Shown here: in pieces, positions 1 to 64,000 of the stretch
Layout: each line of letters starts with the position of its first letter
How positions within the stretch are numbered: the stretch's first letter is position 1
Assembly: GCA_025617745.1 (NCBI GenBank)
Contig: CM046858.1
Span: 30,208,534 to 30,272,533, forward strand
Origin: Heliocidaris erythrogramma
Lineage: Eukaryota; Echinodermata; Echinoidea; Camarodonta; Echinometridae
Reading direction: 5' to 3'
DNA length: 64,000 bases
Made by a program: the position numbers and the translations under genes
Notes under the pieces: model-generated
Database searches by the model: none
Told to the model about the DNA's origin: nothing
The model's input: only the letters and a program-made list of their open reading frames with translations

Positions 1-7
1 GCCACGT

Positions 8-1609
8 ATGATTCTAAATATGAAAAGAATCAACAGGTTTATACCTCCAGTGCATTTTCGCATGGAGACCTTGGCATCTATTCTGCCCTTGATCAAGCGG
101 GACGACCTTGCGATCTCCCTCGATCTCAAAGACGCATACTTTCACATTCCCATCCACTCTCTGTCGAGAAATTTGCTGGGATTCGCGTTCCGGGGCGAAA
201 CGTTTCGATTTCGTGCCCTGCCCTTTGGGCTGAGGCCGGCCCCTCGAGTCTTTACCCGAATAGTGTCGGCCCTGGCCGCGTTTCTACGGAATCGCGGCCT
301 AGTTGCAAACTCAGAGTCCCTCCTGTTGGATCAGTTATGCCTTTTACTGCGGCTAACGCAAGACTTAGGCTTTCTGATAAACTGGGAAAAATCGGAATTA
401 TCTCCCACACGTACCCCGATGTACTTGGGTGCGGAGATAGATATCCCGAATCAGCTTGCCCGCCCCAGTCGGGACAGAATTCGGACTATCACCATGACCG
501 CACGGTCATTGCGAGCGGCCCGCAGGGTCAGAGCCAGACAATGGCTTCAATTCCTGGGCTATCTGGCTAGTCTAGTCGACGTCTTGCCAGACTGCAGGCT
601 GCTGATGAGGCCCTTTCAGAGGCACCTCCTCAAGTTTTTCAGACCGGGCAAAGTTTCTCCTTTGGGGTGGATTCCACTCCCAAGAGATATCAAGCTCCTT
701 CTCGCCCCCTGGACGAACAGTTCGTTTCTTGCCCAAGGCAAGCCTCTCTGTACCCCTCTTCCGTCAGTTTCTCTGGCGACAGACGCCTCCCTTCTCGGTT
801 GGGGTGGTCATTGCCGGGGCGAGATGATTTCAGGGGACTGGTCTCACTTGAGAGTTATGCCCCATATCAATGTTTTGGAAATGATGGCGGTCAGCCTGTC
901 TCTTCATCATTTCAGGCCCGGTCTTGTTGGTCGCACTGTACTCGTTCTTACGGACAATGTCACAGTAGCTGCCTATATCAATCGCCAAGGCGGCACTCGG
1001 TCTTCCTCTCTGAACACCTTAGCTGCCCAGTTGTGGAGGTGGTGCCGGTCTATGAACATTATTCCGGTAGCCTCCTACATTCCCGGTCAGGACAATCTGA
1101 TCGCGGATTTTCTGTCTCGGGGCAAATGCCTCCCGTCAGAGTGGACTCTTCATCCGGAGGTGTTTGCTCTTCTCCAAGAGGTGTGGGGTCCTCTGGAGAT
1201 CGATCTGTTCGCCTCCACCCTCAATTACCGACTCCCGAGGTATTGCTCGCGGGTTTGGGATCAGGAGGCGTGGGCGATGGATGCCTTTTCCCTCCATTGG
1301 GGAGCTATCCGGGGATACGCTTTTCCCCCCATTCCTCTGATCCCTCAGGTCTTGAGGAAGGTCAAGGAGGACGGGGCTTGGCTCTTGTTGATAGCCCCAC
1401 ATTGGCCAGCGAGACATTGGTTTCCAGACCTGCTGAGTCTCCTGGCCGGCCATCGGTTTCCCCTTCCTCTCAGGGAGGATTTGATAATTCAACCCCTCTC
1501 GGGGATTGTTCATCAACGCCCAGCGGTCCTCCACTTGACTGCCTGGCCGTTGTTGGGGAAGACGCCAGAAACTCGGGGCTCTCCGAGAGGGCCTCCCAGT
1601 TTGTTATGA
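8..1609 (+). CDS. DIRS reverse transcriptase / RNase H frame (5'-partial)
   Basis: Polymerase part of the DIRS element: copies the RNA intermediate and degrades the template strand. The visible 533 residues begin in the RT palm (DAYFHIPIH near residue 44, FRALPFGLRPAP near 68) and run on to an RNase H domain (LATDASLLGWGGH near 256, VLVLTDN near 310, ADFLSRG near 368). The region ending in PLEIDLFASTLN near residue 400 is a usual marker of DIRS RT-RNase H proteins. The first ATG is internal to the domain, so the true start lies before the window. The stop overlaps the start of the recombinase frame as ATGA. Treated as part of a fossil retroelement; it looks whole here. Confidence 0.9.
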   Translation: MILNMKRINRFIPPVHFRMETLASILPLIKRDDLAISLDLKDAYFHIPIHSLSRNLLGFAFRGETFRFRALPFGLRPAPRVFTRIVSALAAFLRNRGLVANSESLLLDQLCLLLRLTQDLGFLINWEKSELSPTRTPMYLGAEIDIPNQLARPSRDRIRTITMTARSLRAARRVRARQWLQFLGYLASLVDVLPDCRLLMRPFQRHLLKFFRPGKVSPLGWIPLPRDIKLLLAPWTNSSFLAQGKPLCTPLPSVSLATDASLLGWGGHCRGEMISGDWSHLRVMPHINVLEMMAVSLSLHHFRPGLVGRTVLVLTDNVTVAAYINRQGGTRSSSLNTLAAQLWRWCRSMNIIPVASYIPGQDNLIADFLSRGKCLPSEWTLHPEVFALLQEVWGPLEIDLFASTLNYRLPRYCSRVWDQEAWAMDAFSLHWGAIRGYAFPPIPLIPQVLRKVKEDGAWLLLIAPHWPARHWFPDLLSLLAGHRFPLPLREDLIIQPLSGIVHQRPAVLHLTAWPLLGKTPETRGSPRGPPSLL

Positions 1610-2586
1610 GAAGCCGTAGAGACTCCACTAGAGATCTCTACAACTCTCGTCTAGGGGCCTTCTTTTCTTCGTGCGAGAATCAGGGTGTCTCGCCACGTGA
1701 AGCCCCTATTGGTGTTATTGCCGATTTTTTGATCTCCCTTTTCGATAAGGGTAGATCGATTTCAACCATACGTGGCTATCGTTCGGCTATTGCCGCCGTC
1801 CACGTTGGTTTTGCTGATGGTTCGGGAGTCTCCAACTCCCCTCTTTTGGCTAGGTTGGCTCGCTCCTTCTTCTTGCAGCGTCCATCAACTCGTAGCCTGA
1901 CTCCTTCTTGGAGTCTACCCAAGGTCCTTGACGTGCTTGCGAAGCCACCTTTTGAACCTTTGGGTAAAGCGTCCCTTCACCATTTAACGGTCAAGACGCT
2001 GTTTTTAGTTACTATTGCTTCTGCACAGAGGAGGAGTACTCTTCATGCTCTGTGTATCACACCGGGTCACATCCGTTGGGAGAACCATGGTGTGCGACTT
2101 ATACCCAAGCCCTCCTTTATTGCCAAAAATCAGACTGCTTCCTCTGGACCAGTTGAGATTTTTCTTAGACCGCTGTCGGACCATTCCTCGGTGCAGGAGG
2201 ATAAGGTCTGGTGTCCGGTGAGGGCCTTGAAATGGTATTTAGATAGGACTAAGACTCTTCGTAAGAGTGATCAGCTTTTTGTCATCACTCGAGAGCCCTT
2301 TTCCCCCGCTTCCAGAGAATCCATTTCTAGATGGATAGTCGAAGCGATCCAGGCAGCTGGGCCGGAGGCCCTATTAAGTGATGGGAAGCCCCGTGCTCAC
2401 GATACCAGGGGCATCAGTGCCTCTTGGGCTCTTTTCCAAGGGGTGCCCCTAGTGGACATTATGAGGGCAGCCTACTGGCGCTCCTCCACGTCCTTCACAT
2501 CTTTTTATTTGAAAGATGTTCTTTCTGTTGAGTCTTTTTCTAACAAGACGTTGCAAGCTGCAACGTCATCCTTGGGTTCCTGTTGA
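1606..2586 (+). CDS. DIRS tyrosine recombinase frame
   Basis: Integrase of the DIRS element, a phage-type tyrosine recombinase that replaces the DDE integrase of LTR elements. From the ATG at 1606 it is 326 residues: an N-terminal SAM-like core-binding part (STRDLYNSRLGAFF, then a FDKGRSISTIRGYRSAI segment) and a C-terminal catalytic part with an Arg in SAQRRSTL, the HDTRG box, and a terminal Tyr in SFTSFYLKDV. The frame is also open upstream to 667 beneath the RT frame, as expected for DIRS elements whose RT and recombinase frames overlap. The 1606 start is chosen because it overlaps the RT stop as ATGA; an upstream start cannot be excluded. Looks whole. Confidence 0.88.
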   Translation: MRSRRDSTRDLYNSRLGAFFSSCENQGVSPREAPIGVIADFLISLFDKGRSISTIRGYRSAIAAVHVGFADGSGVSNSPLLARLARSFFLQRPSTRSLTPSWSLPKVLDVLAKPPFEPLGKASLHHLTVKTLFLVTIASAQRRSTLHALCITPGHIRWENHGVRLIPKPSFIAKNQTASSGPVEIFLRPLSDHSSVQEDKVWCPVRALKWYLDRTKTLRKSDQLFVITREPFSPASRESISRWIVEAIQAAGPEALLSDGKPRAHDTRGISASWALFQGVPLVDIMRAAYWRSSTSFTSFYLKDVLSVESFSNKTLQAATSSLGSC

Positions 2587-2627
2587 CCTTCCTCTTGGGA
2601 CATGCCCCCCATTTGAATCTGTGCTGG

Positions 2628-2996
2628 TCTAGCAAATAGGTAGGTACATTGATTTATTGTAGTAAATCAGTAAAATCAGAAGTGATTTTATTATTTGCTA
2701 GATAAATCTATGTACCTACCTATGTCCCACCCTCCTACCCTCCTACCCCACTCCTTGCCCACTCCTTGCCTAGCAACATGTCAAAGTTTGTCTGAGGCTG
2801 CTCGTAAAGAGGAGGATTGTGTGCGCGCGTCATGCGTACGTGCACAGAGGAAGGCGTGATCCTGGGGGGGGGGGGGGTATATGCACTGTCGTGACTTTAA
2901 TTACTCGAATGGCTTGCGTAGTCGGAAGACTAGCAAATAGGTATAGGTACATAGATTTATCTAGCAAATAATAAAATCACTTCTGATTTTACTGAT
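2628..2996 (+). repeat. DIRS complementary repeats (internal complementary region and right ITR)
   Basis: Two blocks of the same ~65-bp sequence in opposite orientation (about 2628-2720 and 2930-2996), separated by a GC-rich spacer with a 14-base G run. Related blocks recur with the other DIRS pieces at about 9966-10105, 39440-39860, 45150-45260 and 54760-54830, which supports their being element ends. Confidence 0.75.
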
Positions 2997-2999
2997 CCA

Positions 3000-3950
3000 T
3001 ATACATGTACACATTATTTCATTACAAATTATATACAGAAGGGAGCTTCAAGGGCAGCCTTGTCTATTACCACATGTAATTGGAAAAAAAATTGGAAGCA
3101 TGCCCATTGTTCAACACACATGAATATATTTCATTATACATAATTTTCACCCAGGATCTTCCCCAAAACTAAAGTATTTCAAAGCCTGAAACATAAAAGA
3201 CCATATATTCTAATTTATCAAAAGCCTTTTCAATATCGGCCATTAACATAAAACCAGGAATAGCATGTTCATTTGTAAATTCAATATTATCTAAAGCTAT
3301 TTCTCTCCAATGTACCGGCCATGTAGAAAACCTGTTTGGTCACTGCTAATAATACCGATTTTCCGTAGTCTAAGAGCTAAACTATAAACGATAAACGAAG
3401 AAGCTTGACTGGGGAGGAATTTTTAATTTGTAAACAAATCTTTAGGCATTTTACTCCCAGTGTTAAAGATCGTATGCTCGATCTGTAATGAAAAACACAA
3501 GTCAGAAAAAAATTGGAACCAGCGGGATTCGAACCTGTCATCTATACTGCTGGTGGTTAAGTCGCTGCCCGGCAAACAGTAGATGACAGGTTCGAATCCC
3601 GCTGGTTCCAATTTTTTCTGACTTGTGTTTTTCATTACAGATCGAGCATACGATCTTTAACACTGGGAGTAAAATGCCTAAAGATTTGTTTACAAATTAT
3701 AAACGATAAGTTTGTAATCTGTGTTCAATACAGAGATAGGTCTCCAATTCTTTAAAACGACGGATTTTGATCATTCTTGGGAATAAGGTTAATAATACCT
3801 CTTCTCTGATCCAATGATAATTTACCTTGTATACCGGTAAATGAATAATTGAAACTATTTAGCATGCTTTCTCCTAAATCTTTGAAGATGCGAGTAGATG
3901 GGGATGTCCCGAGATAGGGCCAGTTGAGGTCCCGCTTCGAAGATTGAGCG
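3000..3950 (-). pseudogene. Degenerate LINE reverse transcriptase fragment (L1/Tx1-like)
   Basis: Remnant of a non-LTR retrotransposon RT on the minus strand. Reading from 3950 downward, in changing frames, one sees LSLDQRRGIINLIPK, NWRPISVLNTDYKL, SSDQTGFLHGRYIGE, a segment ending in EKAFDKLEY, and NNGHAS followed by NRQGCP. This is the order and wording of RT blocks 1-5 in L1/Tx1-clade LINEs. Several frameshifts (for example between NPSF and the NWRPIS block) make it long dead. The catalytic FADD-type block is missing because the sequence stops at about 3000 where the DIRS element begins. A palindromic SINE (3394-3697) interrupts it between the DYKL block and the QTGF block. Clade assignment is from memory of motif wording. 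Confidence 0.75.
3394..3697. mobile_element. Palindromic tRNA-derived SINE, 11-bp target duplication
   Basis: A 304-bp insertion flanked by TATAAACGATA at 3383-3393 and 3698-3708. Its two halves are inverted copies: outer tails (ATTTGTAAACAAATC) face outwards and the tRNA-like heads meet in the middle. The B-box word GGTTCGAATCC is present in both arms (3582 region and its complement near 3530). The same family appears at 34071-34558 with a near full tRNA-like head. The target duplication in LINE sequence shows a copy-and-paste insertion; the inverted structure resembles twin-primed or head-to-head dimer products. Confidence 0.8.
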
Positions 3951-4284
3951 GCATGGTTTGCTTTTTTCTACGTAGCTAAGCGTGCGAAAAAAGGGAGCGC
4001 CCGAAAAACATGTCACTCTTCACACCATTGTAACTTATATACTTACAAATAATAAGTAAATGGCAACCCTTTGAAGTTTGAATCATTTCATTTAGCGTTT
4101 TTTTTTTTTACAGTTTAGCTGAGACTCTCCTGTAGCGGTTTTACGTAAACAAATTGTTTATTTTATGCAAATTAGGCAGGACAGAGTGAAAGCTTTTGGG
4201 CAGCTGATTGCAGTGTAGGGCCGTATGGCAAGCCTTTTTGCTATTTAAAATGAGCTTTTGATATCACGAATTCGAATTTGTGAT

Positions 4285-4560
4285 ATCTCGAATACCCAGC
4301 TGAATTTCTGCACAAAACTAATGTTCAAAATCCCTGTGTATTTCTGCACAAAACTGATGCTCAAATACAAAGAATACAATACAAAGTGCTCAAATTCACT
4401 TTGTATTCCAGCATTAGTTTTGTGCAGAAATACACAGGGATATTCGAGCATTAGTTTTGTGCAGAAATTCATCTTGGAATTCAAGCACTAGTTTTGTGCA
4501 GAAATACACAGATTTCGAGCATTAGGTTTTGTGCAGAAATTCATGTGGTATTTGAGCGTC
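4285..4560. repeat. Inverted minisatellite, ~37-bp unit
   Basis: Units built on TTTTGTGCAGAAAT and its complement ATTTCTGCACAAAA. About two units point one way (4295-4370) and about four the other (4400-4550), so the array can fold on itself around 4385. No coding signal; short open frames across it on both strands are by-products of the repeat. Confidence 0.7.
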
Positions 4561-4917
4561 AATTAAGTGCAGGAATTCAGAATGTAATATAAATGAAAAT
4601 AAAAATAGCAAGAGACACTACGCATCCATATCATTCACTGGAAACGCTTTAAGAATTATAATTTTAGACCAATTGATATTATTTGATAGAAGTAAATTGA
4701 ATTGAAACATATCAAGAATCCAATTAATGATATGTTGTCAATTTAAATGAAACTCATCATTCTGTTCCATATATTTTCAAATTTTCATTGTTCAGGATAT
4801 ATATTTGCTTTTATTTAAACATGTGGCATAAAAGAATTGATTTCACTTGCATCCTTGAAATTTATATTTCAAGTAAGAAAATAGTCTCAAAATCAGCTTC
4901 AGTTGTTTTTACATAGG

Positions 4918-4958
4918 TTGGCAACATATCAGTAAATGATTTTGTGATATGTTGCCAA
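4918..4958. repeat. Perfect hairpin, 14-bp stem
   Basis: TTGGCAACATATCA at 4918-4931 and its exact complement at 4945-4958 around a 13-base loop. A related ATATGTTGTCAATT word lies near 4730. It could be the core of a small inverted-repeat element; nothing else identifies it. Confidence 0.5.
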
Positions 4959-5117
4959 TTTTATGTACCAGCGCAGGAAAGACTTTTGTATTCCCCATTA
5001 AATTATATACGGTAGCTTGCAGTGTAAAGATCTTAACAAGAGAGGGCACTTAACTGGATAATGAATAAACCTTTTTGCCCCACTGTAGACAATAAGATAG
5101 AGTTAAATATGGGACTG

Positions 5118-6538
5118 AGTGACGGGTTCTGGATAGCGTATTCTTAGGGCTCATGTTGGATATCAGAAAACTTTCCAGTCCTCCATGTAATATCAGAATT
5201 GTCATTATCGTGCAACTTGGCGTTGGAGATTCCCCAATTAAAGACATTCAAGACTTTTGTTCTTTCTTTTTTAGGGAGAGATATTTCCTCTGGACAAATT
5301 TTTTTTTTTCAGTGCGCACTCTTTTCCCTTTTTTTTTTTCTTTCTTTTTAGCTTCCATTATATTAAGTGTTTCACTTTGGAAATAACCCATTTCATTTGC
5401 ACTTTAAATTTTCCTCATATTTGCTGGTATTCGAAAAAAAACAGGCCATGTTTGCTAGTAAATCCCTGTCAAAATGGGTGATTTAAGAAGCATGATGTGT
5501 CAACCCCCACTCTTTTAAATTCCTATAATTCTGTAATGAGTGGCATAAACACAATTCATGTTGTCATGAAATTACTCTTGTTTTATTTCCAGATTAAGAA
5601 TTAGTTAATTAACTAAAAGAATTTTTTTAGTATATTTCATTACAGATGTCCAGAATGGAATGTTAAAGGGAAATCCAACCTTGATGACAAGTTGCTATAA
5701 AAGAAAGCAGAAAAATCAGAGAAGCAGATTGGTAAAAGTTTGAACAAAATCAGATAAGCAATTTGAAAGTTATGAATTTTTGCTAGTTGTAATCACTATA
5801 CATATGGGAATTACAAATTAGCCGACTCAGTGACGGGTTCTGGATAGCGTATTCTTAGGGCTCATGTTGGATATCAGAAAACTTTCCAGTCCTCCATGTA
5901 ATATCAGAATTGTCATTATCGTGCAACTTGGCGTTGGAGATTCCCCAATTAAAGACATTCAAGACTTTTGTTCTTTCTTTTTTAGGGAGAGATATTTCCT
6001 CCGGACAAATTTTTTTTTTCAGTGCGCACTCTTTTCCCTTTTTTTTTTCTTTCTTTTTAGCTTCCATTATATTAAGTGTTTCACTTTGGAAATAACCCAT
6101 TTCATTTGCACTTTAAATTTTCCTCATATTTGCTGGTATTCGAAAAAAAACAGGCCATGTTTGCTAGTAAATCCCTGTCAAAATGGGTGATTTAAGAAGC
6201 ATGATGTGTCAACCCCCACTCCTTTAAATTCCTATAATTCTGTAATGAGTGGCATAAACACAATTCATGTTGTCATGAAATTACTCTTGTTTTATTTCCA
6301 GATTAAGAATTAGTTAATTAACTAAAAGAATTTTTTTAGTATATTTCATTACAGATGTCCAGAATGGAATGTTAAAGGGAAATCCAACCTTGATGACAAG
6401 TTACTATAAAAGAAAGCAGAAAAATCAGAGAAGCAGATTGGTAAAAGTTTGAACAAAATCAGATAAGCAATTTGAAAGTTATGAATTTTTGCTAGTTGTA
6501 ATCACTATACATATGGGAATTACAAATTAGCCGAATCG
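5118..6538. repeat. Tandem duplication, two copies of ~711 bp
   Basis: 5118-5828 and 5829-6538 are nearly identical by eye, differing mainly in T-run length and a few bases (for example CTGGAC/CCGGAC near 5290/6001). Both start at AGTGACGGGTTCTGG and end in TTAGCCGA. The right breakpoint lies inside the hairpin element at 6375-6926, so copy 1 carries only its left third. The near identity suggests a recent event. No gene is recognised inside; the open frames are T-rich low-complexity sequence. Confidence 0.9.
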
Positions 6539-6926
6539 GTAATGACACTGTCACCATTCCATCAGTTCCAACACACAAAATTACTAAAATTTTTCAAAAA
6601 GTATAACTCTGGTCTTTTTTTTTTTAGAACTTATGACAAGACGCTATCAACAACATATCTTGAGTAATGCCCAGAGGGAAAAGGTATTTAGGAGAAAAAT
6701 TAATGACATTTTAGTGTACGGCGGCAAATGGGAGAGTTGATCGGGAATACATCACAATCGATTGACTAAATTGCCAATTTGAGATTTGCATAGATTTAGT
6801 GATTTTATATTTCAAACATTCATAACTTTCATATTATTTGCTCTTTCAAACTTTTACCCTCCTGTTTCTCTTCTTTTTTTTTTCTGCTTTCACATGAATC
6901 TTCTTATTACGAAGGTTGGATTGCCC
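6375..6926. mobile_element. Non-autonomous inverted-repeat transposon (TA target)
   Basis: About 552 bp. The left end AAGGGAAATCCAACCTT and right end AAGGTTGGATTGCCC are inverted, and similarity continues inwards for more than 100 bp (TTACTATAAAAGAAAGCAG opposite CTGCTTTCACATG; GGTAAAAGTTTGAAC opposite its complement near 6845). TA flanks both ends (6373-6374, 6927-6928), which fits the Tc1/mariner superfamily. No transposase. A left-part copy at about 5664-5828 results from the tandem duplication. Confidence 0.65.
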
Positions 6927-6928
6927 TA

Positions 6929-8340
6929 TTGTCTACATATGTATTTTTCCATAGATCAGTTGTTGAACTGGTATTCATTGTATCAAACTTACAAATTTTA
7001 TGAAACTAACCTCCCATGGAAATGTGATGTTTCGATAGTGTGTACCTTCTGACATATACTGGATTTAACTTCATCCTTGTAGTAAAATACCGGTACTGCT
7101 GTTGTGTAAAATACTGTTGCTTCAAGTCATGCCTTAGCCACTCAATTCATTCCAAAGATTGCATGTTTGTTAAATGGTACTCATTTTTCAAAAATCATCT
7201 AGCTTCATGTTTAAAAAGGAAAGCATGAGTTTGGGTAATGGTGAGAAGTACTTTGCGAGCTTTCTCTTTCTTTATATTTTCAGGTGAAAGAATATCACAG
7301 TAATAGTGTCCCATTCACAGATAATGTTGGACCTAATTCTGATAGCACTTGTTTGTGTAATCCCACTCATATCTGTGCCCAGTACTTTTTATTGTATTGA
7401 GATTTTCAGAAAGATTTGTAGTCAATTCGATTTAATTTTTAAAAATGCATGATTATTATGCAACATTTTCTTTTAAAATGTTTTCATAACCTATTATTTG
7501 CACAGGGCTATTATGGAATATAGTATTAAGCATCGGACAGCTAGAGCAACAGTAGTTATTTAGGTTCTGGCAGCAAAACATGAAAGCGAAATGGAATGTG
7601 CTGAATATTTTTTTTTTTCATACCTTCTTGTGTATCAAAATATACAGGTGCCAAACAGTTTTACATTCCATCCATGGATTTTAATTTATTCAAATATAAA
7701 TATGAGAAAGAAACTTCAAATCAAAATTACTATCAAACCAGAAACGTTCGCGTGCATTTAATGTTTGCAAATTTCACAAGTAGTTTAGACTTCCGAAAGT
7801 TTCATGCTGCAAAATTATTGAATTACGACTGACACAACACAGAATTTTTTTGTAATTGGCGAAAGTTTCTTGCTGTGAAAATGTTGCGAACATTTCTGAT
7901 TTAACAGTATTGCTCAGCTCTGTCTATGCCTTAGCTCACTGCATAAAATCCCTCTGTGGTTGTTGTGTGTTAGTCATACCCATATGCCTTGCAGTCTGAT
8001 CAACTTTCATTTGATGGCTAATCAAAAGAAATAATTATAAGTATTCATTATCTTTATATCATTATACCATAAAAAGGATATCCAGTGAAATCACTCGTGG
8101 TTTGTCTTTTTTGTCATATTTATCATCACATTATCCATGCACAAGTTTTCCTGTTATTCTGTATGAAAGTATCTGCAAGAGCTTAACTTAATTAACCTGT
8201 AATTAAAACTAAAGTGATAGATTTTTTAAAAAGTAAATAATCTTATCCTATATCTTTTGAACCATTTTTCTATAACATATGTTTTCCTTAGACTCCAGCC
8301 CAGCAATTTGGGTTTTTTAATTCAACAGTTTAACATGGCT
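6929..8340. other. AT-rich DNA, nothing recognised
   Basis: No open frame beyond 62 codons, no splice-bounded exon and no repeat structure that I can support. Two T-rich tracts are the only landmarks. Confidence 0.5.
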
Positions 8341-8344
8341 TAGT

Positions 8345-9360
8345 CCGAAAGGGTGGGTAGCGTCGCGTCGTGTCGCATTGGCGTGAACGCCACCATTCAT
8401 CCAAAGCCCCCCAAGTTTGACCAAAAGGGTGCGTTGGGAGCGTCGGGTCGCGTTGCGTTTACTGGATCGCCACCATTCGTCCAAAGCACCACCGGTTTTG
8501 CCGAAAGGGTGCCTTGACTTTATCTAAATATTGTTATTATTATCATTATCAGGGGCAGATCCAAGATTTTGTAAAAAAAGGGGGGGGGGGGCACAGAAAT
8601 ACAGGTCTGTCATCAGGGACGGATCAAGGATTTTGTAAAAAAGGGGAGGGTACAGAAATACAGGTCTGTCATCAGGGGCGGATCTAGGATTTTGTAAAAA
8701 AGGGGAGGGCACAGAAATACAGGCCTGTCATTGGGGGCGGATCCAGGATTTTGTAAAAAAGGGGAGGGCACAGAAATACAGGTCTGTCATCAGGGGCGGA
8801 TCCAGGATTTTGTAAAAAAAGGGGAGGGCACAGAAATACAGGTCTGTCATCAGGGGCGGATCTAGGATTTTGTAAAAGGCGAGGGGGCACAGAAATGCAG
8901 GCCTGTCATCGGGGGCGGATCCAGGATCCCCTCCTGGTTTTGCAGAAAGCTTGCGTTTGGAATTATTCTATCATAATATTAATGAGAGTAGCAGATTTAT
9001 GGATGCCGGCCCGTGCCCCCTCCTTTTGAAAGAAAAGTATGTTTTGTGCTACCCCCCCCTTTTAGAACTGATAATCCTTTTTGGTGCTTGTCAGAGATGA
9101 GAGGGCTGGCGAAAAAAGTCTCCCCACACCCCCTACCCCCCCCCCCCCCCCCCCCCCCCCTCGATCGATTTAGAATACGGATCTCCCCAAAGTTGACAGC
9201 CTGGATTCGCCCTTGATGACACCCCTGCATTTCTGCCCCCCCCTTTTTTTTTTTACAAAATCCTGGATCTGCCCCTGATAATGATAATAACAATAGCGAT
9301 ATGTAGAAAAAGTGAAGGCACCCTTTCGGTAAAACCGGGGGTGCTTTTATTTCAGAAGAA
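8345..9360. repeat. Inverted-repeat element with inner minisatellite
   Basis: The left side (8503-8575: GCCGAAAGGGTGCCTT, then TATTATCATTATCAGGGGC) is inverted at 9240-9340 (CCCCTGATAATGATAATA, then AGGCACCCTTTCGG). Between them lie about six direct units of ~67 bp (8548-8925) with the core GGGGCGGATCCAGGATTTTG and a G-rich tail, a C-run of over 30 bases (9127-9161) and a unit in the opposite direction at 9200-9280. Two to three degenerate ~80-bp GC-rich units (8345-8515) precede it. Long open frames here come from the repeat. Confidence 0.7.
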
Positions 9361-9750
9361 CAAAAAGGAAGGAAGCTATCAGCTGTTCCAGTATTACAAA
9401 TTATTGCAGGTATTTTCAGTGGTGTATATATCACATATCATATCCATCGATTTCATGCCTTATGATATTCAACTTTTACGAAGCATTTGATTCCTCATGT
9501 AATTGGTGCAGTGGTTCTATTTATTTAGCTCAACTTCTCTAAAGCTGTCTGCATGTGTACGTGTACATGTACATAGCATATTTTATTGTACAGAAGAGAT
9601 ATCAGAGGTACTGCTTGTGTATATATAATTTTTGTTTTGAATTTGTGATTTGTTACAATTCTACTGTAATATAGTTTACTATATTCATTAAAATATGGAT
9701 TTGTACATAAAGTTGATTTTATTGTTTTCTTGCATTCTGTGTGTTTGCAA
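9361..9750. other. AT-rich DNA ending in a (TA)n microsatellite
   Basis: Nothing coding recognised. A (TA)n run at about 9753-9773 marks the start of the next repeat; the same kind of run precedes the related repeat at 31763. Confidence 0.5.
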
Positions 9751-9773
9751 AGCTATATATATATATATATATA

Positions 9774-10105
9774 GAGTACCGAAGTGATGACATCACAAAA
9801 AGCTATTTTTTTCATTTTGACATTTTTTATACCATATCTCAAAGGAACATGGTGAAAAACATCCAGAGCCCAAATTTTATGGCAGTTGACTCATTGGGCC
9901 CCGAGATATGGCCGCATGAATACCCCCTTAGCCCCATTGAAATTTACTGCAATAAATCATATATACATGTACCTACCTATTATGCTAGTCACTTGACTAC
10001 GCTAACCCGTTCGAGAACTTAACACAAAGGAGTCACAATATTGTGCACACCCCCCGTAATCCTATTGTTCTGCCCTTCGCCACTCACCCGCAGCAATAGT
10101 ACCAA
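9774..10105 (+). mobile_element. DIRS end fragment with its flanking ~190-bp repeat
   Basis: 9774-9965 is a diverged copy of the sequence that flanks the DIRS copy at 39.4-45.3 kb (shared words GAGTACCGAAG, TTAGCCCCATTGAA). 9966-10105 continues into DIRS terminal sequence (TACCTACCTATTATGCTAG, and a stretch complementary to about 39490-39620). Only an end fragment remains; a fossil with no frames. Confidence 0.65.
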
Positions 10106-10495
10106 GCCCCTAAAGCAGCCGCCATTACGCTGTAACATTTGGGCACGATTTGAACGCGCCCGAAGCCCCTATGCATTATTCATTTTGTACGATGCTCCCC
10201 TAACGTGTGTATGCTTTACAAGCAAGTAAAATATAAATGTGGACCAATAGATTAAGCGGATTTGACCTTACTTAATGCGCATGCATTAAGAAAGGTCAAA
10301 TCCGCTTAATCTATTCATGTATGCTAATGTATTCAGCACTTGGCTAATGACGGCGCATCGATAATTGACGAATGGGCGTCACTCATATGGTGTCATTAAA
10401 TCTTTATGATAATTAGGTCCCAGCATGTGACTAATTGCAAAATTGACAGGATCGTCAGCAGAAAAGGGTTACACTCGTTCCACTTAAAGGTCCCC
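10106..10495. repeat. Dispersed repeat, second copy at 31784-32127
   Basis: Starts CCAAGCCCCTAAAGC and ends CGTTCCACTTAAA in both copies. This copy contains a ~26-bp palindrome pair (GGATTTGACCTT and its complement, 10258-10312) that the other copy has mostly lost. Its outer ends show no clear target duplication, so the class is unknown. Confidence 0.7.
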
Positions 10496-10690
10496 TTTTA
10501 TGAAATTATAATTCTTGGTATTTTGTACATGCATCTCATCTAAATTGAAAAATCACATCCGTTTGCAATAAATACGTATCAAAATATTTTTAAAATAATA
10601 TTTCCCCCAGGTATTCATGTCCAAAACAGTCTCTTAAGCTCAGCCCCCTTTTAAACCCCGAATTCTCGTTCCGCGAGCATGATTGACGTG

Positions 10691-10698
10691 TGACGTCA
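10691..10698. promoter_or_regulatory. CRE-like palindrome TGACGTCA
   Basis: Perfect 8-bp CREB/ATF site about 105 bp upstream of the THAP frame start, in a locally GC-richer stretch. Position and sequence fit a promoter element, but there is no direct evidence of use. Confidence 0.35.
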
Positions 10699-10802
10699 CA
10701 AACCGACATTGCCGATGCTTGTTTACAATATTGCCTATGTATTACATGTGCAAACTAACTTGCTGTTGTGTATACCACCTCGAAAACCACCTCGAAAAAA
10801 GT

Positions 10803-11018
10803 ATGCCGCAACGCTGAGTTGTTGCAGGTTGCAGTAACACCACAAAGGAGGGTGTCAGTCTACATTTATTCCCTAAAGACCCAAATATAAGAAGGAAATG
10901 GACCACAAAAGTAAAATTAACTCGCGCCCATTGGAAGGGGCCGAGTGAGCACTTTTGTGCGGAGGACTTCGTCGATAGCACGGGGCTGCGTATGGCATCA
11001 AGAAAAGGCCGTCCCTGA
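10803..11018 (+). pseudogene. THAP zinc-finger domain frame with an early stop
   Basis: Encodes a THAP-type C2CH DNA-binding domain of the kind found in THAP proteins and P-element transposases. From the ATG at 10803 the frame reads MPQR, then a TGA codon (10815-10817), then VVAGCSNTTKEG, HLFPKDPNIRRKW, LTRAHWKGPSEHFCAEDF and a stop at 11016. The second Cys, the W of RRKW and the CAEDF box are in register with the family, except that HFC stands where a CSxHF order is usual. The TGA falls exactly where the first zinc Cys (C-x4-C) is expected, so one base change from TGC/TGT explains it. No downstream transposase catalytic region is seen. It is either a dead exon of a THAP gene or a P-element fragment; an upstream exon spliced in after the stop is less likely. 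Confidence 0.6.
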
Positions 11019-11432
11019 AACAAGTTTGATCATACATGTATCAATAATATGAAATTTGGCGACTCTGAGCTTTACCTCACAAGCACCTCTCTCAATTGGT
11101 CTTTAATATTAAAAATGATTTTTTTGGTTCTTGAAGAAGAAAAAGATCTTTCTCCATAAATAGTGTTATAAAAATGTTTATCATGGTAGAGTGGAAACTC
11201 AGTATAAAGAGGTCTGATACAACAATATTCCTGATATAACAAGGCAATATTTTGGTCTCAACTCTTTATATTCTTTTTTTTTAAACTGATATAACGAGAT
11301 TCTGGATTTAACCAGGTAATTTTAATAGTCCCAAGGACCTCGTTATACTAAGTTTCCACCGTATATTTAATATTGATTTTTGTTACCACCCTGAATGTAG
11401 TGAAAATGTAACGGGCAATTTTCAACCTACAA

Positions 11433-11464
<32 letters not shown>

Positions 11465-11550
11465 CAGGAAAAAGGGGTATACATCACAGGTACAGGTTGA
11501 TTCCTACTTCTCTACCTTATACATGTAGTTCATTTGACAGAAAATCTGTT
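11019..11550. other. AT-rich DNA with a long C tract
   Basis: No gene seen. 11207-11365 contains two loosely inverted blocks with AAACTCAGTATA and TATACTAAGTTT. A run of over 30 C lies at about 11429-11460. Confidence 0.5.
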
Positions 11551-11555
11551 TTCCA

Positions 11556-12045
11556 ATGATTCCCTCTCTCTCTTTTACCATTTCTTCTCTTGTGCTTTCC
11601 CTCCCTTTCTCCCTCTTTATGCCCAAAATTCTCCACTTTCACACATCTTCCCTCAACTTTTTTATCTCTCCCTTTTTCCCCCAATGATTCCCTCTCTCTC
11701 TATTTCTTCCTTTGTGCTTTCCCTCCATTTCTCCCTCTTTATGCCCAAAATTCTCCACTTTCACACATCTTCCCTCAACTTTTTTATCTCTCCCTTTTTC
11801 CCCCAATGATTCCCTCTCTCTCTATTTCTTCCTTTGTGCTTTCCCTCCATTTCTCCCTCTTTATGCCCAAAATTCTCCACTTTCACACATCTTCCCTCAA
11901 CTTTTTTATCTCTCCCTTTTCCCCCCAGTGATTCCCTCTCTTTTTACTATTTCTTCTCTTGTGCTATCTGTCTCCCTTTCTCCTTCTTTTTGCCCAATAT
12001 TCTCCAATTACACACATCTCCTCTCAACTTTTTATCTCTCTTTTT
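11556..12045. repeat. Tandem repeat, 122-bp unit, about four copies
   Basis: Pyrimidine-rich units starting near CAATGATTCCCTCTC at about 11556, 11680, 11802 and 11925. The first three are almost identical and the last diverged. The 122-bp period is not a multiple of three, so each open frame shifts relative to the next unit: a sign of non-coding DNA despite frames of 91-144 codons. Confidence 0.85.
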
Positions 12046-12203
12046 TTTTTCTTTTTCCATTCTGCCAATTGTTGGTTTTGATCTCATTCCCGCACTCATA
12101 CCTTTCTTTTCAATTGTTAGTTTCATTCACGACAAGCCTTGCATAGTAAATGTGTTTGAGCTCTTCCAGAGATGACAAAAATATTCAATTGATTTGAAAT
12201 ATA

Positions 12204-13018
12204 CACTAAAGGAAAAAAGAAACTTATAAAAGTTCAAGAGATCACCAAATTAAATTCTCTGCATGGAAATGTACCAAATTTGGATATAATGTTGATTCAA
12301 TGCATGGCTTTAAATGACAGTCAATAACAAAAAGTTTTCTTCAATGCCACAAAAGAAATGTGCACTGAAGCAAAGGACTCTCTAATCCCCAAGTCACAAA
12401 GACAAACTGCAGCCTTGTACACCATATGCATGTCAATGAATGAAACAAAAGAATTTCAAAAGGGATTTGCAAGTTCATATCCAAACAGATTAATAGCCAG
12501 TATGTCCACCTCTAGCTTGCTGGCAAGCTGTACACCGTCTTCGCATGCTTCCGATCAGATTCGCGATGGTAGCCTGGGGAACATTGTTCCATTCCTCTTG
12601 CAGTGCTGCAATGAGCGTCTCCCTATTGATGGGTTGATTGTCACGCCTTGACACACGTCGACCAAGCTCTTCCCAGAGATGTTCAATTGGGGAAAGGTCT
12701 GGTGAACGGGCGAACCATGGCAGAACATCAATATCCTCTTGCTCGAGGGGTGCAAATCCCTTTTGAAATTCTTTTGTTTCATTCATTGACATGCATATGG
12801 TGTACAAGACTGCAGTTTATCTTTGTGACTTTGGGATTAGAGAGTCCTTTGGTTCAGTGCACATTTCTTTTGTGGCATTGAAGAAAACTTTTTGTTATTG
12901 ACTGTCATTTAAAGCCATGCATTGAATCAACATTATATCAAAATTTGGTACATTTCCATGCAGAGAATTTAATTTGGTGATCTCTTGAACTTTTATAAGT
13001 TTCTTTTTTCCTTTAGTG
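12204..13018 (-). mobile_element. Tc1-like DNA transposon, internally deleted, 268-bp inverted repeats
   Basis: An 815-bp element flanked by TA (12202-12203, 13019-13020). The left arm 12204-12471 and right arm 12751-13018 are inverted copies of equal length starting CACTAAAGGAAAAAAGAAAC. The 279 bp between them hold the transposase C-terminus on the minus strand. With most of the transposase missing it is non-autonomous. The arms remain very similar, which suggests a fairly recent copy. Confidence 0.9.
12490..12750 (-). pseudogene. Tc1 transposase C-terminal fragment
   Basis: The C-terminal end of a Tc1/mariner DDE transposase: LPWFARSPDLSPIEHLWEEL carries the third catalytic residue (E of PIEH), followed by LGRRV, LQEEWNNVPQ, IGSMRRRC and ARGGHTGY before the stop, all family-typical. 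The two upstream catalytic Asp residues and the HTH DNA-binding region are absent. The frame continues into the right arm to 12807, which is not transposase. Confidence 0.85.
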
Positions 13019-13020
13019 TA

Positions 13021-14160
13021 TTATTACTTCTGGAAAAATGTAGATATAGATGTTGTATCCAGGAAATGGTTGTCTTACAATTGAACATCAAAAATTCAAT
13101 AGAATGCCCACCCCCCCCCCCCAAAAAAAAAAAATAACAAAACAAAACAAACAAAACTGATTAGCTTCCAAAGTGTGTTTCATTAACAAATTAAACAACA
13201 AATGCCATAAAAAATAACAGTCCTCATATGCCATTAACAATAGAGTTATCATTCTTGACTGAGATACATGCATCTTTACAACATCAATTACAAAAGACGC
13301 TCTGGGCAAATACTTAGATGTGAACTCAGTTACCCAATTCCAATTTTATTTCTGACAGTGAAAATGAATATTCAAAATAAGCCTCCTAGACTCCTCTTTT
13401 CCTCTGATACTTGAAGCAAAAACAGCAATAAAAATGTTACCACATTGTCACAGTGTAGCACACCCTCATGTCATAAACCCAACTTTCAGGGAAACTGATA
13501 TCCATGTATAGGAATTAAATATCATGAAAAGATAGACTGAACAATGACGTACTAGCATTTTTAACATTTCTTATAAACAGTTATATACATGATAAATGTA
13601 TATGCTATCTAAGCGTTATCAAGTTAACAACTAGACCAACATATATAAGTAAATAATAATAAATACAACAATAAATCAAATGAAAGAAGAAAAAAAAATC
13701 TGTAGAAAAAATAATGTCAATTTGAAAAGAAATATGATGTGAAGCAACAATAATGATGATCACATGAATGACCCGATTAAATAAAAGATGTTTGCCAGTC
13801 ATTAGTACTGAATATTTTTTTCTTTCAAATAATGACTTTGTGTAAATGTTTACACTGATGGAACAACAGTTCTGATACATAAATATTTTTAAAATGTTCA
13901 ATTCTACTATCACCTTTGCATAATGTTGAGATTTGTGCATGTCATATCCAAGCCCCAATAAAAAAAAAATGAGAATAATGGTTGCATAGCTTAAATTAAA
14001 GTTCCACAGAGCTGCCCTCCCTTTTGATTTTTTTTTGCAAAGGTTAAAAAAATATATATACATACAGTAAACTTTGAAAAGAAAATACCCTAAAGAGGTA
14101 AAATGCAGGGAATATTTCCAATTTAAAAAAAAATATCTTTGAAAATCTATCTTAGAACAG
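13021..14160. other. AT-rich DNA, nothing recognised
   Basis: Contains a C/A tract at 13109-13150 and a 152-codon minus-strand frame (13605-14063) of low-complexity, Phe/Ile/Tyr-rich composition with no recognisable domain. No splice-bounded exon supported. Confidence 0.4.
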
Positions 14161-14720
14161 TAATAAAAATCTCAGTAATAAGGTGGAAGTAAAACATATT
14201 TTTCTGTAAACATAGATCTTGACAAGGTGGGGGAAAAGATATCAACAGCAAAATTGTATGTAGGTCTACGCCTCTTCAAAGCCCCTGTTCTGTTCTGATC
14301 CAGGATTGAGTAAAAGAGGGGGCACAAAAATGAAAGTTTGTCAAAAGGTAGACCCGTATTTTTCTGGTCTCGCCAGCTTCTCGAAAAGTCGCTCAGTGAG
14401 GGGGGGGGGGGGGGGGGGGGGGGGGCAAAAAAAGAAATTCGCCAAACCTTCAAAAATCGCTCAGTAAGGGGTTATTGGGGTCCAGTTTCCCCTCCATAAT
14501 TCCCTGACAAGCAACAACAAAAATCATACTTCTCTTCCAAAAGGGGGGGGGGGACCGGGCCGGCTGTGCCCCCTGGATCCGCCAATGGTTCTGATGGAAA
14601 TGCTGCACGGATTCTTGTCACGGCACAAGATGGGAGAGGAACACGTCCTGCCCTGCCTGGCTTTCCTATAAAAGATTTTTTTTTAAGAGTACAAAGAAAA
14701 CTATGATTAGACAACTTCAA
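14161..14720. repeat. Dispersed-repeat fragments with G tracts
   Basis: Includes a G run of about 26 bases (14400-14425), a GGGGG..GACCGGGCCGGC block with CTGGATCCGCCAATG (14545-14587) that recurs at 55.37 and 56.10 kb, and words shared with 9.0-9.2 kb and 15.6 kb. Probably pieces of one or more transposon families. Confidence 0.5.
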
Positions 14721-14960
14721 AACAATGCACAGTGTAGTCTATGATGTAGGTGAGAGTGAGGTAACTTTTACTTTGAACTTCACAAATAAACAATAGAAGA
14801 TAATCTTCCTCTATTTACATTAAGGCTAAAACATTATTTTCTTTTATAGAATATCATAATATTAATTTCATAAGGAGCCAAATTGGCATTTTGCATCCAA
14901 ACTGCTTTATATAATACAGGAATACTGCAGTAAGGATTAAAACAAAAAATGTGTACTCAC

Positions 14961-15067
14961 TGATTTTCAGTTGCATCCTGCCTTGCCTGTCCGCCATACT
15001 GCTGTCGATACAAATAGTAAGCAGTTTCCATCACATACCGCTCCATGCAGACACACTGGATGAAACC
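14961..15067 (-). CDS. Candidate internal exon of an unrecognised gene
   Basis: A 107-bp minus-strand exon. The acceptor is a pyrimidine-rich tract (TTCTTCTTCTTCTCCACCCAG) ending at 15068; the donor is TCA|GTGAGT. One frame is open throughout: GFIQCVCMERYVMETAYYLY, then RQQYGGQARQDATENQ, ending two bases into a codon. The residue mix (Tyr/Glu/Arg/Gln) looks like real protein and unlike the surrounding AT-rich DNA, and the frame closes with TGA just inside the donor. I do not recognise the protein. It lies ~60 bp outside the left edge of segmental copy A, so partner exons may lie left of it or beyond the window. Confidence 0.5.
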
Positions 15068-15496
15068 CTGGGTGGAGAAGAAGAAGAAGAAGAAGAAGAT
15101 CATATCTATTGTCAACTATAACGGTACCTACACTTACTTGGTCGAGTTCAACGAGTTTTATACTAGTACCGTAGTTATTAAGATAAATACATGTTGTTCT
15201 CATTTATCACATCTCACGAATTAAGACAAAAACTTTTACATTTCACATTCATTCATAGTTTTTCAAAGAAATAAATAAATTTACTATCTTTGACCAGTAG
15301 GATAAAGTTAAAAAAAGGGGGGGGGGTATAATCATTGAAGGCAAAGGTAGGAATAAAATATCAGGTGTAGAGGAAGAGGTATCCTTAGATTTTCTTGAGG
15401 GGCAACTTTCTCATAATTCTCATAATTGTGAACATACATGAACCTTTATTTAAAAGAGAAGTATGAACCTTGAAAATACGGCCATTTTAGCTCTCA

Positions 15497-15544
15497 CCCC
15501 CCCCCCCCCCCCCCGCTACTAGCGTACCGGGGGGGGGGGGGGGG
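15497..15544. repeat. Poly-C / poly-G hairpin
   Basis: A run of 18 C, the 14-base spacer GCTACTAGCGTACC and a run of 16 G. It can form an all-GC stem; either strand can also form tetraplex DNA. Copy B has only a shorter equivalent near 32560-32600. Confidence 0.8.
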
Positions 15545-15950
15545 AGGGAACAGACTGCCCCCCTAACAGCTTTTGACCCCCAAAAAAGTATAGGCGCCTA
15601 AAGTGTGCCACCCCTTTCTTTTAGAACTTTTTATAACCTTTTTTAAAATTCTTTTTTGCTTGTCATAGAATTATGGAGGAAAACAAAATCCCGCCTCCCC
15701 CCCCCCCCCACGAGCGAATACACACACCTCGATCACATGTCCTGGTTTATTTTACCCCCCCCCCCCCCCCCCCCCCCCCCCAGTCACCCGTATGGTTGTC
15801 ATTGATATAACGCGAGATGACCTTTATCCTGTTCACATACGAATTTTCAATTATATATCTTTCTTACAATCAAGATTTAAGGTGCAATTATTTTGCACAC
15901 GTCGATTCGGAAAGGCTTGTCTCGAATGGGTGGGTTGCGGGAGCGGGAAG

Positions 15951-16284
15951 CTAAATTTTTTTTCCCACGAACTTTTTGTCCCTGTCCTCCCTGGCGCATG
16001 CGCACCTGATCCTTCCGATCTAAATCAATTTCGAAATCATAGGGTTTATTCCGTAAGCGATATAATGACGGTTGCTCCCAGCGTCTTGCTGTGGCGAGAT
16101 GCGTTAACCCTCGGACATTTAACCTGAGGTATGTGGGTTCGACTCTCAGTTTGGACATTACAAAAATAACGTCTTGTATTTTTATTTTTACTAAAAGTAG
16201 GATGAAACAACTCCAAGCATTGTAGGGCTATTTCAAAGTTGCGCATGAGTCAAGGACGATAGTGACAAAAGGTTCGTGGGAAAA
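15951..16284 (+). mobile_element. Insertion with inverted ends and a tRNA-like promoter
   Basis: Interrupts the left arm of the 8.3-kb element. The ends are inverted (TTTTTCCCACGAACTTTTTG near 15958 and its complement near 16260). Inside are an A-box-like TGTGGCGAGATGCG (about 16090) and a B-box-like GGTTCGACTCT (16136-16146), the spacing of a Pol III tRNA-type promoter, suggesting a tRNA-derived SINE within or as part of the insert. The two readings (SINE or inverted-repeat element) are not resolved. Confidence 0.5.
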
Positions 16285-16368
16285 AAAAGTTCGCGAGCGG
16301 GATGGGAGCGGGATGGGAGCGGGATGGGAGCGGATGGGAGCGGGATGGGAGCGGGATGGGAGCGGGAA
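16285..16368. repeat. GC-rich 11-bp tandem repeat in the left arm
   Basis: About seven direct copies of GGGAGCGGGAT. The right arm has two to three matching units on the other strand (24200-24235), so this short array is part of the outer inverted repeat and has changed in copy number. Confidence 0.85.
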
Positions 16369-16653
16369 CACTGACCTCTACCACCTGTACGGATCATCGC
16401 CCATTCCCGCGCGTGCGAGCACTTGAAGTGGGCGCGGCCATGTTACTCTTCCGAGAGTGATGTGGTTTATTACACGTTACGCACTGAACATCTGTACTTG
16501 CCTGCGCGTTTTGACCATGGGCGTCCGCATGATTGTACCGTACACAATCTGTATTCCAGCTTTCTCGCGCGTTGATTTTTCAGAAGTGCAACATGGCGGA
16601 CCACGACTTCACTTCTCTGAGCCAATGAAATGTCCAGGTCGTAGAGGTCAGTG
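16369..16653. mobile_element. 285-bp MITE with 8-bp target duplication (hAT-like)
   Basis: Flanked by AGCGGGAA at 16361-16368 and 16654-16661. Inverted ends CACTGACCTCTAC / GTAGAGGTCAGTG. No coding capacity. The 8-bp duplication is typical of hAT and some other superfamilies. It interrupts the GC-rich 11-bp repeat of the host element, so it is younger than that element. Confidence 0.8.
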
Positions 16654-16707
16654 AGCGGGAACGGGCACACCCTTTCGAGACAAGCCCCCCCCCCCCCCCC
16701 CCCGGTT

Positions 16708-18021
16708 GCGTCTTTTTTTTTTGTAACCAAGCCTAGGCAGATTTCGCATTTTTTCATGAATATTCATGACGCAGGGGTCGGGAAACGGTTCCGATTGGTC
16801 TTCATGAAAGCACAGTCGCTGGTACGGTGTGGGGGAAAAAAGTCCCTGGCCTGCACGCACGTACGCATATTATGATCATATGTGTTCAACGTGTAGTCGC
16901 CTAGCCTACGTTTTTGCACTGAATCTATTATCGATGTAAGTTAGATCTTAATATAAGAGTTAGAATTGCCTCCACGTATCCCTCAAAATGCTGGCCTAAT
17001 AATAGACGTGTGGTAGACCCAACTTCAAAATGGAATCGGAATGTGATGGTGTGATATCATCAAATTTGCAGTCTAGCCAAGACTCTAACTACTCTAGATC
17101 TACTCTAACTAGACCAATTTTGTTACAATTTTCAATTTCAGTTAAGTTTAGATTAAGTGAATGTTATTTTAAGGTCAATGAGCATGATGAGTTAGACCTA
17201 GATCTAATCAGTAAATGATTGATGATGGGGGTAGATCTACATCTAGATGATTTTAGATCTACCTATAATAACTAGTTACGCACTTTGTTTTTAATCAGCT
17301 AAAAGGTCACCAAAATAATTTGTTTTCTTGGTACTAACGTTAGTAGTATTGGAACGTTAGTAGTAGTCTGCTTCTTTCAGTCCTGAAGACTCTTGCAGTT
17401 CTTCTAACTCCGGGCAATGTGCGTTACAGGAGCAGGTTGCAAGTGCTAATTAAAAGGAAATTTAATTTCTAACGTGAACAGTAAGACTCTAACGTTGTTA
17501 GACCTAGCCTAGAGTCTGTGTCTTGATTCTGCATATTGTAAAGTTCATTTGTGGAGAACATTACGATGGGCAATTGTCAATATATACGCATAGCCTAGGC
17601 CTAGACCTATTTTCAGAGTAATGCCAGTGGCAGTGTCAATTTTGGTCGGAAAAGGAGGGTGTCCTCAAAAGAGCTAATTACTAAATTAGATCTACGCACA
17701 TGCAATAAATTAATGCAAAACTTGATTTTGAAATTGACTGCTCAATCCAATTTTTTACGTGTCACATTGCATAGGTGGGGTGAATATATGTTAAGAATTA
17801 AACAATACATGAACGTAGGCTAGGCGCCTACACGTTGAACACACACGATCGAAATATAGCGCTGCACGTAATATGCGTACGTACGTGCAGGCCAGGGACT
17901 TTTCCCCCCCACCGACCGTGCTTTCATGAAGACCAATCGGAACCGTTTCCCGACCCTGCGTCATGAATATTCATGAAAAAATGCGAAATCTGCCTAGGCT
18001 TGGTTACAAAAAAAAATGACG
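16708..18021. mobile_element. 1.3-kb MULE-like element with ~220-bp inverted repeats
   Basis: 1314 bp, inserted at CCCCCCGGTT, which is present on both sides (to 16707 and 18022-18031; 9-10 bp, exact length hidden by the C run). Arms 16708-16920 and 17812-18021 are inverted, starting GCGTC(A/T)TTTTTTTT, then TGTAACCAAGCCTAGGCAG. The ~890-bp centre (16921-17811) is rich in TCTAGA-like words and shows no transposase. Target duplication length and long arms fit Mutator-like non-autonomous elements. It sits in the left arm of the 8.3-kb element at a point intact on the right (24155-24175). Confidence 0.8.
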
Positions 18022-18581
18022 CCCCCCGGTTATCTCGAATGGACGCGTTCCCAGCGAGAAGTTCAATGAACGCGCCACTTCGAGACAACCGGGGGGGGGG
18101 GGGGCTTTCCTCGAATGGGTATGTTGAGTAGACTTTTGTAACAGACGTTTTAGAAATTTTTGAAAAATGTACTCTTGCTGTTTGTTTTTTTTTCGTTTTT
18201 CTTTTGTCTAAGATGTAGAAAATATAATAAAACAGTATCTAAAAAAAGCTTTTGACAAGGAAATCATTATTTGTGCAAAAAAAATAGGAGAATTTGATAA
18301 TTATGCATTAAAACACACGGGGACGAAAGGGCAAGTGGCGTAGCTAGGATTTTTGTATTTATTTATTTATTATTATTTTTGTTTGGCGTGACCTGGGCCC
18401 CGTAACATAAAGAGTGTTTAGCTGATATCGCTGAAAGCATGACTGGAAAAATGAGGTAAGTACCTCCGTTTTATTCATATTATATGACGATGTCAATATA
18501 TTTTAATAAATCATGACAATAATTATGTAAAATTCTAATGTAAGTAGCATTCTATGACAATGAATTTGTGCGGGGTAACCT

Positions 18582-19345
18582 CGCTAGTCATAAGGGCCGC
18601 TAGTCATAAGGATCAGTGGCTCATAAGGACCGCTAGTCATAACGTGTAATTTCCTATACCTGTAGGGTCGCTATTCATAAAGCGAAAAGGGGGTCACTAT
18701 TCATAAACTCATAAGGAGCATTATTCATAAGGATTGCTATTCATAATATGAGAAGAGGGTCGCTATTCATAATCGAAGAAAAGGGTCATTACTCATAAGG
18801 GCCGCTATTCATAATAAGTCATAAGGGTCGCTATACATAATACAGATACAGGGTCGCTATTCATAATACCAAATCGGGGTCGTTAATCATAAAGGTCGCT
18901 ATTCATAAAGGTCAATATTCACAAGGGTCGCTATTCATAAAGGTCAATATTCATAAGGGTCGCTATTCATAATCGGAGAAGAGGGTCGCTATTCATAATC
19001 AGACAAGAGGGTCGCTATTCATAATCGGAGAAGAGGGTCGCTATTCATAATCACAGAAGAGGGTCGCTATTCATAATCACAGAAGAGGGTCGCTATTCAT
19101 AATTGAAGAAGAGGGTCGCTATTCATAATCACAGAAGAGGGTCGCTATTCATAATCAAAGAAGAGGGTCGCTATTCATAATCAGAGAAGAGGGTCGCTAT
19201 TCATAATCGAAGTAGAGGGTCGCTATTCATAATCAGAGAAGAGGGTCGCTATTCATAATCGAAGATGAGGGTCGCTAATCATAATCAAAGAAGAGGGTCG
19301 CTATTCATAATCACGAAAGAGGGGCGCTGTTCATAATCGAAGAAT
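18582..19345 (+). repeat. Left subterminal minisatellite array (26-bp unit)
   Basis: About 15 regular units of 26 bp (18958-19345) with core GAGGGTCGCTATTCATAATC followed by AGAGAA or a variant. The outer part (18582-18957) consists of shorter 16-20 bp core-only units (GGGCCGCTAGTCATAA type). It is the mirror of 22425-23010. The A/T-rich TATTCATAA centre is the best-kept part. No open frame crosses it. Confidence 0.95.
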
Positions 19346-19915
19346 ATCTTAGGGTTAGGATTAGATATTATAATATGATTTTCATTGTTCAATGAACACT
19401 CAAATATGAAAGAACAAAAATAATAATATTGGATGGGATCTAGACAACCCACGGCTGTGTCGAGCCAATATGGGGACGGGCGATGAAACAAATACACCCC
19501 TTAAAAACAGGCGAGAGCAAAAAAGCGTGAGGAAGCGGAGGAAGAGAACGATAAAAGCTACGAAATTTGCGTCAGTATTCGCGCTTCCCGTGGGGAAAAC
19601 GTCTGAGGGACCCCCCCCCCCCCCTCTCCATGCACCCACCCCTGTTACATACAGTGCAGTATTGCGACGAGCCATTATCTTTATCTCAGATTTGCTATAA
19701 AACGTCAGAGCTTTCGCACGGGAGGGGGAAAACCATATAGTTACATACCCCTAACAACTCTATGGGGGAATCTCCCCCTCCCTGCATCCATCCCCCTGGG
19801 GAGCACGCAAAGAGTGCTCATCACCAAATTGGCACGCTTCGCGGGCTCACAAACGCCCCATATTGAAAAATCCTGGCTACGCCTGTGTCACCCCCCCCCC
19901 CCCCCCCCCCCCATC
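19346..19915. repeat. Dispersed repeat (same family at 61.85-62.2 kb)
   Basis: Begins in low-similarity sequence (TTAGGGTTAGGATTAGAT near 19350), then shows words shared with 61850-62215 (GAGCCATTATCTTTATCTCA, GGGGAGCACGC.AAGAGTGCTC, ATTGAAAAATCCTGGCTACGCCTG). Two C runs. Short frames here are not genes. Confidence 0.6.
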
Positions 19916-20094
19916 AGTCCGATCACGTTGCGCTATTCTACCCATCTTGTTTCGGTACAAGCACATAGTACTGACAATTTTCGTCAAAGCAATTCATAAA
20001 TGGCATAGTCTGTGTGCGGGTGGCGAGGGGGGGGGGGGGGTGCTGTAGTAGGTGTTGCCACCAGGTGTTGTTCTATCATGTCCATAATCCTCAG

Positions 20095-20940
20095 AGATAG
20101 GCGAGATAGCTCAGAGGTCGAACAGTGGCTTTGTAACTGAAGGATGCGTGTTTGAAACCAGGATGCACTCATGTCCTTTGGTAAGGCATTAACCTCAAGT
20201 CCCTCGGAGAGGACTTAACCCTAATCGGCCCGGGGGCGGATTCCCCCCCCCCCCCTCGACCTTTCGCGTAATATGTTCGCATTGCGAAAAGCAGTCACCA
20301 CGCCGCTTCACTACTTTTTTCTTTCAAGTCTTGCGCAACTTTTGAGACCAAATTTGTGATGTCCGCGCGTGCGGTTCCGGAGTTACCCAACATTTCGTAA
20401 GTGCATGTCAGACCCAAAATTGTTTCGTGATTTCGTGTACAAATCCAATCCAAATTGTGTTTCCAGCTAAAATTCATAAATGTTTCATTATTTTTACTTT
20501 TACTGTTTAAAAACAATTAATTTTATGTTGTTTAGGATTAAAATATAGTGTCGCCGACAAATTCCATCGAAAAAACAATAAAAAACATAAGAAAAAAAGG
20601 ATTTTTACCGGTTTATTTGATCAGAATCTGACAAAGAGTCTCTATACCAAAAATTAGCAGTTTTGGGGCTTTAATTAATTAATTAGAGCAAATTAATTTT
20701 ATGCATAAATTAGCATAATTAATTAGTTATTAAATTTTTCGGAGAAATTGACTATACAGTTTTGTAGATTACGTGGTCGGCGACGTGTGTGCCGATTTTC
20801 GTTGCGAATGCGAGGTGGACGGCCGAGATCTTAGGGGGCGGAATCAGCCCCCACCCCCGGCTGTGAGATGGGTCTAAAATAACCCGGCTCTGTTAGGGTT
20901 AAAGCCGTTGGTCCTGTGGTTGTTTACATACAACCAATAC
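20095..20940 (+). mobile_element. tRNA-derived SINE, interrupted at TTAA
   Basis: The head has an A-box-like TAGCTCAGAGGTCG (20107-20120) and a B-box-like GTGTTTGAAACC (20148-20159); the body reads CCTTTGGTAAGGCATTAA then CCTCGGAGAGGAC (to 20214). The body resumes at 20903 as GCCGTTGGTCCTGTGG. Removing the insert 20219-20898 and one TTAA gives a continuous SINE body. Confidence 0.75.
20219..20898. mobile_element. 680-bp piggyBac-type non-autonomous element at TTAA
   Basis: Flanked by TTAA at 20215-20218 and 20899-20902. Ends CCCTAATCGGCCCGGG and the complement of CCCTAACAGAGCCGGGTT are inverted; CCCT- ends with a TTAA duplication are the hallmark of piggyBac elements. No transposase. The inside is AT-rich with three TTAATTAA words (20674-20745). 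Confidence 0.8.
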
Positions 20941-22424
20941 GCTTTACAGTATAAAGAAATGGGAATAAATTTGATAGAATTGAATTAAGATCAAACAAAC
21001 ATAGAAAATACATGATGCGCATGCCATTGTAATGGGGGGGGGGGGGTGGCCTGTAGGATTGGCTTGTATCATCCCCCCCCCCCCCCCGCAATAATTCACC
21101 TTCAATAAATGACATGATCAAATAATATGATCAGGAGGAGGATGACCATGATGATTATTATTCATAGGATCACGATCGATCAACATGGTGATAATTTTTG
21201 TCATGATTTTTGTTAAGATTATGATAAGGAAGACCGAAATAAAGATTTCAAAGAATATAATGAAATAAATGAGTTAGTAATTACCATGAAAGAACATGCA
21301 CTCAAATGCTCTGAGAGGTGATTTTTAACTCGGGGAAATTTGAAAGTCCCAACCGTGGGAGGGCATACATCATTCTCATCCATGCCCATAAACAGGGGCA
21401 CACTGTAAAAACGGTAGATGCCAATAAATTGTACGTTACTAAAATCACGTATTATGAAAATATTACTATCCCACCCCAAAATAAAAACGAAAACAAATTT
21501 TTCGCGGCAATTTCTAAGCCCGTATCCGGACAACTACCCCTACAACTAATCTCCAGGACAAATACCCCCTACGAGAATCCCACCCCCCCCCCCCCCCTCC
21601 TCCCCGCCCAACTTTCCCCTCATCTCCCCCCAAATGGACGATTACTGGAACTTGAGATAAAGGCTAAGGATTAGGTCTTCACAGGAGTTGAGAAACGGGA
21701 GGATCTGGATGATTCAGTGATTCATTTATTGTCATGCAACAAGGATACAAATTGTGTTACAATCTGATTTCCCAATTTCAAGCATAAAAAATTGCACGTG
21801 ATGGATAAGAATGAATACAGAAAAATATATTAATGCACATGTATCAAAACTATATTAACACATTGAGAAAGAGGCATGACAATAATTATTCCATGATAAA
21901 TCTACGTAAACAGTATACAAAAGGAAATAAGAGTACAAACAAGAGGTCCATGTCTTGCAGAAAACCATGCAGAAACAAAGAAACAAGAAGCTGGAAAAGG
22001 AAGGAAAGAGGAAGAGAGAGAGAGAGAGAGAGAGGAGGAAAAAGAAAAAAGAAAGAACGAAAAGGCTACATAAATAGACAACCAGTACTTCCCCTAACTC
22101 TAAAATAGGTGTGGCAATGACACTCCAATATTCAAAACAAAGCACATGTCTGCGTGTATGTGGGTGTGTGGATGGGGGGGGGGGGGGGTCCTCTCCTCCC
22201 ACGTAGATGTATGGATTAGACATCGTTTTTTTAATTATTAAGGCACTGGCAAAGCGCCTTTCAAAATGTGGGGAGTATTGATAAATATAGTTCACTTTTT
22301 TAGAAAATAGGGATATATTTGACAAAAACCGGAAATGCATTGTATAGAGCTTTCTTAAATACAATACCGTTGGGCCTTGGGTTGTCCTTCCTCCATATCC
22401 CTTTCTTATCTGATATAAATGACA
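20941..22424. other. Core of the 8.3-kb element, nothing coding recognised
   Basis: Contains G/C tracts (21034, 21075, 21585, 22176), a (GA)n stretch (22015-22034) and AT-rich DNA. Minus-strand frames of 104 and 169 codons (21219-21533, 21855-22364) are low-complexity and match no family I know. A transposase would be expected here if the element were autonomous; none is seen. Confidence 0.5.
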
Positions 22425-23010
22425 ACCCTCTTCTTTGATTATGAATAGCGACCCTCTTCTGTGATTATGAACAGCGACCCTCTTCTCCGATTATGAATAG
22501 CGACCCTCTTCTGTGATTATGAATAGCGACCCTCTTTTGTGATTATGAATAGCGACCCTCTTCTCCGATTATGAATAGCGACCCTCTTATGTGATTATGA
22601 ATAGCGACCCTCTTCTCCGATTATGAATAGCGACCCTCTTCTGTGATTATGAATAGCGACCCTCTTTTGTGATTATGAATAGCGACCCTCTTCTCCGATT
22701 ATGAATAGCGACCCTCTTCTTCGATTATGAATAGCGACCCTTATGAATATTGACCTTTATGAATAGCGACCTTTATGAATAGCGACCCTATTTTCGTATT
22801 ATGAATAGGGACCCTTATGATTAACGACCCTGATTTGGTATTATGAATAGCGACCCTCTTTCCATATTATGAATAGCGATCCTTATGTCTTATTATGAAT
22901 GGCGGTCCTTATGAATAATTACCCTTATGAATAGCAACCCTTATGTCTTATTATGAATAGCGGTCCTTATGAATAATTTTTTTTATGAATAGCGGTCCTT
23001 ATGACTAGCG
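22425..23010 (-). repeat. Right subterminal minisatellite array (26-bp unit, inverted)
   Basis: About 12 regular 26-bp units (22425-22740) of GATTATGAATAGCGACCCTC, the complement of the left array, followed by shorter core-only units (22741-23010). The order regular-inside, short-outside mirrors the left array, so the two arrays are parts of extended inverted repeats, not independent expansions. Confidence 0.95.
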
Positions 23011-23232
23011 AGCAGACCCCATTTGTGCATATATAAAGATGAAAGCTGATATTTTACCGGAATTAAGACGCCTTTTTATCCTATCGCGCAACCCTGTTTC
23101 AGTGGCAAGAAGCACACGCTGACGGAACAACCAAGGGTCCTTCGCCCGTGATCTCCGGCAAACCTCGCGTTGCTTGCCCGGTGGGTTGTGTACAGCAGAA
23201 TTGTTTTCTGACTTGGACGATGCAAATTTCAT
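23005..23232 (-). CDS. 75-codon basic reading frame inside the foldback element
   Basis: Starts MKFASSKSENNSAVHNPPGK and continues with QREVCRRSRAKDPWLF and ETGLRDRIKRRLNSGKISA. Highly basic, with a codon-like GC-richer composition unlike its surroundings. A GTAAAA donor-like site follows RLNSG, so the coding part may end near 23055 as a first exon. I do not recognise it. It could be a captured host exon or the N-terminus of a lost transposon protein; chance is also possible at this length. Confidence 0.3.
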   Translation of the reverse strand: MKFASSKSENNSAVHNPPGKQREVCRRSRAKDPWLFRQRVLLATETGLRDRIKRRLNSGKISAFIFIYAQMGSAR

Positions 23233-23250
23233 TGTGCTTGTAAAACTAAT

Positions 23251-23579
23251 TTGTTATGATGGTATTATTATGACCCATGTCTCCTACTATTTCTTAACAC
23301 ACTTGGGCAAACCCACAAAATGGGCCGGATTTTTTCCAAGCTATTAATAAGGCCAACCAATAACAACATTCAACAGGCAGGCCCACTATGTTAAACAACA
23401 GTAATAATATTAATAACTACATGCAACAGGCAGGCCAAACATTTGGGCCTGCCTGTTGCAAGCATGTTGTTATTGATTGGCCTTATAATAGCTTGGAAAA
23501 AAATCCGGCCCCTATTTTGTGGGTTTGCCCAAGTGTGTTAAGAAATATGACATGGGTCATAATAATACCATCATAACAA
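23251..23579. mobile_element. ~330-bp hairpin element
   Basis: Arms of about 145 bp (23251-23395 and 23435-23579) are inverted and nearly identical: TTGTTATGATGGTATTATTA opposite its complement, GGGCAAACCCACAAAAT opposite its complement. Loop of about 40 bp. It lies between the right array and the right arm with no counterpart on the left, so it is probably a later insertion. Confidence 0.8.
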
Positions 23580-25334
23580 ATACACAATTAGTTTTAGCTG
23601 GGAAATGTGGAATTGTCATAGTCTCAAGACAAGTCGTCACGTGTTATTTAAATTCATTGCAAAAATTAATAACGATTGATCGCTATGAATCATGCTCTAA
23701 TAGCCTTTGATTGAAAGGGGGGGGGGGGGCTTTGTGTTACGGATTTTAGCGATTGATTGCCATTAGCGCTTGATCGGAGTTTATAAACACTCTTTATGTT
23801 ACGGGGCCCAGGTCACGCCAAACAAAAATAATAATAAATAAATACAAAAATCCTAGCTATGCCACTTGCCCTTTCGTCCCCGTGTATTTTAATGCATAAT
23901 TATTCAATTCTCCTATTTATTTTCCACAAATAATGATTTCCTTGTCAAAAGCTTTTTTTTTAGATACTGTTTTATTATATTTTCTACATCTTAGACAAAA
24001 GAAAAACGAAAAAAAAAACAGCAAGAGTACATTTTTCAAAAATTTCTAAAACGTCTGTTACAAAAGTCTACTCAACACACCCATTCGAGGAAAGCCCCCC
24101 CCCCCCGGTTGTCTCGAAGTGGCGCGTTCATTGAACTTCTCGCTGGGAACGCGTCCATTCGAGATAACCGGGGGGCCTTGTCTCGAAAGGGTGTGCCCGT
24201 TCCCGCTCCCATCCCGATCCCATCCCGCTCCCGCAACCCACCCATTCGAGACAAGCCATTCGGAAATACAGTTAGATTTTCTCACATTTTAATGAATATT
24301 TTCCTACATACAGAAATGAGAACAGTCTTTAGAGATGTTTAGACATTGTCTTACTTCTTAAATATACGTTTAATTCTTTTCCTTACTCTTTCAAGAGTTC
24401 CATTACAGCTGACTTGTCAAGGTCATATAATATCATTCTCATCTTGACAGAACAAATATGTACATGCATTAAAAGAATTATGAATTTCAATCTAATTGAA
24501 TCATACATTATTTATTTTAATCCCTAGTCAAGAGGTAAAATATTTGAATTTTCACTGGAGAAATAGATACTATTAATAATTTACCCACTATACCCCACAA
24601 AAGAAGATATAATTAAAAGAAATAAATGACCATCTATAATTTTGTTCAACACACACACCATGTAATACTCTTGAAAAACAAAGATAATGTTGAGTCTTGT
24701 TGACAGTTCTAAGAAATATGAATTAAATGATTCATCTTCCTTTTAGTTGGTACATATATATTGCATATTAATAGTATTAAAAGTCTAACTAAAGAAAAAT
24801 GGAGGGGGGGGACACACACACAGATCTAATTCTATAGTTTTAATCTAATTAACAGGGATGTAAATTAGAATTGATAAAAAAGTGGGAAAATCATCTAGAA
24901 TGGGCCCTTGTGTACATAAAAAGTGGTTTTCTATGGCTATAAATATGTTGATAAAGTAGGAATTCCTACTTTTGTCTGAAAAGTGGCATCCCTGAAATAA
25001 AGTGTTGAATAGTATGGATTTTCTCTGTAGATCAATAATAGAATAATAATTCAATTAGCACAAATTCATAGAATCAGTTAATTATTATTATTAATTTGTT
25101 ATACATGGTGAGAAGATATAATAATGGAGAGGCCAAGTGGCCCTGGCAGTGCTTATCTGCATTTCATTAGCGGCCATGTAATGTCACTAGGCCACATAGA
25201 AGAGGAAGACCTCCTCACAATAACGAGCTACTACACAAAATGGCTGCATGTGACTGCAACATTTGACATGGGGAGGGGGTGGGTAAGATGGTTAAGATAT
25301 AATTGAAGAACTTTAAAACTCCTCTTCCGCCATT

Positions 25335-25443
25335 CTAATGATGCATATTAGACTGGAATCCAGGTATGATTTCAGTATGAAGAAATAGATGATTATCAAA
25401 CCAGGGGTCTATTTCACTGAAGAGCTGAAGTAGAAATCCATGT
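25335..25443 (-). pseudogene. Candidate terminal exon, copy A
   Basis: The minus-strand acceptor is strong (TCCTCTTTTCTTTCAACAG just above 25443). The frame reads HGFLLQLFSEIDPWFDNHLF and ends ...FQSNMHH at a TAG. Copy B keeps a different tail after a 2-bp length difference (..SLIYIIRMAEEEF then TAA), and the same tail is readable in another frame here. One copy has therefore shifted, more likely A. Protein not recognised. Confidence 0.35.
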
Positions 25444-25801
25444 CTGTTGAAAGAAAAGAGGAAAGATTTTAGAAAATAGCATCCATTGTGTATTTATAAT
25501 TTAACAAGCAACAATTAGAATTTGAATAAAAAGACAATGACTCTTTAAATGAAATCAATAGAATAATAAGTGGGAATTCTCAAAAGTATTTAAAGAGGAA
25601 AGAAGTTTGTCCAGTTGGACAGATACAATTTTCAAGGCTATTCAAAAGAAACTAAATTAGTAAAGTCACAAGAAAATGGCTTCTTAAACCAAAAAATGTG
25701 TACCTTGATTGTATTGAGGTACTAATAGCAACCAGGGACGTTGATTATGGGGTGGTAAGTGGGCAGTAGGAGGGCAAATAATATAGTTTTGCCCCCCCCC
25801 C

Positions 25802-25832
<31 letters not shown>

Positions 25833-26375
25833 GACTCATGTTACCTTGGAGAAGCTGGTAATTAAGAGGCGTTGAAAAAAATCATGAATGGTGCTATTAG
25901 GCTGTTTTGCCCCCCCCCCCCTCCGAAAAACACATTGACGCCCCTGAAGGCTGATAGCAATCTTACTCTTAAAGCATATGCCTACCATGCAAAACTGAAG
26001 CAGCTAAGTAGTAATTGTTCCTCTCAGAATTTGTCTTCATTCTCAGTAGGTATGTTTATCTGATGGAAATCAAAGTCAACATGATGAGACTAATGAATGC
26101 AATACTGAAACAAAGGCCATCCAGGGGAGATTTATTACCTCTTTAAAAAGGCCTTTGATTCTGTTCTAGAATCAACACTAATTTATGTAACCCATCCCCC
26201 CCCCCCCCCCCTCTCTCTCTCTCTCTTGAAATGTAAAAAATATAAAACCTCATCATCATGATGCTAGCCTAGACCGAAATTTCGGTCTCTCGTTCGGTCT
26301 AGATCATTAGATGCTTGCCTAGCTAGCCTTGGCTCAACTTTAGAAGAAAAAAGTGGGCCAAAGCTCATCTAACAT

Positions 26376-26700
26376 TATGTTGTAATTCGTCCCGAGCGGA
26401 TGACAAATAGATGGAAATATCGCATGCAAATGGAATATTATATGAAATGGACTTAATGTAATTGTTAAATAACTCTTAAACTACCCACCTGTGTCTTGCA
26501 AAGGTCCTTTGCCTTGTATTTACGCTAAAATACCCTCAGTCCTTGAGCTCCTGCATGGTATTGATATCTCTTGTTCCTGGTTCTGGTTCTTGTATTCTCC
26601 TCTGGAATTCTGGTCACATGACCGCTTCCCGCCAGGCTCGCCGAAGGCGTTGAAAGGGGGGGGGGGGGGGATCAGCCCATTGAGCATTGGGACGGACCTA
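26376..26700. other. Unique sequence right of copy A
   Basis: No gene recognised. A G run at 26655-26671 starts the GC-richer region that follows. Confidence 0.4.
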
Positions 26701-28440
26701 ACTATTCAAAAATCAAAAAGGGGTGCCCCCAAACCCGGGAAAAACTACCACACTCCCCCCCCCCCCCCCCCCCCGTCCCATAAAAAGGCGGGCGGCCCAT
26801 CGGAGCTCCCGGTGGACACGGAAACAGCCCAAATGGGAGTTTTCCGGTAGCCGGTGGGACAGCTCACGAACCACGGACCCCTTCCTCTGTAAGTACTCCC
26901 TAAGGCAAAAACCCAGGAGCTACCAGGACAATTCTTCAACAAATTGAACCTGGACCTCTCAGAGGGATTCCCTCCGGCGACCACTACCCACTCTGAATCG
27001 CAGGAGATGGCCGATAACCGTCTGGCTATAAACAGCCCTTCACCTTGGCTGCCCCAGGGGTATAAATAAATACTTACTATCCCCACATCCCTACATGTTT
27101 GCACCTAGTTGTTTCTAGATTAAGGCCGGGGCGAGGGAAAAGAATTCCTATAACCCAACTAAATGGAGCAAAATCCCAAAGAGCCCTGGGGTAATCGGAT
27201 TCCCTCCCCTAGCATCATTAAAAAGTATTGCGACAATGTATGCGGCCTTTACTGCCAGGGTGTGACCTAATTTTTGATAGCTTCACAAGGAGAGTATGGA
27301 GTTGTCGCTCCGGAGTATTGGAAAACCGGGCACAAGGGTGATAGGCATCAACCGCGGGCTCATTCCAGATGAAATGGCCTCAGCTGCCGTTACCTAGGCA
27401 ACCGTGAAATTCCAATTTCTCTGGCGACGACTTCCTTCTTCTATTCAAAGCCAATCCACCCTACCCAAAATATGATACCCTTTATTGGGCGAGGTCACCC
27501 CTGAAGCCAATGATGCTTCTGAACGATGGAAAGATTGCTTTCCCCCAACCCTATTCATTAGTTAACCCCTTCCGGGAGCAAAAGTACATCCCCGGAAAAT
27601 GAACATCTTATTTTCGCACAGAAAATATGCGAAAAACTTATCTATAAATCACGTAGGGCCTAGGTAGTCATTTTTACTCATGCACTAACGTGTCATATAA
27701 CTAACACATGGTTGAACACCGAACTCTGAAAAAAGAACTCTAAAAAGAGAACATAACACTAAACTCTAAAACTGCATGGAATTAACAAAAAGTTAACCAT
27801 GCAAAATAGGGGTAATATGACATACAAACAATAAACATTATGCCCACTACCTTGCACCAAATCCTCATGGAAACCGTCCGTTCACAGGTTGTACAACCTG
27901 CGGGCGTTTGCCGTGGTGATGGCAAGGACATGGGCTAGGGACTCCCCGCGGATCTATACCACTAGCTTGGCGACTCACCCAGGTAGGCTGGAATAGAGCA
28001 TCGAACGGCATGATCTGGGCACATTATGGAGCATCCATCTCCAGGAGCAACCGATGAGCTAGCACAGCTCGGAGGGCTTCCTGTATGGAGCATCCCGCAC
28101 GGTCCAGAGCCATAGTAAAACCGATGCTTTAAGAAGGCCTTCGTCAATGCCCGGACCTGGGGGACTGACGTCGTGCAGCAGTGGATATGGATCCACGTGT
28201 CCCGCTCACAATTGGATCTATACCACCTTAGGCGGTTCTTGACCCACAGGTGATTTACCCCGGTCAAACACGATTCGTGGTGGGATGATTGGTACCACGA
28301 ACCTCGGATCAACCACAATGTTAGGCGTTGGAACATTCTTCCCTTTGTTCCAGGCGGTATGGCTAGCCAAAATATCACTAGTGTCGCACGAAGCGATGCT
28401 CATTGTTGACACACCCGACAATGATTCAAATTCAAAGAAT
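26700..28440 (-). other. GC-richer remnant region, unrecognised
   Basis: Composition is closer to coding DNA than its flanks. Minus-strand frames include 27962-28378 (138 codons) and an overlapping 28218-28421 frame with the segment PTPNIVVDPRFVVPIIPPR. Frames change along the stretch, suggesting decay. No RT, integrase or other domain is recognised. It may be the downstream part of the gag-protease element at 29.2-30.9 kb, or unrelated. Confidence 0.3.
27389..27402. promoter_or_regulatory. Perfect X-box (RFX site) GTTACCTAGGCAAC
   Basis: Matches the palindromic RFX consensus GTNRCC-N(0-3)-RGYAAC with a 2-bp spacer. RFX sites drive ciliary genes in animals. It is isolated: no downstream ciliary exon is recognised, so chance or repeat-borne origin is possible. 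Confidence 0.35.
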
Positions 28441-28605
28441 TAATAATCTTACTTTATCTTTGGAGAGCTGAATGGAACACGTTTGTTCGATGCCAAAAAA
28501 ACAAAACAATACGAAATAAACTTTTCGTCGCTCAATATAGACTCGACTTCATTCAGCTTCAGAGATCATTCAGAAGTAATTGCCAATTTGATGAGAGTGT
28601 GATAT

Positions 28606-28860
28606 TAGTTATTGCGAATTAAGTAGGAACACTCGTACTCATGCCCGTATTTATCATGTTCAATTATACAATTGTCAAATTGACAATGCAGAGAGAGTGC
28701 AAGAAAATTATCGTAAACTTCAGTTTGCAACGACAATACGATTTTTCCATAGAGAAAGCACAGGTAAAGCGCGACGTCCTCCAACAGTTTAGCCAACAGT
28801 TTGAACTTTGAAGTCGCCTTCACGTTCTCTGCTAGTATATGCTGTACGTTACGGAGTTTC
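28606..28860 (-). other. Open minus-strand frame, unrecognised
   Basis: About 84 codons open without an ATG at the head: VKATSKFKLLAKLLEDVALY, then LCFLYGKIVLSLQTEV and DKYGHEYECSYLIRNN before the stop. Mixed composition could be real protein, for example an exon, but neither a clear acceptor nor a known domain is seen. Confidence 0.25.
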
Positions 28861-29204
28861 TTTTTTATTTGATTTTTTCATGGTGGCTACGGTAGTAAAA
28901 AATCTGGCGGACTACAAATCGATGCACCGAATTTGCCAAAACGTATTCGGGATTCGATGTCTTCGATCGAACACCGGCTAACCAATCGATTCGACTCAGG
29001 CTTTCCAGCCATGTTGGGTACTTACTGGAGGACGACCTTCGTCCAGGATCTTAGATGTGGATGGACCCCGCTGTTCATGCTTGAACATCTTGCCCAAGGG
29101 TCGGGCCTCCAGAGGGCCAGAACAAGGATCGTTGGCCTTAACAGAGGTCTGATCCGAGATGCCGGAGCCAGGCACGTTTAGTTCGCACCTTGCTTGATCA
29201 GGAC

Positions 29205-30923
29205 TTAGTTGAGGGCCAACGTCAGCCCGGGCCGGGGAGTGGCCTCCTCTCTCGACCCGCTCTCGTTTAGCACCTCACCAACTTCCTGTACAAGCGGATT
29301 TTTGGTATTTTGGTTTAAGCAGACCACATGGACCGTACTCACTCTCGGCCTCCGCCCATATTCCATGGGGATTTCTTGATTTTTCATGACCAACTTAGAC
29401 TCCCGGATATGGATGTCAATGCCGTTCCGATAGAGAAGATCAAGCCGGAGGAGCATGTCATCTTCTATGGGAGCTACATAAAGGTTTGCGGTAAGTCTAC
29501 TCGTTCCCAGCTGGAAATCGACCGGACCTACCACCGACCCTCGCATCATCATATCCCGGCCAGCGGTGTTAAGAGTCACATTCTTGATATAGGGCAGCCT
29601 TGGGTACAAGGATTCATATACCTGTTCGGAAATGATCGTCACCTCCGCGGCTGAGTCGACGATGGCCTTGAGGTTGCAATTTGCCGTTGTCACCCCCACA
29701 CTGTAAAGTGAAAGTGATCTTAGCAGGCAAATTACCACCTCCTCCACTTCCTGGACATGTGCCTCAGGAGTGGCCGGGGACATCTCCGGGACTCTACCCG
29801 CTCCATCTTGACTATCTTCCGAATTGTCAAAATCAAGGGCGTCTGCATACTCAGCGAACGAAGAAATCTCTTCCCCTAAGATGGCAGCAGTTGCCCCATA
29901 GGATGGAGCTGGCGTCTCAGGGGTTTCTGGCTAAGGATGGGAGATGTCAGGTGCTACTTCAGGACCTGGCATTTCCTGTGGACCAGTGGGCTGGGATTCC
30001 TTCGTTAGACCGGGTTCCTGGGTAGGACTCCCTGAACTGCTGTAGTATGAAGAGGGCGGCCCTGCTCCAGTACTATGATTTTCTGGTGATTCCAAGTTGC
30101 CCAGGCGCTTATCAAATTGCCCTACCTCACCAACTTCTGTCCTCCTTACTGCCCAACGGCGGTCCACCCTGCATACTTCCGGCTCAGTCTCCGGCGTTAG
30201 GTCGAGTCCGACTTCTCGTCGGGAGCGGCCATGAATGGCCCGATGGGTGTGCTGGTACCACTGCCCCATTTTGACGGCCTTCTCCAAAGTTTCGGGCCCC
30301 ATGCTAATGGCATGGAAACCTCCCTCCTTGTCTTGGGAACCCTGACATAGCCTAGATGGTGCATCTTGGGGAAATCCCGGGAAATGTGCCTCATACGGGT
30401 TCCGATGTTGCCGCGGCACTTCCGGATATTGAGTTGGTGCAGTAGGTTCTGAAAACACCTGGTAGGAGATATTATAAGGGGGCTGGGGTGGGGCTGGTTT
30501 ATAGGGGTGCCCCTGTTGGGGGTTGGGCGGTGGCCCACCTCCACCCGGGTGGCTTCCCCTGTAACCTACCTGGTGGCTTCCCCGGTAACCTTGCTGTTGG
30601 CTAGGCCCCTCGGCATAGCTATATACCGGCAGAGGCTGGGGGGCCGATGGCACGGCTTCTCTGCGGGGGGTGCTGCTCAGGTACGGGCTCTGGAAAGACC
30701 CATCCGCATACGGGAAGGCTACTGGGCTGTAGTTCACGCATGGCCGGAAATCGAAGTAGTCCGATAAGTGGGGGGAGTTGCCCGACCATGTTGAAAATAG
30801 GTCGGGGGTTACCCCACCCATCCGGGCCCTAGCCTCCATAACTCTCCCAGCTCCCTCCTGGCCCATCCCTGGGACGGCACATAACTCCTCATAGGAGCAT
30901 GAATTAATCGGGATCTTTCCCAT
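29205..30923 (-). mobile_element. Fossil gag-protease region of an LTR-retrotransposon relative
   Basis: Minus strand. The first frame (ATG at 30923) opens with a ComEA-like helix-hairpin-helix (KIPINSCSYEELCAVPGMGQ), followed by ~150 residues rich in Pro, Gly, Tyr and Gln, then a charged part. The second frame (29205-29783) holds a retropepsin-like fold: an AIVDSAAEVTIIS motif near residue 46 and a MLLRLDLL segment near 131. That pairing is typical of gag-pro regions of Ty3/gypsy-like elements. RT, RNase H, integrase and LTRs are not recognised. It is broken, with about one break visible between the two frames. A domesticated gag-pro gene is a possible alternative. Confidence 0.6.
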
Positions 30924-30949
30924 CTCTATACCGGTGCGAACACGCAATA

Positions 30950-31490
30950 TAACTTATACTACACACGTGTGAACGCGGCCTGCGAACACACCCTACAAAA
31001 ATATACTTACTAGTACGAACACACAAAAATATACCAGTGTGAACGCACCCTATAAAATGACCTTACCAGTGTTAACACACCCTTAAAATAATCGTACTAG
31101 TGTGAACACACCCAAATATACGCACCAGTGTGAACGCACCCAACAATATAAGTACCGGTGCGAACACCGGTGAGATGGTGATGTTAAAGGTGAGATGGTG
31201 ACGTTAAAGGTCGGTCCCAGACGTAAATAATCATATCTGATTGATACACGTCTGTAAAAACCCAATTACACACACACACACACACACACCCAAACATATA
31301 CCTGCTAGTGTGAACACACACTCAAGATAGTCTTACTATTGTGAACACACAAAAATAGACCTACCAGTGTGAATACACACTTAAAATAATCGTGCTAGTG
31401 TTAACACACCAAAATATACGCACCAGTGTGAACACACCCAACAAAATATATACCAGTGAGAACACACCCCACAAAATATACCACTCCTCA
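30950..31490. repeat. Degenerate minisatellite, 30-45-bp unit
   Basis: A dozen or so units around the core CCAGTGTGAACACACCC with AAAATATA spacers, upstream (minus-strand sense) of the gag-protease frame. A (CA)n run lies at 31269-31289. Unit length and sequence are loose, suggesting an old array. Confidence 0.75.
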
Positions 31491-31783
31491 CTCTCAAATA
31501 AAAACTCAGACACGGTTTGATTAAATTTTATTTGACTAATCCTTCTCCCCCCGTCCCATAAACCAGGACAGAGAGGCCCAACAACCAACGGCCCGTGTGA
31601 CCTGACCGTCCCCCGCCTGTACACACCCTCACAAACTCTGAACAGGACGCCCCAGGCAACATCCGACCAAACCACACGAACACACGATCAACTGAGCAGA
31701 ACGCAACCCGCACTGGTGTGACCGGGTCACCACTCCTCAACTAATCACCACACCCTTGAAACGATATATATATATATATATAC

Positions 31784-32127
31784 CAAGCCCCTAAAGCGGC
31801 CGCCATTACGCTGTAACATTTGGGCACGATTTGAACGCGCCCGAAGCCCCCGATGCATTATTCATTTTGTACGATGCTCCCCTACAGTGTTATGCTTTAC
31901 ACACAGGTAAAATATAAATGTGGATCAGTGAACGCATGCGCATTAAGAAAGGTCAAATCCGCCTAATCTATTCATGTATGCTAATGTATTCATCACTTGG
32001 CTAATGACGGCGCATCGATAATTGACGAATGGGCGTCATTCATATGGTGTCATTAAATCTTTATGATAATTAGGTCCCAACATGTGATCAGTCAGCACAA
32101 AAGGGTTAACGTCGTTCCACTTAAATA
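31784..32127. repeat. Dispersed repeat, pair of 10106-10495
   Basis: Same orientation and ends as the 10.1-kb copy; preceded by a (TA)n run. Its right end touches the left edge of segmental copy B. Confidence 0.7.
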
Positions 32128-33453
32128 ACGTTACTTGGTCGAGTTCAATGAGTTGTATACCGTAGTTATGAAGAAGATAAATACATGTTGTTCACATTAA
32201 ATTTATCACATCTCATGAATTAAGAGAAAAAACTTTTACAATCATAATAAGTAATTTTTCAAATTACTTTTTAATAAATTTACTATCTTTGACCAGTAGG
32301 ATAATGTAATAAAAAAGTGGGGAGGGGGAGTGTGTATAATAATTGAAGGCCAAATTAAGGTAAGAATAAAATATCAGCCGGTGTAGAAGAAGAGGTATCC
32401 TTTGATTTTCTTGAGGGGCAACTTTCGCATTGATACCAATTTGTGAATCTTATAATTGTACCTTTCAAAGAGAATTATGAACCTTGAAAATTCGGCCATT
32501 TTAGTTGACCCGAAAACTATTACATTTTTATTCTTTACTTTCTTTCCCTCTTTCTCACCCCCCCCCCCCCCCCCACTAGCATACCCGGGGTGGGGGTGGG
32601 CAAGGGGACAGACTGCCCCCTAACAGCTTTTGACCCCCCCCCCCTTTTTTTTTTGAAAGACAATTATAAGCCTATAACGTGGAGAAGGTTTACGGTTCAC
32701 CATGTGTGTTGGTAGGAGGAAAGGGAAAAGGGAAATTAGAAATGGATAGACGAGAAAGGATGACAAGAGAGAAAAGAAGAAATATTCTTTCGTGACAATG
32801 GGTGAAGTCCTGAAAAGGACTGTAGACCAGATGAGATGAGATGACTTGGTTGATGATCGATGGATGAGCAGCGATGGATTGAGTAGCGAAGGTTTGGGTA
32901 GATGTGGCTTGAGTAGGTTACTCTTTCCCTCTTTCTCACCCCCCCCCCCCCCCTTCTCCACGTTATAAGCTCCACCCTGCAAACCTTCAAAGATCATCTA
33001 AAGTATAAGCCTATTTAAGTGTGCCACCCCTTTCTTTTATAACATATAACCTTTTTTGAAATTCATATTTTGCTTGTCAGAGAATTATGGAGGAAAACTG
33101 GACCTCATCAAATCTGGTAACCCCCGCCCCACCCCCTGAATTTTGGAGGAGGAAAAACAATTCTCGAAGGGCTAGCTAAAAAAAATGCCCCTCCCCCATT
33201 TTCATCAAATCTTCTTTCACCTTTCCTCATATTTTTTCTTCCCTCCCCTTTCTCTCTCTCCCTCTCTCTCTCTCATACACACACCTCGATCACACGTCCT
33301 GGTTCATTTTGGAGGGAAAAAAAATCTTGGAGGGCTGGCTAACCCCCCCCCCCCCCCCCCAAAAAAAAAAAAAAAAAAAAAAAAGAAATCATAAAATCGT
33401 CTATTTCACCTTTTCTCATCTTTTTTTCTTCCCTCTCTCTCTCTCTCTCTTTT

Positions 33454-33489
<36 letters not shown>

Positions 33490-34070
33490 CGCACCTCGAT
33501 CACACCCCCATCCCCATATGGTTCATGTCATTGATATAACGTGAGAGGACCTTTATCATTTTCACATGCAAATTTTCAATAACAATTATCTTTCTTACAA
33601 TCAACATTCAAGGTGCAATTTTATGCACATGTCAATTCGGGAATAGTTAGATTTTCTCACTTTTTAATGAATATTTTTGTACATGCAGAAATGATAACAG
33701 TTTTTAGAGATGTTTAGACATTGTATTACTTCTTAAATAAACCCATCATTTATCTGCAGTCATACTCTTTCATGAGTTCTATTACAACTGACTTGTCATG
33801 GTCAAATAATATCATTCTTTTCTTGACAGTAGTACAAATATGTACATGCATTAAAAAAATGAATTTCAATATAAATGAATCATACATTATTAATTTCAAT
33901 CCCTATTCAAGAGGTAAATTATTGAATTTACACTGGAGAAATAGATACTATTAACTTTTTACCACTACACCCAACAAAAGAAGAAATAATAAAAGAAATA
34001 AATGACCATCTAATTTCCATGTTCAATACGCACACCATGTTACTCTTGAAAAACAGATAATGTGAGTCTT

Positions 34071-34558
34071 TAAACGAAGAAACTTGATGGGAGGAATTTT
34101 AATTTGTAAACATTTTTTTAGGCATTTTACTCCCAGTGTTAAAGATCGTATGCTCGATCTGTAATGAAAAACACAAATCAGAAAAAAAAAAATTCTGACT
34201 TGTGTTTTTCATTACAGATCGAGCATGAGATTTTTAACACTGGGAGTAAAATGCCTATTTTAATTTGTTTACAAATTAAAATTCTTCCCATCAAGCTTCT
34301 TCGTTTACTAACCATTGTCTACGGCGGACTGTTGAATATTAATGAGTCAGAAAGAAGAGGATCTTGGGTATTTGATTCCAGTTCATCGTGACTTGGCCGT
34401 GAACCAGAATAGCCTGGTGGTTAAGTCGCTGCCCGGAAAGCAGTAGATGACAGGTTCGAATCCTGCTGGTTCCAATTTTTTCTGACTTGTGTTTTTCATT
34501 ACAGATCGAGCATACGATCTTTAACACTGGGAGTAAAATGCCTACAAATTTGTTTACA
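34071..34558 (+). mobile_element. tRNA-derived SINE compound insertion, ~12-bp target duplication
   Basis: Flanked by AATGTGAGTCTT (34059-34070; again at 34559-34570); copy A has one version of this site near 24693. The first ~240 bp is a palindrome of the SINE tail; the rest is a SINE in normal orientation with a tRNA-like head. Same family as 3394-3697. Confidence 0.8.
34401..34474 (+). ncRNA. tRNA-like SINE head
   Basis: A 72-nt tRNA-like fold: 7-bp acceptor stem GAACCAG/CTGGTTC, a D arm (TAGC with GCTG) and a T arm with GGTTCGAATCC (34453-34463). The anticodon arm does not pair, so it is a SINE promoter head, not a working tRNA. Confidence 0.65.
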
Positions 34559-35189
34559 AATGTGAGTCTTGTTGACACTTCTAAGAAATATAAATCAAAT
34601 GATTCATCTTCCTTTTAGTTGGTACATGTATATTGCATATTAATAGTATTAAAAGTCTAACTAAAAAAGGGGGCGGGAGAAACACACACAGAGATCTAAT
34701 TCTATAGTTTGAATCTAAATAACAGGGATGCCAATTAGAATTGATAAAAAAGTGGGAAAATCATCTAGAATGGGCTCTTGGGTACTACATAAACAGTGGT
34801 TTTATATGGCTAAAATTATGTTGAAAAAGTAGGAATTGCTACTTTTGTCTGAACAGTGGCATCCCTGAAATAAAGCGTTGAATAGTATGGATTTTCTCTG
34901 AAGATCAATAATAGAATAGTAATTAAATTAGCACAAATTCACATAATCAGTTAATTATTATTATTAATTTGTTATACATGGTGAGAAGATTTAATAAAGG
35001 AGAGGCCAAGTGGCTGTGGCAGTGCTTATCTTTATTTCATTAGGGGCCATGTAATGTCACTAGGCCACATAGAAGAGGAAGACCTCCTCACAATAACGAG
35101 CTACTACACAAAATGGCTGCATGTGACTGCAACATTTGACATGGGGAGGGGGTGGGTAAGATGGTTAAGATATAATTGAAGAACTTTAA

Positions 35190-35354
35190 CAGGGACCGCG
35201 GAACCGGTGGGGGGGGGGGGCCTGCAGCCCCCCCACCTTTTTCAGTAAACACGTGCAAACGTACGGCAGTGCAAAAATGTGGTAATACACGCAGCCCCCC
35301 CCCCCCCCCCCCCCACTAAGCCCCTCCACTTTCCAAGACGTTCCGCGGCGCCCG
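35190..35354. mobile_element. 165-bp MITE with TTTAA target duplication
   Basis: Ends CAGGGACCGCGGAAC and GTTCCGCGGCGCCCG are inverted; flanked by TTTAA at 35185-35189 and 35355-35359. Copy A has the empty site (about 25313-25317). Contains two C/G tracts. Superfamily unknown. Confidence 0.8.
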
Positions 35355-35355
35355 T

Positions 35356-35488
35356 TTAAAACTCCTCTTCCGCCATTCTAATGATGTATATTAGACTGGA
35401 ATCCAGGTATGATTTCAATTTGAAGAAATTTAGATGTTTATCAAAGCAGGGGTCTAATTCACTGAACATTTGAAGTAGAAATCCATGT
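35356..35488 (-). CDS. Candidate terminal exon, copy B
   Basis: Minus strand, acceptor TCTTTCAACAG just above 35488. The frame reads HGFLLQMFSELDPCFDKHL, then FKLKSYLDSSLIYIIRMAEEEF and TAA. The intact frame, good acceptor and conserved start shared with copy A support a real C-terminal exon. A short upstream minus-strand exon candidate (37556 upwards, donor CAG|GTGAGA, frame YILKDKGP) would join in phase. Protein not recognised. Confidence 0.4.
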
Positions 35489-36125
35489 CTGTTGAAAGAA
35501 AAGAGGAAAGAGTTTAGAAAATAGCATCCATTGTGTATTTTATAATTTAGCAAGCAACAATTAGAATTTGCAAAAAGACTGAAATTTAGAGTTTCCTATT
35601 AATAGTTAACATCGACTCTTTAAATGATATCAATATAATAAGTGGGAATTCTCAAAAGTATTTAAAGAGGAAAAAAGTTTTTCCAGTTGGACAGATACAA
35701 TTTTCAAGGCTATTCAAAATAAAATAAATTAGTAAAGTCACAAGAAAATGGCTTCTTAAACCAAAAAGTGTGTACCTTGATTGTATTGAGGTACTAATAA
35801 CAACCAGGGGCGTTGATTATGGGGTGGTAAGTGGGCAGTAGGAGGGCAAATAATATAGTTTTGCCCCCCCCCCCCCAAAAAAAAGAAGATATTTCCCTGA
35901 CTCATGTTACCTTGGAGAAGCTGGCAATTAAGAGGCATTGAAAAAATCAGGAAGGGTGCTATTAGGCTGTTTTGCCCCTCCCCCCCCCCCCCCCCTCCGA
36001 AAAACACATTGACGCACCTGAAGGCTGATAGCAATCTTACTCTTAAAGCATATGCCTACCATGCAAAACTGAAGCAGCTAAGTAGTAATTGTTCCTCTCA
36101 GAATTTGTCTTCATTCTCAGTAGGT

Positions 36126-37000
36126 AAGCATTCCTCTTCATCATCATCATCTGTTGTAGAATAGATGAGGTAGAGAAGCATTACCCTGTATTAAGAAAAA
36201 AAATCGCACAAACACTCATCCTCACCCTCTTCATCTTTTCAAAGAGGAGACTAACTACAATAGATTTATGGACTGTAATCAATAGTGTCATATTTGGCCC
36301 TAATATTACTACTACTACTACTAGGCCTACTACTAACAATAATAATGATCATAATGATAATAATAATGAAAATTATAATATCATCAATAACATACATTCA
36401 CCCATCTTATTTTGTTTTGTTTCTGTTTGCAGGAATTAATGAAATGTTAAATGTAATAATTAAGGGGACTAAAATTTGTATTTATGACATCCCACTGAAC
36501 ATCCCTTAAATATATCATAATTGATATTTAAAGACACTAAACAGCTAATTTCATATTACACTGAAGACAGATCTCAGTGGTGGATAAAGGAAAAATGACA
36601 AATGAATTGTCCATTCCTCAGAAAAAAGGGGAAAAAAATGTTGTTTTGGTTGGACAATGTTAACTAAAAATGCCACTCTTTATTGTGAACACATCATCAC
36701 CCCCACCCCTCCCTCCCCAGTTAACCGATCCTGGATCCACTACCACCACCAGACATAGTCTATAATTTTTAGCTGTAATAGGTATAGGTCTAACTAGTTA
36801 GGTCTAGTCCCTAGCCCAGGGATGCTGCCACGAACGCTATGCGTTCAGGCTGCCGCAGTAAGGTCTAGACTTACCTGTTTATTTCTCATGTCTCATCAAG
36901 TAGGACTTTCCACTTCATCCGGCACCTCCAACAGTTGTTAAGTTATGTAAGGAGACCTAGTAGATCTTCAACTAGATCAGCCACAGGTTAGTTCCTTGCC
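36126..37000. other. Stretch present only in copy B
   Basis: No target duplication or inverted ends are seen, so this may be a deletion from copy A. Includes ACT/AAT microsatellite DNA at 36303-36375 and splice-like signals (TTTGCAG at 36426-36432; minus-strand CAG|GTAAGT at 36875) without a supported exon. Confidence 0.4.
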
Positions 37001-37341
37001 ATGTTTATCTGATGGAAATCAAAGTCAACATGAATGAGACTAATGAATGCAATACTGAAACAAAGGCCATCCAGCTATTTAATACTCAAGGGATATTTAT
37101 TACCTCTTTAAAAATGCCTTTGATTCTGGTCTATAATCAACACTAATTCATGTACCCCCTTCTCTCTCTCTCTCTCTCTTGAAATTTAAAAAATATAAAA
37201 CCTCATCACCATGCTGCTAGCCTAGACCGAAATTTCTCTCTCGTTCGGTCTAGATCATTAGATGCTTGCCTAGCTAGCCTTGCCTTTGGCCTTGGCTGAA
37301 CTTTAGAAGAAAAAAGTGGGCCAAAGCTCATCTAACATTAG

Positions 37342-37970
37342 TACACCTAAGCAAATTAACTTTTACTAAGAACCACTACGTTAAAATTACAACCCTGCAT
37401 TACCAAACTCTGAACATGTACACAAAGTAAACCTTGACCTGGACTGGTCTCTGGAAAATACTAGTATCAACATGAAACCCCTCTTCATTCTCAAAAAAAA
37501 AATCCTGACAAGAAAAGCCTACGCTACAGAATAATTTAATTAGAAAGGGTCTCACCTGGGCCCTTTGTCTTTCAGAATATAACGGGGTCTATGCGTCTAC
37601 ATCTAACTTAGATAACCAAATCACCGAAATACAGACTAAGTTCGATCTATTTCGAGGTTTACGAAATCTGTCAGCCATTGGCATTGACATCAATCAATAG
37701 ATCATCTATCGAAACGTATCTAGATAGTCCCGCCCGAAAGTCCGGGTAAGTCGTCACGAGTGACAGGGTGGTAAGGGGAATCGAGCTGCAACATTTAGCT
37801 CATGACGATGAAAATTGAATTGAAAGTTCGAGAGTAGATTACACATTGTTTCATGACATACAGCTCTGTAGAATCCCTTCAAAATGTAGAGAAATTGAAA
37901 CAGATTACTCACAATGGCAGAACTTGTTATAAATATAATCTAATTTTCGAAAATTAAGCATAAATACAGG
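37342..37970. other. Unique sequence, possible intron of the minus-strand gene
   Basis: No repeat structure. Minus-strand donor-like sites at 37555 (CAG|GTGAGA) and about 37910 (ATT|GTGAGT). Nothing firm. Confidence 0.3.
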
Positions 37971-37979
37971 TGTACTCAC

Positions 37980-38105
37980 CTCTAAACTTTCCACAACTTT
38001 TTTTACTTTGTGCGGGTGACGTCAAATTCACAGCGGAAGTGACGAAGAGAGGTCAAATCGTCCCTTTTCAATCACATTCATATTCATAAGGTCCGGTCCA
38101 ATCAA
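37980..38105 (-). promoter_or_regulatory. Candidate promoter and first exon (minus strand)
   Basis: A minus-strand donor TAGAG|GTGAGT at 37979/37980 ends a possible 5'UTR exon. Within ~120 bp upstream lie a CRE (TGACGTCA, 38017-38024), an ETS-type CGGAAGTG (38034-38041 on the plus strand) and a CCAAT box (38098-38102). This cluster is typical of a housekeeping-type TATA-less promoter. It could serve the gene ending in the 35.36-35.49 kb exon; that link is inference. Confidence 0.4.
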
Positions 38106-38489
38106 AGTTTGATAAATCGAGTATGCAAAACAAAAATGAATAATGCATAAGGAGTTTCTCGATACTTTTCGATATTTTCTTGGTATCGGGGGCTTCGGGA
38201 AAATGAAATGTTACCAAATGGGCGTGGCCGAATCAGGGCCGAATACGCTTAGCCTGAATGGTGACGCTACAGCTTATATGCAAATGAGGGAAATCCGCGG
38301 GTGCTACCTTTCCGTCTATAAGTTTTAATTTGTCTATGATATATACCCACGAACACCGGTGGGACCGGGGCCTAGATGGGCGCGCAATATTAGGCACGAC
38401 CACCCCACGTGAAAGCATGTGAGCAACACGTGAACAACACGTAAACAACACCTGGCCTGGCTGAGCGCCAAAAATAGCTCGCTAGTCGC

Positions 38490-39257
38490 AGGCGCAGACC
38501 TGTTTGCGTCAGCTCTGAACCACCAACTTCCGCAGTACTGCTTTCGTGTTCGCGACCGGGAGGCTTGGGCTCTGGATGCTTTCTCAGTTAGGAGAATCTT
38601 CGAGGGTTTGCCTTTCCTCCCTTCCAGCTGATCCCGCGAGTCTTGCAGAAGATTAGGGAAGATCGGGCTCGGTTGCTTGTAATAGCTCCTTTTTGGCCCA
38701 GGAGGATTTGGTTCCCGGAGTTAGTGAGCCTTCTGGTGGCTCAACCGTTCCTTCTTCCGCTAAGAGCGGATCTGGTGTCGCAACCCCTCCCGGGGATTCT
38801 TTACCACAGTCCGCCATCCCTTCATTTGACTGCTTGGCCCCTGTCGGGGAATCTGCAAGACATTCAGGTCTCTCTGAAAGGGCCGCTGACTTTTTAAAGT
38901 CCAGTCGTAGAGTCTCTACTAGGGAAATTTACAATTCCCGTCTTTCAGCCTTTTTCCATTGGTGTAAAGCGTAGGATCAAACCCCGTCTAAGGCTCCTAT
39001 TGGTTCAATCGCGAATTTTCCAATCTCGCTGTTTGACAAAGGGAGGTCCATCTCTACTATCCGAGGCTACCGGTCTGCGATCGGCACCATTCATTCAGGG
39101 TTTTCGGATGGTTCAGGGATTTCTAATTCTCCGCTGTTGAGTGGATTGATACGGTCTTTCTTTCTGAAACGTCCCCCTCGTTCTCAGTTGGTCCCGTCTT
39201 GGAGTTTGCCTCGGGTTCTAGAAGCCCTAGCCAAACCTCCCTTCGAACCGTTAGGAA
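38490..39257 (+). mobile_element. Broken DIRS copy: RNase H tail and recombinase N-part
   Basis: Starts in the RNase H tail (DLFASALNHQLPQYC) and continues into the recombinase (STREIYNSRLSAFFHW, then FDKGRSISTIRGYRSAI) before stopping at about 39257 where a flanking repeat begins. Same family as the element at 1-2996 but clearly diverged. A fossil, truncated at both ends, with a few breaks. Confidence 0.8.
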
Positions 39258-42200
39258 GAGCATGATGGAAAGCGTTCACCATCAAATTTGACATGAATCA
39301 GTGCATGGTGGCCCAAGGTATGGCTATATGAATATCTAATTAGCCCCATTGAAGTCAGTGTAAATTGGCCTGTTTCTTAAGTTTAAAACCAGGCCAATTT
39401 AACACCGACTTGTAAAATCAGCACTGATTTTCTTATTTACTATATAAATCTATATACCTACCTATGACCCTCCCTCCTTCCCCTCGCCTTGCAAGCAACA
39501 TGCCGTTGCGTATTGCTGCGGGTGAGTGGCGAAGGGGAGAACAATAGGATTACGGGGTGCGCACAATGTTGTGACTCATTTGTGTCAAGTTCTCGTAGTC
39601 AAGTGACTAGCATAATAGGTAGGTATATAGGTAAGTCTAAAACGCGCAGCCCCTGCCCGCGCGCGCATACTCCCCGTCCACCAAACTCTTCCTCTTCCGA
39701 GCAGTCAGAGACAGATCTAGGACATGATGTCAGACAAGGAGAGGGGCTGGAGGGAGGGACATAGGTAGATACATAGATTTATCTAGTAAATAACAAAATT
39801 AGTTATAATTTTCTTGATTTACAGCAATAAATCGATCTATCTACCTATTTGCTAGAATAGCACGGATAAAAACCCGGGTGGCATGTCGCAGGGCAGGAGT
39901 GAAGACGAAAAACAGCTCTCCACCCAGAGGTAGCAAGGCCAACCTCACCCGAAAGAGCATCCTTAAAAAAGAAGGATGTGAAAGAGAAAAAGGGAAACGC
40001 CAAAGGCAGCCCGCAAGATATCTTCCAAAGGAATACCCTGAAAAAAACGCCCAGGAAATAGAAAACTCCTGGTATTGTGCGCTCTTGGAGGATCCTCAAA
40101 CAGAAGAGCCTCCCAACCCACAGCTTGGATAGCCTTGACAATCCCACGACGCTGGGGAAAAAGGGTGACGGGAAAGGAAAGAGCTGATCATCCTTACAAA
40201 AAACCTTAGTCCTATCCAAGCGCCATTTGAGTGCCTAACAGGGCACCAAAGACTTGCCTTCAATGGCAGAAGAGAATTCTGACAGAGGACTCAAGAACAC
40301 TTCGATTGAGCCAGAAGAATCCGTCTGATTCTTAGCAATAAATGAAGGTCGAAGAACAAGACGTACACCTTGCCTTTCCCCATCTGATATGCCCGGGCGC
40401 CGTAGAGAGAGCCTGAATAGTGCTTCTCCTCAGCCCAAAGCAATAGCGACGAGAAAGGCGGTCTTAATCGAGAGATGGTGTAATGACGCTTTGCACAACG
40501 GCTCAAAGGGGCGGTTTGGCCAAGGCGTCCAAAACCAAAGGAAGGCTCCCCGCAGGAGTCAACTGGCGATTTGCTGGCCGTTTAAAAAAGAACGACCTCA
40601 GCAAATGAGTCAAGAAGGGAGAGTTTGAAACTCCTGAACCATCAGAAAAACCAAGGTGAACCGCAGCCATAGCGGACCGGTAACCATGAATGGTAGCGAG
40701 GGACCTGCCCTTATCGAAAAGGGCGATAAGGAAACCGCAATAGCACCCACCGGGGCAGAACGGGAAGAAAATCCCTTCTCCCCACACCAAGCATGGAAGG
40801 CTTCTAACTTCGAGTTGTAAACAGCCCGGGTAGAATCTCTTCTGCTCTGGACTATGAACTGGGAGGCTCTCTCTGAGAGTCCTGCCGTCCTCGCATCCTC
40901 CCTGATAGAGGCCAGGCGGTCAAATGTAGAGCCGCCGGGCGATGGTGGAGGATCCCCGATAGGGGCTGAGCTATGAGGTCTGCTCTCCGGTGAAGGGAGA
41001 CAGGCCGACCATCCAGCAGAGACAGAAGAAGAGGAAAACCAAGGTCTCCTCGGCCAGCAAGGTGCTATGAGCAGAAACCATGCCTGATCCCCCTGAATCT
41101 TCCCCAGGACCCGAGGAATTAAGGAGACTGGCGGAAAAGCGTAACCCCAGAATTTCTTCCACTGAAGGGAGAACGCATCGAGGGCCCAAGCTTCCGGATC
41201 TCACCCTCGAGAGCAGTATCTCGGGAGGCGATGATTGAGAGCTGTCGCAAACAGGTCTATCTCTAGAGGGGCGCAGACTGAACTGAGGTAGTCGAAGACC
41301 TCTTGATTCAGTGTCCACTCGGAGGGGAGACACATGCCCCGGGACAGAAAAAATGCAATAGGATTGTCCTGGCCGGGACCATCTCCAAGCTTGGCGGTCA
41401 AGATCATTCAGAGAACGGAACGAGACCCGCCTTTTCGGTTGGAGTAGGCAGCAACAGAAGTGTTGTCCGTCCAAAACAGGACGGAGCGACCTACAATCAT
41501 GTTTCCGAAAAACGGGAGACATGAAGACTGCCATTAACTCCACTGATGTGTGACCAGAGCCCCGAGACCAACCTGGCCCGAACAAGGGCCGCCCCACCCC
41601 AGAAGTGAGGCATCCGTCTAGACGGTGACTGACGGAAGGGGCGTGCGAAGAGACTTGCCTTGAAGAAGGAACAACTCTTTTGGCCAGGGGGAAAAACATG
41701 CGTTTGATTCCCTCGTGAGAGGAATCCACACCACGAGAGAGTCTACATTGGGCTTTGATAAACTTCAGATGAAGTTGGAATGGCCTCGTATACAGCCGAC
41801 AGTCTTGGAGGACATCCACAAGGCTCGATAAGTGGCCCAAGAATTGGAGCCACCGGCCTGCCCGAACTCGACGTAAGAGACGAAGAGATCGAGCTAGTAA
41901 GGCAATTGCTTGAAACCTATCCCGCTAGGGCGGGCAACTTGGTTCACGATGTCTATTTCCTCATCCGGATAATTGGGCCTGCAGGTAGGAGTCAACTCCG
42001 ACTTATCCCAATGGACTATGAAACCCTACTCTCTGTGGGTACAAAGAAGTAGGTCCATGTGAGACTGAAGGACGGACACAGAGCTCGCCACCAAGAGCCA
42101 GTCGTCCAGATAGTGAAAAGTCTCAGACCGCCATCCCGAGGAAAGCGGCTAGGACAGAGACTACTCGAGTAAAATTTGAGGTGCTGGTATCAGGCCGAAA

Positions 42201-45200
42201 GGTAAGGCTTTGAACCAGAAAGTTTCGCCTTGAAGGAGAACCTAACAGGTCTCTTGAGAAGGGCGTATTGAAAAAGTCTCAGACCGCGATACCTGAGGAA
42301 GCGGTTAGGGCAGAGACTACTCGAGTAAAGACTCGAGGTGGGGGTTTCAGGCCGAAAGTAAGGCTTTGAACCGGAAAAATTTTGGATTGAAGGAGAAACC
42401 TGGTAGGTCCCTTGAAGGGTGTAAAAGTCTCAGACCGCGGTACCTGAGGAAAGCGGCTAGGGCAGAGACTACTCGAGTAAAAACTCGAGGTGAGGGTTTC
42501 AGGCCGAAAAGTAAGGCTCTGAACCGGAAAGTTTCGCCTTAAAAGGCAAAAATTTACATGTATAGGTTTCCAAGCGGAAAAGCTCCCTAGGTATGAAGGT
42601 ATACATGACCGTCATATCCAGACCAAACTGAGTTTCCCCGAGTGTTGGGGAAAAAACAAGGATGGGGAGAGACACCGATGAGGGTGTCTTGTACCCTGTC
42701 AATCGCTACCAGCAGCTCCTGAGTCTCTGTGGAGATGAGCTCTAGAAAAAAAGGGGCGAGAGTGTAGGAGGGTTGTGAATCGTGGGCCAAAAAACACGGC
42801 CCCGAAAGCGACCCCGGGCCTTCTTCCTACTACGAGGAGAAGGCCCCGCCTTGGCTCCAAAAGAAAGTGGAGTACTAGGCTGAACAAGCGGTGTACGAGT
42901 GGGCTGAAAAGCCGGAAGTGACACCGCGGAAGTGACACCTTCAAGGAGGTGGAACGTTAGCCTGAGCCTGCGACTTCGGAGCCGTTATAGGACTTTGGAA
43001 GGCGTTTGGAAGTTCCGCCTGCTTGCGTGACGCAACTTCAAGTTGGATCTCTCCAGTCACCCTACCTCCAAAGAGGTGTTGACTGGAGAGGGCAACACTG
43101 ACCAACAGGGCAGTTATAACCCTCTAACAACAGAATGTCCGACTCAGACATCTGGAGTTCCTAGCCCGAAGGGAAGGAGCGTACCCAAGTAGGTTGACCT
43201 GGAAAGAACTTCCTTCAGGTTCGAGGAATTCTCCACTTTGGTGTAACTTGTATTCGAAGTTGACACCAAGCCTTCCACCTCATGAATGAGGTTACTGGAA
43301 CGAGACTGTCTCGTAAGGAATCGAGAGTGTCTTGCTGGGAGAAGATGAGAACCCTGGTCTTGGGTCAAGCCTTACCAAGAAGGGAAGGAGGCTGAGAAGC
43401 AAGTCATTGTAGACTCGCTTAAAGCCCTCTGTAAGAGGGATGCCCTTGGAGGGACGCTCACCTTTGAAAAGGGGAGAGACGGAAGTCCCAAATCGACCCG
43501 ACACGGCAAAAGGTGTGAGGAAGATATTTCTCCAGCAGGGCTGAGTATCTACCTCCAGGGACCGAAAGGTCTGGGGTGTAACCACGGCCTGTGAAGAGGC
43601 ATCATCCTCCGAGAATCTCGACGGCGAAGCCTGATCCCAAAAGGGCGGTTTAGGCAGTCCCGAGATTCCTCCCCAGACGAAACACAAAGTGCCGCTGGAA
43701 GGGGAGTAGTCCCGACCGGACGATCAAAACTGAACGTGGTCGGGAGGCGCCCGAGGGGGCGGCAAGACTCATGTGTGTTGGAACCACCAACACTGAGCCG
43801 GATACCTGAGCAGAGGAACCGGATCCCAAAACCACTGACAACAGTGGTGGATAACCAAGGGAAAACAGCATTCCTAGCCGGATAACCGGCAAAAACCGGA
43901 TCCAGGAACCGAAAAATCGATATCCGAACCGGATCCGGCCCCGGGCGGGTACAGGTATCCCCCCTTCCCCCATGGGGGGAGGGGTTGGAGTCAGGCGTGG
44001 TGGGGGGTACGGACACAGAGTCTGACCAACCAGTCCTCTCCACAATGATCGGATAATTCCGTAGTAGGCCCTGCAGGGGGTACAGTAGGAAGATCACGAC
44101 TCTCATTACTCTTTCCCGCCTTGCTTGGATTAGAAGCGTGCGGAGAGACAAAAAGAGCCGACCCCTGAGCAAACATACCTATGGCTAGGGAGCGAGGAAT
44201 GATGCTTGAGCGAGACGAACTGTGGGTAAGGATAACACCCACAGTTTTATCGGTGAGAGGTATTGGCCTAAGGCACTCACTCCCACCGTTATACAAGTAT
44301 CTATCTTCGAGAGAGGTATTGGCCGAGTCCCAGCACTCACTCTCTCGGTTTATCCCGCATGAGTTGGTCGTCAAAACAGACGACGAACTCATAACGGGGC
44401 GAGCCGTACACGAGGTAGGCCCTAACTTACCTTAGTCGAAGCTCCGGGGAAGATAACATTGGTGCGAGATGAATCTCGCAGCCAACCTTCCAAGGCTAGG
44501 CGAGTCCCCTTATAAGTATTAAACCCCATACTGGGGAACGCCAGCCCTAGACGGAGACTTCGACATGGCTGAAAATAAAGACAAGCAAACAAATATAGAA
44601 AACTATATATGGTAATAAGATTATTATTATTACAAACAATATAGATCTATATAAAAAGTAACAACCAACTCACAATACGGAGTGGGAATAAACTCCTATT
44701 ACGGAGTACACAATATTTTGATAAGACCGCTTGTCTAAAGCGCGTTGAATCAACCACCTACAGAAACGGGGGAAGAGCCCGACACAGTGTACTAGTAGTA
44801 GTACACCGTCTGTGAATAAAGCCCCGTATTAGGGGAAGGAAAAACGGTAAAGTAATTTGATTAATTTACCGTGAAGGAAGTTGACTCAGGAAAAATCCGA
44901 TACACCAAAATGAGCGTGAAAACTTGGTGAACGGGATTTTTAATGCGAATAGCAACCAAAAACGCTTTTGGAGGTAAAAATCTCACAATTTAGGTTAAGA
45001 CTTAGCTTCATAGATGTCACTTCTCTGACGGGCGAGAAAGGAAGAGGAAGAGTATGGCGGTGGCGCGATTGTATTGGTGGACGGGGAGTACGCGCGCGCG
45101 GGGAGGGGCTGCGCGTTTTAGACTTAGTTTTTCTCGAATGACGGCATTGTTTGGGAAACTAGCAAATAGGTAGATACATCGATTTATTGCTGTAAATAAG

Positions 45201-45455
45201 AAAATCAGTGCTGATTTTACAAGTCGGTGTTAAATTGGCCTGGTTCTAAACTTAAAAACCAGACCAATTTACACTGACTTCAATGGGGCTAATTAGATAT
45301 TCATATAGCCATACCTTGGGCCACCATGAACGGATTCATGTCAAATTTGATGTGTGAACGTTTTCCATCATGCTCTACCTAAATATGGTCCTAAAAATAC
45401 TGAAATACAAAAATCAAAATTTGATGACGTCAAGCTTCGGTACTCTATATATATT
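39258..45455 (-). mobile_element. Broken near-full-length DIRS copy (minus) with inverted flanks
   Basis: Outer inverted flanks (about 39258-39400 and 45210-45455) share GCATGATGGAAA, GGTGGCCCAAGGTATGGCTA and TTAGCCCCATTGAAGT. Inside come terminal-repeat blocks (39440-39860; 45050-45260), then on the minus strand a probable ORF1/gag region (about 44400-42600), RT and RNase H (about 42560-40970) and recombinase (about 40800-39850). A ~155-bp piece of the RT region is present three times in tandem (about 42118-42560). Many breaks (well over five), so an old copy. Confidence 0.8.
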
Positions 45456-45712
45456 GTGTATGTTTGCCACTTAATTTATTTGGTAGCTATGGGCAAATTG
45501 TTCAGATTTATTGTTGGAAACCTCCCCCGAGTAGGGTTTTTCCAATAATGGCCTTTGTTCCTACATATGCATGATCTGACTACGATCCAAGTTTGGAAGA
45601 ATGGGCAACAGCATTTGGGCAATTCCATGGTTACTCATGTTACATTTTGAGAGGTTTTGAGTTACATCTTAGGCTCCTGTTCTCTTACTACAGGTGTTAG
45701 GTAAATGAGTTT

Positions 45713-45936
45713 TAGTTACAATGCACACATAGTACCTAAATACAATATCAAAATTTCAGAAGACGAAACATACTTTCTGCCAACCATGCAAATGTTCAGT
45801 TACTTGCGTTACATTTTTTAAAAAAATAATGTAAACATGAGTAATCAAACATTTGCAAGGTTAGCAGAAAGGATGTTTCTTCTTCTGAAGTTTTGATACT
45901 GTATTTAGGTACTCTAATATATGTGCATTGTAACTA
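45713..45936. mobile_element. ~220-bp hairpin MITE (TA target)
   Basis: Almost entirely palindromic: TAGTTACAATGCACA at the left and its complement at the right, with arms meeting near 45823. The ends read TA-GTTACAATGC and GCATTGTAAC-TA, fitting a mariner-type TA duplication. No coding capacity. Confidence 0.75.
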
Positions 45937-48264
45937 TTGATATTTCCCTCTATCTTATTTCTATCTCCCCCCCCCCCCCCCTCCCTTCTCTCTCTAAGTT
46001 TGTCTCTATCTACTTCTCTTTTCTCTTTCATTCTCTCATGATTACACCGTTTAAAGATTTAGAGAAATATAAGGATTATTAAATACACAAATAAGCTTCA
46101 GATTGATTTTAACATTTTTTATTCATTACTAAATGTATGCAACCCTGCCAGAATGCCACAAATGAATAAGTTTTTCATTAAAAAGACAACGAATTTCATA
46201 TGAAGCACTCTATTCAACAAAGTCAACAAACGAGTCAAGCAAACCTACATTAAATCACCTAAAAATTGATTTTGATAGATATGTTGAGGATTAAAAAATA
46301 AAGCAGACCAACAGATCACTGGTACAAAAATCATAAATAGTGACTAACTTACGTTTTATATGAAGTTAAATGTTTGAATTAATATAAACTGTAATGTTAT
46401 ATTAAATTGTACCTGATGCAAGGTTTCATCATTGACAATCCTCATTTTAACTGCTTTACATATTACGACTACAAAAATGTAATGTATGCATTTTAACCTA
46501 ATCCTTCCATATGATATAATTCTAGTTAAGATATACCTAATGGTATATTACTGAATGGTAGGAGCAGCATGATTAATGGAGTTTTACTTGAGTGCAATGA
46601 ACAAAAATACACTGACTTAAAGTACACAATACATGTATAAGAAAAAAGTAAACACTATAAAGCTGTACATGTATTAAGCACAGGTTCGTTTATTCCCTTC
46701 AACCCCTAGACATCCAATTTATTCAAGAAGCAGATTATCAAGTACAAACAAGGCAATATACATGTATAGGACAAATGCATGATAAATACTACAATAGTAT
46801 GACTTCATAATACATGAGCATAGTAGTATGAATTAAAGAAGAACAAATCTTAAATTCTATTATGTGATTATTTTTTCTGAAATAATATAATATGAAAGAA
46901 ACAGGTACAGGAATATAAAACAAACAATGACAGGCATATTATCTATTAAGCTATGCTTTATTTTAATTGACTATCACATAAAATGGCTTGAATCATACAA
47001 GAGGTTGAACACCAACTGTTTTCTCAACCAGCTACTCTTGCCATTGTTAACTGCCTTCATAATTACAATACAGAGTGAGAAATTTATATAATACACCTGC
47101 AGTACATGTACACTTTCTCAATAAAAGTTAACATATATACTATATACTGGAGATTTGATGTTCAGTGTTGGTTGCAAGTATTGTTAGTTGTTAGACGTAA
47201 GGTTCAGTGAACAGCCTAACGCTAACTTTCCTGGGTGTTAAACTTTCAATGGCACTTTCATACAAAAAACTAATAGAGCTTACAGTGCTCATCCAGTTGT
47301 CTGAACTTGTGTGAAATGGATACTGATCATACACAGCACCAGGAGCTAACACCGAAAGTGAAAATCAACTGTCGCTTATTGTACATGCTTATATGCATTA
47401 CAAACCAGAGCGTTATTTCAAAGACGACATTCAGGTGGTGGTAGTTCCAGAAAAAAAATGATAAAAATTTGGAGTCATACAAGTACACTGACCACAACAC
47501 ACAAACTATACATTTTAGAGAAAAATAACACCATTTCATAATTATGACACACAGAAATATAAACACTATAATGCATAATTATCTTTTTACTACATTGTTC
47601 ACAAACCTTCATTTGTACAAATTTGTTAAATTGCTTACATACAATATGTGAGTGCTTGAATCATAGGCAAAAAAATTCATGCAAGCAGATTCCAGTGCTA
47701 CCATACAAAAATAAGTCCCTTTTCTATTCCACTTATGACAACTTTTTATCATAAACCCAAATCAAACAATATCATAAATACAATAAGGAATGACAAACTT
47801 CTTGAGAAAATCTTTAACTGGGTACGTACGTGCAAGAGTGTTTTTTAAAAATGCAGATAAAAGTCATGAGACACTTGAATAATCATGTTACAGTTTGTAC
47901 ACAAAATTCTCAACTACCAACACCATATTTTGTTTTCAGTTTTACTGACAACTAGACATGACCTTCAGTAAACCACCATGTGTTATCAAATTATCCCTTA
48001 AACACATGCTCATACAAGTACATGTACACTGTATGTCCATAACCACAGGTCAATTCCTCCAAATGCAGCTTTGATTAATATGCAGCCACAACTGTTTTCC
48101 TCCAGTCATGCATTCAAATAGAAAGACATGGAAAGAAATACATTTCCTTGAAGTTGACAGAGCCTACATGTTGAAAGTATAAAAAAATAAAAGTGGTCCA
48201 ATCATAAAATGAATATGCTCTTGCTATATTTCCTAATAATCTCTTCTGTAAGGATTGATTAGAT
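45937..48264. other. AT-rich DNA, nothing recognised
   Basis: 2.3 kb with only short frames. A C run at 45967-45981. Many AATAAA/TTTATT words, as in a long 3'UTR or intron, but no exon boundary is supported. Confidence 0.4.
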
Positions 48265-48604
48265 CAGCGCTTCTCAACCAGTGGTTCAGAAGCTCTCTCA
48301 GGTGGGCCGCGAGGTTGGCCAAAAAATATTTTTTTATGATCTAATACATGAATCCAGCTATATAGATCTATTGCTACATGTTAAAAATTTTCTCAAAGAT
48401 TTATGTCTTTGAAGGCAAGCAGAATAATTTCATTTAGAGATTACAACTGACAGTGAGAAAACATAATTACCACACATTTCGTTCCCTATTTTTTTGGTCA
48501 CGTTTTATTGTCATTTTTTTCTCATTAAGTCTTTGTAAGGTGGGCCTTGAAAATTTTCTAAGAGCCAAAGTGGGCCTCAAGTTAAAAAAATTTGAGAAGC
48601 ACTG
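48265..48604. mobile_element. 340-bp hAT-like non-autonomous element
   Basis: Flanked by GATTAGAT at 48257-48264 and 48605-48612 (8 bp). Ends CAGCGCTTCTCAA and TTGAGAAGCACTG are inverted; CAG(T/C)GCTTCTCAA is a well-known hAT (Charlie-type) end. Internal G/C words (GGTGGGCC) are repeated near both ends. No transposase. Confidence 0.9.
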
Positions 48605-48878
48605 GATTAGATACCAGTTTGGTCTGCATAACTCATGGTGAGATGACACTTGTTCAGAGCAAAGAAAATTGTTGGCAACTTAAGATGCGACAAGTATATA
48701 ATCAGATATAATTATGCTTACAGTATTTACATGTAAAGGCATGGAAACCCTTTCCACCATGCAAGACTACGTTAGCCATTGATTTTTCCATTCAAATAAC
48801 ACTTTACATCATGACTGAACCATAGGAGAAGAATCCAGGGATAATATCATCTATTGGGATTTTACAAAGAGCTATTAC

Positions 48879-49207
48879 CAGGGTGGTCCACAACCTAAAA
48901 TTCAAACATGTAAAATTTGAATCTTAAAGCATTATGAACTGAAGTGTGCGAAGTGCGAGGTCCTTTATGGTGGGGGTCCAGGGCCCTGGAAGCTCTAGGG
49001 TTCTTAGATGCTCTCTCGTCCAATCTGAGCCATATAAAAAGCATTTTCAAACATATTTTATGACTAATATTTCATGAATAATTCTGCTTGAGAATGATTA
49101 CTCACAGAACTGAGAGATCTTTTAACCTGTCGTTGATATTAAAACCTGTAGTTTCAAAATTCATACCCGTCGCTGTTACATGATAAAAACCCTTCGTGGA
49201 CCACCCT
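48879..49207. mobile_element. 329-bp hAT-like non-autonomous element
   Basis: Flanked by GCTATTAC at 48871-48878 and 49208-49215. Ends CAGGGTGGTCCAC and GTGGACCACCCT are inverted. AT-rich centre without coding capacity. Confidence 0.85.
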
Positions 49208-49431
49208 GCTATTACACCCTTATGCCTTACAGAAGTCAATATTAAAGTAGAACGTTGATGATTTTAAATATTGGCTTAATACTTATTATTGCATAGATGG
49301 CATAAATTAAACAAGGTTATCCAAATTCAACGCTTGGAAACATTTGAAGTAATGATTATTATCAATTATAAAACGGTAAAATACAGCCCCCGATATAGCA
49401 GCTGAAGAGCTCCTCGAACGCTGCTGAGATA

Positions 49432-49989
49432 TGTGACGACACACCCTGGACCAGTCCTGGCTAAGCAGACGATGTCCCATAACATCTTACACATTTTTCA
49501 GAGCCTATTTTGTCATCTCCTCTTCACTTATTTCTCTTCCTTCACTAGCGTCAGTCTTAATGTTAGTCTGTTGCCTCACTCTTAACTTCGTGTATGGTAT
49601 TATTTTGATGAAAAATGCAGCGTTAAAAAAATAAAGGAATCAGTCACTTGTAAACAAAATAAGACGCCATTGTATTTTCAGCTGTTTGCACCGGGGCATG
49701 TTCGGCGTTTCAAGAGGGAACGAATACCATCCTGCTATTATTCGGAGGGCTTTTCAATTTGAAAGTGGGGTTTATTTCATTGATCATTGACCCTTCTCCT
49801 ATGTATTTACAATCAAACGGTTTTAGCTATCAGAATCAGTTTCACTTTCCCTTTATAATGGTGTGAAATAAGGTCATGTTTAAATACACCAAACTCTTTA
49901 TAATTTGATAAATAATTGCATTGCAATTACGTTCATTCATTATAGGACGTCGTCTGCTTAAGCAGGATCGATCCCGAGTGTGACGACAT
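49432..49989. mobile_element. Inverted-repeat element, ~50-bp ends
   Basis: 49432-49482 and 49940-49989 are inverted (TGTGACGACAC at the outer ends, CTAAGCAGACGATGTCCC against its complement). The ends match at roughly four of five positions by eye. No certain target duplication; a DNA transposon remnant is likely. Confidence 0.6.
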
Positions 49990-52780
49990 CAAAACATCGC
50001 TATATTTCTGGCGAATCCTCGGATATTCCAGATGCTGAGAAGAGCTTTTATTTGTGTTGTTTTTATAATCACCAGATACGCAGTTGACATAAAACTTATA
50101 AGATTGCCATCTGTAAGCTTCCCAGTTTCTAGTGATACATTAATTGCCATATTTGTGATTTTCTTTGAATATCTACTTTAAGTTTTTGAAACAAAGAAGG
50201 AATATCAAATTTAAATTCCTTTTAATGTACATAACATAACATTTGCAATATGAATGGAGTTTTAAAAAGAATATAGGAAATAATTTAAGAACAAAAGAAT
50301 TATGCGTGGGAACATCGGACATGTAATGTACAAGGGCTTTGTATATATATAGTGCTAGTTTGGTTGGTGAATTCATTTCAAGAAACTTCAGAAAAGTGAC
50401 ATAGCTAAAAATATGTATTGTTGTAGTCCCTTTTTGGAAAACTGCATATCAATTCTATTTCCTGAAACTTTAACTTTGAATTTGTTATCATCAATAAAAA
50501 GGCAACTACCAGCACAAACAGGTAGTACACATTTCTTTTCCTTCTTAATGCAAGCAGATAGCTTTCCCATAGCCAATTCATCATTCTACTTTGCTTTTGC
50601 TAATCAACAAGAAGACTATTGCGAATGCTGCTGTGTTGCTCAAAGCATGAACTATGTGTACATTGTACATATATCACATGCTTAGAGCTGAATGATGCTT
50701 ACGTGCCACCCTATTCCTATCAACACAATACGGTCAATCAGAACAGCCCCTGGTTCTAAATGGCAGACATGCCAAAAAGGATGTAGTGATTGCTTCCTTG
50801 ATTGAAAGGAACATTCATTACCTAATTCTTAACTTGAATTAAAGGCCATGTCAACTAATACAATAGGTACAATAGGAAAACATAGGATATCATGTTCATC
50901 ATTAAAACATAGACAAAGAAAAGAGTCATATACTTCAATGGGTATGAAAAAAGAAAGAAAAAATTATTTTCAATGATTGGAATTTAAATTATATTCATTT
51001 TCATTGGTATGCTATTCCCTATGAGGAAAAAAAATACTTTGTAGCAGCTTAGACTGGTAAGAATATTGCTATGAGTATTTACATGTATCAACTAAAACAT
51101 GGGAAATCTAACAGATTGCTTTAATTTGCTTCTGGGGCTACCAAAACTGTACATGGGCTTTAGACATCAACCTCATATTGGGGGGGGGGGGGGGGGGGGG
51201 GTGCATGACACGAATAAGGGGACAGGGGTGGCCTAGGCAGTCGCAATGTCAGGTCTCTTTGTCAGAATCACATCTTCATTTTCTAGAAGTATCACTGCAT
51301 GGCTTACAGGTGGAGTATGGTTTCTGTGTGTATGTATATTGTGCATGTGGTTTGGCTTTTCAAGGGGTTACGTATTCCTCACTTTGCCTGGCACGTAGTT
51401 CTTGTCTAACGTCTTGTCTTGGAGGAACATGTGAAGGCTCTTCTCGTTCTGTGCAAGTGGATGCCCTGCAATCCTATTGGATACAAACAACAACAAATAA
51501 GAATTTTAATAGGAACAAATGGAACATTTATGCAAGCTACAGGAGTACAGGTTCAAAGTTAAAGACAAAGTTTAGTCTAGCTTCAAAAAACATGTGAAGG
51601 CTCTCCTCATTCTGTGCCAGCATCAACCTGCAAACCTTTTAAACACATACCGGCAAACAAATTAACTTTAGAAAGAACTAGATGAATCTTCAACCGCGCG
51701 CGTCACGCGGTCGGAATTTATGCCTCCGCCATCACCAGATTGGAAATGTATGGCATACATGTGCATGTACACTCTAAAAAGGATTAGTCCAACAAAATTA
51801 CAAATCTTTTCACTTAAAAAGCATGTGAGACAGAAAATTTATTTCATTTCATTTTCATCCCATACAAATAAAAAACTTAGCATTGATGACTTACAATCAT
51901 CAAATACACCAAGGAAATAGATATTTTATAGCAAATAGACCACTGTCCCCTTGAAATTTCTAGAATAGGTAGGCCTAGACTCCATGAATCACTAACCATT
52001 TTTATGTATATAATGACCTCTATGACATTTGAACTTCGACCTTGAGACCCTAAAATCTATTCCGTTCATTGTCCCTCATATATGCATACATGGGCCAAGT
52101 TAGAAGTTGGCTTTTGGAGATGGCGATTGTATCATCATGGATACATTACATAGGCCTGCGTAGGCGTACGACTCAATGCCGGCAAATGACATGGCTACTT
52201 TATTTGCGGTTCCGCGTGTATTGCATGTCTAGCTATACAATACGCTAACATCTACAGACTGATGAACATGCATCACTGTGTCGGCATGGCCAGGCGCTAG
52301 GCCAGGGCTGGTGTAGCGGCGGACGTGTGGACGGCCAATCACTACCTTTCAGTAAGGTACATATCATGGCGCGGATTGGTGGATTTTAAAATAAAATGAA
52401 TCGTGTGTTTTGGTTGATGTTTCAGATGACTCACTAATTTTTTTTTTTTTTTAGTGCAATGATAAATGCTAGCCAACCTGGCATGAAAGTAACCAACCAA
52501 ACAATGGGAACGAAAAGCAAAAGCAATAAGCCCATGCTTTCTTCTGCCCAAATGTTTCATTGAATAGTAAAGATGACAAACTAATAGGTATTGTTGTGCA
52601 GGTATTTGTTCAAGGAGCAATTGGATTTTAGTTCATAAGGACTATTATATTTGTCTCCAAATGTCTCTGTTGCAGCAAAGAGTAAAATGGTTTATAAATG
52701 AAGACTACATTTATTCAAATCATATTGAAATTCATTTGGTTATTTCCACCTAGCAACAAAAGTGTAAATGTTAGCATTAA
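49990..52780. other. AT-rich DNA, little recognised
   Basis: Holds a G run (51180-51201), two similar words around CATGTGAAGGCTCT (51428, 51592) about 165 bp apart that may be a diverged direct duplication, and a GC-richer patch at 52255-52380 with a CGCGGATTGG box. No supported gene. Confidence 0.4.
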
Positions 52781-52845
52781 TTCTGGTTGGGCACTGAGAC
52801 TATACCAAGCCCCAGAAACAGGGTGTGCCAGTAACCCTATTATTC

Positions 52846-52876
52846 CATTGGTCAACACATTGACCAATATGCAAAT
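52846..52876 (+). promoter_or_regulatory. Palindromic CCAAT pair and octamer
   Basis: ATTGGTCAACACATTGACCAAT (two inverted CCAAT boxes) runs straight into ATGCAAAT, the POU octamer, 10-40 bp ahead of the ATG of the next candidate exon. The combination is promoter-like but lies very close to the ATG. Confidence 0.35.
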
Positions 52877-52885
52877 TAGCCCAAG

Positions 52886-53936
52886 ATGCTGATGCGGGGG
52901 AACATAGATACCCCAAATCTACCCACTCAGCATCAGAAGTCAAGAGAAAGTTCTATAGTCCAGAGGTGTTACCATTTTGCAAAGTATATTAAAGTTGAAG
53001 AGATCGATCGAACTGGAGGTCAAACAATCGGTGAGTTGAATATATGTTCTTCGTATAATTATTATTATATTGTATTATCATGCTGTATCAAGTTAGGTAA
53101 GATTTAGAATGGATTTAACCAATAAGTATAACTATAAGTATAAGCTGTTGGTTAAGTATATCGCAGTATTGTGTGCATACACAACCAATACACTACTTTC
53201 TAATGCTTCTCCAAAGGGTGACATACTTGGGAGAGAATATTGTCTGTAGGATATCAGTCATTGAAGTATTTACCTGTTGATAATGAAAGTGTAGATTCAT
53301 GAATCTTCTCATTACATATATGTTACTGACGTTGTACATTATAACCCGATTGTTCATCCTAAATGGGAAGGTCTATTTAGGAACAGAGAGAGAGAGAGAG
53401 AGAGAGAGAATATCACAGTATTGTACATAGTAGGGGGCAGTTAACAGTAAAGACTTGTCTAGCCCTTGTTCTTAGCTGTACGGCCTTGGTCTGTCAATGG
53501 CCAGAAGTTTGGTATAATTTATGGCGTTGCCATGGGTACGAAGTTCTGGGAGAGAAGTGTTTACACAACTGTTCTGTTCAGTAGTATCAGGATTTAAGTT
53601 AGTTCGGATGTAGCGATTTCATCTAAGTAGTGATTGGTTCATTTATTGGGACAAAACCATAATATTAGGTTGTTTATTGTACATAGTTTACACTCATGTG
53701 TAAACCCGTAGGGTTAGTATTGCGAATTGCTATTTTCTCGTTTATTAAGGAACATGTTTTGCTTGAAAAGAATTATAATTCTTTAAGTCTGTAATTTTGT
53801 GATTGATTATCGATCATACATTCATGATGTATTATCTTCTTGTATTACAGCGAACCACTGTACACCACACCACTCTATGACACACTCACTGCACGTTCAC
53901 AATTGTTGTTTGTTTTGGACTGCTTCAGCTGTTTAG
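52886..53936 (+). CDS. Candidate two-exon small gene, unrecognised
   Basis: Exon 1 (52886-53030) starts MLMRGNIDTPNLPTQHQKSR and ends ..DRTGGQTI at donor ATCG|GTGAGT. Exon 2 (53851-53936) follows acceptor TTGTATTACAG and continues in phase as ANHCTPHHSMTHSL.. to TAG; an AATAAA lies at 53950. Joined length is 76 residues across an 820-bp GT-AG intron. No known domain. Good splice sites and a polyadenylation signal favour a real transcript; coding status is doubtful (His/Thr-rich second exon), so a non-coding RNA is possible. Confidence 0.3.
53383..53408. repeat. (GA)n microsatellite
   Basis: About 13 GA units inside the intron of the candidate transcript. Confidence 0.9.
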
Positions 53937-53959
53937 ATTTGTCTTCTACAATAAAATGA

Positions 53960-54715
53960 AGCATAACTGTATGGAACAGTGTCATGATCTTTAATTTGAG
54001 TGCGTTCGGAATTGACCAACGATTTATCTTCCTGTGACTTAGTTTTGTTTCAGAAGTCACAGTCTCTGTGTAGTAAAAGTGTACCTCCCCTTAATCTTTT
54101 GTGACTCTCATTTCAAAATAATTCCACATATTTATTTGAATAACATACTACTTTACAACCATTTTACAAATTGTGTTTTGGCTATTATGTTGCAGTAAGT
54201 GAAGCTGACATTCCATGCAAATGATGGAAATATGACAAGAGAGTATGTGGTGATTGAAAAAACAGTAACTTTAATAACTTTAATTGTTATCTGAAATACT
54301 CAATAATTTTGTGTTGCACACAGGGCATATTATTGTATTTTGCGATTTGATGATTTTTTGAATGTGTGTGTATACACATGTATGTGTATACACATGTATG
54401 TGTATAAATGTATGTGTAAGTGCCTAAAAGATAAAGCTTTAAGCATTTTGACCCTACCATATATATTATGTATGGTGTGTGTACATTACATATATTTATT
54501 GTCTACTATATGTTCATGCGGCTATGATTTATTTTTAATACCCACGGATAGTGCAATGCAACACTGCATTTCTGTGTAAAATCTGGACATGAAGAAATTT
54601 CTGTTATCCATGAAAGAAATATAGAGCATGTTTCCAGTGCCTGGTTAGTTTTGTACTAAAGGGAAAAATGAAATTGTGATAAAGAGGAGTAAACATAGGA
54701 TTGTCAAATACATGC
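53960..54715. other. AT-rich DNA, nothing recognised
   Basis: Contains a short TGTGTATACACATGTATG repeat at 54365-54420. No gene supported. Confidence 0.4.
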
Positions 54716-54900
54716 ACTTTCACCTCCTTAAATTTTCATACTGCAATCAAGAAAATTATAACCAATTTTGTTATTTACTAGATAAATCTATGTATCTCCC
54801 GATTTGCTAGTTTCCCAAACTATGCCGTCATTCAAGAAAAGCTAAGTCAAAACGCGCACGCCCCGCCCGCATGTGCTCCCCGTCCACCAATCAAAGATGT
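54715..54900. mobile_element. DIRS end fragment
   Basis: Matches the terminal part of the DIRS copies: ATTTACTAGATAAATCTATG (54772-54791), then TTTGCTAGTTTCCCAAAC and the GCGCGC-poor version of CCCGTCCACCAAT seen at 39670 and 45080. Only the end remains; a fossil. Confidence 0.65.
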
Positions 54901-55068
54901 TTTAAACTGTAACAAATATTCACTGCATGTAGCTGCAGTGACACTGGATATCATCAAAGCAGGTGTTTTAGATAGAGTGTTCATATTGAGTCAGATAAGC
55001 TAAGTTTAAGTTGTTAGTTATAGGAAAAACAAAGAGAAACTTGACAAGCCAAAATTCTGAATCAGATG

Positions 55069-55091
55069 TAACATTGACACCGTGTCAATGT
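55069..55091. repeat. Short palindrome AACATTGACAC/GTGTCAATGTT
   Basis: An 11-bp perfect stem. The half word GTGTCAATGTTAC recurs at 63647 and nearby. Confidence 0.5.
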
Positions 55092-55289
55092 TACTTCAGA
55101 TTTATAGGTTTTTAAGGTATTTTTAAAATAAATCATATTTACACATGGAGAGAAACATATGAAATGATTGATTACCCTAATCTTAATATTACATAAGATA
55201 ACTGCATTGATTCTACTGATATTTTCAATGATACAAGCTTTTTCATCCAAAATTTTCAAGCGTGTCCCAACCTGGTGAAATTATCCATC

Positions 55290-56550
55290 TACGGATGGTA
55301 GAGATCCTCTTTGGTCAAAATGCATACTTTTCTTCCAAGGGGGGAGGGGGGGGGGGGGGGGGGACGGGCCCGGAAGTGCCCCCCCCCCCCCCGGATCCGC
55401 CAATGCTATGATGATTATGCTTTTGATGCCTTTGCTGCATGTGCCAATGTCCAGTTTTATGCCAAAGTTATTTGCACAGTTGCAGATCTATACATCTATC
55501 TTTGATTATTATACATGTAAAACAAACAGCATAGTCATGGATATCAATGATTTTTTTTCCGATGTAGGTTACTAAATTATAGAAATTATGAACATTGTCA
55601 AAGTGATATTCCATTGATGGTAAGGACCAACTTTAATTGAGATGATCCGGGAGCAGTGAATTCTGACTGTAAACAATAAGCACATCATCGTATTCATCTG
55701 TTTCTTAATATCGATTAGACACACTCAAAATCAGCTGGATTTTATCTTGACACTCATAGTGAAGGGGCATGAATAATAACAAACAAAGAAAAACAATGAA
55801 AGGAGAATCTTGAGCCTGGCTTGTAAAAATACAAACGTTTCTTCAAAGTTAAAAAAATAAAATAAAAATTGATTCAAGCGGCGGCTAAGCAATGCATCTA
55901 CTCAGAAAGTGGGAGGAGTGCGACAGACTTACCCCCCCCCCCTCCCCGTTCCCCTGCCAATCTGATTAATCCACAATTTTAAAAAGTTCATCAATATAAG
56001 TCCTGACTTATATAAGGATTACCATCAAAGATAAAGAGAAACATGGAAGAGTATGTTGAACACATCCTTAATTCTTGCAAAGGGGGGGGGGGGGGGAACG
56101 GGCCCGGAAGTGCCCCCCCCCCCCCCGATCCGCCAATGCTATGATGATTATGCTTTTGATGCCTTTGCTGCATGTGCCAATGTCCAGTTTTATGCCAAAG
56201 TTATTTGCACAGTTGCAGATGTACATCTATCTTTGATTATTATACATGTAAAACAAACGGCATAGTCATGGATATCAATGATTTTTTTTCCGATGTAGGT
56301 TACTAAATTATAGAAATTACAAACATTGTCAAAGTGATATTCCATTGATGGTAAGGACCAATGCATCTACTCAGAAAGTGGGAGGAGGGCTACAGACTTA
56401 CCCCCCCCCCCTCCCCCTCCCCGTTCCCCTGCCAATCTGATTAATCCACAATTTAAAAAAATTCATCAATAAAGTCCTGACTTATATAAGGATTATCATC
56501 AAAGATAAAGAGAAACATGGAAGAGTATGTTGAACACATCCTTAATTCAA
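55290..56550. repeat. Interleaved direct duplication with G/C-tract repeat
   Basis: 55320-55660 is repeated at about 56070-56360 and 55890-56075 at about 56357-56548, so two blocks occur twice in the order A-B-A-B. Block A begins with a G run, CCCGGAAGTGC and a C run with GATCCGCCAATGCTATG. Copies are nearly identical by eye, apart from ~250 bp (55640-55890) present only in the first copy. Confidence 0.85.
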
Positions 56551-57420
56551 AAAATCAGGCATCGATCACGGCCCCGACATATGGAACTCCTTTACCTGAT
56601 TCGCTTAAAGTTACGGACTTCACTTTTTTTTTAAAGCCATTACAAAAAAACACCTTCTTAATCAATACAGTAATTAAAGTTACTATAATATTGTTAGAGA
56701 AAAATTAACCATTTATTGAGGCATCAAATTAAATTTCAAATTAAGGAGAGGCTTTGTACAAGCACTCATTTCCCACATTGCACGGCCACCTGCGCATTAC
56801 CCTTCAATTCATATTCATCCTTCTTTCTCTTCTATTTCTTTTATTTTTCTTCTTTCATTTCCTATCCCGAGGCCGTCATTATCTCAAGCTTATGCTTACG
56901 ATGTCAGTCTCCTGCATCATTTTACTCTCCTTAGCATAGAATCGCCCCACTATTCTTGTTATTATATTTATATCTTATTTTGTTAAACGATCAAGTAGAT
57001 TTTTATCAGTGTTTGTCAAAAGTAATTATATTATGTTTATTTTACGTATATTATGTACATTATGTTATTATGATTCTGAATATACTTTACTTTGTACTTA
57101 TGAAAAATGCTGAAATGAAAGAGTGCGAAAAAAAAAAAAAGTTGTTGGCCTTTTTATATCAGATGAAACTGTACAAAAAGTATAACGTTTTACAAGTCAT
57201 GTACATGGTACCACTAAAAAGCAATTATATTTTTTTGTTGCTTTTTCCGAGTGGGTGTCAAGAAGGATGAAGGTGAACAAAAGAACTCGGGCTGCTTTCT
57301 TGAAAGGGAACTAAAATGATAATAGTGATAGAAAAAACAACTGTTTGATATTATCTTGAATTTGAGAGAATACAATTTTAACCTTTGTGTCTGGTGGGTA
57401 ACTATAGTTGAAAAGATCGA
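56551..57420. other. AT-rich DNA, nothing recognised
   Basis: A 104-codon plus-strand frame (56956-57270) is hydrophobic and AT-driven; no domain recognised. No splice-bounded exon supported. Confidence 0.35.
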
Positions 57421-57432
57421 GGACTAAGCAAT

Positions 57433-57725
57433 ATGGCGGCGTGTGCACTCGAGCGAATCCTACACCGGGTATTACGGCGATATCGCGATCTGTGCGTTGT
57501 GAATGGGTATGAGCCTTCTACGTCTTTAGTTCTGTGATGCATGTACTACATGCATACATTTTGTATTGCAGAAAACTGTTCAAGACTGGTAGACTACAAC
57601 GTTGCAAATGCTGCAGTTGTGAACTTGTAGCCATTCATTTGTTATTAAAGCAGACGCCCTGTCTGCACAGAACATGTACGTGTATACTTGTGTATGAAGA
57701 GAGGTTATTCATGAAGATTACTTAG
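57433..57725 (+). CDS. Candidate two-exon gene for a 75-residue Cys-rich protein
   Basis: Exon 1 (57433-57506) starts in the context GCAATATGGCGG and encodes MAACALERILHRVLRRYRDL then CVVNG. Donor GG|GTATGAG, acceptor TTGTATTGCAG, intron 57507-57571 (65 bp). Exon 2 (57572-57725) continues in phase: KLFKTGRLQRCKCCSCELVA, ..TPCLHRTCTC.., ending FMKIT at TAG, with AATAAA 30 bp later (57756-57761). The N-terminus is a basic amphipathic helix, as in mitochondrial or nuclear targeting segments; the C-terminal part has nine Cys, including CKCCSC. Exon 1 is CpG-rich unlike its flanks. Not recognised; the very short intron is the main doubt. Confidence 0.4.
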
Positions 57726-57804
57726 TATTCGTTTCTACTGTTGAATTTGTTTTGTAATAAAGTTGTAGACTAATGCAAGAAACATGAAAGAGTTACAGGT
57801 ATAT

Positions 57805-58030
57805 GAACACTGGCGTAGGCAGGGGGCACCGGGGGGCCATGCCCCCCCCCCTATTCAGCCACTAAAAAAAAATTAAAAAAAAGCGAGAGCGAAAAAGCAG
57901 GGGAAGTGAAAGAAAAGGGCCTAAAAAGGCGCTACAAGCCATTATCTGGCTCTCAAAATTTGAGCGAGCGAAGGGGGGAAATAACTCTCCTCTCCCTGCA
58001 CCCACCCGTTACCATGGGTGTAGATAAGAT
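57805..58030. repeat. Dispersed-repeat fragment
   Basis: CTGGCGTAGGCAGGGGGCAC then a C run and GCGAGAGCGAAAAAGC; the words are shared with 19.5-19.9 and 61.9 kb. Confidence 0.55.
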
Positions 58031-58559
58031 AAGAATTATGATACATTTACTTAAAACTAATAATTACCCAAACTCATGTTTGATCTTGAAATGCCATCAA
58101 ATTCTTTAATGATTAGAAGTGAGGAAATAAATGCCATTATTGGCATATCGAAGAAAATCGTTCGCACGCATTGTTATTCTCAATAAAGGGTTCCGTCCAT
58201 TAGCGTACATCCTTGCATTATTTGTTTTCATTAAAAACCATTTTGGGATGCTCTATAATGCAAGTTTTATAGATAGGTTTCTTCGCTCAGTGGTGTATCT
58301 AGGGGAGCAGAGGGGCACGTGCCCCGGGCAGCACTTGCAGGGGGCGAAAAAACGCAAGGAGAGAAAGAAAAATAGGGGGAAATGAAGAAAAATCATAATC
58401 TTTACGGATCACGCGCCCACAAATCCGCAGGGTAATGCACTACAAATGTAGTTTTTGAAGGTTTGAAATGCGAAAATTTTCAAAAGGTCGGTCCCTTTGC
58501 TCCCTCGCAGAATTTTTTTTTTTTTCAGGATCTCGTAATTTAGCTCCCCCAGTATATAA

Positions 58560-59010
58560 AGGGGGTCATCCCTATAGCTAGAAGGTCCGATAGTTAGCGG
58601 GTCCGATAGACCGACACCCAATAGATAGAAGGTTCGATAGACCGAATGTACAAGAGGGTCCAGTAGACAGAAGGTTCTATAGACCGAATCGGCAGGAGGG
58701 TCCAATAGTCCGAAGGTTCTATAGATCGAATGACCAACGGGTCCGATAGTCAGAATGTCCGATAGATAGAAGGTTCGATAGACCGAATGTACGAGAGGGT
58801 CCAATAGTCCTAAGGTTCTATAGATCGAATGACCAACGGGTCCGATAGTTAGCGGGTCCGATAGACCGACACCCAATAGATAGAAGGTTCGATAGACCGA
58901 ATGTACGAGAGGGTCCAATAGACAGAAGGTTCTATAGACCGAATCGGCAAAAGGGTCCGATAGTCCGAAGGTTCAATAGGGGTCCGATAGTTAGAAGGTC
59001 CGATAGACCG
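58560..59010 (+). repeat. Minisatellite array, left (about 30-bp unit)
   Basis: Units built from GGTCCGATAGTTAGAAGG and GTTCGATAGACCGAATG in several higher-order variants, about 15 units. A ~200-bp supra-unit repeats twice (58600-58740, 58850-58960). Confidence 0.9.
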
Positions 59011-59089
59011 ACAATAAAAACGTAAAAAGGGTAAAAAAGTGGGTAAAAAATAAGTGCTTAAAATAAGTGGGGGCGTTCCAACCAAAGAA

Positions 59090-59200
59090 AAAGCAAAAAA
59101 GGAAGAGGTTGAAAAGGAAAGAAGAAAAGAAAAAAAATGAAAAGAAGAGAAAAAGAAAAGAAGAAATCAGAAAGGAAAGAGAAGAAAACAAAAATGCAAA
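59090..59200 (+). repeat. Purine-rich tract
   Basis: About 110 bp of almost only A and G on the plus strand; open frames on both strands here are low-complexity. Confidence 0.85.
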
Positions 59201-59872
59201 AACTTCGCTCACTAGCATTATTAGGGTTATTTACCAATGCCATTATATTTTCATTATTGATATTAATTAGTTATTAATATAATCGCCCTATTTATATATA
59301 CACTGTATAAACCAATGCCAATTATATTAATAAGTCATATTCTCATGGAAGTTATTTGGTTTGCATCTTGAATCTCTAGCTAATGTTATGCTATATTTCT
59401 ACTCAAAGAATGTTAGCAACATAACTGAAAAGAATCGAGCGGCAAGTTGACCTAAAGGGGCTAAGGAGATGAATTTTCAGAAATAATGGCCTGTGACCAA
59501 TAGTCTCTCCCCAACATGAGAACGGAAGATGCCGATAACATGTTACACAGATTATGAGAACGGAATAACAATACGCTAGAACCTATCCTCAGGATACCAT
59601 TTTTTCTTTTTTTCTCTCTCTCTCGTTCGCTCGCTTTGCTCGCTCATACAATCAAGAAACTAGGCCTGCAGCAACAAGAAACCTGAATATCATAATATTC
59701 GGGCAGTGAGGTATCCGACTATTCTCGCATTCCCCCACCCCCCCCCAAAAAAAATGATATAATTTACCCGACAGAGTCCACAGACTAAAATTTGCCACAA
59801 GGTAGTAGTATGGGTGTAGTCGGTGAACATTCAAAAAAGTATCATAGCTGGTAGGAAACTATCACCTGACAA

Positions 59873-60592
59873 CAGTGTTATAGCTAGGAACTTTTTAGTG
59901 GTGGTTCAAATTTCACTGACTTTGACAAGCCACAAGTCATTGTAGTATACTGTACACTTCGTACCGCTTCATACACGTGCACGTACGTGATGCTGCATGC
60001 ACTGATCAAAACAAGTTTGGCTAGTTAAAGAAAAAAATGAATAATTAATTGAAATAAAATGAGACAGATTTTACAATAAAAATAATGAAATAAATATATA
60101 TTGTATTTTATGAATTTATTTATTCTGGAAAAATACATATTATTTATTTACCGTATTAAAATTAAACATTTATAGGAACAGTGATCCAAAGAGATCGATG
60201 CATGGTATTGGCGACAATACAGTATTCAGAACAGCAGCTTCCGGTATACGCTACGTAAAACATGATATCTATTTGTACGTGCAAATTACGAACAGTAGTA
60301 CAGTATAGTGCGTAACAAAACTAAAAGACAACAAAACTCGGCAAATCTTTAAGAAATAATCATTTATTGTCAAATAGAAATCATGATTCTTGTACGATTG
60401 CAAATAAAACAAGAATAAAGATGGAAATATGAATGTAAGTACCACGTTTCTTCACAAACAGTTACGTGTAATGCTGTTTCTTATGTGAAATTAGTGCCGG
60501 TCGGAAGCAGTGTTTTTCACCCGGAGTGGTGGACGGAAATCCCCCGTGCTGGTCGGGCCCGTCCACCGCCGACCACCGTAGCTATAACACTG
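59873..60592. mobile_element. 720-bp hAT-like element with 8-bp target duplication
   Basis: Flanked by CCTGACAA at 59865-59872 and 60593-60600. Ends CAGTGTTATAGCTA and TAGCTATAACACTG are inverted. Near both ends are GTGGTGG and CCACCGTA-type words. The AT-rich centre has no transposase. Inserted inside the foldback at 58.3-61.8 kb. Confidence 0.9.
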
Positions 60593-60879
60593 CCTGACAA
60601 CCCTAAAATAAAAACAGAAACTCCCCCCTTCCACGAAGGTGGTAGGGCCTAATTGAAACAATTTCATTTTTATCTGGCAGAATCTTTTGTTGTCAGAATC
60701 TTATCTTTTGTTACATTTAATGAAAATTCAACTATAAAGATTTCTTTGTTTAAAATATAACACTTGTGTCAGAAGGGGACGCCCTTTCCTCAGCTTGCTC
60801 CACTAGAAAAAAAATGCTTCGGCGTGATGGGCCTCGGGGCTTTAGTGTGCACCATATAATTAGATTTCCATGTTTCAAA

Positions 60880-61300
60880 CAATGGTCAGCGGACCCCTAC
60901 TCAACCTTCGGACTATCGGACCCTTTTGCCGATTCGGTCTATAAACCTTCTGTCTATCGGACCTTCTGACTATCGGACCCCGTTGAACATTCGATCTATA
61001 GAACCTTCGGACTATCGGACCCTCCGCCGATTCGGTCTATAGAACCGTCTGTCTATTGGACCTTCTTGTACATTCGGTCTATCGAACCTTCTATCTATTG
61101 GGTGTCGGTCTATCGGACCCTTTTGCCGATTCAGTCTATAAACCTTCTGTCTATCGGACCTTCTGACTATCGGACCCCGTTGAACATTCGATCTATAGAA
61201 CCTTCGGACTATCGGACCCTCCGCCGATTCGGTCTATAGAACCGTCTGTCTATTGGACCTTCTTGTACATTCGGTCTATCGAACCTTCTAGCTATAGGGC
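60880..61300 (-). repeat. Minisatellite array, right (inverted copy)
   Basis: The complement of the left array: CTATCGGACCTTCTGACTAT-type units. An internal ~240-bp block (60905-61085) recurs almost exactly at 61120-61290, so the array last grew by duplicating a supra-unit. Confidence 0.9.
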
Positions 61301-61839
61301 TGTAACCATATAAAGAAAGAAAAATAGGGGGAAATGAAGAAAAATCATAATCTATACGGATCATGCGCCCCCAAATCCGCAGGGTAATGCACTAGAAATA
61401 TATAGAGTTCTTTAATAGCTTAAAGGGTTCAAAAAGTTTGAAAACAGATAAAGATGTAATTGCTTTGCTCGCTTACAATATAATGTAAGTTTCATATGAC
61501 TCCTGGTAAATATTGCGCTCCCAATATAGGATAAAGTGTATAAAGCAGCATTTACAAAGGTTCAACTTTTGAAACAAATCTCAACTTCAGGTCGCCTTGC
61601 TGAATTTCTCAACTCTTTCTCAAGCCTATAGGGTTTTCGTTCTGCTCCCGCTCAACTGCGGTGGTCAAATGCAAAATTTCCTGGGTAAAATGCGCAATAA
61701 AATGTGTTTTTTAGGGTTAAAAATTGAAAAATTTGCCGCTCAGTCGCTTTGCCCCCTCGCTTCTACAATAACCGGGACTTGGGGGGGGCCCTAACTTCAT
61801 TGTTTGCCCCAGGGGCCATAATCCCTAGATACGCCACTA

Positions 61840-62215
61840 GCTGGAAGGGGGGGGGGAACTCACCCCCCCCCCCCCCCCTGCACCTAACCCTCTTACATAC
61901 AGTACATTATTGCGTCCAAATAACTGAAAAGCAGCCATGGCGTCAGACTAACTTTACGCCTTAAAAAAAGTATTACGAGCCGTTATCTTTGTCTCAAATT
62001 TGCTGTAAATCATAAGAGCTTTCGCGCTTCGCAGGTGGGAGGGGGGGAACCCCCCTCCCGGTACCCACTCCTGGGGAGCACGCTTTGCGTGCTCATCACC
62101 AATTTTGCACTCTTTGCGTGCCCCACAACCGCCCCCCTAAAATGAAATTCTGGCTATGCAGTTGGATCCTTCACATCTGCCCCCCCCCCCTTATTGAAAA
62201 ATCCTGGATACGCCT
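61840..62215. repeat. Dispersed repeat (family of 19.5-19.9 kb)
   Basis: GAGCCGTTATCTTTGTCTCA, GGGGAGCACGC.TTGCGTGCTC and a terminal TTGAAAAATCCTGGATACGCC match the 19.5-kb copy in order. G and C runs at 61850 and 61863. Confidence 0.7.
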
Positions 62216-64000
62216 GTGTATATGAAGTATATGAACAAATTTTCATGCTGCAAAGCTAAGCCTGGCAATAATCAACTTATAATTACTGGTCTTGCAATCC
62301 AAAGTACTTATCTATTTTGTATGATATTTATGAAGAAACTTGGTTTTATATAAGTAGACACTGTTTTACTTTTCTTTTTTTTTTTTTTTTACTGATGAAC
62401 AACTTTGTACTGAAGAATACATAAACTGATTTCCTAATTATATTCATTAACTAAGCAACAATGAATGAAGAATTTTCAGAAGACATTCACAAGACATTCA
62501 AAAGACAGGAAATGTATGGAAATTCATGACGGCATTTAGCTGTAGACAGGCCGGCGTTAAAAAGAGCTATAACGAGAAAGGCAATGTACATATGTGCATC
62601 ACTTATAAAGCATGGAAGTTATACATAAATAAAGATGTACAATTTGCTTACTTTTCAAATGTTGCATAGACTGTTTAAAATGTGTTGAGCTTGCGTTAAG
62701 TATCTTTTATTCATTTCTCATTTATTACCTATTCATTTACTAATTAAATAAAACAGGGAAACGACTGTACTGAAACAATTTTTTTTTTTTAAATGCAAAA
62801 GTGAGAGAATAATTAGCTAGATTGTGGTCACTACCAGTGTCTACCACCACTCCACCAGTGACCAGGAAGAAGTACTGAATGTACACATTCAGTTGCTTCA
62901 AGCATTGACAATATGTGGGAGGGAAATAGGGATGAAGATACTAGTTTGTTAACATTTAACGTGCGACCGGTGAGACTGAGCAATAGCGACTCACAATTTC
63001 TGGCATTTATTTCGAGTTGGTCAGAATGTTTTCATCCATGTTTATGTTACATGGAGGGGCCAGTTTTTCCCCCCCCCCCCCCCCAAAAAAAAAAAAAATT
63101 CAAACAGGGAACATTATCAGTGCCATATATGCAGAGATGCCAACCTTCATCAACAAAAAAAAGTATTCTTAGAAGGAAAAAACAGGATTTTTTGACCCAA
63201 AAAAAGTATTTTTTGAAAAAATCTCTCACCTTAATGTATCGCTATCCTGAAGCTGTCGGATGACACATCAAAAAGTCACCGGACTGTTATCACAAGGTAC
63301 ACATTTCCTGCCACTACATGTCAGTTATTTGGCCAAACATGTCCATACTTTTAAATCAGATCACTGTAAGTACCAAACTTTCAGGTAGATTCATTTTTCC
63401 TGTCATTTATTACTTTGAAATACACAATTCACCTTATCCAAAATTGAAGTGTAGGACGTAACAATGGTGTCAGACTTTCCTATAATTTTAAATGTGTATA
63501 AAATATATCTTACTAACCTTAAAGTGTTACAAAATTGGCTTGTAATTATTGCATGTGACCTATTCTAAAGCAAAATAACATTTACAGTGACAAAATAATA
63601 GTTTTGTTGTAAAAATAACAAATATTATGGTTATTTTAGACGTGGTGTCAATGTTACGTCATGCACACATTTTAGACAATTTCTTGTATAACATCTATGT
63701 AAGCTAAGCTAAAGGTGTCAAAGTACACTTTTACTAAATTGATGAACACCATAAATACAAAAATATTAAAAGTTTGGACATTTGCTGCTTGATGTGTGAA
63801 ATATGACCATGTAAATTCACGGCGTCAATGTTACGTCATACCTGTCTGTTCAAACATAATTTATTATATCCGTCATTTATGAATTACGTCAAAAACATTC
63901 ACCATGTCATGTTAGAGTAAAATGTACAAAGTTGGACAACAATAGTTCTGTTAAAATGTTTTAAAGTCCACTTGACACAATAGGTGAAATTTATGTGGTG
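62216..64000. other. AT-rich DNA to window end
   Basis: A C/A tract at 63070-63100. TCAATGTTACGTCAT occurs at 63648 and 63826 with a diverged, inverted relative at 63458. A plus-strand frame at 62913-63263 crosses low-complexity DNA and is not taken as a gene. Confidence 0.4.

Follow-up and report, generated by a model that had tools for sequence, protein, structure and literature searches.

The locus at 15914-24257 is very probably a nest of elements, in which a non-autonomous transposon of about 1.56 kb with terminal inverted repeats (TIRs) holds the separate foldback element FB1 and four smaller TIR or hairpin insertions (Table 1). The transposon of about 1.56 kb would have entered copy A of a local segmental duplication, and insertion into this copy is shown by its ends and 9-bp duplication together with the empty site of copy B. 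A second foldback element, FB2, is present elsewhere in the window, which is the whole stretch of 64,000 nucleotides that was analysed. The first-pass annotation had read the TIRs and the inward inverted minisatellite arrays as parts of one element; the arrays are real, but they are the arms of FB1, which has its own 8-bp duplication. The undescribed family proposed there from the combination of both features is likewise not supported, as arrays and outer ends belong to separate elements.

Table 1. Coordinates of the outer element, its nested inserts, FB2 and the paralogous segment in the window.
Feature	Position	Strand	Description	Evidence
Outer TIR element as it stands	15914-24257		8344 bp, nested inserts included	
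Outer element, duplication, left copy	15905-15913	+	9-bp target site duplication ATTCGGAAA	sequence, duplication scan
Outer element, duplication, right copy	24258-24266	+	9-bp target site duplication ATTCGGAAA	sequence, duplication scan
Outer element, left TIR	15914-18420	+	split by inserts A, B and C	piecewise alignment to right arm
Outer element, right TIR	23784-24257	-	474 bp, uninterrupted	arm alignment
Insert A	15949-16294		346 bp, TIR close to GCGAACTTTTTTTTCCCACGAAC	arms 48/58
Insert B	16369-16653		285 bp, termini CACTGACCTCTAC, 8-bp duplication AGCGGGAA	alignment, scan
Insert C	16708-18022		1315 bp, termini GCGTC(A/T)TTTTTTTTTGTAACC, 9-bp duplication CCCCCGGTT	alignment, scan
FB1, nested foldback element	18572-23020		4449 bp, termini GGGGTAACCTCGCTAGTCATAAGG / GGGGTCTGCTCGCTAGTCATAAGG	ends, duplication, scan
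FB1 duplication, left copy	18564-18571	+	8-bp target site duplication ATTTGTGC	exact repeat, scan
FB1 duplication, right copy	23021-23028	+	8-bp target site duplication ATTTGTGC	exact repeat, scan
FB1 left arm	18572-19344	+	16- and 26-bp tandem units (GGGTCGCTATTCATAA...)	repeat analysis
FB1 right arm	22414-23020	-	array as inverted copy	repeat analysis
Central hairpin	23243-23594		insertion in the middle of the outer element	self-inverted match 23249-23581
Paralogous segment B	33505-34070	+	empty site (ATTCGGGAA, one copy, ~33635)	alignment
FB2, second foldback element	58562-61307		2746 bp, related 16-bp units, GGGGT left end	scan, array alignment
FB2 duplication, left copy	58554-58561	+	8-bp duplication ATATAAAG	scan
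FB2 duplication, right copy	61308-61315	+	8-bp duplication ATATAAAG	scan

Ends, target duplication and empty site of the outer element

The inverted ends of the outer element are identical over the 35 bp (35/35) that run up to the first insert (GGCTTGTCTCGAATGGGTGGGTTGCGGGAGCGGGA); these are the GGCTTGTCTCGAATGGG ends of the GGCTTGTCTCG TIRs. The exact 9-mer ATTCGGAAA was found at two places on the forward strand of the window, both abutting the outer element, and at none on the other strand. The earlier claim that inverted ends and a 9-bp duplication define this element is thereby confirmed, and so is that of an uninterrupted site in copy B, given before as ~33637, as the joined flanks of the outer element with one copy of the repeat align to copy B with 214 matches, 31 mismatches and 9 gap columns.

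The TIRs, described in the first pass as ~475 bp long, are whole on the right side, whereas the left counterpart is spread by three inserts over four pieces (15914-15948, 16295-16368, 16654-16707 and 18023-18420), the alignment of the third to the right arm reaching 16691. Left and right arms agree at 35/35, 37/38 and 382/389 aligned bases, with 41/44 in a short tandem array, and 8 of the 462 aligned bases of the three non-array pieces differ. The flanks of segments A and B differ at 31 of 245 positions, gaps left out, and from these two divergences the outer element inserted after the A/B duplication. Without inserts A, B and C and FB1 the outer element measures 1916 bp, and without all nested inserts and their duplications about 1.56 kb (the hairpin subtracted by hand), this core being a reconstruction from one loaded copy.

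In the intact right arm, tandem repeats are confined to 24201-24232 (11-bp unit), and the TIRs of the outer element are not dominated by tandem-repeat arrays as foldback TIRs are, the large arrays being those of FB1. The same arm carries five copies of the motif TTGTCTCGAATGG in alternating orientation, and its outer 182 nt, taken as single-stranded DNA, are predicted to form two back-to-back hairpins (z = -5.39, 0 of 200 shuffles as good). The 13-bp terminal motif has 31 matches in the window at up to 3 mismatches (17.8 expected by chance) and, at up to 2 mismatches, 11 matches, 10 of them inside the outer element; the outer 21 bp, searched with up to 3 mismatches, match at five places in the window, all within the outer element and none near FB2. 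The ~80-bp units of the outer arms, in which the 13-bp motif recurs in alternating orientation, were considered as nested mini-elements and rejected; since they are common to both arms, they were treated as part of the TIR.

Duplications were scanned for as abutting k-bp direct repeats with at least 15/20 inverted terminal bases, palindromic or near-palindromic words being dropped, and the same was done in 30 block-shuffled windows. At 9 bp the scan gives three places in the window (shuffle mean 0.07, maximum 1), including the outer element with 20/20 inverted terminal bases, and at 8 bp five places (shuffle mean 0.23, maximum 2, n = 30). At 10 bp two places were found and at 7 bp three, namely insert A, the stretch 51835-60061 and, out of register, insert C (shuffle mean 0.53 and maximum 2 at 7 bp). 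The place at 55375-56100, which scores at 8, 9 and 10 bp, was set aside as no element, being a C-run beside a 283-bp direct repeat. A looser first scan (14/20 terminal bases, palindromes unfiltered) had given 23 places against 0-3 in five shuffles; because many of these were palindromic 8-mers in longer inverted repeats, which match by construction, palindromic words were filtered and 15/20 was required.

Nested inserts and foldback elements

Exact duplications show FB1, insert B and insert C to be separate insertions, and insert A and the central hairpin are supported less surely. Insert A has a 7- or 8-bp duplication (GAGCGGGA), the length of which is ambiguous because of its position within the GAGCGGGATGG array, and the scan detects it at k = 7 only, with the ends one base off. 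Insert B is presumably hAT-like, judging from the size of its duplication, and insert C is a second Mutator-type candidate. Between its two terminal repeats insert C has 10 differences over 203 positions, more than the outer arms have, whereas simple ageing would leave fewer in a younger insert. The central hairpin, which has, apparently (by eye), TA on both flanks, is taken here to be Tc1/mariner-like.

The termini of FB1 follow the pattern GGGGT...CTCGCTAGTCATAAGG; 17 of the 20 outermost bp pair, and the exact ATTTGTGC directly adjoins both ends. Each arm is an array of a 16-bp unit, inverted between the two sides, with a 10-bp spacer over much of its length. FB2 has inverted arrays with a 16/42-bp period (16/26-bp in FB1), and its right end is GGTTACAGCCC and not GGGGT; the best alignment of its arms is shifted by about 48 bp, and end-to-end pairing is found in the first ~20 bases alone (16/20). 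Both FB1 and FB2 thus have the features of foldback elements, namely long inverted arms of tandem repeats and their own 8-bp duplication abutting inverted termini. The ends of FB1 and FB2 have a short terminal block, which is GGGGT at three of the four, with the 16-bp unit directly next to it.

The arrays of FB1 and FB2, compared over four arm pairs, give alignment scores of 16, 18, 16 and 15, while structure-keeping controls (seven per arm pair) all fall below the real score (7-14 overall); for four unrelated arrays in the window the scores are 8-12. One control, made by reversing the array and exchanging G with C, comes to 14 against the real 16. The similarity of the units is uneven: for the four unit pairs tried, the observed match is attained by 3, 235, 1191 and 5521 shuffles out of 20,000. 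FB2 has related arrays and an 8-bp duplication with the outer ends absent nearby, which indicates that the arrays travel with the 8-bp-duplication ends and not with the 9-bp element. It is conceivable, and rather improbable, that a foldback lineage exists with FB1 and FB2 as two diverged members, its arrays beginning at the very end of the element and its cut being of 8 bp; the whole arm would then act as a graded ladder of binding sites for a transposase new to foldback elements. FB1 and FB2, two related foldback elements whose ends are defined to the base and which carry 8-bp duplications, are ready queries for a transposase in the host genome.

Mobilisation, transposase searches and alternative readings

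Each element may owe its movement to a DDE transposase acting in trans from a gene at another place. For the outer element this would be a Mutator-type enzyme making a 9-bp staggered cut and reading the TTGTCTCGAATGG motif, and for FB1 a different enzyme, making an 8-bp cut and reading GGGGT and the 16-bp units; the tandem copies of the unit could then serve as repeated binding sites, expanding by slippage or unequal exchange.

The earlier statement that the element has no recognisable transposase is borne out by the open fragments that were compared with Pfam. Among 104 stop-to-stop fragments of the outer element (at least 35 aa from the FB1 interior, at least 40 aa from 16370-18571 and 23021-24257) no credible transposase domain was found; nine families appear at E 0.1 with one member each, and the best E value, 0.0043 (Amastin), is at chance level over 104 queries. 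A further 12 fragments (35 aa or longer) come from the region of insert A (15914-16369) and from the two arrays; ten of them were also scanned, with no Pfam match at E 0.1. The scanned fragments of the outer element contain neither a MULE transposase, as expected of a non-autonomous copy, nor an IS1595-type DDE domain. In 29 fragments of the FB2 interior there is no credible transposase domain and no DDE_3, the best Pfam match being 0.0086. For the rest of the window, 149 of the 156 listed fragments (five at the edges of the outer element and two overlapping the FB2 arrays were omitted) gave 13 Pfam families at E 0.01, including reverse transcriptase (1.1e-9) and DDE_3 (0.0056). A scan with Rfam at gathering thresholds was empty, and ARAGORN (bacterial code) found no tRNA. 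The FB1 unit has no matches in viral contigs and two single 18-mer matches in genome contigs (L001, Thiothrix; L002, Anaerolineae MAG), where about seven would be expected by chance at the stated size of the collection. One match of the outer end to a viral contig (L003), of 19-20 bp and with nothing else of note there, was taken as chance.

Other readings of the locus were weighed against the nested one. It is very unlikely that the 475-bp TIRs and the inward inverted arrays form one inherited architecture, that is, a single foldback element. In favour of it, one pair of inverted repeats lies concentrically within the other, and a true 9-bp duplication and an empty site go with the outer ends. 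On the other side, the module of arrays is bounded by termini and an exact 8-bp duplication of its own, related FB2 arrays occur without the outer ends, and a 31-column match in the hairpin is all the homology that the two sides of the outer element share between TIR and array. Nested insertion can mimic a new transposon architecture, since two inverted repeats around a common centre, flanked by a single clean duplication, pass for one element as long as the inner duplication goes unnoticed. A formerly present element may have been excised from copy B, as the 2-bp gap 3 bp downstream of the site would allow; this has the slightest probability, because the site is a single, nearly identical copy with no residual duplication or terminal bases, and the divergence of the outer arms is far below that of A and B.

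The nested reading has a variant, with which its probability overlaps, in which a progenitor at another place had already taken up FB1 and the other inserts before the outer element, loaded with them, moved into copy A. The difference between the outer arms (non-array) and the larger one between the insert C ends in the left arm agree with this order of events, and there is no sign that the inserts postdate the arrival of the outer element. This order is nevertheless unlikely, as the three left-arm inserts break the TIR, which should lower mobility, and a second loaded copy is not known.

Superfamily placement and comparison with known systems

From the size of its duplication and its long palindrome-rich ends, the outer element may fairly be placed, as a putative non-autonomous member, in or near the Mutator superfamily, with Merlin as a live rival. 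Target duplications of MULEs are given as 8-11 bp (PMC6446971), and the 9 bp of ATTCGGAAA is the length typical within this range. The outer element resembles non-autonomous Mutator-like elements in its 9-bp duplication and TIRs of hundreds of bp; no transposase was found in its scanned fragments, so that its membership is putative. The Mutator-like mobilisation put forward in the first-pass annotation stands as a fair inference from the 9-bp duplication, although Merlin is compatible as well. For Merlin elements, PMC8101967 gives a conserved 5'-GG at the terminus, duplications of 8 or 9 bp and a TIR length of 24-462 bp. The outer element begins with GG and has 474-bp TIRs, slightly above the quoted range (PMC8101967), and a 9-bp duplication; its assignment to Merlin rather than Mutator is still held to be improbable, as Mutator is where most foldback-like elements that combine long repetitive TIRs with 8-10-bp duplications are placed, some exceptions being stated (PMC4079207, PMC3169594). 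The 9-bp duplication is also shared with Rehavkus, which is described as having a minisatellite before the 3' TIR and a PHD-finger transposase (PMC6446971); here, the large minisatellites are those of the nested FB1, and no transposase was found in the scanned fragments.

The likeness to foldback elements noted earlier applies to the nested FB1 and not to the 9-bp element. The sea-urchin TU elements of Liebermann and colleagues reportedly combine 8-bp duplications with long inverted repeats whose outer domain consists of ~15-bp tandem repeats, and FB1 and FB2 look similar to them by this description. Sea-urchin foldbacks are cited in PMC4079207, where the Tetris and Foldback-like elements of Drosophila are described with long TIRs containing tandem-repeat domains, a variable non-coding middle and 8-10-bp duplications. 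The architecture of FB1 and FB2 is like theirs by description; the units of Tetris are of ~220 bp (PMC4079207), against 16 and 26 bp in FB1/FB2, whose duplications are of 8 bp. Composite TIRs with a variable copy number of a short tandem motif, and nested insertions in some copies, are also described for the Tm1 Mutator/Foldback family of root-knot nematodes (PMC3169594), which has mostly 9-bp duplications and a Phantom-like transposase, whereas the duplications of FB1 and FB2 are of 8 bp.

Ends, arms and empty site of the outer element

The outer element, a transposon with terminal inverted repeats (TIRs), is real: its ends are perfect inverted copies over 35 bp, as far as the first insert, and an exact 9-bp direct repeat abuts both of them, which bears out the boundaries drawn in the first-pass annotation. 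The empty site claimed for segment B, the paralogue of the copy A that carries the element, holds as well: ATTCGGGAA is present once at an uninterrupted site, and the element's flanks, joined by one repeat copy, match segment B at 214 positions and mismatch it at 31, with 9 further columns gapped. The window was scanned for direct repeats of set length abutting ends whose 20 terminal bases pair in inverted orientation at 15 or more positions, using 30 block-shuffled windows as control, after removal of palindromic or near-palindromic, low-complexity and very common words; the palindrome filter was introduced after a looser first scan had given 23 places, many of them palindromes within longer inverted repeats. 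Three places were found at 9 bp (shuffles: mean 0.07, maximum 1), namely the outer element (20/20 inverted terminal bases), insert C (19/20) and position 55375, which rests on a C-run next to a direct repeat. Five were found at 8 bp (mean 0.23, maximum 2): insert B, the foldbacks FB1 and FB2, a 720-bp element nested in FB2, and 55375.

The TIR length proposed earlier (~475 bp) agrees with the about 474 bp found here; however, the repeat is continuous only on the right. The left TIR is dispersed right-arm sequence, its pieces matching the right arm at 35/35, 41/44 (a short GAGCGGGATGG array), 37/38 and 382/389 aligned bases, gaps aside, and its breaks are occupied by inserts A, B and C, all of which have inverted ends and a direct duplication. 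Within the right arm, the outermost 182 nt contain five copies of the motif TTGTCTCGAATGG (up to two mismatches) in alternating orientation and, when folded as single-stranded DNA, two back-to-back hairpins (z = -5.39; 0/200 shuffles as good).

Outside the GAGCGGGATGG array, 8 of 462 aligned bases differ between the outer arms, and 31 of 245 between the flanks of copies A and B. If the arms were identical at insertion, the A/B duplication would long predate the element's arrival in copy A, which makes the ancestral state the simplest reading of segment B. The 2-bp gap near the site in B is unlike the usual excision footprint; precise excision of a once-present element from B is very improbable. 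Arm-to-arm gene conversion would give the outer element too young an apparent age, and the ends of insert C, within the left arm, differ more than the outer arms (10/203); arm divergence is therefore only a rough clock.

Features of the locus and of the surrounding window
Feature	Position	Length	Duplication	Termini or remark
Outer element	15914-24257		ATTCGGAAA, 9 bp	
Right TIR	24257 to 23784			unbroken
Left TIR	15914-18420			split
Insert A	15949-16294		7 or 8 bp, ambiguous within GAGCGGGATGG array	
Insert B	16369-16653		AGCGGGAA, 8 bp	
Insert C	16708-18022		CCCCCGGTT, 9 bp	
Promoter-box motifs	16100-16155; 20098-20165			insert A; FB1 middle domain
FB1	18572-23020	4449 bp	ATTTGTGC, 8 bp (18564-18571; 23021-23028)	GGGGTAACCTCGCTAGTCATAAGG; GGGGTCTGCTCGCTAGTCATAAGG
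FB1 arrays	18572-19344; 22414-23020			inverted
Central hairpin	~23243-23594			apparent TA flanks (by eye)
Empty site, segment B	~33635			
Segment B insertion	34071-34558		AATGTGAGTCTT, ~12 bp, direct	
Related hairpin	3420-3703			
Inverted arms	12201-12471; 12751-13021	271 bp		98% alike, 279 bp apart
Long frame	571-2586			
Diverged inverted copy	39749-41378			67% identical
FB2	58562-61307	2746 bp	ATATAAAG, 8 bp	GGGGTCATCCCTATAGCTAGAAGG (left); GGTTACAGCCCTATAGCTAGAAGG (right)
Element nested in FB2	59873-60592	720 bp	CCTGACAA, 8 bp	CAGTGTTATAGCTA; hAT-like
Direct repeat flanking FB2	58362-58450; 61314-61402	89 bp		94% identical

Minisatellite arrays and the remaining core

The inward minisatellite arrays had been taken as part of the outer element; they are the arms of FB1, a complete foldback in its middle, as seen from an exact 8-bp repeat immediately outside the array pair, inverted termini directly within it, and the 8-bp scan. 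The single 8.3-kb unit keeps its boundaries and loses its unity, and the locus is most probably a nest of ordinary non-autonomous transposons.

The second foldback, FB2, also has inverted arrays, and past the first ~20 bases its arms align best with a shift of about 48 bp. Its arrays are relatives of the FB1 arrays. Comparing the arms in four pairings gave scores of 16, 18, 16 and 15, with all seven tandem-structure-keeping controls per comparison below the real score (7-14 overall, top 14 vs 16), and four unrelated window arrays scored 8-12. The best unit pair is identical at 13/16 positions (3 of 20,000 shuffles equally good), and the other three are weaker (235, 1191 and 5521 of 20,000). 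The terminal 21 bp of the outer element have five matches in the window, none near FB2. Within the limits of one window, FB2 supports the separation, and arrays therefore accompany ends of the foldback type with an 8-bp duplication rather than GGCTTGTCTCGAATGGG ends with one of 9 bp. The right copy of the direct repeat around FB2 begins where the right duplication of FB2 ends, possibly a flank duplicated at or before insertion.

Without inserts A, B, C, FB1 and their duplications, the outer element measures 1916 bp, and also without the central hairpin about 1.56 kb by hand (1573 by script, with narrower hairpin limits), about 950 bp of which is TIR; so stripped, it is MITE-like and non-autonomous. 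No credible transposase domain was found among 104 open fragments of the locus, in the 10 of 12 further fragments scanned from insert A and the arrays, or in 29 from the FB2 interior; the rest of the window yielded one fragment with a weak resemblance to DDE_3 (E 0.0056). By eye, insert A and the FB1 middle domain carry tRNA-like promoter-box motifs, which suggests captured SINEs; ARAGORN and Rfam reported nothing.

Other repeats in the window

The long frame has a sub-threshold tyrosine-recombinase family match (E 0.0089), and much of it recurs in the diverged inverted copy; both are possibly remains of a DIRS-like retroelement. The window also has a reverse-transcriptase match, many hairpins and many tandem arrays, which, with the recombinase-like frame, is consistent with a mobile-element-rich animal genome. 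Segment B has an insertion of its own, absent from segment A and related to the hairpin listed with it, and the 271-bp inverted arms form another hairpin-type element.

Classification and comparison with known elements

MULE target duplications are of 8-11 bp (PMC6446971), and the majority of foldback-like elements are seemingly Mutator, with exceptions (PMC4079207). Mutator is modestly favored for the outer element, whose 9-bp duplication and TIRs several hundred bp long suit it. Merlin, an unlikely assignment, is also compatible: its elements end in GG, their TIRs measure 24-462 bp and their target duplications are of 8 or 9 bp (PMC8101967). Rehavkus, as described in PMC6446971, shares the 9-bp duplication and has a minisatellite preceding the 3' TIR, whereas the large minisatellites here belong to FB1.

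Their anatomy makes FB1 and FB2 foldback elements, and two clean new copies of this kind are a useful by-product of the analysis. Sea-urchin TU elements have units of about 15 bp and 8-bp duplications, and FB1 and FB2 look similar to them in unit size and duplication length.
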